DNA of 64,000 bases from Heliocidaris erythrogramma (Eukaryota; Echinodermata; Echinoidea; Camarodonta; Echinometridae). How positions within the stretch are numbered: position 1 is the first letter of the stretch; each line of letters begins with the position of its first letter. Of the stretch, positions 1 through 64,000 are shown piece after piece. The notes under the pieces are model-generated. The model ran no database searches. It saw only the letters and a list, made by a program, of their open reading frames with translations, and was not told the origin of the DNA. The stretch is taken from the NCBI GenBank assembly GCA_025617745.1, contig CM046855.1, forward strand, positions 48,091,813 to 48,155,812, given 5' to 3'. Position numbers and translations under genes: made by a program.

Positions 1-685
1 GTCAATATGGAGCGCCCGCTCGCCCCGTGCGTTCGCCTGCTGATCAAAAGTCCCAGCGGCCCGGGCTTGCGTCCAATCCCGGCGTGCGATCCGGCCGAAT
101 TTTACCTCTGCAGAATCAGAAACTGAAATCTCAAGACTAATGTGCATCTCACGCACCAACTATTGACTGCACTGCAACAAGTAATTGGACACTTTTGAGC
201 TTGCGACATATGAAGAAGCCTGAAAAACTGAAAATTTCTTGAAATACAGCTTAGTTTTTGGAACCAATTTCCTTTAATACGGACATGCATAAGTTACGCA
301 AATTTTCTACAGGGACCACCGATAACATCGCTAAATTGTGATATTTATGGATTATGGCATTATTATGGCTACGTGCAGTCGTCAATGCTATAGACTCATC
401 ATTTTTTCAATTTTTATTTTATGGTATGCCTGTGAGGCGCGAGAAAAAGGTTGATATGCCTGATGTACGAGACTTGGTAGGTCTGCAACACTACCGAAGG
501 AAAAGACCACCCCTCCGCAATTTCAGCAACTGTTCAAATATTGTAGGACCCTCTTATTAGCAGTTCAGCCTACCCCTGCAAAATGCCACAATTGTCAGTT
601 TCATGATATCCAATAGATAGGATCGGATGATCCGCTGTATCTGTGGTTCAATCATAAGCAGCTGAAAAGAAGAAGGATTTCTTAC
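1..685. other. Left edge, no gene resolved
   Basis: This should be intron or a further exon of the minus-strand gene. The first 100 bases are G+C-rich with CpGs, unlike the rest. A minus-strand GT-A-A-A-A donor-like site sits near 110, but I could not phase an exon to it. Confidence 0.4.
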
Positions 686-891
686 CCTCTCTCTTTCGGG
701 TCATAGCAGACGTGTCTAGAACTTTGCTTGAAGCCGGTGTCACAGGAGTTTTCTTCTTTACTGGCCGCTTTTCTTTCTTCAGAGTATTGGGTGTTTTATG
801 TTTGGTCTGTTTCCCAGGTTTGCTGCCTCGAGTATTATACCTCTTGGTTGGCTCTGTGTCTGTGGACTCTGCAACATCCCCTTCTAATTTC
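686..891 (-). CDS. MIS18BP1: MIS18BP1-like exon after the SANTA domain
   Basis: A 206-nt exon follows a ctcctgcag acceptor and ends at a GT-A-A-G donor. The first base completes an AAG codon begun by the two bases left over from exon 2958-3051, and the exon leaves phase 1. The product is strongly basic, with R-Y-N-T-R-G-S-K and K-R-P-V-K-K-K, which looks like nuclear-localisation or DNA-contact sequence. No later exon could be placed with confidence in the remaining 685 bases. Confidence 0.7.
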
Positions 892-3800
892 CTGCAGGAG
901 TCCCAATAGGACAATATTGTAGATATCTTATTATCTTATTTTATAAATTAGGAAATTCCATAGAAAAAATATCCAACAACTTCTTTTTAAAAGTTGAATA
1001 AGATATCTTCAGTACAAAATGCAGGACATAATTTTCCAGCAACTTGATTGCCTAAAATGATAGAAATTCAGAAAAATATGACAAAGCGTCTGGGTAATTC
1101 TGTTACAGACAAATATTTTTGTATGTTTAATCCTTTCAGTGTGTAGAAATGGTATTTTAAAATATGTGCCTATGATATCAAGTGTATCATCTGATCCTAG
1201 AATCAATGGGAACATTCACATTACACTACTCCATGCTACGTACAAGAACAGCACTGAAGAAATTATGTAATACCACTACTTATCATGTGGTATTGTCCAA
1301 CTGTCAATGCAACCCTATTAGGAACTGGTTTTGGTTAAAGGGTGGGGGGGGGGGGGAGGGGAGGGAAGGGGTTAAATAAGACCCCATCCTCTAAGATCTT
1401 TGCTGGACCACTTCTCCACAATAGGTTCAATCAAAATAAAATGGACAGGGTAAAGAGAAGGTGGAGTTCTGGCAAGGGTGAAAAAATATTTTGTGAGCTT
1501 TCTCATTGTTTTTGTCAGTTTGGAAGACTATCATAGTAGAAATGTCCCCTAAAGAACATTGCTCCCCAAATGCCCTCATATTCCAAATGTGAAGAGAAAT
1601 AGCTTACGTTTTCCAGCCGCACAGTCATGAAACGTGTGTATAGTCCCGTATACCCACTTCTGTGTGAAGTGCATGTGTTTTTCAGCGAGATTGTGTCAAT
1701 TTCTCATCTATTTTGATGATTCCAATATCTCACAGTATACACCCAATTCTAATGTAAACATTAACCTTTCCCAACTGCTTTGAACAGTTTCTTTCACATG
1801 GTAGTCACATGACAAGAACTCAACCTTGGGAGCGTTTCATGAAAGGAAGTTGTCAGATAGTTTATCCGACAACTGTTATAAGCTACTGGAATCCTTGCAT
1901 CTGATTGGCTGAGAGCAAATTTGTCGGATAAAATAACCGACATCTCCTTTCATGAAACGCCCCCCTGATCTTTAAGAGCATTCTTCGGTAGTTAATTTAT
2001 CAGAACTCGTAGATTTTGTATACTACCATTATTAATGAAAAGAATTTGCACATTTGACACGTTATCTAATCTATACTCCCTATATATGAACCATAGATCA
2101 GATTGCCAGCAAAAGGTCAAGGTTACTTTTGTTCATGTAATTATCAATATATTTAAAAAAAAAAGATTATTGGTCAGATATTGTTTTCACTTCAAAGGGC
2201 AAATCAGAGCTGCCAACCTCTGGCCAAGCTTTTCCGTACACGCCAAGCTGAAAAATCGTATTTTGGCGATGAAATCCGTAATTTTTTGCAAGTCCCCAAA
2301 TACCAAATTTTTAAACTGCAACTGCCACCAAAATTGTATAAGTTAGATCTAAAAATGTTCTAAAATTACTCTTTATGACACCCCAATAATTATCAATGGG
2401 AATAATATAATTATCTAGATCTAGAAACATAAAAAAACAGCTAAAAACTCACGTTCCCTATTCATCCTTTCGATTCCACTACGGAGCAGCTCCACATACT
2501 GCCGCCTTACACCAAGCAGCAGCCGCGCCGTGCCGCCCGCGGGCTAGGCTGGCCGGCTTCCTAACGCCTCGGTGTGTAAGAGCAGCCGCACCGCTAGCGC
2601 TTGAGCTCATAGCTTGAGCTAGAAGTTTGCGTGTGCGGTGAAAGTACGTTCGCAGTCTCCTTTCTGTATGCACTTTAGGTACGTACACAGTGCGGAGTTC
2701 CGGGAACAGCGAAAATAATACAATATGAGTGTGAAAGTATGAGTGATAACAAATACATGTGCGCAACGTATAATACGAATAGTGCATAATCAGATTTCTT
2801 CAAATCCGTAATTTTTTGGCGACATTCAGTACTTCTGTAATGATGGTTAATTTCCATACCAATCACGGAAAATCTGTACTAGTTGGCAGCTCTGGCAAAT
2901 GAAATGAGGTGAAAAGAAATTATCTATTTAAAAGCAAAGATTGTGATGCATACTCACTTGAAGGATTGCTCCACTGCTTCTTCAATTAAATATTCTCTCC
3001 ATTGACGTGGAAAACCCTTCTGAAAGCGACGCAAAAACTTCCCAGAAAATCCTAGATAGAGAAGCACAATATTAAAGAGAAGATGAAGAAATGCTGGGTA
3101 CCTGAATTACAGCACCACTACAGTGGTGACCGAGTGGAAATAAATAATCTTTTAAAAATTTTATTCATCTGAATGGGTGAAAGCAAGAAACAGAAAGTAC
3201 ACAATATGTAAAGACTTGAAACGGATTGCAAAAAAGAACTCTTTATTCCCTCTTTAAGGGATACATGTAGGTACCCTATTTGCATTAATTCAGATCCTCT
3301 TTGCCTAATGATGATTCTTACCTAGTTTGGTTAGAACCCAGGCAAGCATTTAAAATATTTCTCATATTTTCACAATAGGGGCACTTACGGGGTGCTGTCT
3401 CTGAGCCCCCTTCGAGGCAAGGTACCCTCTTTCAGAAATGGTTGTCTCCTTCCTCTAAGCATGATACCTACAAGCTTTGCTAACAATCTTGCAACAGGGC
3501 TTAAAGAAGAAGAAGCAAATATAAATCTAATTACTGCCATTCCTGGTGTTCTTGGGGGTGGTGCCCCCCAAGACCCCCCCTTATATTGGTAGGCACCACC
3601 ATCTGTAATAATTTAGATCCTCCTCGTCTAAGGATAATCCCTGTCAATTTTACTTTTGAAATAAAGTAAAAATTCAAAAACTTAAGTTGGTTAAGTTTGT
3701 GGAACACAATTTAACTTAACTCACCATAATTGACCTCTGACCTTGACTTTTGACATGAAATTTGTTCCACATTATTTGTGATACTCTACAACCCTTGTGT

Positions 3801-6800
3801 TCAAGTTTCATGCATGGAAATCGAACATATATACTTTTGAAATGAGAGCATTTCGAAAATTGTTGACGCTGTCGCCGCCGTCGGAAAAGCGGCGCCTATG
3901 TCTCGCTTTTTTCTTACACAGGCAAGACAAAAATTGGAGAAATAGATCAGTGAAAGTTTGAGAAATATCTGACAAAGTATAAGAGTTATTCTTTGTCGGA
4001 TTTTTCTCAAACTTTCACTGATCTGTTTCTCTTTATTTTTTGTGCTTTTGTTTAAAAGCAACGTTTTTTCTCAGGAACGTGCCCTTTTAAATTGCAACCC
4101 TAACCTTAGTCCTATATCTCTGATGAAATTAAACCAGGAGCAATTGTCTTTGGAGAATGCGTTGGACCACCAAAATAAGTCCATATAGTGTATTTACAAG
4201 TTCATATTTTCAGTCGCACTGTGCATTTAAGACCCCCTTTTTTTTACTTTACCAAAATATCTGAAACACACCTTGATCCATTGCCAATAGTTTATTGATG
4301 TTGCCATGGAGATGATACCTTGATCCAGATGAGGTTTCCAGGAGGCAGGAGGAGATCCGTTTGAAAATGGCTGTACTATGCCAGAAAGATCCCTCTGGGT
4401 CTTCTCTGCATGATGAAACATTAATGTATAATTATTTCACCTTGTATACTGTTCAACCATAACAGAACGCTCCGCAATGACATTTTTGTAGTTCGTATGC
4501 ACCGGGACCCTGTTCACATTTCCATATTTTGGATGTCCACATGAAACAGACCCTTATTAGTGTCGAGCCAGTATCTACAGAAAGTTGGCAAGAGGTACAA
4601 GATCACTGCTCTAGCGTTGAGCAATCCTGCCTCCTCAACATAATACAAAGCCTGAAACAGAGATGTGACAGGCAAATCAGGCAATTTTCTGACGACTGGC
4701 ACAACCGGGCGTTGTGGCGTGCGCCTGTAATCCAGCTAACAGTGGAAGTTATAAACTGATTCAGCGGACCCAGGTTCGAGACTGAGTCACGTCTTTCGGA
4801 TGGTGACGTTAAAGGTCGGTCCCAGACGTAAATAATCATATCTGATTGATACACGTCTGTAAAAACCCAATTACACACACATACATGTACACACACCCCT
4901 TATGATTATCATAAACTTGTAGGGCTACTTACAGTCTGTGGCCTTCCACAGCTATGTGCTTCCTTCCTGATCCCAGCCATTTTACAATCCATTGGTCCAG
5001 ATCAGTCACTGTCTTCTGAAGGGGGACAATCAGGGGAGTGTTTCATCAAGTGTGTTTGTCACTGATATTTACCGACAACTGTTATAAGCTTCTGAAATCC
5101 TTGCATTTGATTGGATGAGAGCAAATTTGTCGGTAAAAATCACTGACATAACGCTTGATGAAACACTCCCCACGAGGAGAAATCAAAAGAAAGATACAGA
5201 AAGAACCACACAATGCATGATGAAGAATATGCTCCCTGGTAGGAATTTAGACATATAGGAGAATTAAACTTTCATTGTAAATTGGCCCAAATGGACAAAA
5301 ATTAAAGAAATAGATTAGGGCAACAATGAACCACAGTCCAGAGAGAGACGTATCTACTAGACCCAAGTCAGACTTGGGTTCTGTGTCTATTTGTCAAGTA
5401 GTCCCTTTTTTATTAACTTGAAAAACTATGAACCATTTGATTCACAGTCCAAAGAGTGTGACGTATCTACTAGACCCAAGTCAGACTTGGGTTCTGTGTC
5501 TATTTGTCGAGTAGTCCCTTTTTTTTTAACTTGCAATATTTCTCTTTACACAAGCAAAATTTGAAGCTGACAGTTTGAATATATAGTATATGGGCATGGA
5601 ATCAAAAGTATTCAGAGTGAAACATTTTTTTAAATTATTGGTTCCATTTAAGAGCCAAGTAAATATTTAAAAAAAATATATATATATTTTTTTTAAAGAC
5701 AACATAAATCTTATTCAGGTACATATCAATAAGCTCTAGCTCTCTGTATATGTATATGGTCACAGATCTCAGATAAGGAAATATGAATGCATAAAGAGAC
5801 GCACACATAGGGAGAACTACCACAAATGGGTGCATGTTGGCTGTGAGGACGGCAACATACTGAAATCCCGTACACGTATGAATCCTTTTCATATTTGCGC
5901 AGAGATTTGTCATCATTGATCATGTGACCAAATAAAATCAATTTATCTTGAATTTTTTTTTCGACCGTGACGTAATTCTGACCTGAATCAGAGTTGTTCA
6001 AAATCACTGTGGTACAGTGGTTCGTTCACTGGAGAGTTTGAAGCCTTGCCTGTAGGTTACATCTATGTCCTTAGACCTAGGTGTAGCCAATGGTTACCCA
6101 GAAGGAATTCCTTGAATACTTTGAACACTGTGTGGCAGCCAGGCTGAAATGTGAATGCTGCAAGCATCATTATATGACGCACATGAACACTACAAATCAA
6201 GAGGCATTGTCATTACATTACATTTGGGATGAGCAAAGTTGAAACATGGTACCACTGACCACATGTTTAATGTCACAAGTGTTCTTTTTAAAATGTTATA
6301 CATGACTGGCACCTAACCTGACTATAACAGAAATATTTATTTCAAATTCAAGACCCGGGCCTCGTCTTATAAAGAGTTGTCATTTAATTATAGATCACAA
6401 ACCCAACCTTTGGATTGTGCGTCAACAACAGACTTTGATTCACATCATCGCAACTCTTAATTGAGGCTGGGACCTGATTAGAAAAAGAGTTGGTCCTAAA
6501 TTGGATCCCTGCCGTACCCCCCGTATCTCCGTTAAAGATCAATCACAACTCTTCATAAAAGGGGGCTTTGTTTTCTGGGTAATTTTCAAGTTACTTCCTC
6601 ACCTTAGAGAGATTGGTTATGTCATCACAGCTGCCACGTTTATCATGCTCCACATCACTGTTAGACTTCAAAGTTATGCTCTTTCTTCTGATTGACATTC
6701 TTCTTTCTCTTGGTTTTGAGACAGTTCCCACAGAAGATGTTTCAATCAGGTCATCACTGGAGTTAGTCTCTGAGTGCATAAAAGCAGAGTACTTTTTTTT

Positions 6801-9800
6801 ATTTACTTGGGCTCTTGTCCAGTTCATTGTTTTGATATTGGGATTTTCATGCATTTTATACTCTTTTACTACAAGAGCTCTTCTTTAACTTTCAAAACCC
6901 TTTTTTTTTTCTTTTCCAGAGCTCTTTTGGAAAGAGCCAGAAGAGCTAAATCAATCCCCGCTCCGAAGTTGTAGTTGTTGTTTTTTTCCCCCGATGACAT
7001 AATGTATGGCATGACATACCAAAAACAAGAAAAGACGACACTGGAAATTACATGTACATGAGAGTAAGAATCACTGAAGAGGCCTGTAGAGTATTGATGA
7101 TAATTATACAAATTTGTGCTATACAGCATACGATCAGGCCTGACAATTATGTCTAGGTTATCAACGATATCATATTAATAATAATAATAAAATCCGTTCT
7201 TGTATAGCGCATAACACGTTATGATACATACGTCTCTATGCGCTTCCAAAGGGTTTGGATATTATTACCCTGGCTTTAGCTCCGGCAGCCGTAATCAGCG
7301 CTAGTGCATTTCAAGGAATAAATCCTGCCAGGTACCCATTTACTACACCATTTACTATTAGCCGATATTAGACTGATTAACAGAGCTCATTCCTTTGAAA
7401 GAGTACATAGAGTAACCTGACAATACCTACAATAATAGACTATAACGTACAATTAATCTGAAGAGTTATGGGAGGCAAAAAAAAAACAGACAAATGCACA
7501 TTACCCAAGCCCAAGGGCAACCAAAATGGATTGTTAGGTGATCAAAAAACAGGTGGAAAAAAAAAATAATTGTCGGCCTATGTCTGAGAAAGTAATAATA
7601 ATAATGTACATTTATATAGCGCAATAACTATACACAATATACTCTACTGCGCTTAACATAAAGGACCAATTGCTTGATAATCAATTGTTACATAGTAGTT
7701 CATTACACAAGTGATATACACTAAAAGGAAACTACCGAAAAGCTTCTACAAACAGGTGGGTTTTTAACTTAGTCTTAAAAGAGCACACTGAATGGGAATT
7801 CCTAATGTTAAAAGGAAGATTATTCCAAATCTTAGGTGCTGCGCAAGAAAAAGCTCGATCTCCCATTGTCACCTTTGTCCTGTAAGTTGGCATTTTTAGA
7901 AGCAATGTGTCATTTGTACTCCTGAGATTATATGAATGTGGATTTGATTTTAAAGTAAGTAATTCAGAAATGTAATTCGGAGATATCAAGTAGGTATAAA
8001 GAGGTGAAAATGGAAAGGAAGATGAAAGAGACAATTTGTTGATTTGGGTTGTCAGATAGTCATTGAGTGTGTTACAAGAGAAGGTTTAGATATGGAGAAT
8101 GCAAGTTACAAACACACAAATGAAAACATTTCTTGCATTTTAATGTCTAATTTGAGGTAACTGAATTTGACTTGAAAAAAAATTGATTTCCCAATATGGC
8201 AATCAATATGTTGGTTTCCCTGCGAAGGGAGCCAGGACATGCCAGTCTAAGGATCATAAAGGCCTCTGCTCACTTTTACAACCAGACTATGCCTACATTT
8301 TGAAAGAAATTACAATAGGATTAGATATAAATTTTTAGAATGGAAATCCTTCTTAACGTCCAGAGCAGTCGTACAAATACATGCACCAGTGATGGCAAAA
8401 ATATGGGTATTGCCTTCCAGTAGGAGAAAAGACTCAAATGGCTTCTAGTCCATGGGCAATCATGCGGCTGGTACGAGAGTGCTACACCTGTCAATTGTAT
8501 GACGCACCCCACGACACCGTGAATGGTGCGTCACTTGTTCAATGTGTGTCAGATTTTCGTATACCATGAAACACCCCAGCGTCCTACCTATGAAGGACAT
8601 TCAAGATACCCGGACAAGTACTTTTTCAATTTTGAAGAGTTGAGTCAATTTTAAAAACCATATTTCTAATAATAGCTATGTTCACACACAGTATTTTGAC
8701 ATGGCGGTATGAAAAGATAAAGTGATTGACCATGACGCACGCCAGCGTCCTACCTATGACAGCCATTCGCCTACAATGACAGTACCCTGCATCATTTTCC
8801 GGCCGTAAATCACCCACCCATGATGCACCTCTCCTGAGGGTTGTGAGGTGCATCATACAATTGACAGGTGTATAATATTAAACTGTGATTCACACCTACA
8901 TTGTATCACCAGGCTTCCAACATTCTCCATTTTCAATATTTCTGTGTATAGTCAAACCTGTCTATAGCGGCCACCAAAGGGAAACGGCAAAAGTGGCCGC
9001 TATAGACAGGTGGCCACTATAGACAGGATGGCGGCCATTTTTTATTTTTGCACATACACGCAACATCACTTGTAATGTACATGCATCCATATCACTTAGG
9101 AAAATAAGCTATAGATCTACAGATGAAATGTAAAATGCCAAAATAATGTGCTTTGTTGTCAATAAATGAGAAAAAAAATAGATATACGTGCAATCTGTGT
9201 AAACTGAGTTTTCCCTCAAATTACCACGTAGGTACCGCCCGCGGTAGACTGCTGTTCTTGATTTTTATAGTCTAAACACGATGTCTAATCATGCTTTTGC
9301 TACCTGTCAAAATATTACAATAATAAGTTTATCTTTTGAATAAAATCATGCAATCAGTTTTCATTCAATAAATATTTGCCTTTCGAATGGTTTAAAGGAA
9401 GTTTTAACTGTTTTTGAGAACAGACGATTGAAGGTGCTCACTTGGTTCGTCGTAAGTACGAATGTCGACAATGGATCGCCGGTGGACGAGTTTTCCCGCC
9501 GTTTTTTAGCAGGACAGGCTTGTACATGAAATCGATATTATTGATCCTTAAAAAAATAATAGTTGGGTAGTATTTTATTATTTTCACTTTCAAAAAATTC
9601 ACTCCTTTAAATTTTTTTTTTCGAAAGCTTTAAATCTTTTATTTTTTGCTAAATCTTTTAAAAAATAAAAATTAATATTGAAGTGTACGAGCCTGTGGTA
9701 TTGCGCATGTGCGATCGATATCAATGCCAACCGTGATACCGGTTTGTTTCGTTTGTATGGAGGTAGCTAAGCGTAAGAGAACAATACAGGTGCGGGGGAT

Positions 9801-12800
9801 CGTGGCTGGATGGTGCGAAGATTACGTAAACAAACAATACTAGTGCTTAACTCTTACTCAAATCTCTAATTAGTCAGCAATGTGGTAACACTTTTAGATC
9901 TTTAATAAAATCAGTACTACTTCTTGGCCATTGTAGAATCTATTCACAACGTTTGTGTGAGAGTGTGACTGAGCTAGGACTCGGTAAACACATCGCGGCT
10001 TTATTATGGCATGAAGCTACGGCTCGACTCGATATTGGTGGTCGCTATACGCTGTCAGATATTGACCGCGGGATACATAATGGGTGGCCGCTGTCCGCGT
10101 TAGGCAGGTGACCGCTATATGCAGGGTCTACACACAGTAATTTCCTGCAGGGGATTTTTTGGTGACTGCTATAAGCATGTGGCCGCTATAGACAGGTGGC
10201 CGCTAAGACAGGTTTGACTGTATATGACTATTCATGACCCCACTGAGAAAGAATCTACATTGTCAGACTTCATGACACTGATTTATTGCAATTTCTTCCA
10301 AAATATAGTCATAGACCTGTCGTAAGGTGTGCGGTGGTCCTTACATGTCATCCCTGCACAGTGAAGCTTACCTGAGCCTTCTACCTCTGCATCTTCTACC
10401 TCTGCATCTTCTACCTCCTGCATCCTTTCTGTCTCTGCATCCTTCTCACCCATGACATCCTGTACATTTGAGACATCATTGACGAGCGGTGTGTCCTCCT
10501 CTGCCACAGATACTGTTCCTTTGGCATCTTTTGATGAATCTACTTCTTGTCCAAGTCCAGGCTTTCATGCAGAACCAAGCAGGAAATGTGGAGAAAAGTA
10601 TATGAACAATATCTGTTTTACTGAAGGTGCTAAGTAAGATTTACCAAAACATAAACATGGAGTATGAATAAAATTTAAATTTATTTACCGGTACTTAAAA
10701 ATTTGAATTCTTGACAGAACCATACATATCATATGTGACCCGGCACTACAAAACCACCCAAAAGTTGCAAGCAGTGGTTTTGTACAAACAGCCGAAATGG
10801 AAATTTGGGTTGAAAAAAACGATTTCGGGATTTTTGATTTTTCTGAAAGATCGATCTTTTCTGTACCTTGTATCAAAATCTGGAAGCTTAAAACACAGTA
10901 GAAGGATGTGTTTTTAACAGTTTTTCTAGAAGAGTTTTTTCCGCACCGCTTCGGTTTCTTACAAATTCTTCCCCCTTTCCGTGTGATTTTTTTTTTTCAT
11001 TGGTACCGCTCACCCTCGTAAAATCATTACAATATTTCTTCCCTTATGATTTTTATACTGACAGAAAGAAGAAACTCTCAGCAATCTCATAATAATGATA
11101 TAAAGGTATATTAATAGTCGCGAAAGCAAATTATATTGTTTTTTCATGTGAGCAAGAAAAGAGTGAGTACAGTGCAAATAAATTGCAAGTGTGATTTTTT
11201 TGAGCTTTAAAGTTTAAAAGAGTATGTGATTTCTCCCTAAAACAATTGCTAATTCTGGTGAGAGAGAAAAGAGTATATAAGTTTTGTATTTAAAAATTAC
11301 AAGATTATTCCTTTGAGCAAAAAAATAGTATGTGTGTCTGCTATAAAGCAAATTGCAAGTTTATTCATTTGAGCTACAATAGAGTTAGTAGGTCTACAGT
11401 ACAAAGTAAATTCCATACAATGTAGGTGATTTTCAAGTGAGGCCCTATTCAAGTTCATTATAGGCTAAATTGCAAGTTCACTGTGATAAAAGAAAGTGAC
11501 AAATCGGTATTATATAACGGGGAACAAAGAAAGACACCCCAATGGGGTGAATAGAGTACCGAAGTGCTGACGTCATATTCGCTCGTCGTCCAGGATACTG
11601 GTTCCAAACAACAGAGCCCGCGCATGAGGTTCACCGCGAAGTCATTCGAGCAACGGGCTGGAGCAGGGCAATTTCAGTGTTTGGCGCTGGTGTGATCACC
11701 ACACCATTGTTTAGCACAAAATTGTTTAGAACCAGCAACCTTGACAACTTGGCCGGTATGACGTCACACTTCGGTACTCTATAGGGGTGAATAGGCATTG
11801 TCTAGTGCAGGTGCGCTTAATCTCTCCATTGGAACTCTCATCATGAGTTTTGTGATAATATTTGAATGACTTAAGTCCCCAAATTAAACTCTTGGTAATA
11901 CAATGAACAGACTATGTTTAACACTCCTGCTAAATTTCAACTAAATCTGACCACGCCTTCATAGTGGTTACTATGTCCTTTTGATTCGCTCTTTATTGAT
12001 TTTCTCTTATGTTTTCTTGCCCCGCAGGCTTGAATAGGCCCAAACTTTAGAGCTTGTTTCCTCTGTAACTAATACCAGCAAACTCTCTTACTAGCTCAAT
12101 TTATTCGCTAAATTAAAAGGGTTAGGAACCTTCAATTATGACAATTTATATATCATCTTAAAGCTGAGACTCTGTTCTTTCCAAATATGATCAAATCAGA
12201 AAAATAATTTTTTGCGACTTTTTGATGGTTTTGTGGTCACATAAGTTCTGAATTCATCACACTTATGCTCTTACCTAATTCGAGCTCTGATAAGTACAAC
12301 AACCCCTTCCTTTCTGTGCTTTAAATTGTACAGTATTAAATTTTGATCGATAATATTGAATGAAAATAAGAATTCCTTCGACTGAGGGTGAACTGGAATA
12401 AAACCATGCAAAATAGGAGTTTTTGTGAAAAATTAAGAAAAGCAGAAGCAAAGGCCCCCTTCCCTACAAAATGAGGAAACAATAGAATACCTGAAATCCT
12501 GCAATTCCTCCACCAGACCCAATTCTCTGCTTTCTTTGGACCGCATCATTCACCTTGAAATCTTGCCCATCTTTATTCTGTTTACCTTCCCGAGGTGACT
12601 TCTCAACATGGTCAGTAGATGTACCCTCTTGCTCTGAGCCTTTCTTTGTGGCTTCTCCCGTTGACTGCATCTGTTGGATGAGCTGTGCTACAGGAGACAT
12701 AATGAAAGCACCCATCGACGCTAGAACTGGCTTAGGCTTGAGCATCGGGGACACAAGTGGAACCTTGAAAGAGCCTGATGTGGTGCCTGGCATGGCATCT

Positions 12801-14804
12801 TTGGTGTTATGATTTGATGAAGGAGTGGAATAAGCATCTTTGTCAACCACCTTGTGGGAGAGAAGTTACAAAAGGGACGGAGTAAATTTTGTTATGATCT
12901 ATACAAATCAAAACTCTCCAATATCAAAATAATTAGGCAAAAATGTACATGTACTTGAGTAAATGTTGAATGTATTTTGAACTTATATTAGTGAGGGAAT
13001 AGGTCACAAACAGAAATCTTCTTTACTGTGTGGTGTAAAGACTTTAATTATGGGCAATTCCACAGAAAATGTTCATTTGCCAAAAATCAAATAAACGTGC
13101 TAACTAAATATTTGTGCTACCATGACAAATTTAGTATCAAACAAAAGAGCTCAACAAGCTCTTTAATTTGATTGGCATATATATATCAAGAGGACTGAAG
13201 TATGGTATAAAGTATAACTTTCTTTTAAAAACTCAATTTTAGGGCAAAATGTGTTGACAATTTTGGTTAAAACATCTTTCTTGTTATTTCACAACACAAG
13301 CATTTCAGATTTGTTTTTGTTGTGATGAATGGAACAAAGACTACCAATATGAGGTTGGCACGAGCCATTGAATATTTTCAAAGCGAAGATACCGGTAAGC
13401 CAGATCGTAATTACATTTTGCGCATGTGCAGATAAAGGTCATTTGTACCAAGTACAATTGACCTTTCATAGTGTACGCACCAGTATGATTTTGCATGTTC
13501 AACAGGTAGCGCATCAACCCAAAACAGATGCGTGTGCGCTTACAAATTGGGGTCATTTCAGGTTCACTTCTACCATGTATTACATGTAATTTATACCAAC
13601 TGCCTTATTGTCAATAGAGCATGTGACGTAGAACGAGTCCATTGCTTTTTTAAAGGAGTGGAAGCAGGAAAATTAGAGAAACAGATAAGTGAAAATTGAG
13701 AAATCAGAAAAAGCAGCAGGAAATTACCATTTTCCTGAAAGTGAAAAACACTAATGATATAAAAAACCATGTCATAGTAAGTAAATGAAGAAGCTTAATC
13801 GGAGGAATTTTTTAATTTGTAAATTTTTAGGCTTTTACTCCCAGTGTTAAAGATCGTACGCTCGATCTGTAATGAAAATCACAAGTCAGAAATGTCTACG
13901 GCGGACCGTTAAATATTAATGAGTCAGAAAGAAGGGCATCTTGGGTATTTGATTCGAGTTCATCGTGACTTGGCCGTGAACCAGAATAGCCTGGTGGTTA
14001 AGTCGCTGCCTGGCAAGCAGTAGATGACAGGTTCGAATCCCACTGGTTCCAATTTTTTCTGACTTGTGATTTTCATTACAGATCAAGCATACGATCTTTA
14101 ACACTGGGAGTAAAAGCCTAAAAATTTGTTTACATGTCATAGTAGTTGATATAAGTTCTTCTATATTTATGTAAAATAATATGTAGCACACATGTATATG
14201 TAATTAAATTGATGAATATCCCATTCCTGATTAATATAAAATAGGGTACTGTGAAAGTGGAAATTTTCACGCGATTAATTTTTCGCGCTTGGCCAAGTAA
14301 GGTGAATTTCACGTTTTTAATTTTCCCGACGCGCTAGGCTCATGGGCCAAGAATTCATAACCAAAAATATTTCCGCGCAAATTGCATGCCGCGCGACATG
14401 CACGAAAAATTTCCACACCGCAAAATATTCCACGTTTACAGTATTTGTTAGAGAGCATCCTACAGCTGAAAAGCTATAATGTGATAATACACAACAGTGG
14501 CAGATTTTTTTTTTTGGGGGGGGGGGGGCAACCCTGGCCCTGTGCCTCAATTCATATATTTTGTTACACTGAACAAACTTATTAAACTCCAGAGCATTCA
14601 ATATTTACATAATATTGAAATGAATTGATTGTGTAATAAATATGATGAAACAGACACATTTTCCATTATATCAGAGATTATACATGTAAATGTCCACACT
14701 GACTTAATAAATAACTTCAAACCTTTGCAAGAGGGCTTTGTCTGTAGAGTTCCTCAAAGTGATCAATGTACTGTTGATACTTAGGCATAGGTCGCCTGAC
14801 GGTG
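686..14804 (-). CDS. MIS18BP1: MIS18BP1/KNL2-like SANTA-domain protein (partial, nine exons)
   Basis: A minus-strand gene is assembled from exons 14723-14804, 12491-12850, 10372-10561, 6603-6769, 4933-5015, 4272-4405, 2958-3051 and 686-891, with a doubtful extra exon near 16.7 kb. Every exon is bounded by AG and GT, and all intron phases agree, giving about 370 continuous codons. The three exons between 5015 and 2958 encode a SANTA domain: an entry segment with D-x-W-I-V-K-W, then A-V-E-G-H-R, F-W-H-S-T-A-I, L-L-E-T-S-S-G, Y-H-L-H-G-N-I, and an end segment G-F-x-x-x-F-L-R-R-F-x-x-G-F-P-x-x-W. In animals SANTA is characteristic of M18BP1/KNL2, which helps the Mis18 complex load CENP-A at centromeres; that role is inferred. 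Flanking exons are Lys/Arg-, Ser- and Glu-rich, as expected of a nuclear scaffold. The C-terminal SANT/Myb domain of the family is not in the window and should lie left of position 1. Confidence 0.8.
1827..1965. repeat. GTTTCAT hairpin MITE, subfamily b
   Basis: The ends are gggagcgtttcatgaaag and its complement ctttcatgaaacgccccc. The interior contains cttgcatctgattggctgag and gacaactgttataagct. The whole element folds into one hairpin of about 139 bases. It lies in an intron of the MIS18BP1-like gene. Relatives are at 5033, 27481, 35822, 39670 and 42997. Confidence 0.75.
2958..3051 (-). CDS. MIS18BP1: MIS18BP1-like exon: end of the SANTA domain
   Basis: A 94-nt exon has acceptor ctatctag and donor GTGAGT. 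Its first two bases join a G from the previous exon to make glycine. It reads G-F-S-G-K-F-L-R-R-F-Q-K-G-F-P-R-Q-W and then an acidic helix, matching the C-terminal part of SANTA domains (GF...F..RF..GFP..W). It leaves phase 2. Confidence 0.8.
3390..3640. repeat. Relic of the 17-18 kb tandem-repeat family
   Basis: The segment shows the same phrases as the 17.0-18.6 kb element: runs of cccc around gccccc, gataatccctgtcaa, and gatgattcttacctagttt nearby. It is intronic and diverged. Confidence 0.45.
4272..4405 (-). CDS. MIS18BP1: MIS18BP1-like exon: central SANTA domain
   Basis: A 134-nt exon has acceptor catcatgcag and donor GTGTGT. It encodes the SANTA hallmark S-F-W-H-S-T-A-I-F-K-R-I, then L-L-E-T-S-S-G-S-R-Y-H-L-H-G-N-I. 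An earlier GT inside the exon (after ggatcaag) breaks the frame of the next exon and was rejected; the later donor restores phase and domain continuity. Confidence 0.82.
4704..4905 (+). mobile_element. SINE with 7SL-RNA-like head and (CA)-rich tail
   Basis: The element starts ccgggcgttgtggcgtgcgc and continues ctgtaatccagcta, which closely matches the 5' Alu-domain segment of animal 7SL RNA. A B-box-like caggttcgagac follows, then the body phrase tcggatggtgacgttaaagg and ggtcggtcccagacgt, ending in an acacacac tail. The same body and tail, with a tRNA-like head instead, occur at 27981-28186. It sits in an intron on the strand opposite the host gene. Confidence 0.65.
4933..5015 (-). CDS. MIS18BP1: MIS18BP1-like exon: start of the SANTA domain
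   Basis: An 83-nt exon runs from acceptor cccccttcag to donor GTAAGT. It encodes L-D-Q-W-I-V-K-W-L and I-A-V-E-G-H-R, the opening strands of SANTA. It starts in phase 0, matching the phase-0 end of exon 6603-6769, and leaves two bases for the next exon. Confidence 0.8.
5033..5171. repeat. GTTTCAT hairpin MITE, subfamily a
   Basis: The termini are ggggagtgtttcatcaag and cttgatgaaacactcccc. The shared core contains aatccttgcatttgattgg and gagcaaatttgtcggt. It folds as a single hairpin. Confidence 0.75.
5172..6602. other. Intron, mostly unique
   Basis: The interval holds a direct duplication of about 75-80 bases (5343-5420 and 5455-5530), each copy containing the inverted pair gacccaagtcagacttgggt. 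A decayed palindromic MITE lies near 6356-6500. No coding signal was found. Confidence 0.5.
6603..6769 (-). CDS. MIS18BP1: MIS18BP1-like exon: Ser/Arg-rich linker before SANTA
   Basis: A 167-nt exon has a pyrimidine-rich acceptor ending atgcactcag and donor GTGAGG. It holds acidic-serine stretches and the basic block R-E-R-R-M-S-I-R-R-K-S-I, which contains R-R-x-S type kinase-like sites. Phase 1 on entry and phase 0 on exit both fit the neighbouring exons. Confidence 0.7.
7150..7440 (-). mobile_element. LINE 3'-tail relic
   Basis: A taataataataa tract is followed by cttgtatagcgcataacacg and related 'tatagcgc' phrases seen at the 3' end of the LINE fragment at 7592. No coding part remains. 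Confidence 0.4.
7592..8034 (-). pseudogene. LINE ORF2 C-terminal fragment with 3' end
   Basis: A minus-strand frame (7732-8034) encodes the C-terminal tail typical of animal non-LTR retrotransposon ORF2: Y-N-L-R-S-T-N, G-D-R-A-F-S-C-A-A-P-K-I-W-N-N-L-P and F-K-T-K-L-K-T-H-L-F. The reverse transcriptase core is absent, so this is a 5'-truncated insertion. Its 3' end near 7592 is marked by tatagcgcaataact and a taataataat tail. Confidence 0.8.
8483..8872. repeat. MITE with inverted ends acacctgtcaattgtat
   Basis: The left end acacctgtcaattgtatgac is matched by the complement catacaattgacaggtgt at the right end. Inner copies of gcgtcctacctatga also repeat. The element is about 390 bases with no coding content. 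Confidence 0.65.
8950..10221. mobile_element. Non-autonomous TIR element, 'gtcaaacctgtctatagcgg' type
   Basis: Both ends carry agtcaaacctgtct with repeats of gtggccgctatagacaggtg inside them, in inverted orientation. The 1.27-kb interior has no transposase frame. It lies in an intron of the MIS18BP1-like gene. Confidence 0.7.
10372..10561 (-). CDS. MIS18BP1: MIS18BP1-like exon: acidic linker
   Basis: A 190-nt exon has donor GTAAGC and a weaker acceptor (gcatgaaag). The product is acidic and contains the short tandem repeat V-E-D-A-E, V-E-D-A-E, V-E-G. Phase 0 in and phase 1 out agree with exons 12491-12850 and 6603-6769. The acceptor position is the least certain border. Confidence 0.65.
10640..12460. 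other. Intron with one MITE
   Basis: Apart from the MITE at 11552-11782, the interval is A+T-rich with short direct repeats of the type 'aaattgcaagtt' (11180-11480), possibly an old degenerate tandem array. No gene was seen. Confidence 0.4.
11552..11782. repeat. MITE with inverted ends gagtaccgaagtg
   Basis: Left agagtaccgaagtgctgacg and right cacacttcggtactctat are inverted copies. The direct repeat ggggtgaata on both sides is a likely target duplication. Each arm carries TGACGTCA or TGACGTCAC. Confidence 0.65.
12491..12850 (-). CDS. MIS18BP1: MIS18BP1-like exon: 120-codon exon
   Basis: A 360-nt phase 0-0 exon has acceptor ctctcccacaag and donor GTATTC. It is rich in Ser, Pro, Lys and Gln, with a hydrophobic patch (V-L-A-S-M-G-A-F-I-M-S-P-V-A-Q-L-I) that could be a short interaction helix. 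It precedes SANTA as N-terminal sequence does in M18BP1 proteins; that assignment is by linkage and phase only. Confidence 0.68.
13811..14137 (+). mobile_element. TIR element carrying a tRNA-like gene with T6 terminator
   Basis: Inverted ends of about 60 bases (ttttactcccagtgttaaag and its complement ctttaacactgggagtaaaa) enclose a tRNA-like unit at 13978-14050. The unit has paired ends gaaccag/ctggttc, A-box tagcctggtggttaagtcg, B-box ggttcgaatccc, and is followed by TTTTTT. Two more copies form a palindrome at 36122-36735. Confidence 0.7.
14244..14443. repeat. MITE with ends tactgtgaaagtggaa / ttccacgtttacagta
   Basis: The inverted ends are ggtactgtgaaagtggaaat and ttccacgtttacagta. The interior is rich in cgcg and ttcacg words. 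It is short and non-coding. A partial relative may start near 14950. Confidence 0.6.
14723..14804 (-). CDS. MIS18BP1: MIS18BP1-like upstream exon
   Basis: An 82-nt exon lies between acceptor ttcatttacag and a GTTTGA donor. It reads R-R-P-M-P-K-Y-Q-Q-Y-I-D-H-F-E-E-L-Y and ends in phase 0. It needs two bases from a preceding exon. The amphipathic, aromatic-rich sequence could be a binding helix; I do not recognise a named motif. Confidence 0.62.
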
Positions 14805-15107
14805 CTGTAAATGAAGGAATAAGGCAACAAAAATGATTAAACACCCTCCTTTACTCTACCATGGTACAAACAAAAGTGTATAATATCAAATGAAAATACA
14901 CACTTAACTTTTCCCTTTACTCTGAATTGACTAGATCATCATTCATGGTAAACTGTAAAACAATAAATTTTTGCGACACGAAACATTCGGGAATTGATTA
15001 AAGACTTTATTTTTTCCTGCCGAGAAACTTTTGCGAATGACAAAACATTAAGTTCATTACCGCTGGCCAGAAAAAGGGGTTGAAACTTTAAATGTTCTTC
15101 TCTAATA

Positions 15108-15900
15108 TCCCCTTTACACCAACGCTATGTCCATGCAGTTCTCGCTGCGTCAAAGAAAAATGGCCATGACGAAGTGGGAACTGCTACAGCGTATTGAGGG
15201 CGTAGTGAGAAATGTTATTGACGTGGCATAGTCTGCGTGGTCTCCGGACACCGATTTTCCGCCGTCTGAACAGTGCGTAGTAATGACGCAGTAAGGACCT
15301 TCTTAGGGCCTACTAACGGCTCCATCGTTGTAGCATAGATGTAGCGGACATGGAAAGAACGTAGCAACAACTCAATCCATGTCTACTGCGCGGCCACTGT
15401 GCGGCCACTACGCATATGTACGGTAGTTGTCGCTACATCCTCTTTATGCCCGCGTTACGTCAACTCTACGTTATGGAAGTGCTTGCTACGTTATTACTGC
15501 GCTGTACACTTTCTTTGCAAGTCCAAGGCACGTCCATGATGGGGAAAAGGGTATAAATGCAGAGTCCAACTCCCAATTGCTATCAGTTCTATTCAAGTCT
15601 TGGATATTCATAGGCACAATGTGCTTCTTCTCCATCAAATGGCTGCAAATCAACAGACACAAGACTCATGTGACGAAGACGTAGGTACAACGAGTCGCAA
15701 TCTGCTCGGACGTAGCAAGAACGTAGCGAGAACTGTTTCGACGCCACATGGACCGGGTCTGCACGCACAATAAACTCAGTGTGAACACCACCAACGCAAC
15801 ATGAACTTAGGCCAAAAAAAAAAATTGTTGTATTGGCGTAACCGGCCCGACCCTAAAAATGTCGCCGACCCTAGCTGCGTGTATTATGTATTATACTGTC

Positions 15901-15933
<33 letters not shown>

Positions 15934-16134
15934 TGACCGACCGACCCTATTTTTCAGAGACCCGTTACGCCAATACAACAATTTTTTTTTTTGGCCTTAG
16001 TAAGGACATGGCGCGAACGTAGCATGCACTGGACGATTTCACATTTTTCGAAAACAAAGTTGGCGCTACGTCCTCGGCATTTAAAAAAAAAATTTAAGGA
16101 CGTAGCGGGAACTTCCTCTGGTGTAAAGGGGGCT
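15108..16134. mobile_element. TIR element with internal 'acgtagc' repeats
   Basis: The left end cccctttacaccaacgct and right end tctggtgtaaagggggc are inverted. The interior holds many direct and inverted copies of a word close to gacgtagcgagaac, plus a 30-base poly(A) run at about 15902. It has no transposase frame, so it is non-autonomous. Confidence 0.6.
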
Positions 16135-16619
16135 TAATGAATAACAGCTAGATGTATTTAGACCAAGATTTGCAAGGGTAAATATTTGCACAAGATTTGG
16201 TTATCATTCAAAATGTTCGGTAGATTTGTTCATATATGTACACGTATTATTGAGTACATGTATTGAATAGAGGATATTTGTACATGTGGAGTTATGACTT
16301 CGCGAGTGAAGCTGAATGTACTGCCCCGCGAAACTTAAAGTTTATCTAATAAAGGCCAAGATCAGACAATTCATTCTCAATGAACATAAAATCCTGTCAA
16401 TACTGTGTCTCATCACATATTGACCTACTACATTGGTGCTGAGAGAAGGGGAAAAGGTTCTAACAAATCTGGACACTCACATTCTGCTTGTAATGCAAAT
16501 CATTCAAATGTACTAAAATAGCAAAAATTGTCATCTTCACTGGTTAATCTACATGTATGCAATCCTACCAGTTCAAAAGTAATGTGTCATGGATGGCCAA
16601 CTGTTACGTTCAGTACATT

Positions 16620-16775
16620 CTTGCACAACTGTTCAGTATCCTGCTTTTGTGCATTTTCCATCTGTTGCATAGGACGAGCAAGATCATCAATACTCAATCC
16701 AACAGACTGACCAGCAGGAGCCTTACTCTCTTCAGTCATACTTTTATGTGGCAATCCACACAAGCACTCAATTCT
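16620..16775 (-). CDS. Possible further 5' exon of the MIS18BP1-like gene
   Basis: An open minus-strand frame reads E-E-S-K-A-P-A-G-Q-S-V-G-L-S-I-D-D-L and continues Gln-rich. The composition resembles the exons at 12.5 and 14.7 kb and it lies upstream of them. No donor was found whose phase fits exon 14723-14804, so it may be non-coding. Confidence 0.25.
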
Positions 16776-17031
16776 CTCTCGTTTGATCTTCATTTAACAT
16801 TTACATCAATATAATTCAATTAGCACAGCGGACCTATGTATTCCGCCGGGAAATGGCTTAAATACGTGGATCGATCTGCCATTTTCTTTCAATTCAACTT
16901 TCTTAATCCTAATACCTCCTAACACGTCACAGAACATCAAACCAGACACCAAAAAAAAAAACAAGGAAAAATGCCTAGGGCGGTCTCAACTGCATAGCGC
17001 AATTATCAGGCCAAAATTTTAACTTGGTGAA

Positions 17032-18629
17032 AAACAAGAGCCCCAGGGGGCACGACGCTCACCTGAGGTGGATCAATTCACATCTGGTGCATGTTCTCTC
17101 TAGCACATGAACAACTTTCATTCTTCATCTATAGAGGTCTCTTTATACACAATACCAAGTCTGAGCTTCCTACCAAGTTCGGTTAAATTCCAATCATGGG
17201 TTTTGGAGAAGCTGAAAATGTTTATGGATGGCGGACAACTTGCCCCACCCCCCCCCCTCCAGTATGTTACCCCCACAGACCCCCTATAGGGCCACTCAGA
17301 AAAAAAATCTCCATACACAATACCAAGTCTGAGCTATTCCTGGTTCTGGAGAAGATGTTTGAAATTTACATAGCTTTTACAATTGGGGGCTCTCCCTCTT
17401 GGCCCCCTGGGGGCCACATGTACCATTTTAGCACCTTTGGATCCCCTACCCCTAAGGATGATTCCTACCAAGTTTGGTTGAATTCCGATCATGTGTTTTG
17501 GAGAAGATCAGAATGTACATTTTGCCTGGCAGCGCCCCCCCCCCCCCCCCTCCAGTATGTTACCCCCACGGGGCCCCTACAAGGCCATTCAGATAAATTT
17601 CATGAACAACATTCATTCTTCATCCATAGAGGTATCTCCATACACAATACCAAGTCTGAGCTATGCCTGGTTCTGGAGAAGAAGATGTTTGAAATTTACA
17701 TAGCTTTTACAATTGGAGGCCCTCCCCCAGGCCCCCTAGGGGCCACATGTACCATTTTAGCAACTTTGGGTCCCCTACCCCTAAGGATGATTCCTACCAA
17801 GTTTGGTTGAATTCCGATCATGGGTTTTGGAGAAGAAGATCAGAATGTACATTTTGCCTGGCAGCGCCCCCCCCCCCTCCAGTATGTTACCCCCACAGGG
17901 CCCCTATAGGGCCACTCAGAGAAATTTCATGAACAACATTCATTCTTCATCTATAGAGGTATCTCCATACAAAATACCAAGTCTGAGCTATGCCTGGTTC
18001 TGGAGAAGAAGATGTTTGAAATTTACATAGCTTTTACAATTGGGGGCCCTCCCCCTGGGCCCCCTTGGGGGGCACATGTACCATTTTAGCAACTTTGGGT
18101 CCCCTACCCCTAAGGATGATTCCTACCAAGTTTGGTTGAATTCCGATCATGGGTTTTGGAGAAGAAGATCAGAATGTACATTTTGCCTGGCAGCGCCCCC
18201 CCCCCCCTCCAGTATGTTACCCCCACAGGGCCCCTATAGGGCCACTCAGAGAAATTTCATGAACAACATTCATTCTTCATCTATAGAGGTATCTCCATAC
18301 AAAATACCAAGTCTGAGCTATGCCTGGTTCTGGAGAAGAAGATGTTTGAAATTTACATAGCTTTTACAATTGGGGGCCCTCCCCCTGGGCCCCCTTGGGG
18401 GGCACATGTACCATTTTAGCAACTTTGGGTCCCCTACCCCTAAGGATGATTCCTACCAAGTTTGGTTGAATTCCAATCATGGGTTTTGGAGAAGAAGATG
18501 AAAATGTAAAAAGTTAACGGACGACGGACGACGCACGACGGACGACGCACGACGGACGACGCACGACGGACGACGGACAAATTTCCATCGCAATAGCTCA
18601 CTCGAGCCATAGGCTCAGGTGAGCTAATA
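17032..18629. repeat. Element with about 330-bp tandem array and inverted ends
   Basis: The ends cgctcacctgag and ctcaggtgagct are inverted. Inside, a unit of about 330 bases repeats about four times. Its markers are aaataccaagtctgagct, catagcttttacaattgg, tcctaccaagtttggttgaa and a poly(C) run before tccagtatgttacccccac. The last full units are almost identical. The right side ends in a gacgacgcacgacg minisatellite (18520-18580). Open frames across it change with poly(C) length and are not genes. Confidence 0.75.
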
Positions 18630-19450
18630 AAAGGTTGGGGAATTAACCCCCCCCCCCCCCCGACAACTACCCCCGGATTCTGGGGTAGTACCTACAAATA
18701 TGAGGTAGAAATAAAATGAAAAATATCATAAAATTTATTCATATTAACATTGTTAAAACCCATTCTTGTAAAGCAATGCTTCACAATGTTTATGCTACAG
18801 CACCCCCCCCCCCCAAATCAGATATGAAGATGAGGCACTAGCTTCGCTCGCTTGTAAAATTTAAAAATAAGATACCAAGTGAAAAACCTCATGTTTTAGC
18901 AGCGAGATGCACGAATATTTTGACATTTGGGCAGCAGAATGTCCGGCTATCCTATCTTTAGGCAGGAAAGTGCCCAAAAGTATAAACTGTTATGATTATC
19001 TAGTTTATTTAATGGCGAAATCACATTTCAGAGACAATAAAGTGTCTTGTTTTTTGCTTGTTAGCAAGATTCAGAAACGGTACGGATTCGGGCAGCCGGC
19101 CCCAGGAGCCGGGGGTGCTATAGCCTGCAAAATGCTGATGATCCCTTTTTTTTTTTTTTTGCTTGTCAGAGATTTTTGGAGTTAAAAAGAGACCCTAAAA
19201 ACGCAGAGGACCTTTTTTTTTTTTTTTTTTGCTCACAGCACCCCCAGTAACAAAATCATTTCCAGGTGCCTGGCACAGTAAGGTGCCCGAATATCCTCAT
19301 ATTTGGCAGCGAGTTTACCGATTATACAATTTACATACCTATCTAGTGTATTTTGATAACGAAGTAACATTTCTACCATGATAAAGTGTGTAGGCTTATA
19401 TTATTGTGGTTGGCAGCGGGGATAGGATTCAGCTTACCTTCCGCATGTTG
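18630..19450. other. Intergenic, homopolymer-rich
   Basis: This stretch has poly(C) at 18647 and 18803 and poly(T) at 19145 and 19213. Partial diverged direct repeats contain gtgcccgaatatcctcat-like and gtgcccaaaagta-like words. No gene was seen. Confidence 0.4.
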
Positions 19451-19459
19451 CTGTAGGAA

Positions 19460-19678
19460 TAGTTCTAGACGTTTTTAATTATTTTGTCTGTAAAACCATA
19501 AAGCTATATGAGCTATACAAACCCGAAGTTGTGGGGAGAGTGAATCGGTGGACTTCGCACCGTTCTACGCTGGGTGTGCAGTGTGAACTATGGTGCGCAC
19601 ACACGTACACACGGGGTTTGTATAGCTCATATAGCTTCATGGTTTTACGAACAAAATAATTAAAAACGTCTAGAACTA
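19460..19678. repeat. Hairpin MITE with ends tagttctagacgttttta
   Basis: The long inverted ends (tagttctagacgttttta and aaaaacgtctagaacta) extend through agctatatgagctatacaaa. A half copy lies at 39988-40182 within intron 1 of the secreted-protein gene. Confidence 0.7.
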
Positions 19679-20049
19679 GACTAGTGCTGACCGGATAATT
19701 TGTATTTTGTTTTCATTTTAAAGCCATGCCCTCTTGTGACAAATTTTAATCGCGGGGTTAGCTTCCGACATCGGTAAGGTAAACGTCCGATATTGGGCGA
19801 GCGCTTCTGAAGTGCAAGACAGATGCGTCCAATATTTGGCAAATGCGTCCAATATTTGGAAAGAAAAAAGGTCGTGTTGATAAGTAGATTATTCCGGTTT
19901 ACCATTTGGTATTATAATTCCGTCTTATATGACATACATAAAGAGCATTTATGGTTATACAATCATCACATGCCAGCTCTACCAAATATTCCAAATGCGT
20001 CTTCATGTGCTAAAGTCCACAATACCCTTAAGTGTCCGATATTTGGTGC

Positions 20050-20430
20050 TCTTACTCTACATCAGAATTGTATTTATTAAAAATCTTGTTGTATGTTTCA
20101 ATCATATCGCCTCGAGCCCTCCTGTAAGCTAAGGTAGGGATATTCAACTTCCTCAATCTTTGTGCATAAGGCAGCCCCTTTAACTCTGGGACTAATCTAG
20201 TTGCTCTTCTTTGGACATTTTCCAAAGCATGTATTAAGGTGGGGGCTCCACACAGCATGAGCGTACTCTATTTGGGGACGAACAAGCGATTTGTACAAGA
20301 GTGAAAAATTATCCTTATCTAAATAAACAAAGGTTCGTCTGACTAAATTCATTAGTCTGTTTGCCTTATTGATCTTTGTATGTATACATGTATGTTCTTC
20401 AAAGTTTAGGCTTATTTTGAACACAATAAA
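20050..20430 (-). pseudogene. Non-LTR reverse transcriptase C-terminal fragment, frameshifted
   Basis: Two overlapping minus-strand frames give the C-terminal region of a LINE reverse transcriptase: K-I-N-K-A-N-R-L-M, L-Y-K-S-L-V-R-P-Q-I-E-Y-A, V-W-S-P, then E-N-V-Q-R-R-A-T-R-L-V-P and L-R-K-L-N-I-P-T-L-A-Y-R-R. A frameshift separates them near 20230. The catalytic core is missing. Confidence 0.85.
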
Positions 20431-20562
20431 AGCGTGTCACAAATCTCTGATACCTCTTCTTTTATTTGATGTATAACTCATGTCTCATGACATGACAAAA
20501 GACATTGATAAGTAGTCTATTCAATAGTTTGCAAATGAGATGTTCCTGGCTGTTCTTTCTCA

Positions 20563-21710
20563 TTTAAAGGAGAATTAATATTAGAATATAAATGTGTTCA
20601 TATTCAAACAAAGATGTAATTTATTCCTTCTTGTTGCCCTACGTAGTTTTGCATTAAAATATACGAGATGGGTATAAATCATGATTTTGTCAGCAAGATT
20701 TATCTTCTGCTAGCGATACCAGGGGGCTGCCATTTTCTTGATATGTACATAAAGACATTTTTAATCAGAATGCGAAATTGTCTTTCTTCCTGATACAAAA
20801 GTCCATATGAGATTTAAAATATTTAACAGATATACATATATTCTAGAAACGAAAATGTGTTTTATATTTTGAAAATTACGATTTTACAAAATATCAATCT
20901 ATTTTCTTGATACTACTGTATGACGTAATGTACGTGACAGAGCGAATTAATTCAAATTTATGGATTATGACTTTCCACGAGTGTCAATAGTGACAAACTA
21001 TGCATTCACCTGCTTTGAGATAATGGACTTCAAAAGACAGAATGCGCGTTGTATAAATTATGTTCTGCTCTGCCAGGCAAGACTAAGAAATTGATTTCTA
21101 GTTAGCAAAACCGGAGAATTTAAAAAGAAATCTATAAATTTCAAATATTAAAATATATGTATACACCTGTTATGTATTTTTCCCTCATAGTATATGGGGC
21201 TTTTTATAATGAATAGAAGCCCTTTAGGGCTTAACTATAGAATACCCTACCACACAGACTTATGTGCATAAACGACCAACACATAGGGTTAGGGTTAGGG
21301 CTGTGGTTAGGGTTATGTTTAAACTTAAAGTTAGGATTATGGTTAGAATTACGATTTACAGTAGCTAAAAAACTTAAGTCTTTGGATTCAGCTTCATTAG
21401 AGAAGCGTTGGTCAACTAATGGACATGTGGTCAACTTTTGTTGTGGGGTATTCTATAGTTGTTCCCAATTTAGCTCGTGGATTAAAAATATCGTCCTGAC
21501 CGGAACGGTCTCCAATGCAATGGTTCATGTACAACTCCATGTCATCAAGAAAATGGCAGCCCCCCCATGAAGTGTTAGCAGATGATACCGTGTGCTAGAA
21601 TGTCTTGATTTAAACCCTTTTCTGATTTTTTATTTCTAAAGTGATACAGGTTAGAATTACACCTTTGAACATAAGTACATTTATATTCTAATGTTAATTC
21701 TCCTTTAATG
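20563..21710. mobile_element. Long-TIR element (1.15 kb) with a nested element
   Basis: The arms are inverted copies: tttaaaggagaattaatatt / aatgttaattctcctttaa, and further in, gggctgccattttcttgat / atcaagaaaatggcagccc. The interior is A+T-rich and contains a second TIR element at 21233-21460. There is no coding content. Confidence 0.7.
21233..21460. repeat. Nested MITE containing TTAGGG repeats
   Basis: The inverted ends are aactatagaataccctaccaca and tgtggggtattctatagtt. Inside, 21284-21360 holds gggttagggttaggg followed by degenerate ggttagg and ggttatg units, matching the animal telomere repeat. Confidence 0.65.
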
Positions 21711-21787
21711 TATTCATTGTCAGGCAGAACTGGAAATAAAATAGCGTGCTTTTACTAGGGGACCTGCGGATTGGCTGCACATGGCTG

Positions 21788-22304
21788 AGCGTAGACCGAA
21801 AATTCTGTCTCTCGTTCATTAGCTCTTCACTTAGAGACAGAAATGGCCGTATCACTCTGCTGTGCAAACCGGATACACATTGACTTACACACTATAACAC
21901 TAACAGTTTGAATACGGCTGGAAGATTTTCAAACATGTCAAACGGAGAAAACCTTGGACCCTGAATTACCTGAAAAAGGAGCATTAAAAGGAATAAAACA
22001 GTCAAATTGGTATAAATGGTAAGTTTAACATGTTCGTTTAACATTAAGGATAGAGCCTAGGCCTAATGAATCTATTTAATTTACACAAATATTTTTAAAA
22101 ATCGTAATTCGTATTCACAATCACATTTTAACAACTAGCCTAGGCCTACATCATTTTCATAGGCCTACAATGCCTACTGTTCCTCCGCAATCAGGGAGTT
22201 TGCACAGGCGACTGTACGGAGCGTTTCTGTCTCTAACTAAGTGAAGAGCCGACCCTATCCAAATAAGAGACTAACGAACGAGAGACAGAATTTTCGGTCT
22301 AGGC
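21788..22304. repeat. TIR element with ends tagaccgaaaattctgtctc
   Basis: The left arm tagaccgaaaattctgtctc is matched by the inverted right arm gagacagaattttcggtcta. Next to these are further inverted words (cttcacttagagacagaaa / tttctgtctctaactaagtga). The interior has no frame. Confidence 0.65.
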
Positions 22305-22315
22305 TGAGCGCAGCC

Positions 22316-24015
22316 CGAACGCTATACGCCGCAGTAACTGAATGCCCGGCCCGTCGCCAGCACACTCCATACACGATACAGACGGAGGCGTCTGAGACTG
22401 AGCAGCGTCGTCGAGGCTCACAAGCTGGGGTTACCTTACCGTACCGTACCCTATCTAGGGCCTATGCCTGATCAGAATAAATGACATGAAGACTGCTCAG
22501 TGCTGGAGCAAAAAGAGAAATGAACGCTTCATCCCAGAGTTGCAATGTATTCCTTTTTCCTACCTTTCTTTGCGACCCTCATCCGATTTTTCAGAGGCCT
22601 GAAGTGGATTCATATTACCTTGGATCCTCCAAAATCAGTGGTGTTTTCAGAACCATTTTTCTCGTTTCTGGCTCTCATTCATAAATTTTGAGCACCCGCC
22701 ATTTCAATGACGTCTTATGTTTATGGTGTCTTTGAAAAGGGTAAAAAATTCTAAATTGGCAATCTATTTCCACAATAAAATTGTATGAAAATAAACGTGT
22801 AGTCATGTACCGTACATTTAACATAGTCCTTTACCTTTCAATTTTGAGGGAAAAATGATACAAAATTATCAAATCAATACGAGAAGAAAACTCCTTATGG
22901 CAAAATAATTATCTTTGACTAGCTAACAAACAAAAATAAACAACAAACAACGATAAAGATAAGTAAAGTCAAAGTTGTTGTTGTTGTTGGTACGTGTTAT
23001 AATGGAAATCAGCCAAATTTGACAAAAATATTACCACCTCTCCAGAGAGAAAAGATCATCTTTATGTCTGTACAGACCACTGTATATATAAGATCTCGTT
23101 CATACCAGTAGTTTTTACCAGTGCATCAAACTGCCCACTTCGCTTTTCATGTGCAAATTTGGTCCTCAAAATCATCCATAAACAATTTTGTCTTTGCTTT
23201 AAATATAATTATCTGATCACTGATATACTCGTATTATTTGAATTCATGATTGACAATTTCTTTTGTTGATCTGGTGGTGTTTTATAAATGCATTGCCCTA
23301 TGACTATTTTGAAGACAGTCCTACTGCAATACTTGGGGAAATCTATGAAAGGAAAATGAAATGGCTGAGCGTCTTTCACATGCAGTGGGAGGGGAGCAGC
23401 AAATAAGGGCACGGAGGAGGGGCACCTACAAGGGGCGAACATGAAGCAAAATAAGGGACCATTTTGTAACATTGGTATTACCTTACAGTCTAATTAATAT
23501 ATATTTATCATCAAGCATCACTTTCTTCCTTTTTAGTGTGGTTCTGGTCACTATTTTCAGCTTCCCTGATTAGTGTGTAATGGTCTAATGAGTCATGGGC
23601 GAAGCGAGCGAGCATAATTTTTTGGACTTTTTGCTAATGCTCAAGTCCTTGAGTCGTACATTATTTACAGTGATATAATGAAAATGACAACAGCAAATTA
23701 ATTTGGGGGAATATTGAATGATCTTTTAATTTGTACATTAACCCTGTCGTTTTCTTTATAGGATAAGTCATACTTTATGCAATCTGCTTAATTTTATTAT
23801 ATACTAGCGAGCGACTTATGGGGACACTTTCATAAATATTGCTGGAGGGGGGGGGGGGGGGGGGGGGGGGAATGGGCATTGTGCCCCTTGTGCGTCCAGC
23901 TCTCTGCCTTACATTGTAGTTGCATGTAGTAATATGGGTACTTGTAAAGCCGCATCAATTCTTTGAAGCAATAATGACAGTTTTTGTCAAAAAATAGCAG
24001 TTGGAAATATAAGTA
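22316..24015. other. Intergenic, no gene seen
   Basis: The stretch is A+T-rich, with one poly(G) tract of about 26 bases at 23845 and no recognisable coding region. Confidence 0.4.
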
Positions 24016-24450
24016 AATAGGGGCACTTATATGAAGAGGAAAGGGCTCTCATCAGAGGTGGAAAGGGGCACTTATAAGAGGCGGAAAGAGGCACTTATGA
24101 GAAGTGGAAAAGGCCAAATATGAGAAGGGAAAAGGGGCACCTATCAGTAGTAAAAATGCACTTATCAAAGGAGAAAAGGGCATAAAAAGAAAAGGGAGGA
24201 ATATTTAGATTCGAAAATGGGCACTTATCAGAAGGAGAAAGGGATACTTATTAGATAGAGAGACAAGGTGGAAATTATCAGATTTGAAAAGAGGCCTATC
24301 AGAAATAAAAAGGGGCACTTATCAGAAGTAAAGAAGGGACAATTATTATCAGAGGGGGAAATAGGCACTTATTAGAAGGGTTAACAGACACCTATCAGAA
24401 GTAACAATGCATCAAAGGAGAAATGGGCATAATTTTATATTAAAGAGAAA
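24016..24450 (+). repeat. Purine-rich minisatellite
   Basis: An irregular unit of about 25-35 bases built around ggggcacttatcagaag and ggagaaaggg recurs over 430 bases. It ends directly at the truncated start of the Penelope-like element. Confidence 0.65.
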
Positions 24451-24467
24451 ACTGGGCAATATTTAGT

Positions 24468-25500
24468 GAATATGGGTTCCCCGTTGGGCCCCGTGCTTGC
24501 TAATATCTTTGTTGGCTTTCATGAAGCCCGCCTTCATGAAAACATCACTGATGCTAGCCTTACCCCGCTCGCCTACTTTCGTTACGTTGATGATACCTTT
24601 GCTATGTTTGATTCAAGCGCTGCGTGCAAGGACTTTCTTACACAACTCAACTCGCTTCATCCGGCGCTTCGGTTTACACGTGAGATGGAGCAGTCTAACG
24701 CGCTTCCATTTTTGGATGTATTGGTTGAGAAGAGTGACGGCAAACTTCTCACGTCCGTATATCGTAAACCTACGTTTACGGGCCAGTACACGCGATGGGA
24801 TTCGTACAGTGCTACATCGTATGAAACTGGTTTCATTAATAGCTTAGTGTGTCGCGCCTTGCAAATTTGTTCTCCGTGTAAGCTCAACCCTGAGCTTCTT
24901 CGCATCAAGCAAATCCTACGAGACAATGGCTATCCGGAGCTGGTCATTGATCGCGATGTGCAGCGTACCATTGACTCGCGGACTCGCCCTGTGTATGGGC
25001 CCAATAAATGCCCGGTCTACCTCAAATTACCTTGGCGAGGTAAAGTGTCTGATAAGTATGCGCGCGATATTAAGCATACAGTGTCGCGCTGTTACTTTAC
25101 CGTGGCTACGCGTGTCGTGTTCTCTACTAATAGAATGCTACCCGCAGTTCGCAAGGATGTACTGCCTCCCCCCCCCCCCCCAAATGAGCAATGTCGTTTA
25201 TCAGTATCATTTTCGGTGTGAAGCCGTCTACGTTGGCCGTACATCTCAGCGTCTAGCGGACCGCATTAAACAGCACGTACCTTCCGTGGTACGACAGACA
25301 TCAGCTGGTAGCCGAGCACAGCCGAAGCGTAACTGCAAAACCACTGCTAGCGTCGCTAATGTTCAATGCCGCAGTCACAGCGACTCTGCTATTGGTCAAC
25401 ACTTGCTAAATAGTCCGGCTTGTTCCGAGGCGTATAACCCGGCTGCGCGTTTACGTTTTACAACCAAGCCTAGGCAGATTTCGCATTTTTCATACTAATA
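24468..25500 (+). pseudogene. Penelope-like retroelement, 5'-truncated (RT + GIY-YIG)
   Basis: The plus-strand frame opens at the reverse-transcriptase motif G-S-P-L-G-P-V-L-A-N-I-F and contains the catalytic box Y-V-D-D-T-F (about residue 40) and F-L-D-V-L. After a C-rich tract at 25160 the frame shifts, and the next frame carries a GIY-YIG-type endonuclease start: Y-Q-Y-H-F-R-C then Y-V-G-R-T-S-Q-R-L-A-D-R-I-K-Q-H. RT followed by C-terminal GIY-YIG is the Penelope-like architecture. Upstream RT motifs are absent, so the copy is truncated. Codons look otherwise well preserved, so the insertion may be fairly young. Confidence 0.88.
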
Positions 25501-25584
25501 CGGTTTATTCCGTCAAGACTAATCTGCATGAATATTCATGAAAACGAATTATAGCGATATAATAAAACGAGCAAGGGCATCGAG

Positions 25585-25662
25585 CAGCTGTTGTGTGTGG
25601 CGCAATCGGATAATCCAGTCCTCTCTTGGTGAAAGAACCACGAGTTCGAACCTCGGCAGAAG
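25585..25662 (+). repeat. tRNA-like (SINE-type) promoter unit
   Basis: Box-A-like tggcgcaatcggat and box-B gagttcgaacctc sit about 40 bases apart, 90 bases downstream of the Penelope-like element. The flanks do not form a proper acceptor stem, so it is a tRNA relic rather than a tRNA gene. Confidence 0.4.
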
Positions 25663-25699
25663 TTTATATTACGAAATTTTCTTTTGCTTATTTAAAAAT

Positions 25700-27480
25700 A
25701 AAGTGACTGAGTAAGAAAATACAAGTCCGATACAAGAAAATACAAGTCCGATACTTGTAGTCTGTTTCAAAGTCTTCAAAAAGGGGTTTCTGCCTAGGCT
25801 TGGTTGCAAAAAAGAAAGACGCAACCCGGCTCAGTTCACTATTGTTGCCCGAGCACGCAGATTTCAACATCTTCGCTTCTTAGAAGCGTTGTTCATTCAG
25901 TCGAGAGATCCGCTATTGTGCCGACAAAAGGAGTTTGTACAAGCGCTTCGATTATTTTAGCGTCCCCGGATCATACCCGGGTCGCTATACACACCCTTCC
26001 TTGACTTTTGTATTTTCTTGTATTCTCTCATTCCTGCGTTGTGACCCGATGAGTGCAGGTCGAAAAGCTTCGTCACTATGAATTTGTTAAATGTTATCTT
26101 TAAGTTTTGTAGTACCAATCGTCTGTTTATATAAAAAGAAATAAGTGAGCTGTCGGTCAAGCAAGGAAGCTATATAATTGCAAGCCGTAACTAATCGTCA
26201 AATAAATGTTAAAACCTAAAAAAATTATCATTATCTCAAATGAATCCAAACTTCACAAATAAGGATAAGGGGAAACGAAATTCATTTATTTTATAATTGG
26301 TAAACATACAAAACTCAACGCCGTTCTTATGTTATGAATTTAATTCAGTCTAAAAATATATATGCCCGAACGAAATTGCCAATAGATTTATTATGCGTTA
26401 AAACTATCAGTCAAAAGGAATGGCCTAAAGGTTTGCAATACCGCTGTAACAAAAGGCCCAAAAAATAAACAAAAAATATCATACCGAAACCAAACTTATA
26501 AAATTTACAAATTAAGAAGGCACGGGTAAAAAAAACCCGTCCGATTCACCGCCATACCCCCGCCCATGCATGCAAAAAGGTGAATTTCTCGCTGAAATGA
26601 CTGAAATGGATCAATGCAATATTGGGTAGGATTTTTGGGCCTCCCCCTGATGGCAAGGTCAAGATACGCCACTAAGCATAGGTCTTTATTTGTGTGTGTA
26701 GGTGTGTGTGGGTGTGTGTGTGTGGTTGGGGGCGGGCGCCATTGCCCATTGGTCATTCTCACTAGAAGAATATTAATTATGCGATGGACACATGGAGTGA
26801 AACGCCTTATAGCATAGGATGGTTGGAGAGAGAGTCTTGTCATTATTCTCACACATTTGTCTCCGATTATAGCCCTCCCCTATCTCTCTTTCTCTCTCTC
26901 TTCTCTCAGAATTTCTTTTTCTTTTGTCATTCCAGGCAATCTCACGAAGGAAATATGCCCTCATTGGCCCCCGCATCTATGCCACTAATTAATTTCAAGT
27001 GAATCTGAGACACAATAAATCTTTATTTGTATTTTTATTTATATTACAGAACAAAATAACTGAACGGATAAAATATAGTAATTATTACATTTTCACACTC
27101 ATTTCTTGCAAACAATACACCTCCGAATTAGACAGATTGACGAGGGGAATGGCAGCCTTTGTTTTGAAAAGAAAGAGAAACGCTCCTGCTGTTCAATAAT
27201 TAAACTCGAAAAATTTAATTAAACGTTGGATAAACATTCTTTACAAAAGACTGTCGCCTATAGAAGTTTTAATGAATTAGATATAATATCAGAATGGTAA
27301 TATTGACATTAAAACTTTAGTTTATAGACTTCTAATATTGATATTAAAATTTAAGTACTTTTAGAATTCTAAATGACGTTATACCCGTCTCCTTTCAATG
27401 ACACTTTCAAATGTTGAACCCACATTCTCTACACAATGATGTGACTCTCATTAAATATATAGCTTATTACATGCACTTCT
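25700..27480. other. Intergenic, no gene seen
   Basis: A+T-rich sequence with a (GT)n stretch at 26692-26725. No frame with recognisable protein similarity was found. Confidence 0.4.
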
Positions 27481-27618
27481 GGGGAGCGTTTCATCAAGTG
27501 TTTTGTCAGTGCTTTTCACCGACCAATTTGCTCTCAGCCAATCAGATGCAAGGATTTCAGTAGCTTATAACAGTTGTCGGTAAAAGTCACTGACAAAACG
27601 CTTGATGAAACCCTCCCC
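27481..27618. repeat. GTTTCAT hairpin MITE, subfamily a
   Basis: The termini are ggggagcgtttcatcaagtg and gcttgatgaaaccctcccc. The core contains cagccaatcagatgcaagg. It forms a complete hairpin. Confidence 0.78.
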
Positions 27619-27980
27619 TGATATCATTATAGATTGTAGCATCATCCTTTAGAGCATTAATAAGCGGTGGCACTAATGATAAAATGACCAAATGGCTAAT
27701 TGCATTTGATAATATCTCATATCTTCTTCTCCTTTTAATTTATATTATTATTTCCCTTAAATATTTCGTTTCCAGTTCCTTTTTTATTTCAAAGTGTATT
27801 TTCAAAACAATTTTCAGTATTGTTTCCGCTGTGGGTATATGCCTTTATTCGATCATAATTGATTCCATTGCACATGGTATAATGATAATAATAAAACTTT
27901 AACATTTAAAGTAGCTATTTAGAAAGAAAAAAAAAATCAGCTTTTGAAAATACTTGTCGGTCAAGAAGGTCTGTTATCAG

Positions 27981-28186
27981 GAGTTGGTCTAGCGGTAACG
28001 TCTATGGGTAGCTCTTTGTATTCACCTACAAACGGACACAAATTGGACCCTGGTTCGAATCTCAGTCACGTGTTTCGGATGGTGACATTAAAGGTCGGTC
28101 CCAGACGTCAATTAAGAATCATATTTCATTGATATTTCATTGATACACGTCTATCAAAACTCAATTACACATACAGACACACATGC
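27981..28186 (+). mobile_element. tRNA-headed SINE sharing the tail of the 7SL-headed SINE
   Basis: A-box tggtctagcggtaacg and B-box ggttcgaatctc form a tRNA-derived head. The body tcggatggtgacattaaagg plus ggtcggtcccagacgt and the tail caaaactcaattacacatac match the element at 4704-4905. A 13-base duplication (tgatatttcattg) lies in the tail. Confidence 0.72.
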
Positions 28187-28334
28187 TGCATTGGTGTCAC
28201 ATTTAGTTATAACATGGTTTAGAAATGTACGATTCAACTTTTAAAAATACTTGCTGAGAAGTAGGTCAAAAAGTCTATATTAGCTGCACTGCTGTCAGTC
28301 GTGCTTTATGTTATTGTAACGTATTAGAGGTGTA

Positions 28335-28530
28335 GTCGAATGGTTTAATGGGAAATCCGGGTCCGCTCGCTAGTCATAAGGACCGCTATCCATAATGACA
28401 GCTATTCATAATAACCGCTATTCATGATGGAGAAGAGGCTCATTATTCATAAGGGTCATAAGACTGATATTCATAATAAGAGAAGAGGGTCGCTATTCAT
28501 AATACGGATTGAGGGTCGATATTCATAATA
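28335..28530 (+). repeat. Minisatellite of 'gctattcataata' units
   Basis: Irregular repeats of cgctattcataatgac / gatattcataataag run for about 200 bases. They are non-coding. Confidence 0.6.
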
Positions 28531-28560
28531 TTCTAGCAATTCAAGCAATTTTCTTGGCCA

Positions 28561-28870
28561 ACTTTGGACACACTCTTTTGGAAAACAGCTTGCTGTACAA
28601 TGTTCAAATTCGTTCATAATCTTGCTCCATCTTTCCTCTCTAATAGAATAGTTGCTCTTGATTCGGTATTAATGAGAAATTCCCGACGCTCGAATAAGAT
28701 GATTCTTAGACTCACAAAATGTCGCACTAGTTTTTTATCAGCATTCTTTTCTGTATTCTGGAGCTGTAAGATGGAACAACCTTCCTGATTGTACGACAAT
28801 CTCTTCCCTCTTTAAATTGGCAATTCTATAAAGCAGTGTTGTAGTTTCTTGATGCTCGGCTTTGGCCTTA
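28561..28870 (+). pseudogene. LINE ORF2 C-terminal fragment
   Basis: The plus-strand frame shows M-F-K-F-V-H-N-L-A-P-S-F-L, R-N-S-R-R-S-N-K-M-I-L-R-L and C-R-T-S-F, a common non-LTR ORF2 C-terminal pattern. A frameshift near 28755 separates this from the W-N-N-L-P box. Confidence 0.75.
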
Positions 28871-29499
28871 AGGCGTCTTTTAAAAGACCTGTTTTTTCAT
28901 TGCCTTGCAGGCCTTGGACTTTGACGCCTTGACCTACGGCATGCGTTGGCCTTGGCCTTGAGGGTTCCAAGCCTTCGTAATCTACTTACAAGGCATATGG
29001 AACTTTGCTATTTTTGCACGTTAACTTTTTTTTTAAATACATGTACATGTATGTTGGGTTTTCTGTGCAGCAACACTATAGCATGTAATACAAGATCTAC
29101 ATCTTAGGTAATCATAAAAGACATGGGAAATGAATTCATGTTTTACAAATTTGTAGATAAATATGATAGAATGATGATGATAAAGATAACAATAATAGTA
29201 ATAATTATAATAATGATAATAATACCAATAATGATAATAATAATGATAATAATAATAATATTTCAAATAATAACTCAATTCAAGTTTTCAATTCAATTCA
29301 ATTTTTATTTCCACAGATGCCAAACATATAGATATAAAGAGAATACATACACTGACATACATGCATACAATAAACAAGGCATTAGCGATAATGTGTCTCG
29401 CCCACATGCGATAACTAGAAATATCGTGATCTCTGTTGCCATGCAACAGGTCCCCCAAGTGCATAAATCTGCATAAGTTATGCTTGCATATATCTACAT

Positions 29500-30165
29500 T
29501 ACTAATGTTTGGAAAGTGACGTTTACAAAGTTATGTCATAAGAGAGTCTTGTGGGTAAACTATAATGTTTGACCTGAAATGACCTTTGACCTTACCATGT
29601 GACCTCTGATGACAGCATAACATGCAGGTCCCCTTAGTGCATCTACAACCCAAGTTTGGTTGAAAAGTGAGTGACGGTTGCAAAGTTATCTGTCATAAGA
29701 GAGTCTTGCAGGTAAACTTTAACGTATGACCTTTGACCTTATCATGTGACCTCCAACGGCACCATAATATGCAGGTCCCCTCAGTGCATCTACAACCCAA
29801 GTTTGGTTGAAAAGTGAGTGACGATTGCAAAGTTATCTGTCATAAGACAGTCTTGCAGGTAAACTTTAACGTATGACCTCAAATGACCTTTGACCCTATC
29901 ATGTGACCTCCAACGGCACCATAACATGCAGGTCCCCTTTATGCATCTACAACCCAAGTTTGGTTGAAAAGTGAGTGACGGTTGCAAAGTTATCTGTCAT
30001 AAGAGAGTCTTGCAGGTAAACTTTAACGTTTGACCTGAAATGACCTTTGACCCTATCATGTGACCTCCAACGGCACCATAACATGCAGGTCCCCTCAGTG
30101 CATCTACAACCCAAGTTTGGTTGAAAAGTGAGTGACGGTTGCAAAGTTATCTGTCAGTTAGGGTG
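29500..30165 (+). repeat. Tandem array, about 157-bp unit, with DR1-like sites
   Basis: About four units carry tacaacccaagtttggttga, gcaaagttatctgtcataag and gagtcttgcaggtaaacttt. Each unit contains tgacctttgacc, in two units the perfect tgacctttgacctt. Spacing of the first marker is about 145, 158 and 157 bases. The open frames on the minus strand simply follow the repeat. Confidence 0.8.
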
Positions 30166-30239
30166 ATTAACCAAGTTGGGTTTTATTCCCACACAAATCC
30201 ACTATTTTTTAATAATAAATTATTGAAAATCGCTGATTT

Positions 30240-30955
30240 ATATATATATATCAAGTTGGGATATTCATGTTTCAGCTTTCAAAAAATGAATTGCCAGATA
30301 TTTTTGCATATATGTTCCGAAGAAATAACCTAATTCATACGTATCCCACTAGACAAAGTGACTCCTATCACCTTCTACGTACTCGCACACTCTTTGCTCA
30401 AAGAACAATTGCATTTGAAGGACCCAGGTTCTGGAATGACCTTCCCCTCGATATAGTACACTGTACCTCACTTAATGTTTTCAAATGTAAATTGAAAACG
30501 ATGTTATTGAACTCATACAAGCCTTTTGCGTAGTGTGTACAGGATTTTGTGTACTTTGTCAATGCGCGCTCGCTGAGCAACTTTCTCACACTTTCCGCAC
30601 TGTACTTCTTCATGCCCCTTCAAGCATTACACGGTGTGGCAGACACTTTTTTGTTTGTTTGTTTTGGCATTTCTTTTCTAGTCGATTCATTTAATGTGTC
30701 CCCTCCAAGCATCTAAGACTCGATATTTTTCAAGGAACCTGCAGACTCAACAAGCTTTGCTTTTTATGCAGGTTCCTTCATATTTCACCTACATTATTTT
30801 AATGTCTTGCTTAATTTCAACTACATTGATGTATCATTTATACGAATGTTCATACCATATGACTCACTTATTTACCGTTAAATTGTTTATATATGTATTT
30901 TTATGTTATGTAAATTGTGAAATATGAAAATAAATTCAAATTCAAAGTATAATTC
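30240..30955 (+). pseudogene. LINE ORF2 C-terminal fragment with 3' UTR
   Basis: The frame 30267-30533 encodes the ORF2 tail: Y-P-T-R-Q-S-D, T-L-F-A-Q-R-T-I-A-F-E-G-P-R-F-W-N-D-L-P and F-K-C-K-L-K-T-M-L-L, then a stop. About 400 bases of 3' UTR follow, ending in a short repeat tail (aaattcaaattcaaag). It lies next to the 157-bp array. Confidence 0.8.
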
Positions 30956-31299
30956 AAAGTATAACGTTTGTGACGGACGGACGCCATTTGGATCCCTTAT
31001 TCTCGCCTTCACCTCCGGTGGGCGAGACAAAAATGATCATGACCCTATAAAAGACCTGTTTTTATAAACAATGTATGTTTTAAGAATGTATGTTTTAAAG
31101 AAAAATAGCAACTGCAGAAGGGGTAGTCAAAAAATATGATTTGTTGAGGACTACCCCCAGTAACAAACAAAATGTACAATTCAGAAATAAATTTAAGGTC
31201 AAATAACGAGGTGGTACCAATAATGAAGAAGAAGAGGGAGGAAAAGATCACAGAGAAGGGAAAAAAATCATATACATCTACCTATACATAAATGATGGA

Positions 31300-34262
31300 A
31301 TGTTTATCTGCAATAATCTCAACTTCGCCTTAAATGAATACAATGAAAAACATTTTTTTTTATATCAGGTGGAAGATGACTCCATAATGTGGGCCCACTC
31401 AAGGGTATTGTTTTTTGTAAGAAAGAAGTCTTAGCTAACGGTATATGGAAATCTCTTGTAGCATATGAATGAATAGAAGAGTTAGGTACAAAAATGTCAT
31501 CAAAGACAGATGGCAAGTTATTGTGTTTATATACTGAAACATGAATTGATCCAGATGCATAATATACATGTATATAGAAATATAGAATTGACATTTAAAC
31601 TATTCATCTGTTTAAATAGGGGTGAAGTGTGTGGTAGGTAAGATGATTTGGTTATCAAAACGAAGGACCAACAACCTATTCAAAAAGGTCACTGAGCAGT
31701 TGCCCCAAACAATATTTGCATAATACAAGTAAGGAAGTAACAATGTATTGTACAGACTGCATAATATTCGTAAAGGAAATAGTTTGTGTACAGCATGAAG
31801 AACGTGCACCGATTGCACCGAGAGGCAATGTAATTAACATGAATTTTCCAGTTTAAACCTTCACTATGAATATTCCCAAAAATTTTGTTGAAGATACTCT
31901 GAATAAATATTCGCCATTAAATTGCACACGTAACTCATCAAAGCCAACATGAATATTTCTGCCTTAACACCATATAATTAGTTTTATTCATGTTCACCTT
32001 TAATTTATTAGCATAAAACCAGCCAGAAACCTTCTCCAATAGACCTGTTTACTAAGTTATTCAAATTTATGGATGTTTCTTTCCTGGGGACCTAGTAACG
32101 AGGTATTCCATTAACCTGTTATTAATGAATGAACTACAATACTTGGAATCCAGTTTGCATACATTACTTGTTGCTATGCCTGACAAGCCTCTGGCAAGCT
32201 TTCAGGTTGTCAAGAACAACCTTTGTTTCAAAAGTATGCATAAAATTTGAATCACTTATAGTAAACAGGTCTATTCTATTTTTAAATCTCTATTCAACTG
32301 CTGAATATATTTACCAGACAGAAACATATTTGTGTCATCGGCAAATAAGAGAAATGTCAGTTTACTGGAAACATAATGAAGATCATTGATGAATAATAAA
32401 AACAATGGGGGACCAAGGATACTCCACTGAGGAATTCCGGTTGTAATGTTACATGAATGTGAAGACTGTTGATCGATAACAACAAATTGTTTACGATTAT
32501 TTAGATAATTATCAAACCAATTCAGAGAAATGCCTCTTATGCCATAAAATGAGAGTTTTGAAACAATGATGAATGATTCACACTATCAAAAGCCTTTCAA
32601 AGATCAAGAAAAATACCAATTGAAACCATTTTTTTTCTATTGCACGAGATACATAATTCATAAATTCAATTAAATCCATGGAGGTTGAGTTTTTCTGTCT
32701 GAATCCAAATTGCTTATATTAATAAATATTATTTTTATCAATGTAATCAATGAGTCGTCTGTAAACCAGTTTTTCTAAAATCTTGGAAAATACTGGCAGG
32801 ATAGATATTGGGCGATATTTATCTAAACACTCTTTACCCTTGCTTTTATATAGGACCTGCTTTAGCAATCTTTAATTGATCCGGTATTTGTCCAGAGATA
32901 AAGGATTCATTAAAAAGACAACACAAATGCTTTGCATACAAAAATATGGTCTTTTTAATAAACGTTGGATCAACCCCATCATATCTAGCACTTTTACCCA
33001 CTTTCAATTCTGTAGCCTGGTTAATTATTTCTGTTTCAGTAACAGGTTTCAAAAATAGAGAATTCATGTAATTACCCGTCAGGTACTGTTTAAAATGGTG
33101 TCGAATGATTTACAAGAGAACTTCCAACTGTACTGAAATACTCATTAAATGCCTCTGACATTTTGAGTTTATTAGTTATCTTTAGGTTATCTTTGATACA
33201 TATTCGGGACTGTTATTTTGGCGTTTTTGCTTTATATTTTCGTTCAAGTATTTCCAGGTCTTTTTGACATCATTCTTTACAGTGTTAAATTTCTTATAAA
33301 AATATTCTTGTTTTGCATGCCTAATGTCATTATTTAATGAATTTCTAACATGTTTATAATTACTCTCACGAGAAGGAGATACTTTCAGAATAAATTTCTT
33401 ATACAGCTTATTTTTTTCTTTTTACATCTCTTCCTAAGATCATTTGTTAACCAAGGCCTAATACAAGTATCATTTTTCAGACGAACTTTCTTCAAAGGAA
33501 AGCATTCATTATACAATTTCATTAAAGCTTGCAGATATCATATTTTATGTTTGTATTAGGTTCATTATAAAAGTCATCAAAATCTGTTGCATAAAAATTT
33601 TCACTGAACATTTGTATACCAGGTTCAGATATCTGCCTTCGATAAAGAGGTTCTTGTGACTCATGTCCACGTTCATTCCAAGAAATCGTGACAAAGATTG
33701 GCAAATGGTCAGTTATATCAGTCATAAGAATTCCAGCCTGAGTATTTGAAAATATGTTATCAATAAGAGATGTTGTGTCTGTGGTAATTCTAGTAGGGTT
33801 CAAAATAGCAGGATAAACGCAATTTAAAAGCATCATTTCAATAAAATCATTTACATTTGAGGATGATTCCAACTTTATAAGATCAATATTATAATCACCC
33901 AAGAGATAACATTCTTTCTTTTCTTTACGGAGTTTAGACAAAACATGACATATCATTAAAAAAAAAAAGAATTAATAGATTGATTGGGTGGTCTGTAGAG
34001 AACCCCCATTAGCACATTTCTATCACGATTTCTTGGAATTTCGATGAAAACCAATTCAAGTTTTTCACAAATAAATGTTTTGGTACAAAAATAGAAATAT
34101 CTTTGTTTTCATTAATCCAGGTCTCAGTTAAACCAACAATATCAAATTTGTGTGACAGAGTATCAATATAATCAAATATACCACTGTAATTTTTCCTAAG
34201 GCTTCGACAATTAAAGTGGATACTAGAGAAAGTCGACTTACAGTCGACATTTCTCATATATT
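31300..34262 (-). pseudogene. Nearly full-length, decayed CR1/L2-type LINE
   Basis: Minus-strand frames in order: an AP-type endonuclease start near 34200 (N-C-R-S-L-R-K-N, F-D-I-V-G-L-T-E-T-W-I), the endonuclease C-terminal half at 33956-33522 (G-D-Y-N-I-D-L, P-T-R-I-T, D-N-I-F, D-I-T-D-H-L-P-I-F), and the RT entry at 33067-32846 (G-K-S-A-R-Y-D-G-V-D-P, G-Q-I-P-D-Q-L-K). Frame-broken RT core follows near 32430-32330, where G-I-P-Q and F-A-D-D-T can be read with stops. The C-terminal pieces are at 31818-31320 (L-Y-N-T-L-L-L-P-Y-L-Y-Y; G-P-T-L-W-S-H-L-P). Stops and frameshifts make it inactive. A MITE at 32038-32275 is inserted in it. Confidence 0.85.
32038..32275. repeat. MITE inserted in the LINE
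   Basis: The inverted ends are aatagacctgtttactaagt and cttatagtaaacaggtctatt, extending through attcaaatttatg / cataaaatttgaat. It interrupts the RT region of the minus-strand LINE and is therefore younger than it. Confidence 0.75.
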
Positions 34263-34375
34263 CCTGAAATTGATTTTCTAATAGATAAGATGCATTGTTC
34301 TAGTGAAAATAGTCAGAGAGAGGTATATGACAGAGGTACCACTAGTAGTCAATTATAAACTGTTACAACAAGGGT

Positions 34376-34478
34376 TGCAATTTTCTTTTTCTTTTTTTCT
34401 TTTCCTTTTTTTTCTTTTTCTTTTTCTTTTCATTTCTTTTTTTTCTTTCTTTCTTTTTTCTTTTCTTTTTCTTTTTTT

Positions 34479-34510
<32 letters not shown>

Positions 34511-34545
34511 TTTTTTTTTTTTTTTTTGGGGGGGGGGGGGGTTCC
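34376..34545 (+). repeat. Pyrimidine tract (T/C) ending in poly(G)
   Basis: About 150 bases of ttttcttttt-type sequence end in a T27 run and then a G14 run. The strand asymmetry could favour triplex or hairpin structures. Frames over it are artefacts. Confidence 0.8.
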
Positions 34546-34549
34546 TCCA

Positions 34550-36120
34550 GGCACCCGGAAAGGACTTTTCATGCAAACAAGCAATAATTAAATAAATAAA
34601 TACATAAATTAATACATAAATAAATAAATACAAATAAAGATAACAAAGATAAAGAAACAGGTCTATTGTCGCAGTTGAAGATTGTGGATCGATTGCGGAC
34701 GGAAGAAATAGGTTTAAGGAAAGGTTACCTGGCAAACGGCCATTTTGAAAAGTAATTAAAGATGATAAAATGAATCTTGTTTTGATGATACACTTCCCTA
34801 TCAAACATAATGAAAAAAGGAGCGTTGTCTGTGTTTTCTCTCAAATAAATGGAGCGACACGCTCCTGCTGTTAATTAAACTTGGACATTTAATTAAAAGT
34901 TGGGCTAACTTTCATTACAACAACAACGTCGCTTTCATATTGATAATAAATCTAGAGTTCATTAAAACATTAAAGATGTAAGTCGTCTCCTTCGGATGAA
35001 AAGAAAAACTTTCTCAATTTGTTAAAGGGCAAATGAAGCCTCCCCAAAGGCCTGCTCTGATTAATAGTACAAAACTAAGAAAACAGAACAGCATAGAATA
35101 CTAGCATAATAGAACAATTAAAAAAATATAAGATAATGATATAAGATAATAATAGGAATTCAATCAGTCTCATGAAGATAAGATTTAAATGAGCACAAGT
35201 GGGTCATTCACTTGTCTATTTAAGAGGTTACAGCTTCGAACTTCTTCACGGAGCATACATTGTCCCCCTTTCACGCTGTACAAATAAAGGAATATAATTA
35301 TTATTATCATTATTTTTAAAGAAAAATATTGACATTCCGGTTATGAGAATGTGGTGTCATGTACTCATGATTTTTATACTTTTGTTTTTCTTGTCGTAAA
35401 TCTGTACCTGTGCACGACGTATGACAAGGAACGCGCATGGGATTTTTTTTTCCTTCATGAAAATATGGGGGAAATTATCTTTGATCAGTTATGTAAAAGA
35501 AAATAGTGTTAAGGTAAGTAGTGAGCCCTTGACATCAATTAGCAATTCAGAACGCATTATTCATGTAGTTAAAAGTGTCTGATTATCTTCTTTCAATAAA
35601 ATCAGCTTGTACTATTTTAAATTGTGCATCACCTGTGCATGGAAAGGGAAAAGCAAACTGAATCACTGTAACCTTTGGGTCTCTCATCCCGGTATATATG
35701 CTTGGGATGTGCATGTTATCACTACAGCGTTTGGACTTTCTCTTTAAGTGGTAAATGGCTCAGTGATGAAATTGTGATCCCCCATCTCTTTACAATATCT
35801 TCTTATTTTATTCAAATGAGTAGCTCTCAGCCAATCAGATGCAAGGATTTCAGTAGCTTATAACAGTTGTCGGTAAAAATCACTGACAAAACACTTGATG
35901 AAACGCTACCCTGTTTGATATAGTTAAAGTAACAGAGTAAATATTACTCGGCGATGCCATAACTCCTAACATGCCTCAGGAGACCACTATATATGCAGAG
36001 TGTATAGGCCAGTATAAAATTTGATTTATACAAAAAGCTTATCCATTGTGAAAAACAACAAAACAATGATGGTATCAACACACATGGATATACTGATTTT
36101 GTTTTTACAAAATGCTAAAT
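34550..36120. other. Intergenic, one partial MITE
   Basis: A 3' half of the GTTTCAT hairpin family lies at 35822-35911 (ctctcagccaatcagatgca to acttgatgaaacgctaccc). Otherwise the interval is A+T-rich with no coding signal. Confidence 0.45.
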
Positions 36121-36121
36121 C

Positions 36122-36735
36122 ATATTTATAATTTGTAAACAAATCTTTCGGCATATTACTCCCAGTGTTAAAGATCGTATGCTCGATCTGTAATGAAAAA
36201 CACAAGTCAGAAAAAATTGGAACCAGCGGGATTCGAACCTGTCATCTTATTGCTTGCCGGGCAGCGACTTAACCACCAGGCTATTCTGGTTCACGGCCAA
36301 GTCACGACGAACTAGAATCAAATACCCAAGATCCTCTTCTTTCTGACTCATTAATATTCAAACGGTCCGCCGTAGACAATGGTTAGTAAACGAAGAAGCT
36401 TGACTGGGGAGGAATTTTTAATTTGTAAACAAATCTTTCGTTTGAATATTAATGAGTCAGAAAGAAGAGGATCTTGGGTATTTGATTCTAGTTCGTCGTG
36501 ACTTGGCCGTGAACCAGAATAGCCTGGTGGTTAAGTCGCTGCCCGGCAAGCAGTAGGTGACAGGTTCGAATCCCGCTGGTTCGAATCCCGCTGGTTCCAA
36601 TTTTTTCTGACTTGTGTTTTTCATTACAGATCGAGCATACGATCTTTAACACTGGGAGTAATATGCCGAAAGATATGTTTACAAATTAAAAATTCCTCCC
36701 CAGTCAAGCTTCTTCGTTTACTAACCATATTTATA
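36122..36735. mobile_element. Head-to-head palindrome of two tRNA-bearing MITEs
   Basis: Two copies of the element seen at 13811-14137 lie in inverted orientation. tRNA-like units are at 36221-36294 (minus) and 36511-36599 (plus), each with box A, box B and T-run. The plus copy has an internal 17-base duplication of ggttcgaatcccgct. Outer ends (tttcggcatattactcccag and its complement) and a central spacer (gaagcttgactggggagga) are also inverted with respect to the right flank. Confidence 0.75.
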
Positions 36736-37373
36736 ATATATTATTAACATTACAACTATTCTAATATCATCGTTATAATCGTAACATACTTATATGTATA
36801 TATTTTCTGCTAAAATGAGTAATGGCAGAAGAAACTTTTAATTCTGTACAGTATATACTCTCGTTAGAATTTAATTTCGATAGATGATAAAAATAGAATA
36901 AGCCATAAAAACGAATCAAATGTATCATTCCGGTAGTTAATTAATGCCATATGATCAATCATAATTTCATTTCAGAACAGAAAAATATTATGAACTACAA
37001 AAACGAATCCAATTATCATTCTGGGAGTTAATAAATTCATTTTAGATCAGAAAAATAAGCCCTAAATACGATTGGAAGGTATATCGATTGGAGTTTTAAT
37101 TAATATTACGTGAATGTCATTATAATTTCATTTCAGAACATGGCAAAAAAAAAAGACAAAACGATTCAAGGTATATCATTCAGGGAGTTAATTAAAATTT
37201 TAACTGACACTTTGTATACAGACAAAAATCAATACACTTTCAATAAGAATATCGTATTGACGCAATTACTTTCTCCTTTCTGTTTTGATTTATATTATTT
37301 CAATACGGTGTCCCCATCCTTCTCTGATTAGGATTCTAAAATGCTTATTGAAAAGCGGGAGGGCATGGAATGC

Positions 37374-37380
37374 TATAAAA
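37374..37380 (+). promoter_or_regulatory. TATA box of the secreted-protein gene
   Basis: TATAAAA lies 104 bases upstream of the ATG at 37484, so a start site near 37405 would give a short 5' leader. No ATG lies between it and the chosen start. Confidence 0.55.
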
Positions 37381-37483
37381 AACATTCACGTAACCAGGAT
37401 TCAACACTTTGCATCTGGATTCTCCCGAGGCAAAACAACCTATTTCAAGTATCCTGAAAGAAATTTCGTGTACTTAAGCCAAG

Positions 37484-37573
37484 ATGAAGATTGCACTGGC
37501 TCTTTGCCTGGTTTTGTTCGCACTTGGTGTGATGACCTTACCTTTCGACGAGAAGGACAACCTCGACTCGGAG
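37484..37573 (+). CDS. Signal-peptide exon
   Basis: Thirty codons start at ATG in context gccaagATGaag: M-K-I-A, hydrophobic core L-A-L-C-L-V-L-F-A-L-G-V, then M-T-L-P-F and an acidic tail. Signal cleavage is likely after G or T before L-P-F. The exon ends in GAG at a perfect GTAAGT donor, phase 0. Confidence 0.85.
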
Positions 37574-40500
37574 GTAAGTGTGATGGGTTTTATTATTATT
37601 TTAGTTGTCACATGTAAATTATCTTCGTTCCCACACTCTTGTCAAAAAAAATTAAAATTGGTGAAATTTACCCACTATAAAGGGAACATGCATGTTCCTG
37701 CATGTGGATAAAAAGGGAATATTATTATTTAAATTGTACTCATCTTTGGGTATATTGTACCCAATATTGTGTTAGAGTTTACCCAGAAAATATGCATATT
37801 CCCTTTTTATCCAATAGTTGGCAAACATTTCAATTTTAGAGTGGGTTGAAGTCTAGTTCACATTTATCCCGGGAAACAGCCTTAAAATAATGATTATATG
37901 AAAATAAAAGGGGTTCACATAAGCGCAATATTGCTTTACATTGTTCGCAAGTGAATATTATGGCCTTTGTTGCGGACAGCTACTTCTTTTCCAGGGGTAC
38001 TCGTTTTTCCAAAGGTTCGTTTTTCTGAAGGTTCATAATTCCGAAGGTTTGTAATTCTGAAACACAAATTTCCCATAGGGGGTTCATAATTCCAAAAATG
38101 AAATATGGTTAATAATTCCGAACATTATTTTGATGTATTACGCCGAATCGTTATTCCGAGGTTTCGTAATTCCGAAAATGAAATCTATCTATCGTTGTAT
38201 CTTCTCCGGGTTCGGAGGTTGATTGCAACATTGTTCCACACATCTCTGTTCGGTCACGGTGCCATTCTAGTGCACTCTTGCAATGTTTTTCTACTTCCCA
38301 GCTGGTTCTCGGCTTCCCTCTTGGTCTATAACCTTCTACTCTCCCTTCCAGCATATCTTTCAAGAGACTCTAATGTCTTTTGATGTGACCAAAGTATTTT
38401 GCCTTTCTTTCCTCAACTACATGTAATCCTATCAGGGTAGGTTGTTTACGCCCTGCCATGCGGTATATTTCTTTGTTAGTTTTCATCTGTTTCCATGATC
38501 ATTCTCCTGTATATCCACATTTCAAATGATGGGATTTTCAACATACAACAGAGCAGACCAGACATAGCAATTAATAAGTCTCATTCTGAATGCAAATTTC
38601 ACTTTCCTGACCGTAAAGAAGTCTTTCATTGCCAGGAACGTATTTTCGATTCTTCTTTTGATGTCTACCTCGCATTTGGCATCATCTGTGATATTTGCCC
38701 TAAGTAGATGTAATTATTGAAACGAGAAAGGGCTCGTAAATCCGAACATGGAAAAGGTTTCATAATTCCCAAGGTTCGTAATTCCGAAAATGGAATAGAG
38801 CCCTAGACATAACTTTTCGGAATTACAAAGCTTCGGAAATATGAAACCTTTTTCATTCTCGGAATTCATATATGATGAACCCTTTTTCGTATTAGGAGGT
38901 ACGAACCGTCGGAGTAAACGAACCTTCAGAAATACGAACCTTCGGAAAACGAACCTTCGGAATGATGAACCTTCCGCAGAAGAACGAAACCTCTTTTCCA
39001 CCCTAAAACTCGTTCATTTTATGGTTTTCATTTTACTGCGGTGGTATTTCGAGGCCGTGAACAGCGTCATAAATATGTCACCGATGCTTTATTGGTCATA
39101 CGTCCACTAATTGTAATGATTTTTATTATTTCCTGACCAAATATCAATGTGATGAGGATGCACAGCCCTGGAAACACACAATATTAGACGAAGCTCCTTT
39201 TATCAGGGGATTATATCACGCATGTAACTAAAAGAAAATGATTTCTTCCGTACCTCCTTGAGTGAATAAAATATTAAATCAATTGTACTTTGCTGTTATG
39301 AGATTTATTATTCTAAAATAAGTTGAGTAAAATTTTACCCACTATTGGATAAAAAGGGAACATGCATATTTGTTTGCTAAAATTTTACCCAATATTGCGT
39401 AAATTTTACCCAGTTTTTAAGTACAATTTTATATAACTTTGAATGCCCTTGAATGGAATACAAGGACATATCGCACGAGCTATGAGCATATTTCACGAGT
39501 CGGCACGACGAGTGAAATATTTTCAAAGCGAGTGCGATATACCCTCGTGCCCCACGAAAGAAAATACATTCAATATTATTATTATTATATACCTATATCA
39601 TGACTTGTGTATGCCTATTTTGTAGCAATTACAAACAATACTGCCCGTCAGTCCCTCGATCTGATTTCAGGGGAGCGTTTCATCAAGCGTTTTGTCAGTG
39701 ATTTTTACTGACAAATTTGCTCTCAAAAAAATCACTGACAAAACGCTTGATGAAACGCTCCTCAGGTTATTCATACAGGTATGTAATCTGGGCCGAGCAA
39801 CAAGTGACGTAAATTGTTACTGCGCGTCCGGCTGCGCGTATCCATTGTTTAAGCCTTACTGCGCGCATGCACTTTGATAAAAGCGCACTGACCAGGCAAA
39901 GTACTATACAAAATAATGTTGACTGCTTTGAGGGGCACGGTGAAAACTATGGCCCGAGGTGAGCTCGCAACTGTGCTATGCCTAGTCTAGTTCTAGACGT
40001 TTTTAATTATTTTGTCCGTAAAACAATGAAGCTATATGAGCTATACAAACCCCGTGTGTACGTGTACGTGCGCACCCAGCGTAGAACAGTGCAAAGTCCA
40101 CTTATTCACTTATCCCCATAAATTCACCTTTCGGGGAAGGTGAATTTGTGGGGAGAGTGAATCAGTGGACTTCGCACCATTTCTTTCTTCTTTAGCTCAG
40201 AAATTCATTTCAAAGACAGATGAAATACGATACCGTAAAGTAATTCTCATCGATCGTTCTTTCGAAATTTCGTTCGGTGTACATGTATGGTGCCGGCCGG
40301 CCGCGCGCCCGCGTATCTAAATTGCCATAGCTAAGAGCGCATTGCATTGCATTTTATTGCATTGTACGCGCGAACAGAACTATGCCCGGTCAATAGTATA
40401 CAAATAATAAATGTTTATGAGTGCAATGGACAAAATATATTTCATGAGGTGAAAGATGAAATGATCCATTCAACGAGGCGGATGACACCTAAAAATAGCT

Positions 40501-43500
40501 ATCCTTCTCATTTGACATTTTATGAATAAAGAAACAAGAGTGAAGGGACTTGCTTTTTGTTGCTGAGCGCGCGGCCGCGGCGGTCCGTCAATGTACTTGA
40601 TAGTCGCATGCGCGCTGCAAAGGCAAGTCGTTTTTGCGTATGTAGACGTGTTGGTGGCCGCGAGTGCAATGGACAATTTCGTATGGATCCAAAATTGCAC
40701 GGTGAATGGATCAAATTTGCACGATTGATGACTTAATTGTTAAATGGGACAAATGATCAACATCAAACAACCAATCAAATGGCAAGGATCTAATTAGGTG
40801 TCATATAATTATGTTTATACGTAGTACATATATAGCATCGATGCTATGATGCGATGCTTTGCAAGTCTCTAAACTATTTCCAGTACGTTCAGACAGGCCA
40901 TGATCGACTTGCTTCTATCACCCACTCGTGACTATTCATCGCTCACTCGCTGCCAAAACAATAATTACTGCGCCACACACGGTGACCCGAGTATAATTGG
41001 TATTGAAGTTTCACAGGGGTCATATCATGCAAAGTTGCGAGTGAAGATAGCAGCGAGTGAAGCAGCGATTGCATTCACATTACAAATAGTCACAAGCGCG
41101 GTGGGTGGTCTACCGCAATGCATCGATGCTTTGTCGCTGGATCCTGAGATTTACTCCTGCCAAACTCGCTGCCAGAATGGTTTCGAAACCTAGCTCCAAC
41201 TCGCTTCTATCTCGTGACTATCTGCGTTCAGACAGCGTTTGGTCTTAAAACTATCTGGTCATGACCAAAATAGTCTCGAAACCTAGATAGCATCGACGCT
41301 ATCGCTCTACGTGTGAACGTACCTAATATGTTTCACGGTACCACCCGGCAGTCTGTAGTGAATTTCATGACCGCAAAATTAACCAATCAGAGGCCTAGAA
41401 TCTAGACATGCGGTATTGCGCCGCTAAAAGGCCTTTTATACCTTGATAGCAGAAAGTGGTAAAAATTACGTGATATTTACGTCGTGGTTTTCGTCTTTTT
41501 TACGTCCTGTAATTACGTCAATAAGACGACAACTTGCACCAACGCAAGACGTCAAGAGGACGTCTTATTTTGACGTCATCTGTACACTGTAAAAACTGAA
41601 GTGCTGTATATAGCACTTTTTGAGGGCATGCATAGGGACTGCACTCAGAGTGCTATTGAATGCACACAGCGTGCTATTTCAGCACTTTCACGGGAGCTGG
41701 ACCGGCTCCTTAAACTGCTAAACATTCATAAAAAAAATGATTTGGGCGAGCTTCGAACGAGGGTCCGCTGATCGAGAATTGCTGGCATTGCCGCTAGACT
41801 AACTCACATTGTACGATTTAGAGCAGATCATATTGTTACATATAGTGGATTTACGACACCACATAGTCCATGTTATCTACTTGACTCCCATGACTAAACT
41901 GGATTGCAAGAAGCATTCGTTAGTCCATCGGTAACGTCAGCGCCTCCCAATCAGCGGAACCTGGTTCGAGGCTCGCCACGGTCACATTTTTTTTTGCTGG
42001 TAAATTAGCACACTACAAGTGCTATAAACAGCATTTCAGGTGCAGTCACTATACATGCCCCTAAAAGTAGCACTTTAGTTTTTACAGTGTACAAGACGTA
42101 GAGATGACGTCAAAATAAGACGTCCTCTTGACGTCTTGCGTTGGTGCAAGTTGTCGTCTTATTGACGTAATTACAGGACGTAAAAAATACGAAAACCGCG
42201 ACGTAAATATCACGTCATTTTTAACACTTTCTGCTATCAGGGAAGAGGAATGAAGACGTAGAGATGACGTCAAAATAAGACGTCCTCTTGACGTCTTGCG
42301 TTGGTGCAAGTTGTCGTCTTATTGACGTAATTACAGGACGTAAAAAAGACGAAAACCACGACGTAAACATCACGTCATGTTTAACACTTTCTGCTATCAG
42401 GGTAGGTAATATAAGGCCTTTTAGCGGCGCATTAGAAACGCATAATTTTGTCCGCTTGATTTGCGCGTGCAATATTATATAAATAGTGTATGGTCTATCA
42501 TGCACTGTACTGGATTATGTGCACGACAAATACTAAATTATCCCGAGTGCAGTTTTGTTAGAAGTAGACCTGCACGAGGGATAATTCAGTATTTGGAGTT
42601 CATATAATCCAGTAATGGTGCATAAATAAAATATGCACTAATTGTTATAGTAAATAGACCCCTAGATCTATATACTATTATTGTGTATTAATCAAAGTTA
42701 TATTGCACGATCGTGCAATATAACAGAATTGTGCACGTCACATGATGCGAGTCTAACCAATCACAGCGCGTATTTACACTATTTACTATCAGGGCATATT
42801 CAATGCGACTCCAAATTCCCCATAGGCTACAGCCTATTACTAAACTTGCCGTGTAATATTTCACCGTATTTTGCCTGATGGTCAGTGCGCTTTTATCAAA
42901 GTGCATGCACGCAGTAAGGCTTAAACAATGGATACGCGCATTAACAATTTACGTCACAATTGCTCGGCCCAGATTACATACCTGCATGAATAACCTGGGG
43001 AGCGTTTCATGAAAGGAAGTTGTCGGATATTTTATCCGACAACTGTTATAAGCTAGTGAAATCCTTGCATCTGATTGGCTGAGAGAAAATTTGTCGGATA
43101 AAATATCTGACAAGTCCTTTCATGAAACGCCCCCCTGAAATCAGATCGATGGACTGACAGGCAAACAGACGTGTTTGTAATTGCTACCAGATAGGCATAT
43201 ACATGATATAGGTAATAATAATAATATTGAATGGCTTTTCTTTCGTGGGACACAAGGGTTTATCGCACTCGCTTTGAAAATATTTCACTCGTCGTGCTGA
43301 CTCATGTAATATGCTCATAGCTCGTGCGATATATCCTTGTATCCCACTCAAGGCCATTCAACATTATATAAATATTGAGTGACATTTTACATAACATACA
43401 TGCATGTTCCTCTTTTACCTAATATTTTGTAAATTTTTACCCAGCTTTTCTAGAGAGCATTTTCTCCTAACCATAAAAATAACATTATCAGTAAACTTTC

Positions 43501-44389
43501 CGCGACTGTCTTCCTGCATATTTCGAATTGAAGAATCGAGCTTAATGAATTGGTCAATGTTTCTAAATGATTCGGGTCTTAGTCGAAACATACAATAACT
43601 TTTGCCTTTTTGACAAAGATTGTGGCCGGGCACAAACTCATATATATAGCCATGCATTTGTCATTGGATAGTTAACCCTGCCGTTAAATTACATTTGCAC
43701 GTAGGAAAGAAATGATGGAGAGTTTCATGAAAAAATATTTTCTTTTAAATGACATAGACCCAATTATATAAATATATGTTTTAAATATTGATTACGTTTT
43801 CAGAATGAAAATTTTGTTTTACCATCGGTACTACCCCAAAAATTTGCACGTTGTATTTTACAATGCAATGCAGGATTTGCATGTCACTACTCTGTTCAGT
43901 TCTTTTGTACATGTACAGGTGCATATCCTGTAGTTCAAATTCAATAAACAACATTGAAAATTCGTGATTTTTCAAATGCATTTTTATGAATTACAATTAT
44001 AAATTATGCGCTTGTAAATGAGCAAAAAACCGAACATAACTGAATACAGGATGCACATGTAAACCCTTAATTGCATTATGATATATAAAGAGTGAGTGAA
44101 CGATCAAACCTTCGTATTTTAGGGGGGGGGGGGGCGAGGTATATGTTCTATTGACATCCTTATTTATCAAAAGCATAAATAAATTAGCTTTATTATTTAT
44201 TTCTTCTTTGTGTTCCTTTCCTCTCTACCCATTCAGGAAGATGGAAAATCGGTATGTATAACACTGGATGTTTTTTAATAGAACGACAATGAAAACATAT
44301 AATGAATGTATACTTGTATATATGGTATATATATATAATTTATCATTGACTATTGTGTATATATATATATATATATATACATGTTTTAT

Positions 44390-44457
<68 letters not shown>

Positions 44458-45574
44458 CGTCAATGATCGCCACCATCTTCCTTGTCGCCACAAATTTTGA
44501 ACATGTTCAAAACTTCCGTAGCGAGAGCGCCGAGGTCGCAAAGCACGCCACAATCGTCTCAAGAGCGTATTAAAAGCGACATGTCCGTAGCTCTAACGTA
44601 TCAGCATCGCCTTAAGCGTACTTCAAGCGCATTGGAAGCGGCTCCTATCGCCCATGCTTTCAGGCCAGTTCCCAAGACAATTTTTCCTCAGTTATGTTTC
44701 TGTGCATGTCATCTGCGCATCCTGGCTGGTATTGTTTCGTCATCACAACAGCAAGACAATCACTGCGTACGTCAAAAATGGAGTTGGACGGCGATTCTGC
44801 CACGCTTTGCAAAATTTTCACAGAGCGCCATGGTCGCCATGATCGCCTTTCTCGTGAGATGGGGGCAAACATACGTACATTGGTAACAGCAGAATTCAAT
44901 GAATTTCTAGTTATTTGAGAGCGAGCGAGCAAAAATTTGTGCTCATGTTGTATTCACAGAGTGCATGCATAATCAATTGATTTATATGTTTTGGGATATT
45001 TTACATTGATTTAAATTCATGAAACTGCTTTCTATTTTTTTAATGGGCTTTTATTATTACGAGATACGTGAACCGAGATTACCCTACTCTTCATCTTGGA
45101 AGTTTTGCTTCACAATCAGTACTCAATCAATGGTTTGCGAGGTCGCATTGCGGCAGAGCAAAAACTTTTTGCGAAAATGACTAAATTTTGCCTTGCTGTA
45201 ATTTCCTCCCTTCATAAAGTGATGCACCCTTCCAATATGCTAATGGTTTACAAATTTGTGGATGGCAAAAATGTACCTTACATTGACCAACGGATTTTTT
45301 AAAATCGAAATGTCTTTGCCATTATTTTTTTCTATCAGAGGGCCGAAAGAGAGAAAGACAGGAAGGAGAATGCATTTGTAAACTTTGGAGTAGAAGATAA
45401 GGTATGCATGAACATTGTATGTCTAATTATTATGCAATACAGGTAAATGACGGACAACATTCTTTCACTATACTGTATAAGTTTTTAATTCTGTTTCTAT
45501 CGTTATGATACACTCTAAACGTAGTTGGGTAAAATCTTACCCAATATTGGGTAAAAAGGGAACATGCATGTTTT

Positions 45575-45606
<32 letters not shown>

Positions 45607-48600
45607 TCTTTGGGGGGAGGGGTGGGTAACCTCAAACTGGGTAAATTTTACCCAATATTTCATAACGCTTTACGTAAGCAAACATGCATTTTCACTTTCT
45701 ACACAATATTGGGTAAAATTTAAACCAGGTTTTTCAGAGTGTATAATCAGTTTGAGTCTCATCAATGAATAAGAAACATTTGTATTGAACATGTAGAATC
45801 CAATTCATTAAGAAGGCGCATGTTCCCCTTGTTCATTTAATTTATTAAAAAAAAAATTGTCATTCGTTTGTTTTAATACACAAACGAATAAAATATTTTT
45901 GTTTTCATTGATACGAACAAAAAAGGCACAAAAATGGTCGTCAGATGGAATATGTCGATGGTAAGGATCTTTTACATCATGAACATTAGACCTATGTTCT
46001 TCATAAAATAACATTGCAATCTTCAATTATTGATACCGACCTTGTAGTCAGCATGAGAGAGAGAGAGAGAGAGAGATATCATGGAGAAGAGCTGAACTTA
46101 TTCGAACTGGAAGTTTCTTTTTTCTTATTTATCATTTCCATGCAAATTGCGCAGCGAACCTCGATAATGGGGGTTATACAGAAAAATCTATGAACCTACA
46201 TCTCTTATCTCTTGATTGTGTGTATGAAAAGTAATAATAATAATTATCATATGCCATTTTTTCTAATAGGAGTACAAGCGTGGTGATCAAAGTAAACAAA
46301 AGCCTAAGACAAGGGGGTTCCAATATTGGTGTTTGAAATATTATACTCATTTATTGTAGTGAATGGAACAAGCATTATTTGAAAGTACATGTAATAAACA
46401 CGGGCTATAGGCTTGGAATTACACTTCTGTTTTCAACATCTTTAGGTTTTAATGATGCTTTCATTCTTATTTCTTAATTCTACAATTGTATTTTTCATAT
46501 TAATTGGCTTCTTTTTTTGTATTCAGATTCATTGGTAGTATAGAGTAAATGATCTTTAAAATGGGGTCTGGAGAAAAATATTAAAGTGAAATCCAGTCCA
46601 GCCAACTGTGGTGAAAAACAAGGCAATTAAAAAATGAAAGAAAACCCACAATGACAGAAAGATAATATTTTAGACGATATTGGATTAACAATAAGAAATT
46701 CACTACTTTGAATTTTAATATTCATTTTCTTCGATTTGGCGAATCTATAGTGTCAATAATGTTAAGATAATTATAAGACAACTCTCCAATTAATTGATCC
46801 TCCGTACAAAATAACTAGAACAAAAATTTTCTAAATTTTATTGCCGAGCATGTTCTGTTTTAAAACTGGGCCTCTTGCATAAAAAGTTGCGTATTTGGGA
46901 CTTGCGTTTAATTTAAATTTTTGAGTTGTAATTAAACGCAACTTTTTATGCAAGAGGGCCCTGGATTAGGAAAGAGTTATTAAACTATTTCGACAAACAA
47001 TATTATTTTGGGGGTTAAATATCACAATAATTATGATACATTTATCCAATCCAATTTATCCAATCAAGCGTGGTGACCAAGATCGGGTATGTATGAACTA
47101 TTGCTAAAATCTAAAGTAAATAATAGCTAAAAACAGTGGCGTTCAAATATTGATGTTTAGCTTGAACCTTTGCAAAATCATTGTTTTGAAAAAAGGGCTT
47201 GCTTAAAGATAGTTATATCAGCATTACTTGGACATAATAGAAGATGGCATTAGGATCGAATTCTTGTCATTTTAAAAATATTTAATCCCCAGCTCTGCAA
47301 CAATTTGGAAAGCGTATATTCAGCCCCAAAACACGTTATACGCTTATCCAATGCAAACAGATTAAGAACAATTTTGGAGAAAAAGAGAAAAATAAATGAT
47401 AAATTACTAAAGATAATTTTAATTCATTCAAAATCATTGTTTTGAATAAACAGGGCTTGCTTGAAGATAGTTATAAGATAAAAACAACTCTTTTTAGATC
47501 TTCCATACAAATGAACTAAAAGATCATGCATTTTCCTAAATTTCATTGCCGAGCACGTTGTGCTTTTAACTGGAATAGGAAAGAGTTGAACAAAGACAGA
47601 GACAATAAAAATATAGCGAGAGGGATAGAGAGGGTTTATTTAAGTATTATCACAAACACTATTACTTTAAAAGAAAAATTTTAACACATTAATATTTATT
47701 CCAACAGGAGTACAAGCGTGGTGACGAAGATCGGGTATGTATGAACTTTTCTGCTAGAATCTAAAGTAAACAGTACCTAAACACAGTGGCGTTCAAATAT
47801 TGATGTTTAGCTTGAACCTTTGCAAAATCATTGTTTTGAAAAAAGGGCTTGCTTAAAGATAGTTATATCAGCATTACTTGGACATAATAGAAGATGGCTT
47901 TAGGATCGAATTCTTGTCATTTTAAAAATATTTAATCCCCAGCTCAGCAACAATTTGGAAAGCGTATATTCAGCCCCAAAACACGTTATACGCTTATCCA
48001 ATGCAAACAGATTAAGAACAATTTTGGAGAAAAAGAGAAAAATAAATGATAAATTACTAAAGATAATTTTAATTCATTCAAAATCATTGTTTTGAATAAA
48101 CAGGGCTTGCTTGAAGATAGTTATAAGATAAAAACAACTCTTTTTAGATCTTCCATACAAATGAACTAAAAGATCATGCATTTTCCTAAATTTCATTGCC
48201 GAGCACGTTGTGCTTTTAACTGGAATAGGAAAGAGTTGAACAAAGACAGAGACAATAAAAATATAGCGAGAGGGATAGAGAGGGTTTATTTAAGCATTAT
48301 CACAAACACTATTACTTTAAAAGAAAAAATTTAACACATTAATATTTATTCCAACAGGAGTACAAGCGTGGTGACGAAGATCGGGTATGTATGAACTTTT
48401 CTGCTAGAATCTAAAGTAAACAGTACCTAAAGACAGTGGCGTTCTAATATTGATGTTTAGCTTGAACCTTTGCAAAATCAATGTTTTGAATAAACAGGGC
48501 TTGCTTGAAGATAGTTATATTGGATAGATATAACTCATATCAGTAATAGAAGATGGTTGTAGAATCGAATAATTGATATCAATTTTTGAATATGTAATCC

Positions 48601-51600
48601 GCATCTCTGTTTGCAACAATTTAGAAAGCGTATATATATCCAGCCCCAAAATACGTTATACGCTTATCCAATGCAAACAGATTATGAACACTTCTGGAGA
48701 AAAGAGAAAAATAAATGATAAATTACTAAAGATAATTTTAATTCTACGAAGATGACGTGTTTGAATACGTCTATGGTTCAGACACCCTGAAGATAAGATA
48801 AAAACAACTCTTTTTAGCTCTTCCATACAAATGGACTAGAAGATCATGCATTTTCCTAAATTTCATTGCCGAGCATGTTGTGTTTTTAACTGGAATAGGA
48901 AAGAGTTGAACAAAGACAGAGACAATAAAAATATAGCGAGAGGGATAGAGAGGGTTTATTTAAGCATTATGACAAACACTATTACTTTAAAAGAAAAATT
49001 TAACACATTAATATTTATTCCAACAGGAGTACAAGCGTGGTGACGAAGATCGGGTATGTATGAACTTTTCTGCTAGAAACTAAAGTAAACAGTACCTAAA
49101 GACAGTGGCGTTCTAATATTGATGTTTAGCTTGAACCTTTGCAAAATCAATGTTTTGAATTAACAGGGCTTGCTTGAAGATAGTTATATTGGATAGATAT
49201 AACTCATATCAGTAATAGAAGATGGTTGTAGAATCGAATAATTGATATCAATTTTTGAATATGTAATCCGCATCTCTGTTTGCAACAATTTAGAAAGCGT
49301 ATATATATCCAGCCCCAAAATACGTTATACGCTTATCCAATGCAAACAGATTATGAACACTTCTGGAGAAAAGAGAAAAATAAATGATAAATTACTATAA
49401 AAGATAATTTTAATTCTACGAAGATGACGTGTTTGAATACGTCTATGGTTCAGACACCCTGAAGATAAGATAAAAACAACTCTTTTTAGCTCTTCCATAC
49501 AAATGGACTAGAAGATCATGCATTTTCCTAAATTTCATTGCCGAGCATGTTGTGTTTTTAACTGGAATAGGAAAGAGTTGAACAAAGACAGAGACAATAA
49601 AAATATAGCGAGAGGGATAGAGAGGGTTTATTTAAGCATTATGACAAACACTATTACTTTAAAGGGCGAGTCAATTAGAATCAACATTGGGGCTAAAAAT
49701 GTAGTACATAGGTCCAATGACACAATTCTGACATTTTTACAGAAAAAAAATTGCCCAGTAACAAGAAATTGGTCAAAAAACTCACTAATTTGGGAACGCC
49801 CCCAAAAATTGACAGCTGATTGGCTAGAGCGATTTGACGTAGCATCGGGAAGTCCCCCGCGAAGCCACTAAGTTTGACTAATATGTTGGCAATGTAAATG
49901 AATGATAATTTATCCATTTTCATATCACTATTTATACAATTTCGACAATCTTTAAGTCCCCCAAAAGGATTTGAATAGGTTGTTTAGACATTTTAGTAGA
50001 GGTCAAATGACAAGTCTGGCATTTTTTCAAACACTTCACCCATGATAATTCCTCTTTTGGATTAGGTTTATGTTTTGGAAAAACGTAATATTTTACAGAC
50101 AAGTAGACGTGTGGACAGTCGCTTTACTGCTGACCGTACCTTGCGAATCTTTGTGTGCGTGCTTATGATAACAACCAAGTACACTGAAAGACTGGATGAA
50201 AGTCTAAATATATTACAACAATTACAGCAAAATCGTGTGCTGCAAGCTAGCTGCCTCCCGGGGGGGGGGGGGGCCACTCACATATATATGTCACACATGT
50301 ATGTGCCGCTGTGACGTCCCCCACTTTCAACCTTCTCGGGTCGTTCCCATGATATGCGATTTTCAGATTTTCACTAACCGCACCTCGATTGGCTTCCGAC
50401 TCGCTCCCTAGAATATGAGAAAACAATGCGCACAGCCTATTGTCCGGGAACGGTCGCTCCCTAGCCTCCCAGGCCAGCGCAGCGGGGAGCTGGGCGGCCT
50501 AGTGCCCAATAACTGAACGCGGTATTACTAGTGCTAGCGGCGGCTCAGCGAGATCAATCTGCATGCGACATCCAGCCAGTGCAGTGGCCCGGCATGTACA
50601 GCGTTAAAAACAGCGCTGCGACCGCTGACTCAGCTCATGCACCGTATGTGTACCAGAGTAGACAGTAGTGAGATCGCGAGCAGCTAAAATTAGCTCTGCC
50701 CATGAACCCGTTCGCTCCTTAGACCCTCAAAAATGAGCTTCCTCAATTAACCATTTAGCTCCTTAGCCCCCTGTTTTGAGATTGGCAGCGGCACACCCAC
50801 ATCCAAAAACAGGTTGAGTGCCCCCCCCCCCCGGGCTCTCCGGTACGATACGGTAGACCTACCCTCTTTTTCTCCAGTGACTCCAGCTTCAGAACTGCAG
50901 ACCGACTCTTGTTTTTTTAGCTCCCTGTGTTTGGCTTCCAGTTCCACAGCCCTCAGTTCCCAGTCTGATGACAGGGATAGCTGTCGGCCGCAGCATTTTA
51001 TTCTTGGGCGCAAATCCTAGCTGGTCATACAGCCCCTGGCCTGAGGGCCTGACTATCGAAGTCCTCCTCCCTGAAGTGGTCACTGCAAACAGTACTGTGA
51101 GCGGAAGGGCCATCCCACTGAGCTAGCTCGCGTCAGCTTGATCCTTGAAATCCAAATTTTTCGAGTTGTATCATCTTTAGGAAAGGTGTGCAGACTGACA
51201 CCATCGCTGGTGCCTTTGCTGCACCCAGCAACAACACATCTCCTCGGCATTTTCTTGAGATATGCACTCCTATCATGCCTATCCCAAATTCCCTGCACTG
51301 GATATACACAGACAAGCGTCGTCCGCTAGCTAGATGTTCCCGATGGTACGTCACAGGTCACCTGACAAGGCACGTGACTGGGCCCTATTTTTCGAGGGGC
51401 GTGACAGACTAGCTGATAAACGTGCGATTTAGGCAATTTCAACGAAGCTTAGAGAAGTACACAGATCTTTTTAATAAAAAGTATATGCGATTTCTAGCAG
51501 TATTGACACAATACTTTGATATTATCATGAAATGTTATTCTAATTGACTCGCCCTTTAAAAGAAAAATTTAACACATTAATATTTATTCCAACAGGAGTA

Positions 51601-53675
51601 CAAGCGTGGTGACGAAGATCGGGTATGTATGAACTTTTCTGCTAGAAACTAAAGTAAACAGTACCTAAAGACAGTGGCGTTCTAATATTGATGTTTAGCT
51701 TGAACCTTTGCAAAATCATTGTTTTGAATAAACAGGGCTTGCTTGAAGATAGTTATATCGGATAGATATAACTCATATCAGTAATAGAAGATGGTTGTAG
51801 AATCGAATAATTGATATCAATTTTTGAATATGTAATCCGCATCTCTGTTTGCAACAATTTGGAAAGCGTATATAAATCCAACCCCAAAATACGTTACACG
51901 CTTATCCAGATTAAGAACACTTCTGGAGAAAATAGAAAAATAAATGATAAATTACTAAATATAATTTTAATTCATTCAAAATCATCAATGTTTTGAATAA
52001 ACAGGGCTTGCTTGAAGATAGTTATAAAATAAAAAACAACTCTTTTTAGCTCTTCCATACAAATGAACTAAAAGATCATGCATTTTCCTAAATTTCATTG
52101 CCGAGCACGTTGTGCTTTTAACTGGAATAGGAAAGAGTTGAACAAAGACAGAGACAATAAAAATATAGCGAGAGGGATAGAGAGGGTTTATTTAACCATT
52201 ATGACAAACACTATTACTTTAAAAGAAAAATTTAACACATTAATATTTATTCCAACAGGAGTACAAGCGTGGTGACGAAGATCGGGTATGTATGAACTTT
52301 TCTGCTAGAATCTGAAGTAAACAGTACCTAAAGACAGTGGCGTTCTAATATTGATGTTTAGCTTGAACCTTTGCAAAATTATTGTTTTGAATAAAAAGGG
52401 CTTGCTTAAAGATAGTTATATCAGCATTACTTGGACGTAATAGAAGATGGCTGTAGGATCGAACTCTTGTTATCAATTTTTCAATATCCGCATCTCTGTT
52501 TTCAACAATTTGGAAAGCGTATATCCAGCCCCAAAATACGTTATACACTTATCCAATGCAAACACTTTTGGAGAAAAGACAAAAATACATGATAAATTAC
52601 TTAATTTTAATTCCATGAAGATCACGTTTTTGAGTACGTCTATGGTTCAGACACCCTGGAGATAAGATACAAACAACTCTTTTTAGCTCTTCCATACAAA
52701 TTAACTAGAAGATAATTTTTCTGAATTTCAATGCCGAGCAGGTGTATTTTTAACTGGAATAGGAAAGGGTTGAACAAAGACAGGGAGAAGAAAAATACAT
52801 CGAGAGGCATAGAAAGAATTTATTAAAGTATTTTGGCAAGATATCAAAATAATTAAGATATATTTATTCCTAAAAATTTAACACATTAATATTTATTCCA
52901 ACAGGAGTACAAGCGTGCTGACCAAGCTCCGGTACGTATGAACCTTTCGCTAGAATCTAAAGTAAACATTAGCTAAAGACAGTGGCGTTCCAATATTGAT
53001 GTTTACAGGGCGGATCCAGGACTTTGTATAAAAAAAAAGGGGGGGCACACAAATCTCAAAATTTTTCTGACAAGCCCCCCCCCCCCAAAAAGAAAGCTTA
53101 TCATTTTTTTGTGTGTTTCACTTTTGTTGCAGAATTCTCTGACAAGCAATAAAAATTCATGAGTTCTAAGGGGGGGGGGGCACAATTCCAAAAAGAGGGG
53201 GCACAATTTACAATTTTCTGTCAGAGGGTGGGGCCAGAATTCCCCCCTTAAATCCGCCACTGGATATTTAGCTAGAACCTTTGGAAAATCATTGCTTAAA
53301 GACAGTTACATGAGCATTAATTGGAAGAAATGGAAGATGGCCGTAGAATCGAATTCTTATTATCTAACCTTTTATATTCAATTCCCACCTCTTTTTTCAA
53401 CAATTTGGAAAGCGTAAATCTAGCCTCCAAACCCGTTATACGCTAATCCAAAACAAGACGATCGGAAAAACAGATTAAGAACACTTTTGGATAAAAAGAG
53501 AAAGACTAATGATAAGTCACTTATAATTTTAATTCCGTGAAGATTATGTCTTATGTTTGAATACGTCTACCGTTCAGACATCCTATATTACAATTTGTTA
53601 TTTAGTTTAGTTTGTTGTGGTGAGATGTGTTTTTGAAAGGTTGCCTTGGTCACTGGGGAGCATTGTTAATGTAAC

Positions 53676-53709
<34 letters not shown>

Positions 53710-56700
53710 GGGGGGGGGGGGGGAGGTGATCATGAGAAAAAAAATGGCGGAAACACATAATTGGTTTACTGTAACTACAATGTCTCTGCTGCTGAGGGTA
53801 CTTTTATTACTACTATATCATTCATTTATCCAAACACATATATCATAATGAGTTATATGGGGATGCACATCAGCTGCAACTATAAATAATGTTCGTGTTA
53901 TACAAAAGATGACAATAAGAGCAATTACTTTTAGCAAATATAGATCACCTTCGCGCCCTTATTTCATTCAGTATATGATACAAGGCAGAATGATGCAGAA
54001 AGACGCTAAGACGCCACTCCTGCTTAGAGTGAGAACAGAGCATGGCAAGAATTCGATATCATTGCAGGATCAGAATTATAGAATAGTCCGCCGAAAGATA
54101 TGCTTTTTCCATTCATTCTGCACTGAGACCAGTGCGTATGACATAAACATTGAAAGTATTAGAAAATTTCATAGAAATAGAACTTTTATGAAACAAAAAA
54201 AAAAAAAATTCTTGCAGCACGAATGGGCTGCTTTGAGGTAAAAAGGCAACACCTTGTTGACAGAATGCCACAAGGCATGGCTGCTATCATCAAATGTATC
54301 AGATTTCCACCAAGAACTGAACAAACTGCCTCCAGAAGAGTGGACATTGCTTTACGAGAAAATCAAGCTTCCCCCTGACAATTATCCCCAGACCACTTTT
54401 GTCAGGACATTTTTTTCCAAAACCCCTATCCCCGGAGAATACCCCTGAGGACAGTAAGCATCTAGGATATTTACATTCGGTTAGATGTTCTGAAAGTTCT
54501 ATCCGTTTGGGGTGTCCTTAGAGGTAATTGTGCTTCAGTGAAAATTGTCTGGGGTTAATTGTTAATTAGAGAGCTAATTGTTTGGGGGAGTATTCATCCA
54601 CTCATTATGAGTGAACTGAAAATTCAATTACTGATATAGCCATATATAGCCATATAGCCATATAGACCTTTATAAGGAGCTGGTCTAATAATTTGTTCCA
54701 AGGCTGTATATACAGGCTTAAATTTCTTCTTTTTTTCTTCTTCTGCTACTACTGCTTCTTCCTCTTATTTTTCATCTTCTACTTCTTCTTACTCTTTTTT
54801 CTTCTTTCTAATGGTAGTACTATGTGCCTTAAAAACCAAAGCATAATTGGATCCGGAGGGGGAAGGGGCAAAACGGTCGCGGCACTTTCAACCTCATGAC
54901 AAATCGAAACATGAAAAATTGTTGTTTTTAGTGTCATTTTTTTTTTACATTTGTGCAATGGGGGAAGGAATTTTTTGAAGGAAAATGCTCCTGGCGGAAT
55001 TACAGCTGGAAATTAATCCCCTACAAAAAAGGGTATGATCACGTCTCGGAAAAGACTTGCGTCCACATCGGTCCGTTAGGACAAATATCATACAGAGGCT
55101 GCTATTATTGAGACAAAGCACGGTGGATAATTATTGTAGAGTTGTAAAAGTGTCAAAGTCGAGTAACTTAGTGTCAAAACACTAAGTTTTGACTGGAGAT
55201 GCGAAGGATTCAATCCACAGGACGGCACTTATTTCCTTGGGAAAAGCATTATATTATCTTCGTTGCTCCTCTCCAACCAGGTGTTAAATGGTAATTTGTG
55301 ATTTGTTAAGCATTGTGAACGTTTGTTAAAAGGCGCCTGGCTGGAATGCTCCACAAGAAGTGGAGAAGGTCCGATGACCTGGATAATATAATATATCTGT
55401 AAAGCGTAGATGTGTATTAGGTGCTATATACATGTAAATTAGAATGTTTCAGCATTATTTTCATATACCCTTCCCTTATTTTTAACCGTTATAGATGATT
55501 TCCATTTAAGCCAATCGTCAGGTCTGGTAATGAGATTGCAAATCTCGAGAAAACTGGCTAAAATTAATTCTTGTATTCACTGTTACATGATACAGAAATA
55601 ATTATGAAGCACATTCTTCGATTTTGCTATGGCGTTGTTGTTGTTTGTTTTTGTTGGTTGCATGGTTCGTTTTAAGTGGATTACCGCGTCATGTTTGCAC
55701 GCGGCTTTAAAGTAAGTGTTTTGGAGTGTTCTGGGGGGGGGGGGGGGTGCTCTATGTGGACTGCTTTCTCAAGTAAATTGACCACAGCTACATAATGTTG
55801 TTCTTCTTTGCAGTGTCCTACTTCAGTCAAGATTTGGAAAGATTTGACAGTCCGCTATGCCTACTGCGCAAGTGAGTACAGATCGTCCGTACTATCGCAT
55901 CCGAGAAAATATAACATTAATTTAAAGAAAAGGTTCAGTCGTGGTAAAGATGAAAAATAATTGGTGAGTTTTCTTGTCTTTTTAAATTTAATTTTGGAAG
56001 AATATCATTGAAAAAATATCCCTTTAAAAGGACTGCTCTTCATTTGACCTCAAACTCCATTTGTTTTTGGTCAGCTTCTCTTCTAGAAAAGTCGCTCATT
56101 GGGGGGGGGGGGGGGGCGATTTTTTTTTCTCGCCAGACCTTCAAAATTCGGGGGGGGGGGGGGGGGGTTATGGGGGTCCAGCGTCCCTCCATAATTCCCT
56201 GACAAGCGAAAGAAGAAAAAGGTCTTCATTCTAAAAGGGTGGGGGGGGGGGGCACAATCGAGAAAATGGCGGATCGTCTAGGGTCAAAATGCATACTTTT
56301 CTTCCAAAAGGGGGGGGGGGGGTGCACGGGCCGGAAGTGCCCCCTGGATCCGCCAATGCCCTCAACTGTATTATGATTGTAGTAAGGAAAGATTTTTTTT
56401 GCAACCAAATGAAAGAACTGTTTGCCAGTTTTTTAACACGTTATGTCAGCGATAAAATGTTATTATGATATGGAAAAATATATTTGTAAAACAAATCTGA
56501 CGGAAATTTTTTTTTATGAAGAAGTGGATACAGTTTACTAAATGTTTTTGATTGTGTTTTCTTATAATTTTTTTAAAAATAAATCTGTAACACTTTGAAA
56601 AGAAATTGCTATACATATAATTTTTGTAAATGCATGTTCGTATTGTATTATAATGGCCAAGAATAGGCCTATCACTTTTAAATTCTGCATGTATATATAT

Positions 56701-58198
56701 ATATATATACACACAATTGTTAATAATACTTATTCTAATGTATACATTAATGTATACAAGCATTCGCTTGGATCCAGCTGAGGCACTAGCTTGTCTTGTT
56801 CAAAAAAACTCACCTGCCCCCGACAAAGGAATTAATTAATAAGGTTGAAGATCTGTCAATCTGTCGGTCAATTGAATCTGGTGTCGCCGAAACCACTAAC
56901 CCGTCTCCGTGGTCTAGTGGTTAAGGCATTGGTGTTCTAAGCCAACGACCCGGGTTCGATTCCCAGCGGAGACATTTTTTCAGCCTTTGCAAAAATTTCA
57001 AAAAGGGAGGACAGCTCTGGGGAACTTTGATTTAAGCTACGCAACCATTATTCTCTCATTTCTTTCACATATATATATATATATAGACAAAATAGGAATG
57101 AAAAGTCCGTATACCATGAAAAAATTCGAATTTTCGGCCATAGGCCTTCATCAGGAAATGATGAAAATTTATTAGATAGGTACACAAAAGAGCGTGAAGC
57201 GCAAAAAAAACAACGCAAAAACTCCATGGATACCAGCGCAACCATGGTAGAGATCAGGAAGGAGAGGAGAGAGAGAGAGAGAGAGAGAAAGAGATTTGTT
57301 GCAAGGCCTGCAATCTACTGTACGTGGGCGAAACCAAGCGGCGTCTAGCGGACCGGGTTACTGAACATCTACGTTCCATACGTCTGAACACAAGTGGCTT
57401 GCCTGTTGCACGCCATTTCAACCTCCCCGGCCACTCGGTTGAAGACTTCAAAGTGATCGGCGCCATCAAGTGCAATGGCGATGATCTATCCAGGAAGAGA
57501 AGGGAGGAAAGACTGATTTTCCACCTGGGAACCCTTCATCCTCGTGGGATGAATGTAACATTTCGATCATTTCGTACGAATTGAATGTTTTCTTTTTGTC
57601 CTTTCCACCTTTCTCTTCCATTCTTCGTTCTGCTTTTCTTCTACTTTTTTTTTTCCTTCTCTCCCTCTCTTCCTTTTGCTCTTTACTCTCTTTCTTCACT
57701 ACTTCCTCCTTTTCCCCTTTTCTTCTTTTTTTTTTTTTTTTCCTCTCTTCTTTTCCCTTCCCCCTCTCTCTCCCCCCTTCCACCACCCCTTTCTCTCTTT
57801 CATCTTCCCTTGGTTTCTTTATGACGATTTACTACGTCATCCTCTCTCCCTTTCCTTCCTTCTCGCTTTTGTGTTTTCTTTTGTTTCCCTTTTTCTTTGT
57901 GGCGTGTTTCTCTCTCTCTCTCTCTCTCCTCTTAACTTTCTTTACCTTGGTTGCGCGAGTTTCCATGGAGCTTTGTCCCTTTTAGCGCTTCTCCTTTTTT
58001 GTTTTCTTTTTCTCTTCTTTTATGACGTTTTATTACGCCTCTATCTCTATTTCTTTCTCTCTTTCTCTCTCTCTCTCCTCTTTAACTTCTTTTACCATGG
58101 TTGCGCGAGTTTCCATGGAGTTTTTGCGTTGTTTTTTTGCGCTTCACGCTCTCCTTTTCTCCTTTTCTGCGCTTCTGCTCTATTACGCCTCTATATCT

Positions 58199-58239
<41 letters not shown>

Positions 58240-58448
58240 CCTTCCTGATCTCTACCATGGTTGCGCTGGTATCCATGGAGTTTTTGCGTTGTTTTTTTGC
58301 GCTTCACGCTCTTTTGTGTACCTATCTAATAAATTTTCATCATTTCCTGATGAAGGCCTATGGCCGAAAATTCGAATTTTTTCATCGTATACGGACTTTT
58401 CATTCCTATTTTGTCTATAACTTTGCAAGTCCGAAGCAGAACTATATT

Positions 58449-58508
<60 letters not shown>

Positions 58509-60857
58509 CCTTTTCTTGTATATTTTTATGTATGATATTTTTAAATAAAAGAACCCTGTGGAAGGGCTAAAAAGAGGGGGAAAATATAGTGTGTAGTCCA
58601 ATAGACCCATTTCTGCGTGCTGTGAATGTGATTTTCTGCAAGATTGATTGATTTCTTTTCTTTTTGATTATTTCAGTACCTCACAATATAAATCAGTTCT
58701 GATGTACTGTGGTGCACTCTGGGAATCACCCAGTATATAGTCATAGACACCAGGGGGTGTTTCATAAAGCTGTTCGTAAGTTACGCACGACTTTACGAAC
58801 GACTGGTGATCAGTTCTTGTGCTAAATGATTGAAAATCTGATTAGTATAGCACCCAAGAACATGTACCAGTCGTGCGTAAAGTCGTGCGTAACTTACGAA
58901 CAGCTTTATGAAACACCCCCAGAACATATAGGATCAGATAAACACCTGCATAATGATAATTAATAACTTTATTCCGGCACAGTCGATAGATCCATGCCCG
59001 GGGGGGGGGGGGGGGGGGGGGAGAAAAAAGAGAAAAAAGGGGAGAGAAAACCGTTCCAAAGCACCGCTTTTTTTTTCATACCGTCGTTCCGGCCGTTCTG
59101 ACCGGCCCGGCCCGTTTCGAAGACACCATAGACTTGCCTTCGACACACAGCGTATTTAGCTAATGGGAGCTTGTGTGTGGATGAAAAGTATGCATTTTTA
59201 CCATAAAGGATCCGCTCTTTTTTCGATTGTGCCCCCCCCCCCTTTTAGAATGATAACCTTTTTTAAAATTATTTTTATTATTTGTTTGCTTGTCAGAGAA
59301 TTATGGAGAGAAACTGGACCCCCGAAAAATTTTCGTCGCCAACCACCCTCACTGCGCGAGTTTTCGAGAGCTGGCAAGCCTAAAATATACGGGTCTCCCT
59401 TTTCCAAAAGTTGACAAACGTGCAATTGTGTGCCCCCCCCCCCTTATACAAACTCCTGGATCCGCCCCTTTTATAAGTATAAGTTCACCGACATCCCATC
59501 GAAACGCGTGTATCAAATTTAACATGAGTTTCAATGGTATGTCGGCGAACTTCTCGTTATGACGGTTTGATGAAACGATGCCCAGTTCTGTAGCATCATA
59601 TTTACATTTTTTGCACTTTATATATAGGGCTTGACCTAGCTTTGCTGGCAACGACGGACGGCAAAACACGTGCGCATTTTTTTGGAGTTAATTCATACTT
59701 ATACATCTTATCAATGTATTTTTGCCTTTTAAATGTAATATGTATATGTATATGATTGTGTTATGATTATCGAGTTATTATTATGCAATCTGGTAATTCT
59801 TCATCGGGACGATTTAACAACGTCCGCGGCTGAAGAAGTGAACAAGGTCAATGACGATTCACTTCTTCTCACCCTTGCACCACACTTGGTTATTCAACCT
59901 GCAAATACGTTTCTATATGCTAATATAGATTCGTCTCACTCTTCTACGGAAATCCAGTTCCAAAGAGCCCCGTTTTCAAAAATGTTAATAGTTCCGAAGA
60001 CCATCCTTTTCATGATACGTTCGTTCCGAAGCCCCCCTTTTGTCTTGCGGGCGGCACATACCCACCACTTTTAGAGTCAGGTGCCCCCCCCCCCCCCCGA
60101 TCCACTTTCACTTTCAATTTGTTTTCTAATGTAATAATGTTTTTAAGGTTTAGAAAGAGCTTCTTGCATTAGAATTTTATCTCCAAGCCCCTTCTTTACT
60201 TGATTATCAGTGGAACTGTATATTTATGCATGAATTTGCATAAAAATAAGGATTTACATATAAATAGCTATAAATGGATTTACGGGATTCTCAAGGTCCG
60301 TGCAAAATTTTGCGTTGATCGGTCATATCATGGCCGAGATCAGAGCCCCCCCCAGCCAGAGTGGTGCTTTTGAAATAGCCCAGTACCGTACGGGTTAAAG
60401 ACAAAAAGACCAAATTTTAAAACTCACAAGAAGGTCATTTCTCTATAATTACAGTATTGTACTGAGAGACAGTCAAATTCATGACTGTGATTTCGGTGCG
60501 GTATATTCATAGGACTGCTTTATGATCTCCAGAGAGTCCAGATACCCTGCTTACCTGGAATCCATTAATTACTTCACGGTTGACTGAGCACAAAGTAAAG
60601 ACCCAAAATCTTTCTGAAGTAGTGTCATTTTATAAGGTTATGGAACCTGTTTATCAGTGTGGAGTAGAAATATGCAATATTTATTTTTAATTGACAGAAA
60701 TCATCAAAACCCAGACGGTTGTCAAAGCAATGACAAAACTGGCAGATATGTTTAGCGAATATTTCACATTCAAAGACGACTCGAGGGACGATTTTGATTG
60801 CACGAAGATGGGCTCAGCATCACCTCATTATATCGCCATCAAGAATGATGGGAAGGG
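37484..60857 (+). CDS. Secreted protein with tandem RGD/KR microexon cassettes (3' end not found)
   Basis: Exons: 37484-37573, 44237-44251, 45339-45401, cassettes 47708-47734, 48358-48384, 49027-49053, 51596-51622, 52259-52285 and 52905-52931, then 55814-55871 and 60698-60857. All are bounded by AG/GT and phases agree (0-0 through all cassettes, then 1, then 2). The product has a 17-20-residue signal peptide, a short acidic segment, a Lys/Arg/Glu-rich segment, five identical E-Y-K-R-G-D-E-D-R units plus one variant, and a C-terminal domain with at least three cysteines (C-P-T, Y-C-A, D-C-T-K-M). It continues past 60857 in phase 2. I do not recognise the family. The repeat could act through its RGD (integrin-type adhesion) or be cut at KR to release G-D-E-D-R-E-Y peptides. 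Symmetric exon phases allow any number of cassettes to be skipped without frameshift. Confidence 0.75.
37630..37860. repeat. 'ttacccaatattgggtaaa' family element
   Basis: The words ggtgaaatttacccactat, aagggaacatgcatgttcc and gggtatattgtacccaata recur in this family. Relatives are at 39305-39435, 43380-43450 and 45511-45743. Confidence 0.55.
37985..39005. mobile_element. 'aattccgaaggttcg' repeats flanking an RTE-like LINE fragment
   Basis: Degenerate repeats of ggttcgtaattccgaa at 37985-38180 and in opposite sense (cttcggaaatacgaacc) at 38730-39000 flank a minus-strand frame (38363-38151). That frame has M-L-E-G-R-V-E-G-Y-R-P-R-G-K-P-R-T-S-W, a tail motif of many LINE ORF2 proteins. Confidence 0.6.
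39670..39763. repeat. GTTTCAT hairpin MITE, subfamily a, shortened
   Basis: ggggagcgtttcatcaagcg pairs with cgcttgatgaaacgctcctc. The loop is reduced to a few bases after ttgctctc. It sits in the left arm of the 4.1-kb inverted repeat. Confidence 0.75.
41441..42242. mobile_element. Palindromic 'acgtc' element with a nested TIR element
   Basis: Outer arms run from ccttgatagcagaaagtg to cactttctgctatcaggg, with inverted acgtaattacaggacgta and tgacgtcaaaataagacgtc. At the centre, 41583-42092 is a second element with ends gtacactgtaaaaact / agtttttacagtgtac. It carries two inverted tRNA-like units (41757-41825 minus, 41915-41985 plus). A third partial outer copy follows at 42252-42402 in direct orientation. 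Confidence 0.7.
42997..43135. repeat. GTTTCAT hairpin MITE, subfamily b
   Basis: ggggagcgtttcatgaaagg and cctttcatgaaacgcccccc are the ends. The core cttgcatctgattggctgag is shared with other members. It occupies the position in the right arm of the 4.1-kb repeat that corresponds to the subfamily-a copy at 39670 in the left arm. Confidence 0.78.
44237..44251 (+). CDS. 15-nt microexon of the secreted-protein gene
   Basis: The exon reads E-D-G-K-S, phase 0-0. A long pyrimidine tract ending ctctctacccattcag precedes it and GTATGT follows. Its shortness alone makes it uncertain, but splice signals and phase are both good. Confidence 0.6.
44345..44456. repeat. (TA)n microsatellite
   Basis: About 110 bases, almost pure TA with two acatgt interruptions, starting about 95 bases after the 15-nt microexon. 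Confidence 0.9.
45339..45401 (+). CDS. Charged-segment exon of the secreted-protein gene
   Basis: A 63-nt phase 0-0 exon lies between ttttttctatcag and GTATGC. It encodes R-A-E-R-E-K-D-R-K-E-N-A-F then V-N-F-G-V-E-D-K. It contains R-K, a possible basic cleavage site, and ends with an acidic-basic pair like the cassettes that follow. Confidence 0.68.
45511..45743. repeat. MITE with ends acactctaaa / cagagtgta
   Basis: Inverted ends enclose repeated gggtaaaattttacccaatattggg-like words split by a T/G-rich simple repeat (45570-45625). It is intronic and non-coding. Confidence 0.6.
46270..46302 (+). pseudogene. Decayed cassette microexon 1 (donor lost)
   Basis: After an intact acceptor (tctaatag) the sequence reads E-Y-K-R-G-D-Q, but a deletion of roughly 35 bases removed the GTATGT donor, and the nearest GT would break the frame. 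It marks the upstream edge of the array. Confidence 0.7.
46868..46971. repeat. Hairpin MITE inside cassette unit 2
   Basis: gggcctcttgcataaaaag pairs with ctttttatgcaagagggccc. It is inserted between the words aaaactgg and attaggaaagagtt, which are contiguous (aactggaataggaaagagtt) in the other units. Confidence 0.8.
47060..47086 (+). pseudogene. Decayed cassette microexon 2 (acceptor lost)
   Basis: The body encodes K-R-G-D-Q-D-R and keeps the GTATGT donor. The ttccaacag acceptor and first codon are replaced by ttatccaat repeats, so no AG precedes it and it is unlikely to be spliced in. Confidence 0.7.
47708..47734 (+). CDS. RGD cassette microexon 3
   Basis: The 27-nt exon encodes E-Y-K-R-G-D-E-D-R, with acceptor ttattccaacag and donor GTATGT, phase 0-0. 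It is the first intact copy. Confidence 0.75.
48358..48384 (+). CDS. RGD cassette microexon 4
   Basis: Its bases are identical to the copy 650 bp upstream, with identical splice sites. The intron between the two is a near-perfect duplicate of the previous unit. Confidence 0.75.
49027..49053 (+). CDS. RGD cassette microexon 5
   Basis: An identical nonapeptide and splice sites, 669 bp after the previous copy. The following intron contains the Kolobok-type insertion at 49663-51555. Confidence 0.75.
49663..51555 (-). mobile_element. Kolobok-type transposon with THAP remnant
   Basis: A 1,893-bp insertion is flanked by TTAA on both sides. Terminal repeats are agggcgagtcaattagaat and its complement. 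The empty site (attactttaaaagaaaa) is seen in sister units. TTAA duplication, A-G-G termini and a THAP domain together match the Kolobok superfamily. The minus-strand THAP remnant is annotated separately; no DDE-type catalytic region is seen, so the copy is non-autonomous. Confidence 0.78.
50890..51250 (-). pseudogene. THAP zinc-finger domain, frame-broken
   Basis: Frame 1 gives M-P-R-R-C-V-V-A-G-C and L-H-T-F-P-K-D (start and first two Cys of a C2CH finger). A +1 shifted frame gives V-C-S-D-H-F-R-E-E-D-F (third Cys and His). A further frame gives L-G-F-A-P-K-N-K-M-L-R-P-T-A-I-P-V-I (the domain's end). The domain is complete in order but needs two frame changes, followed by a coiled-coil-like A-V-E-L-E-A-K-H-R-E-L-K-K. 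It is a pseudogene, or carries sequencing indels. Confidence 0.72.
51596..51622 (+). CDS. RGD cassette microexon 6
   Basis: An identical nonapeptide with acceptor ttccaacag, 41 bp downstream of the right end of the inserted transposon. The insertion therefore left the acceptor region of this exon intact but moved upstream intron elements about 1.9 kb away. Confidence 0.75.
52259..52285 (+). CDS. RGD cassette microexon 7
   Basis: An identical nonapeptide and splice sites, 663 bp after the previous copy. Confidence 0.75.
52905..52931 (+). CDS. Variant cassette microexon 8 (RAD instead of RGD)
   Basis: It reads E-Y-K-R-A-D-Q-A-P with acceptor ttccaacag and donor GTACGT, phase 0-0. A GGT to GCT change turns RGD into RAD, and the last residues differ. 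Its intron is diverged from the others and holds a separate insertion at 53007. Confidence 0.72.
53007..53272. repeat. 'ggcggatccagg' MITE with poly(G)
   Basis: It starts cagggcggatccagg and ends ccgccactgga (inverted), with several G/C homopolymers and ttctctgacaagca words. It interrupts the cassette-8 intron at gatgttta/tatttagc. Related copies lie at 56085-56360 and 59175-59470. Confidence 0.65.
53685..53724. repeat. (GA)n followed by poly(G)
   Basis: About 28 bases of GA repeats, then acg and a G14 run. Confidence 0.9.
53909..54448 (+). other. Unidentified adjacent open frames
   Basis: Two neighbouring frames (53909-54241 and 54254-54448) have protein-like composition, including T-P-L-L-L-R-V-R-T-E-H-G and L-P-P-E-E-W-T-L-L-Y-E-K-I-K. 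They are separated by a stop and an A12 run. They may be the remains of one transposon-encoded protein. I do not recognise it and see no splice signals tying it to the host gene. Confidence 0.3.
55814..55871 (+). CDS. First exon of the Cys-containing C-terminal domain
   Basis: A 58-nt exon has acceptor ttcttctttgcag and donor GTGAGT. It enters in phase 0, as cassette 8 requires, and leaves in phase 1. It reads C-P-T-S-V-K-I-W-K-D-L-T-V-R-Y-A-Y-C-A: a short strand/helix segment between two cysteines. Confidence 0.72.
56085..56360. repeat. 'ctggatccgcca' poly(G) element
   Basis: Four G-runs of 11-17 bases, ccctgacaagcga words and an end ccccctggatccgccaatg. It is diverged from the copies at 53007 and 59175. 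Confidence 0.5.
56903..56974 (+). tRNA. tRNA gene, probably tRNA-Arg (anticodon TCT)
   Basis: 72 bases. The acceptor stem gtctccg/cggagac is perfect, the D stem is gtct/aggc, and the anticodon stem ttggt/gccaa encloses loop gttctaa with TCT at 34-36. The T arm ccggg-ttcgatt-cccag has one mismatch. TTTTTT follows immediately, a Pol III terminator. Position 32 is G, which is unusual, so a tRNA pseudogene or a Glu-type relative with a changed anticodon is possible. It lies inside an intron of the secreted-protein gene. Confidence 0.65.
57083..58440 (+). pseudogene. Penelope-like element 3' part with GIY-YIG domain and inverted ends
   Basis: 57296-57584 encodes C-K-A-C-N-L-L-Y-V-G-E-T-K-R-R-L-A-D-R, H-F-N-L-P-G-H-S and R-K-R-R-E-E-R-L-I-F-H-L-G-T-L-H-P-R-G-M-N, the GIY-YIG endonuclease end of a Penelope-like protein. 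About 650 bases of T/C-rich 3' sequence follow. The flanks 57083-57255 and 58250-58430 are inverted copies of each other (tcatttcctgatgaaggcct motif, aacgcaaaaactccatgga), the pseudo-LTR-like arrangement known for these elements. Confidence 0.82.
58344..58382 (+). ncRNA. Hammerhead-ribozyme-like motif of a Penelope-like element
   Basis: CTGATGA at 58347-58353, short stem GGCC-tat-GGCC, and GAAA at 58366-58369 followed by the self-complementary aattcgaatt. The order matches the hammerhead core (C-U-G-A-N-G-A, stem II, G-A-A-A, stem III). I could not form a convincing stem I, so activity is doubtful. The inverted copy lies at 57132-57155. Confidence 0.5.
58447..58504. repeat. (TA)n microsatellite at the Penelope-like 3' end
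   Basis: About 55 bases of TA repeats directly after the hammerhead-like segment. Confidence 0.85.
58753..58920. repeat. Hairpin MITE with ends gggggtgtttcataaagc
   Basis: gggggtgtttcataaagctg pairs with cagctttatgaaacaccccc. The stem continues through gttcgtaagttacgcacgac. The outer gtgtttcat is shared with the a and b subfamilies, but the interior is unrelated. Confidence 0.8.
59175..59470. repeat. 'ctggatccgcc' poly(C) element
   Basis: Contains ttcgattgtgcccccc, ttgtcagagaattatgg and the end caaactcctggatccgcccc. Third member of this element type. Confidence 0.5.
60698..60857 (+). CDS. Second exon of the Cys-containing C-terminal domain (last exon found)
   Basis: A 160-nt exon has acceptor tttttaattgacag and donor GTAAGT. 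The single base left by exon 55814-55871 plus AA makes Lys, so the frame is continuous. It encodes T-V-V-K-A-M-T-K-L-A-D-M-F, F-T-F-K-D-D-S-R-D-D-F-D-C-T-K-M and Y-I-A-I-K-N-D-G-K, then leaves phase 2. The domain is unknown to me. Later exons must lie beyond the repeats that fill the rest of the window. Confidence 0.75.
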
Positions 60858-60962
60858 GTAAGTATATATTTTGACGACTATTGAATAACGTTTGAGGGAA
60901 ATGACGCAAAATTTTTGCTTTTACTTTCCTTTTTAAAAAGCGTAAACTTGTAAACTAAAAAG

Positions 60963-60999
<37 letters not shown>

Positions 61000-61009
61000 C
61001 ACTATCTCG

Positions 61010-61500
61010 GCTCTCTCCAACCTGGGGGATGAATGTCTCTTTTTACTATTTTCCTACGTTTTTCCTACGATTTTCTACGTTTTCTTTATTTCTTTCTTTC
61101 TTGTCCCTTTTCTTTTCTTTCCTTTTCTGTTTTCCTTCACCCTTTTTCTTTGACTCTTCTCTTCTTTTTATTTTCCTTTTCTGTTTCTTATTCTCCCTTT
61201 TCTGTCTCTTTTCCTCTCTTTCTTCTCTCTAACTCTCTCTCTCTCTCTCTTCTCTCTAGTGCGCGCGATCTCCCCCCTCTCTCTCTCTCTCTCTCTTTCT
61301 CTCTTCTCCCTCCTTTGCACTTTTGCTTTTGATGCGCTATGCGCTTATCCTTTAGCGCATTGCGCTTTGCTGATGCTGGATGCATTTTTTAATAAAGTCA
61401 TCATTCCTGATGAAGCCCTATGGGCGAAAATTTGAATTCTTTCATCTCTTAACGGTTGTCTTATTCATCATTGACTTTTGTATATATATACTATATATAT
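61010..61500 (+). pseudogene. Second Penelope-like 3' end with hammerhead-like motif
   Basis: It begins with the same gggatgaatgt coding end as at 57546, then T/C-rich sequence, then CTGATGA (61407-61413), stem GCCC-tat-GGGC, GAAA, and finally a (TA)n-like tract. The layout equals that of the 57-58 kb copy. A mariner-like element is inserted directly after it. Confidence 0.65.
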
Positions 61501-61507
61501 ATACACA

Positions 61508-63544
61508 CATTGCGTATAAAAAAGGTAATCCAACTTTAGAGAGCTACTATATCATAATTGTCAACCATGGAGAGCGCAATGTTGGTTGTGAGGAAAGGAG
61601 AACTCTTCTTCTTTCCATTTGTACCTAATTGTGTTGATTGACAATATCATGCATGACTGAGTACATTTACTTTAAAGACAACAGTGAGAAGTTGCACTTT
61701 TCCAAGTTTGAGTGTTATCATGAAGGAACATTGAATGTCTCACTGACATGGATGAGATCTGTCAATGAAAGTGGTCAAATAAACAGGCCGGCCTGCACGA
61801 CTTTGTGTTAAGGGTTTCCTCTTACCTTGTATGGTCCATAACCTTCAACATGGCCACCTGCCTTCTCAACACATAGCTTGCAGCGACGGACAATGTCTTG
61901 AACGGATCTCCTCACCATATCCGGGTTGTTGCGTAAGGCAGCTACTTCGTCGCGAATGCGTCCTTGTAGTTCCTAGAGATGACGAGGAGGAGTCACATAC
62001 ACCTTGTTCTTTAAGTAGCACCAGAGAAAATAATCACAAGGTGTGAGGTCTGGTGATCTCGGTGGCCATTCAGGGTCATGGTTGAGGGCAACAACTCTTT
62101 CTCCAAAGAGTTCTCTCAGACGATTGCGGACCGCGACTAGACGATGAGTTGGTGCACCATCCTGAACCCACCAGAGTCTTCTGAATGTTCCATGAGCCTG
62201 TCGCTCAAAGTGTTCCTCCAGTTGCGGTATCACGTTTTCATTGAGCATGTTATCATTCACGTGCCTTTGGAAGAAAAAGGGTCCGATAACCTGGCCACTC
62301 CCACAAAGGCCAACCCACACAGTCCATTTTCTCTGTTCATATTCACATCGAAGTTGGCCTCTGGTGGGGGGGGGGGGGGGGGGGGGTGTCCTGCAGGGGC
62401 ATATTAAATGACATTATGTGAGTTCACCTTGCCATCCATTCCAAAGCCGGCCTCATCACCAATGTTCCGCAATAAATTTGCATCTCCGTTCGTGCGGGCT
62501 ATCAACCATCTGCATGGAGAATTCAAGTCTCCTGGGGAAATCACGTTCAGTCAGTTCAGGGACCGCGGAACCGGGGCTGTAGCCCCCCCCCCCCCCACCT
62601 TTTTCAGTAAACACGTGCAACGTATGGCAGTGCAAAATGTGGTATACACGCAGCACCCCCCCCCCCCCCCCTCCCCACCAAGCCCCTCCACTTTCCAAGA
62701 CGTTCCGCGGCGGCTGCAGTTGATGTCTGATGTGTACCCTATAAGGGTGCATATGCAAGTCCAATTTTGTGATGCAATTGAAAGTTGCCGAAGATAATCC
62801 CAATCCATTTCTCCTTGAACTAGTTCCCCTTGGATGCTGCTGGAGCTGCTGCCTTACTGCTGCAATCTTCCAGTGCGCTTTCTCCCATAATTGCCCTTGT
62901 TGCGATTCAGGCTGGTACCATGCTCTTCGTACTTTCTAACATTTGAACAGATTGTCTTTAAGGATGGTGATTCTCGATTGGGAAAGTGTTCCCTGAAACT
63001 CTCACGAGTCTGTTGCAGACTACCAGTCTCATGAAACTTAGTAACAACAAAAATTCTCTGCTCAAAATTGTAAGCTGAACCATTTTGTTGATTTTTGCCT
63101 AAGACTTACATCCATTAACAACATGGTAAAAATTGCATTTCAGGGTGGTCATGTTCAGTCACTTTAGTAACAATCAATTTATTATGTAAGGCATCAGTTG
63201 AATAATTCATTTGATTAAAAACAAATCAAATAAATAATTCAACTGATGCCGCACATATCCCAGACATGCATAAAATTTATTGAAAAAAAACTTCCTCTGG
63301 TGACAGCATGAAACTTGGGTTGAGTGTCTTTGTGCAAGATCTGGAAGTTGGAAAAAGTGCATTTTTGCATGTCTTATTCAAGAACAATTCTATCATCAAT
63401 GAGTGTGATCTGACATATGAATTTGGTATCAATGAAAAGAAGAAAAGTTGCACTTTCTTTACATGCTAGCTATAATTTCTGAAATTCTGATGCTTTTGAA
63501 GAATAATGCCTGACAGTTGGATTACCTCTTTTTGGATACGCACT
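61508..63544 (-). mobile_element. Mariner/Tc1-type (IS630-like) transposon, decayed
   Basis: Terminal repeats cattgcgtat...ggtaatccaact and agttggattacc...atacgcactg are inverted. The minus-strand frame 62320-61973 holds the DDE core: G-R-x-x-W-V-Q-D-G-A-P-T-H type box (second Asp), W-P-P-R-S-P-D-L-T-P-C-D-Y-F-L-W-C-Y-L-K. An upstream piece in another frame near 62430 reads D-E-A-G-F-G-M-D-G-K-V-N (first Asp region). Frameshifts, stops and two poly(G/C) runs break the gene. Confidence 0.75.
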
Positions 63545-63566
63545 GTATGTATATATATATATGCAT

Positions 63567-63712
63567 GTTAGAAAAAATTTGGAATAAAAAGTCGAAGATA
63601 GCAAAATTCGCTATAACCGATTTCTTTATTCTTCTGACTATCTGAAGAATAAAGAAACCGGTTATTGTGATTTTGCAATCTTCGACTCTTTATTCCGATT
63701 CTTTCTAACATA
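63567..63712. repeat. Hairpin element with ends tgttagaaa
   Basis: The left arm (ggaataaaaagtcgaagata, ccgatttctttattcttc) is matched by the inverted right arm (gaagaataaagaaaccgg, tcttcgactctttattcc). The central loop is about 8 bases. Confidence 0.75.
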
Positions 63713-63736
63713 TCTACTATTGTCCGTGACGGAGGA

Positions 63737-63872
63737 TTCTTTTATCATTATTACGTATATATATATGTATATATATATAGTTCAATAATAGAGACGCAGA
63801 ATGATTCTTTTATCATTATTACGTATATATATATGTATATATATATATAGTTCAATAATAGAGACGCAGAAT
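63737..63872. repeat. Tandem duplication with (TA)n
   Basis: A 67-70-base unit (gattcttttatcattattac ... atagagacgcagaat) occurs twice in direct order. A Penelope-like relic motif (cctgaagaagc...ggcgaaa on the minus strand) follows at 63902-63930. Confidence 0.8.
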
Positions 63873-64000
63873 AAATCACTACTTTAGACACAAAAAAGTT
63901 CAATATTTCGCCTATAACGCTTCTTCAGGAAATGATAATTCGGTACAAAATATGCACTAAAGATGTATAGTGCATAGTGTGTAATATTGTCAAAACCACA

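Follow-up and report, generated by a model that had tools for sequence, protein, structure and literature searches.

A tandem array of predicted 27-nt symmetric cassette exons in a candidate secreted-protein gene resembles SmPoMuc in design

In Schistosoma mansoni, the SmPoMuc proteins, products of a multigene family, are made as precursors in which a 22-residue signal peptide is followed by a variable number of 9-residue repeats, and these repeats are encoded in units of about 1 kb, each of them with one 27-bp exon (PMC2576457). Introns of different units share >93-94% identity, a gene can contain up to about 20 units, members of the family recombine with one another, and a hammerhead ribozyme is located between exons 9 and 10 (PMC2576457). 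The micro-exon genes (MEG) of schistosomes likewise join a signal peptide to short symmetric exons (PMC5825161, PMC8293314, PMC4015677, PMC10526429). Short exons of 6-36 bp make up about 75-80% of the coding sequence of MEG (PMC5825161), while the 10-3 antigen (MEG-4) has 27-bp exons which are alternatively spliced (MEG literature: PMC5825161, PMC8293314, PMC4015677, PMC10526429). The aphid bicycle genes encode putative secreted effectors and consist of many tiny internal exons, almost all of them of phase 2 (PMC9168663). Among sea urchin immune proteins, SpTransformer (Sp185/333) bears repeats which lie within the second of two exons (PMC5491942).

Here we describe a locus with a tandem array of 27-nt cassettes, found in a window of 64,000 nt (the whole stretch of DNA that was analysed). 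A first-pass annotation of this DNA had held that no described family has such a design, a claim refuted by SmPoMuc, which, as the accessible text of the source presents it, combines a signal peptide with tandem 27-bp exons encoding 9-residue repeats (PMC2576457). The array extends from 46270 to about 53600 and consists of eight units, of which five carry identical cassettes, one carries a RAD variant and two are decayed (Table 1). The common cassette, GAG TAC AAG CGT GGT GAC GAA GAT CGG, is 27 nt long, of phase 0-0, and is translated to EYKRGDEDR; two of its three reading frames are open (phase 0 and one other). The sequence ttattccaacag precedes all six intact cassettes, and the donor is gtatgtat after the five identical copies and gtacgtat after the RAD variant. 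In the decayed unit U1 a weak internal AG (acceptor in the top 40%) would yield an 18-nt in-frame exon, RGDQDR. Without the insert in U4, units U1-U6 measure 646-672 nt; U0 has 790 nt and U7 is incomplete. The intron copied along with the cassette accounts for about 620-645 nt. Of the nine residues of the encoded repeat EYKRGDEDR, three are basic and four acidic, giving a net charge of -1, and neither repeat type (EYKRGDEDR, EYKRADQAP) contains Ser or Thr.

Table 1. Features of the array, of the predicted gene model around it and of the insert (positions within the window)
Feature	Position	Strand	Remarks
TATA-like box TATAAAA	37374..37380	+	about 110 nt upstream of the start codon; consensus match only
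Exon 1, MKIALALCLVLFALGVMTLPFDEKDNLDSE, signal-peptide-like	37484..37573	+	starts with ATG; closes in phase 0; gtaagt donor, among the best 0.1% of GT sites
Predicted 15-nt exon EDGKS, phase 0-0	44237..44251	+	acceptor top 0.4%, donor top 3.8%
Predicted 63-nt exon RAEREKDRKENAFVNFGVEDK, phase 0-0	45339..45401	+	open in phase 0 alone
Decayed cassette U0	46270..46290	+	acceptor and EYKRGDQ retained; exon tail and donor gone
Decayed cassette U1	47060..47086	+	KRGDQDR and donor retained; acceptor gone
Cassette exon U2, EYKRGDEDR	47708..47734	+	predicted
Cassette exon U3, EYKRGDEDR	48358..48384	+	predicted
Cassette exon U4, EYKRGDEDR	49027..49053	+	predicted
DNA-transposon-like insert, 1893 nt	49663..51555		perfect terminal inverted repeats of 19 nt; flanked by TTAA on either side
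Cassette exon U5, EYKRGDEDR	51596..51622	+	predicted; mosaic intron with U3-like and U2-like parts
Cassette exon U6, EYKRGDEDR	52259..52285	+	predicted
Variant cassette U7, EYKRADQAP	52905..52931	+	predicted; both splice sites intact
Predicted 58-nt exon CPTSVKIWKDLTVRYAYCA + 1 base, phase 0->1	55814..55871	+	acceptor top 1.0%, donor top 0.5%
Predicted 160-nt exon K-IIKTQTVVKAMTKLADMFSEYFTFKDDSRDDFDCTKMGSASPHYIAIKNDGK, phase 1->2	60698..60857	+	gtaagt donor; acceptor top 5.1%, donor top 0.2%

Around the array a gene model was assembled, in which the joined predicted exons contain no stop codon and which continues past the window end after 60857, its 3' remainder lying outside. The product of exon 1 begins with a hydrophobic stretch, MKIALALCLVLFALGVM, a candidate signal peptide as judged by eye. 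For the 58-nt exon (55814-55871) a second frame is open as well. Splice sites were scored with a matrix of textbook splice-site frequencies. Among the 3282 GT sites of the plus strand the donors of the flanking exons fall in the top 0.1-3.8%, and among its 3450 AG sites their acceptors fall in the top 0.4-5.1%; the cassette acceptor ranks only in the top 7.1%, the common cassette donor in the top 1.0% and that of the variant in the top 0.6%. A 108-nt symmetric open segment (39671-39778), considered as a further exon, was rejected, as by eye it resembles a piece of a palindromic repeat.

Most of what the first-pass annotation had reported of this structure holds. The five base-identical 27-nt cassettes, each with AG acceptor and GT donor, are borne out by five sets of coordinates and the flanking signals, and the RAD variant and two decayed copies were recovered at 52905, 46270 and 47060, respectively. 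The signal-peptide-like exon before the array and the cysteine-containing 3' part after it, with matching phases, agree with our predicted exons, and the proposal that symmetric phases allow the copy number to shift without frameshift is supported by phase 0-0 cassettes placed between in-phase predicted exons. The extent assigned to the gene, 46270..52931, is right for the array, but the gene model runs from 37484 to beyond 60857.

The array as a whole stands out against chance segments, while the lone short exons 44237-44251 and 45339-45401 do not. When the plus strand, the only one scanned in this way, was searched for 27-nt AG..GT segments, 6 of 183 attained the cassette-level score and all six are located inside the array. 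Symmetric open exon-like segments of 12-200 nt numbered 12 on the plus strand, 8 of them within the gene model, and 9 on the minus strand; a stricter cut left two on the plus strand, one being exon 45339-45401, and three on the minus strand. The looser thresholds were taken from the gene's own exons, so this result is a ranking and not a blind test, and because similar symmetric segments occur elsewhere (4 more on the plus strand, 9 on the minus strand) neither the exon at 44237 nor that at 45339 carries much weight singly.

Pairwise identity of the five intact EYKRGDEDR units ranges from 84.5 to 99.7%. Between U3 and U4 there are 2 differences in 669 ungapped sites and 3 gap columns, and owing to this near-identity the five copies count as about four independent ones; the base-identity of the five copies is in part due to recent copying. 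The alignment of the five units has 694 columns (494 invariant, 113 variable and 87 gapped), and 19.5% of ungapped intron columns vary. Its longest invariant run covers 85 columns, that is 33 upstream, the 27 of the exon and 25 downstream, the second longest being 33. In shuffles of the columns, 2000 of each kind, a run of 85 columns appeared 0 times when single columns were moved, and 0, 1 and 10 times with blocks of 10, 20 and 30 columns. The invariant block would fit a constraint on the exon together with its splice signals, the alternative being a recent conversion tract; coding constraint is not proven by it, because the block spans the splice signals too.

Depending on the part of the unit, U5 is similar to different other units. 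Its first half is U3-like (67 of 68 and 59 of 60 columns), and its later part is U2-like, agreeing with U2 at 23 of 25 columns versus 9 of 25 for U3. U5 is therefore a mosaic, a sign of recombination in which units swapped intron segments. Compared with the common exon, U7 has substitutions at 4 of its 27 sites, each of them changing the residue, and its exon is no more conserved than its own intron (Fisher p = 0.80). One of these four differences, CAA for GAA, is common to both decayed copies, and since it is shared by U7, U0 and U1, glutamine may be ancestral here, with the glutamate of the five identical copies having arisen later. In U0 the first 17 exon bases equal the common exon, and its intron aligns at best over 106 nt with 73.6% identity; at that rate a 17/17 match has a chance of 0.005, the length of 17 having been picked after viewing the data. 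If near-identical units were misassembled, the array in the real genome may be longer or shorter.

The intron of U4 is interrupted by the insert listed in Table 1, which has a THAP-domain match on the minus strand. Its presence in U4 alone, and not in the nearly identical U3, indicates that the insert is probably younger than the U3/U4 duplication. GA/AG runs of at least 16 nt are absent between 46077 and 53678, and two of them, at 46055-46076 and 53679-53708, flank the array. Further downstream, a mariner-like element is apparently located around 61656, as noticed by eye.

We consider it rather probable that the locus is a eukaryotic, probably animal, gene whose product is secreted and contains a charged spacer able to expand, the array having grown by unequal recombination. 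From the style of its repeats, the DNA may be that of a marine invertebrate. One 27-nt symmetric exon with its intron would have been multiplied to eight tandem copies by unequal exchange between introns, after which six would have retained both splice sites and two, at the 5' edge, would have decayed. The predicted product would start with a signal peptide and a charged leader, followed by five EYKRGDEDR repeats and EYKRADQAP, and would end in a cysteine-containing region running beyond the window. The array, its phases, the splice signals, the decayed edge and the mosaic unit were observed in the DNA itself, and we infer that the gene is transcribed, that its exons are spliced, that the product is secreted and that the repeats act as a spacer. 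The repeats would most likely form a charged flexible spacer, and its length could be altered by recombination or by exon skipping with the frame kept, as in SmPoMuc. Among functions of the repeats we rank the spacer first, RGD adhesion second and peptide release at K-R third.

The latter two were the functions proposed by the first-pass annotation. The RGD and K-R motifs are indeed present, but both proposals are drawn from motifs only, and at a given site they are mutually exclusive, because a cut after K-R parts R from G-D and RGD is lost, so that adhesion and peptide release conflict. According to the adhesion proposal, serial K-R-G-D on a secreted stalk would bind integrins and copy number would tune avidity. 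RGD is found in all five identical copies and in the retained parts of both decayed ones, and the signal-peptide-like exon would suit such a ligand. However, the last copy reads RAD, a three-residue motif carries little weight within a repeat so rich in R, G and D, the identity of the copies comes partly from recent copying, and in protein searches we found no homologue to show conservation of RGD. We therefore regard a multivalent RGD ligand as unlikely. Similarly low is the probability we give to a broader scenario, in which an SmPoMuc-like RGD array evolved independently outside schistosomes and its germline copy number and splicing set adhesion avidity. An RGD motif is also a feature of SpTransformer proteins.

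It is also improbable, in our estimate, that the array is degenerating or unexpressed, a set of duplicated exon remnants in a gene which is dead or skips most of the cassettes. Two of the eight copies are decayed, another has diverged at the intron rate, one intron has received the transposon-like insert and no homologues were found in protein searches, which would all suit such a fate. Against it stand the six copies with both splice sites intact and in a single frame, the location on the exon of the alignment's longest invariant block (five units), and the flanking predicted exons, which are open and have good splice signals.

Neuropeptide-type precursors have dibasic sites between the repeated peptides, commonly with Gly for amidation, and one exon per peptide copy is unusual in peptide precursors. 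A precursor from which cuts at K-R would free several copies of GDEDREY, despite the dibasic site in each intact copy, the signal-peptide-like start and the near-identical repeats, is very improbable, for K-R is preceded by Y with no Gly there for amidation, cleavage would destroy RGD, and we know of no peptide resembling the highly charged GDEDREY.

Searches for relatives of the predicted spacer-bearing protein covered several collections. In Pfam, at E up to 10, a 73-residue piece gave DUF7042 alone (E 0.11, 12.9 bits versus a cut-off of 27 bits), and the whole predicted product gave CDC45 (E 3.7) and nothing significant. No match at E up to 10 was obtained in NCBIfam, nor with the C-terminal piece among PDB sequences. 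Word-seeded searches of 5.8 billion predicted proteins were likewise negative: one returned 1232 candidates, 0 of them at E up to 10, and a region search with the C-terminal part gave 1 candidate and 0 matches. The absence of relatives is weak evidence, because these searches depend on short words in common and on gene calls which join such exons; relatives were possibly missed if simple gene finders fail to join them. A likeness of the C-terminal part to an NTR/TIMP domain, noticed by eye, was dropped, Pfam at E up to 10 being without it, and a tblastn hit of the C-terminal exon at 61656 (E = 10), seemingly within the mariner-like element, was set aside as chance. AlphaFold2, applied only to the 53-residue product of the last exon, gave one helix with a mean pLDDT of 61.7 and pTM of 0.31, which is unusable as a fold.

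If transcribed, the locus would add to the known secreted proteins that have been extended through tandem cassette exons of 27 nt. Its young copies, decayed copies and mosaic unit, side by side in one place, would then let the birth and death of a micro-exon array be traced directly, and repeat number could be compared among individuals within a species. The locus may also illustrate how such genes go unnoticed.

Set beside the known systems, as far as the accessible parts of the cited papers describe them, the locus is similar to MEG in its predicted short symmetric exons after a candidate signal peptide, and it differs from them in the share of coding sequence placed in such exons: here, with the gene incomplete, 177 of 548 coding bases are in exons of <=36 nt, the bound of PMC5825161. 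With the MEG bound of 81 bp (PMC10526429) the count is 298 of 548 bases, the signal and last exons being excluded and the gene again incomplete. The locus shares with the bicycle genes a probable secreted product from tiny internal exons of the same phase; those exons are of phase 2 and tandem cassette copies are unmentioned in the accessible text, whereas here the tandem cassettes are of phase 0 (PMC9168663). Unlike in SpTransformer, each repeat is here a separate predicted exon (PMC5491942). In the literature searched, mostly without subscription papers, we found no description of cassette exons bearing RGD.

The likeness to SmPoMuc, in what is presumably another organism, is one of design and was established by description (PMC2576457). 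In both, a 27-nt exon is tandemly repeated with its introns and encodes a 9-residue repeat, here at the DNA level, and a signal peptide (here signal-peptide-like) is followed by repeats and then by a non-repeated C-terminal part (PMC2576457). The units, about 1 kb long in SmPoMuc, are here of 646-672 nt for six of them, and predicted 15- and 63-nt exons precede the array, unlike in SmPoMuc, where the 27-bp exon is exon 2 (PMC2576457). O-glycosylation is predicted at S5/T9 of the SmPoMuc repeat, whereas the present one is without Ser/Thr, and GA microsatellites lie there between the units, while here GA runs are found only outside the array ends (PMC2576457). At gathering thresholds, Rfam matched nothing in the window but a single tRNA, the window holding only part of the gene in which a hammerhead ribozyme could lie. 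By analogy with SmPoMuc as presented in the accessible text, the locus is of the same design, with a repeat sequence, a lack of Ser/Thr and additional predicted exons which are its own (PMC2576457).

The intron of U4, one of the eight tandem units of the exon array, carries an insert bounded by perfect terminal inverted repeats of 19 nt, with TTAA at either side and a THAP-domain match inside (E 5.9e-07). Together these three features suggest a DNA transposon of the Kolobok type. The last unit, which bears the RAD-variant cassette, also has an intronic insert, of ~255 nt (53007-53261) and rich in poly-G and poly-C; similar poly-G pieces are found repeatedly in the window.

Features noted in the window
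Feature	Position	Evidence
DNA-transposon-like insert, 1893 nt	49663-51555	THAP-domain match, - strand
Mariner/Tc-like element	61510-63530	DDE_3 match, - strand; outer inverted repeats
Reverse-transcriptase ORF	24433-25218	RVT_1 match
Tandem repeat, 330-nt unit	17307-18508	3.7 copies, 95% matches
Tandem repeat, 157-nt unit	29515-30156	4.2 copies
tRNA-Arg-like sequence	56903-56974	Rfam tRNA, 57.2 bits
Candidate 18-nt in-frame exon RGDQDR in decayed U1	47069-47086	Weak internal AG
GA runs	46055-46076 and 53679-53708	One immediately beyond each array end

Two further mobile-element-like sequences gave domain matches short of the curated cut-offs: DDE_3 (E 0.0057) in the Mariner/Tc-like element, whose outer inverted repeats were observed by eye, and RVT_1 (E 0.00077) in the reverse-transcriptase ORF. 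By eye the latter is Penelope-like; the protein search returned 2245 matches at E <=1e-5, of which the best among the matches listed is 71% identical over 82%. A long open frame accompanies the 330-nt repeat, and the tRNA-Arg-like sequence may be a tRNA gene or a SINE head.

Splicing at its weak internal AG could still allow the decayed cassette U1 to serve as an in-frame exon.

The placement of GA runs at both array edges may be due to chance, since further GA or CT runs are present at 57267-61296; the bordering runs resemble the GA microsatellites located between the units of the Schistosoma mansoni polymorphic mucins (SmPoMuc).
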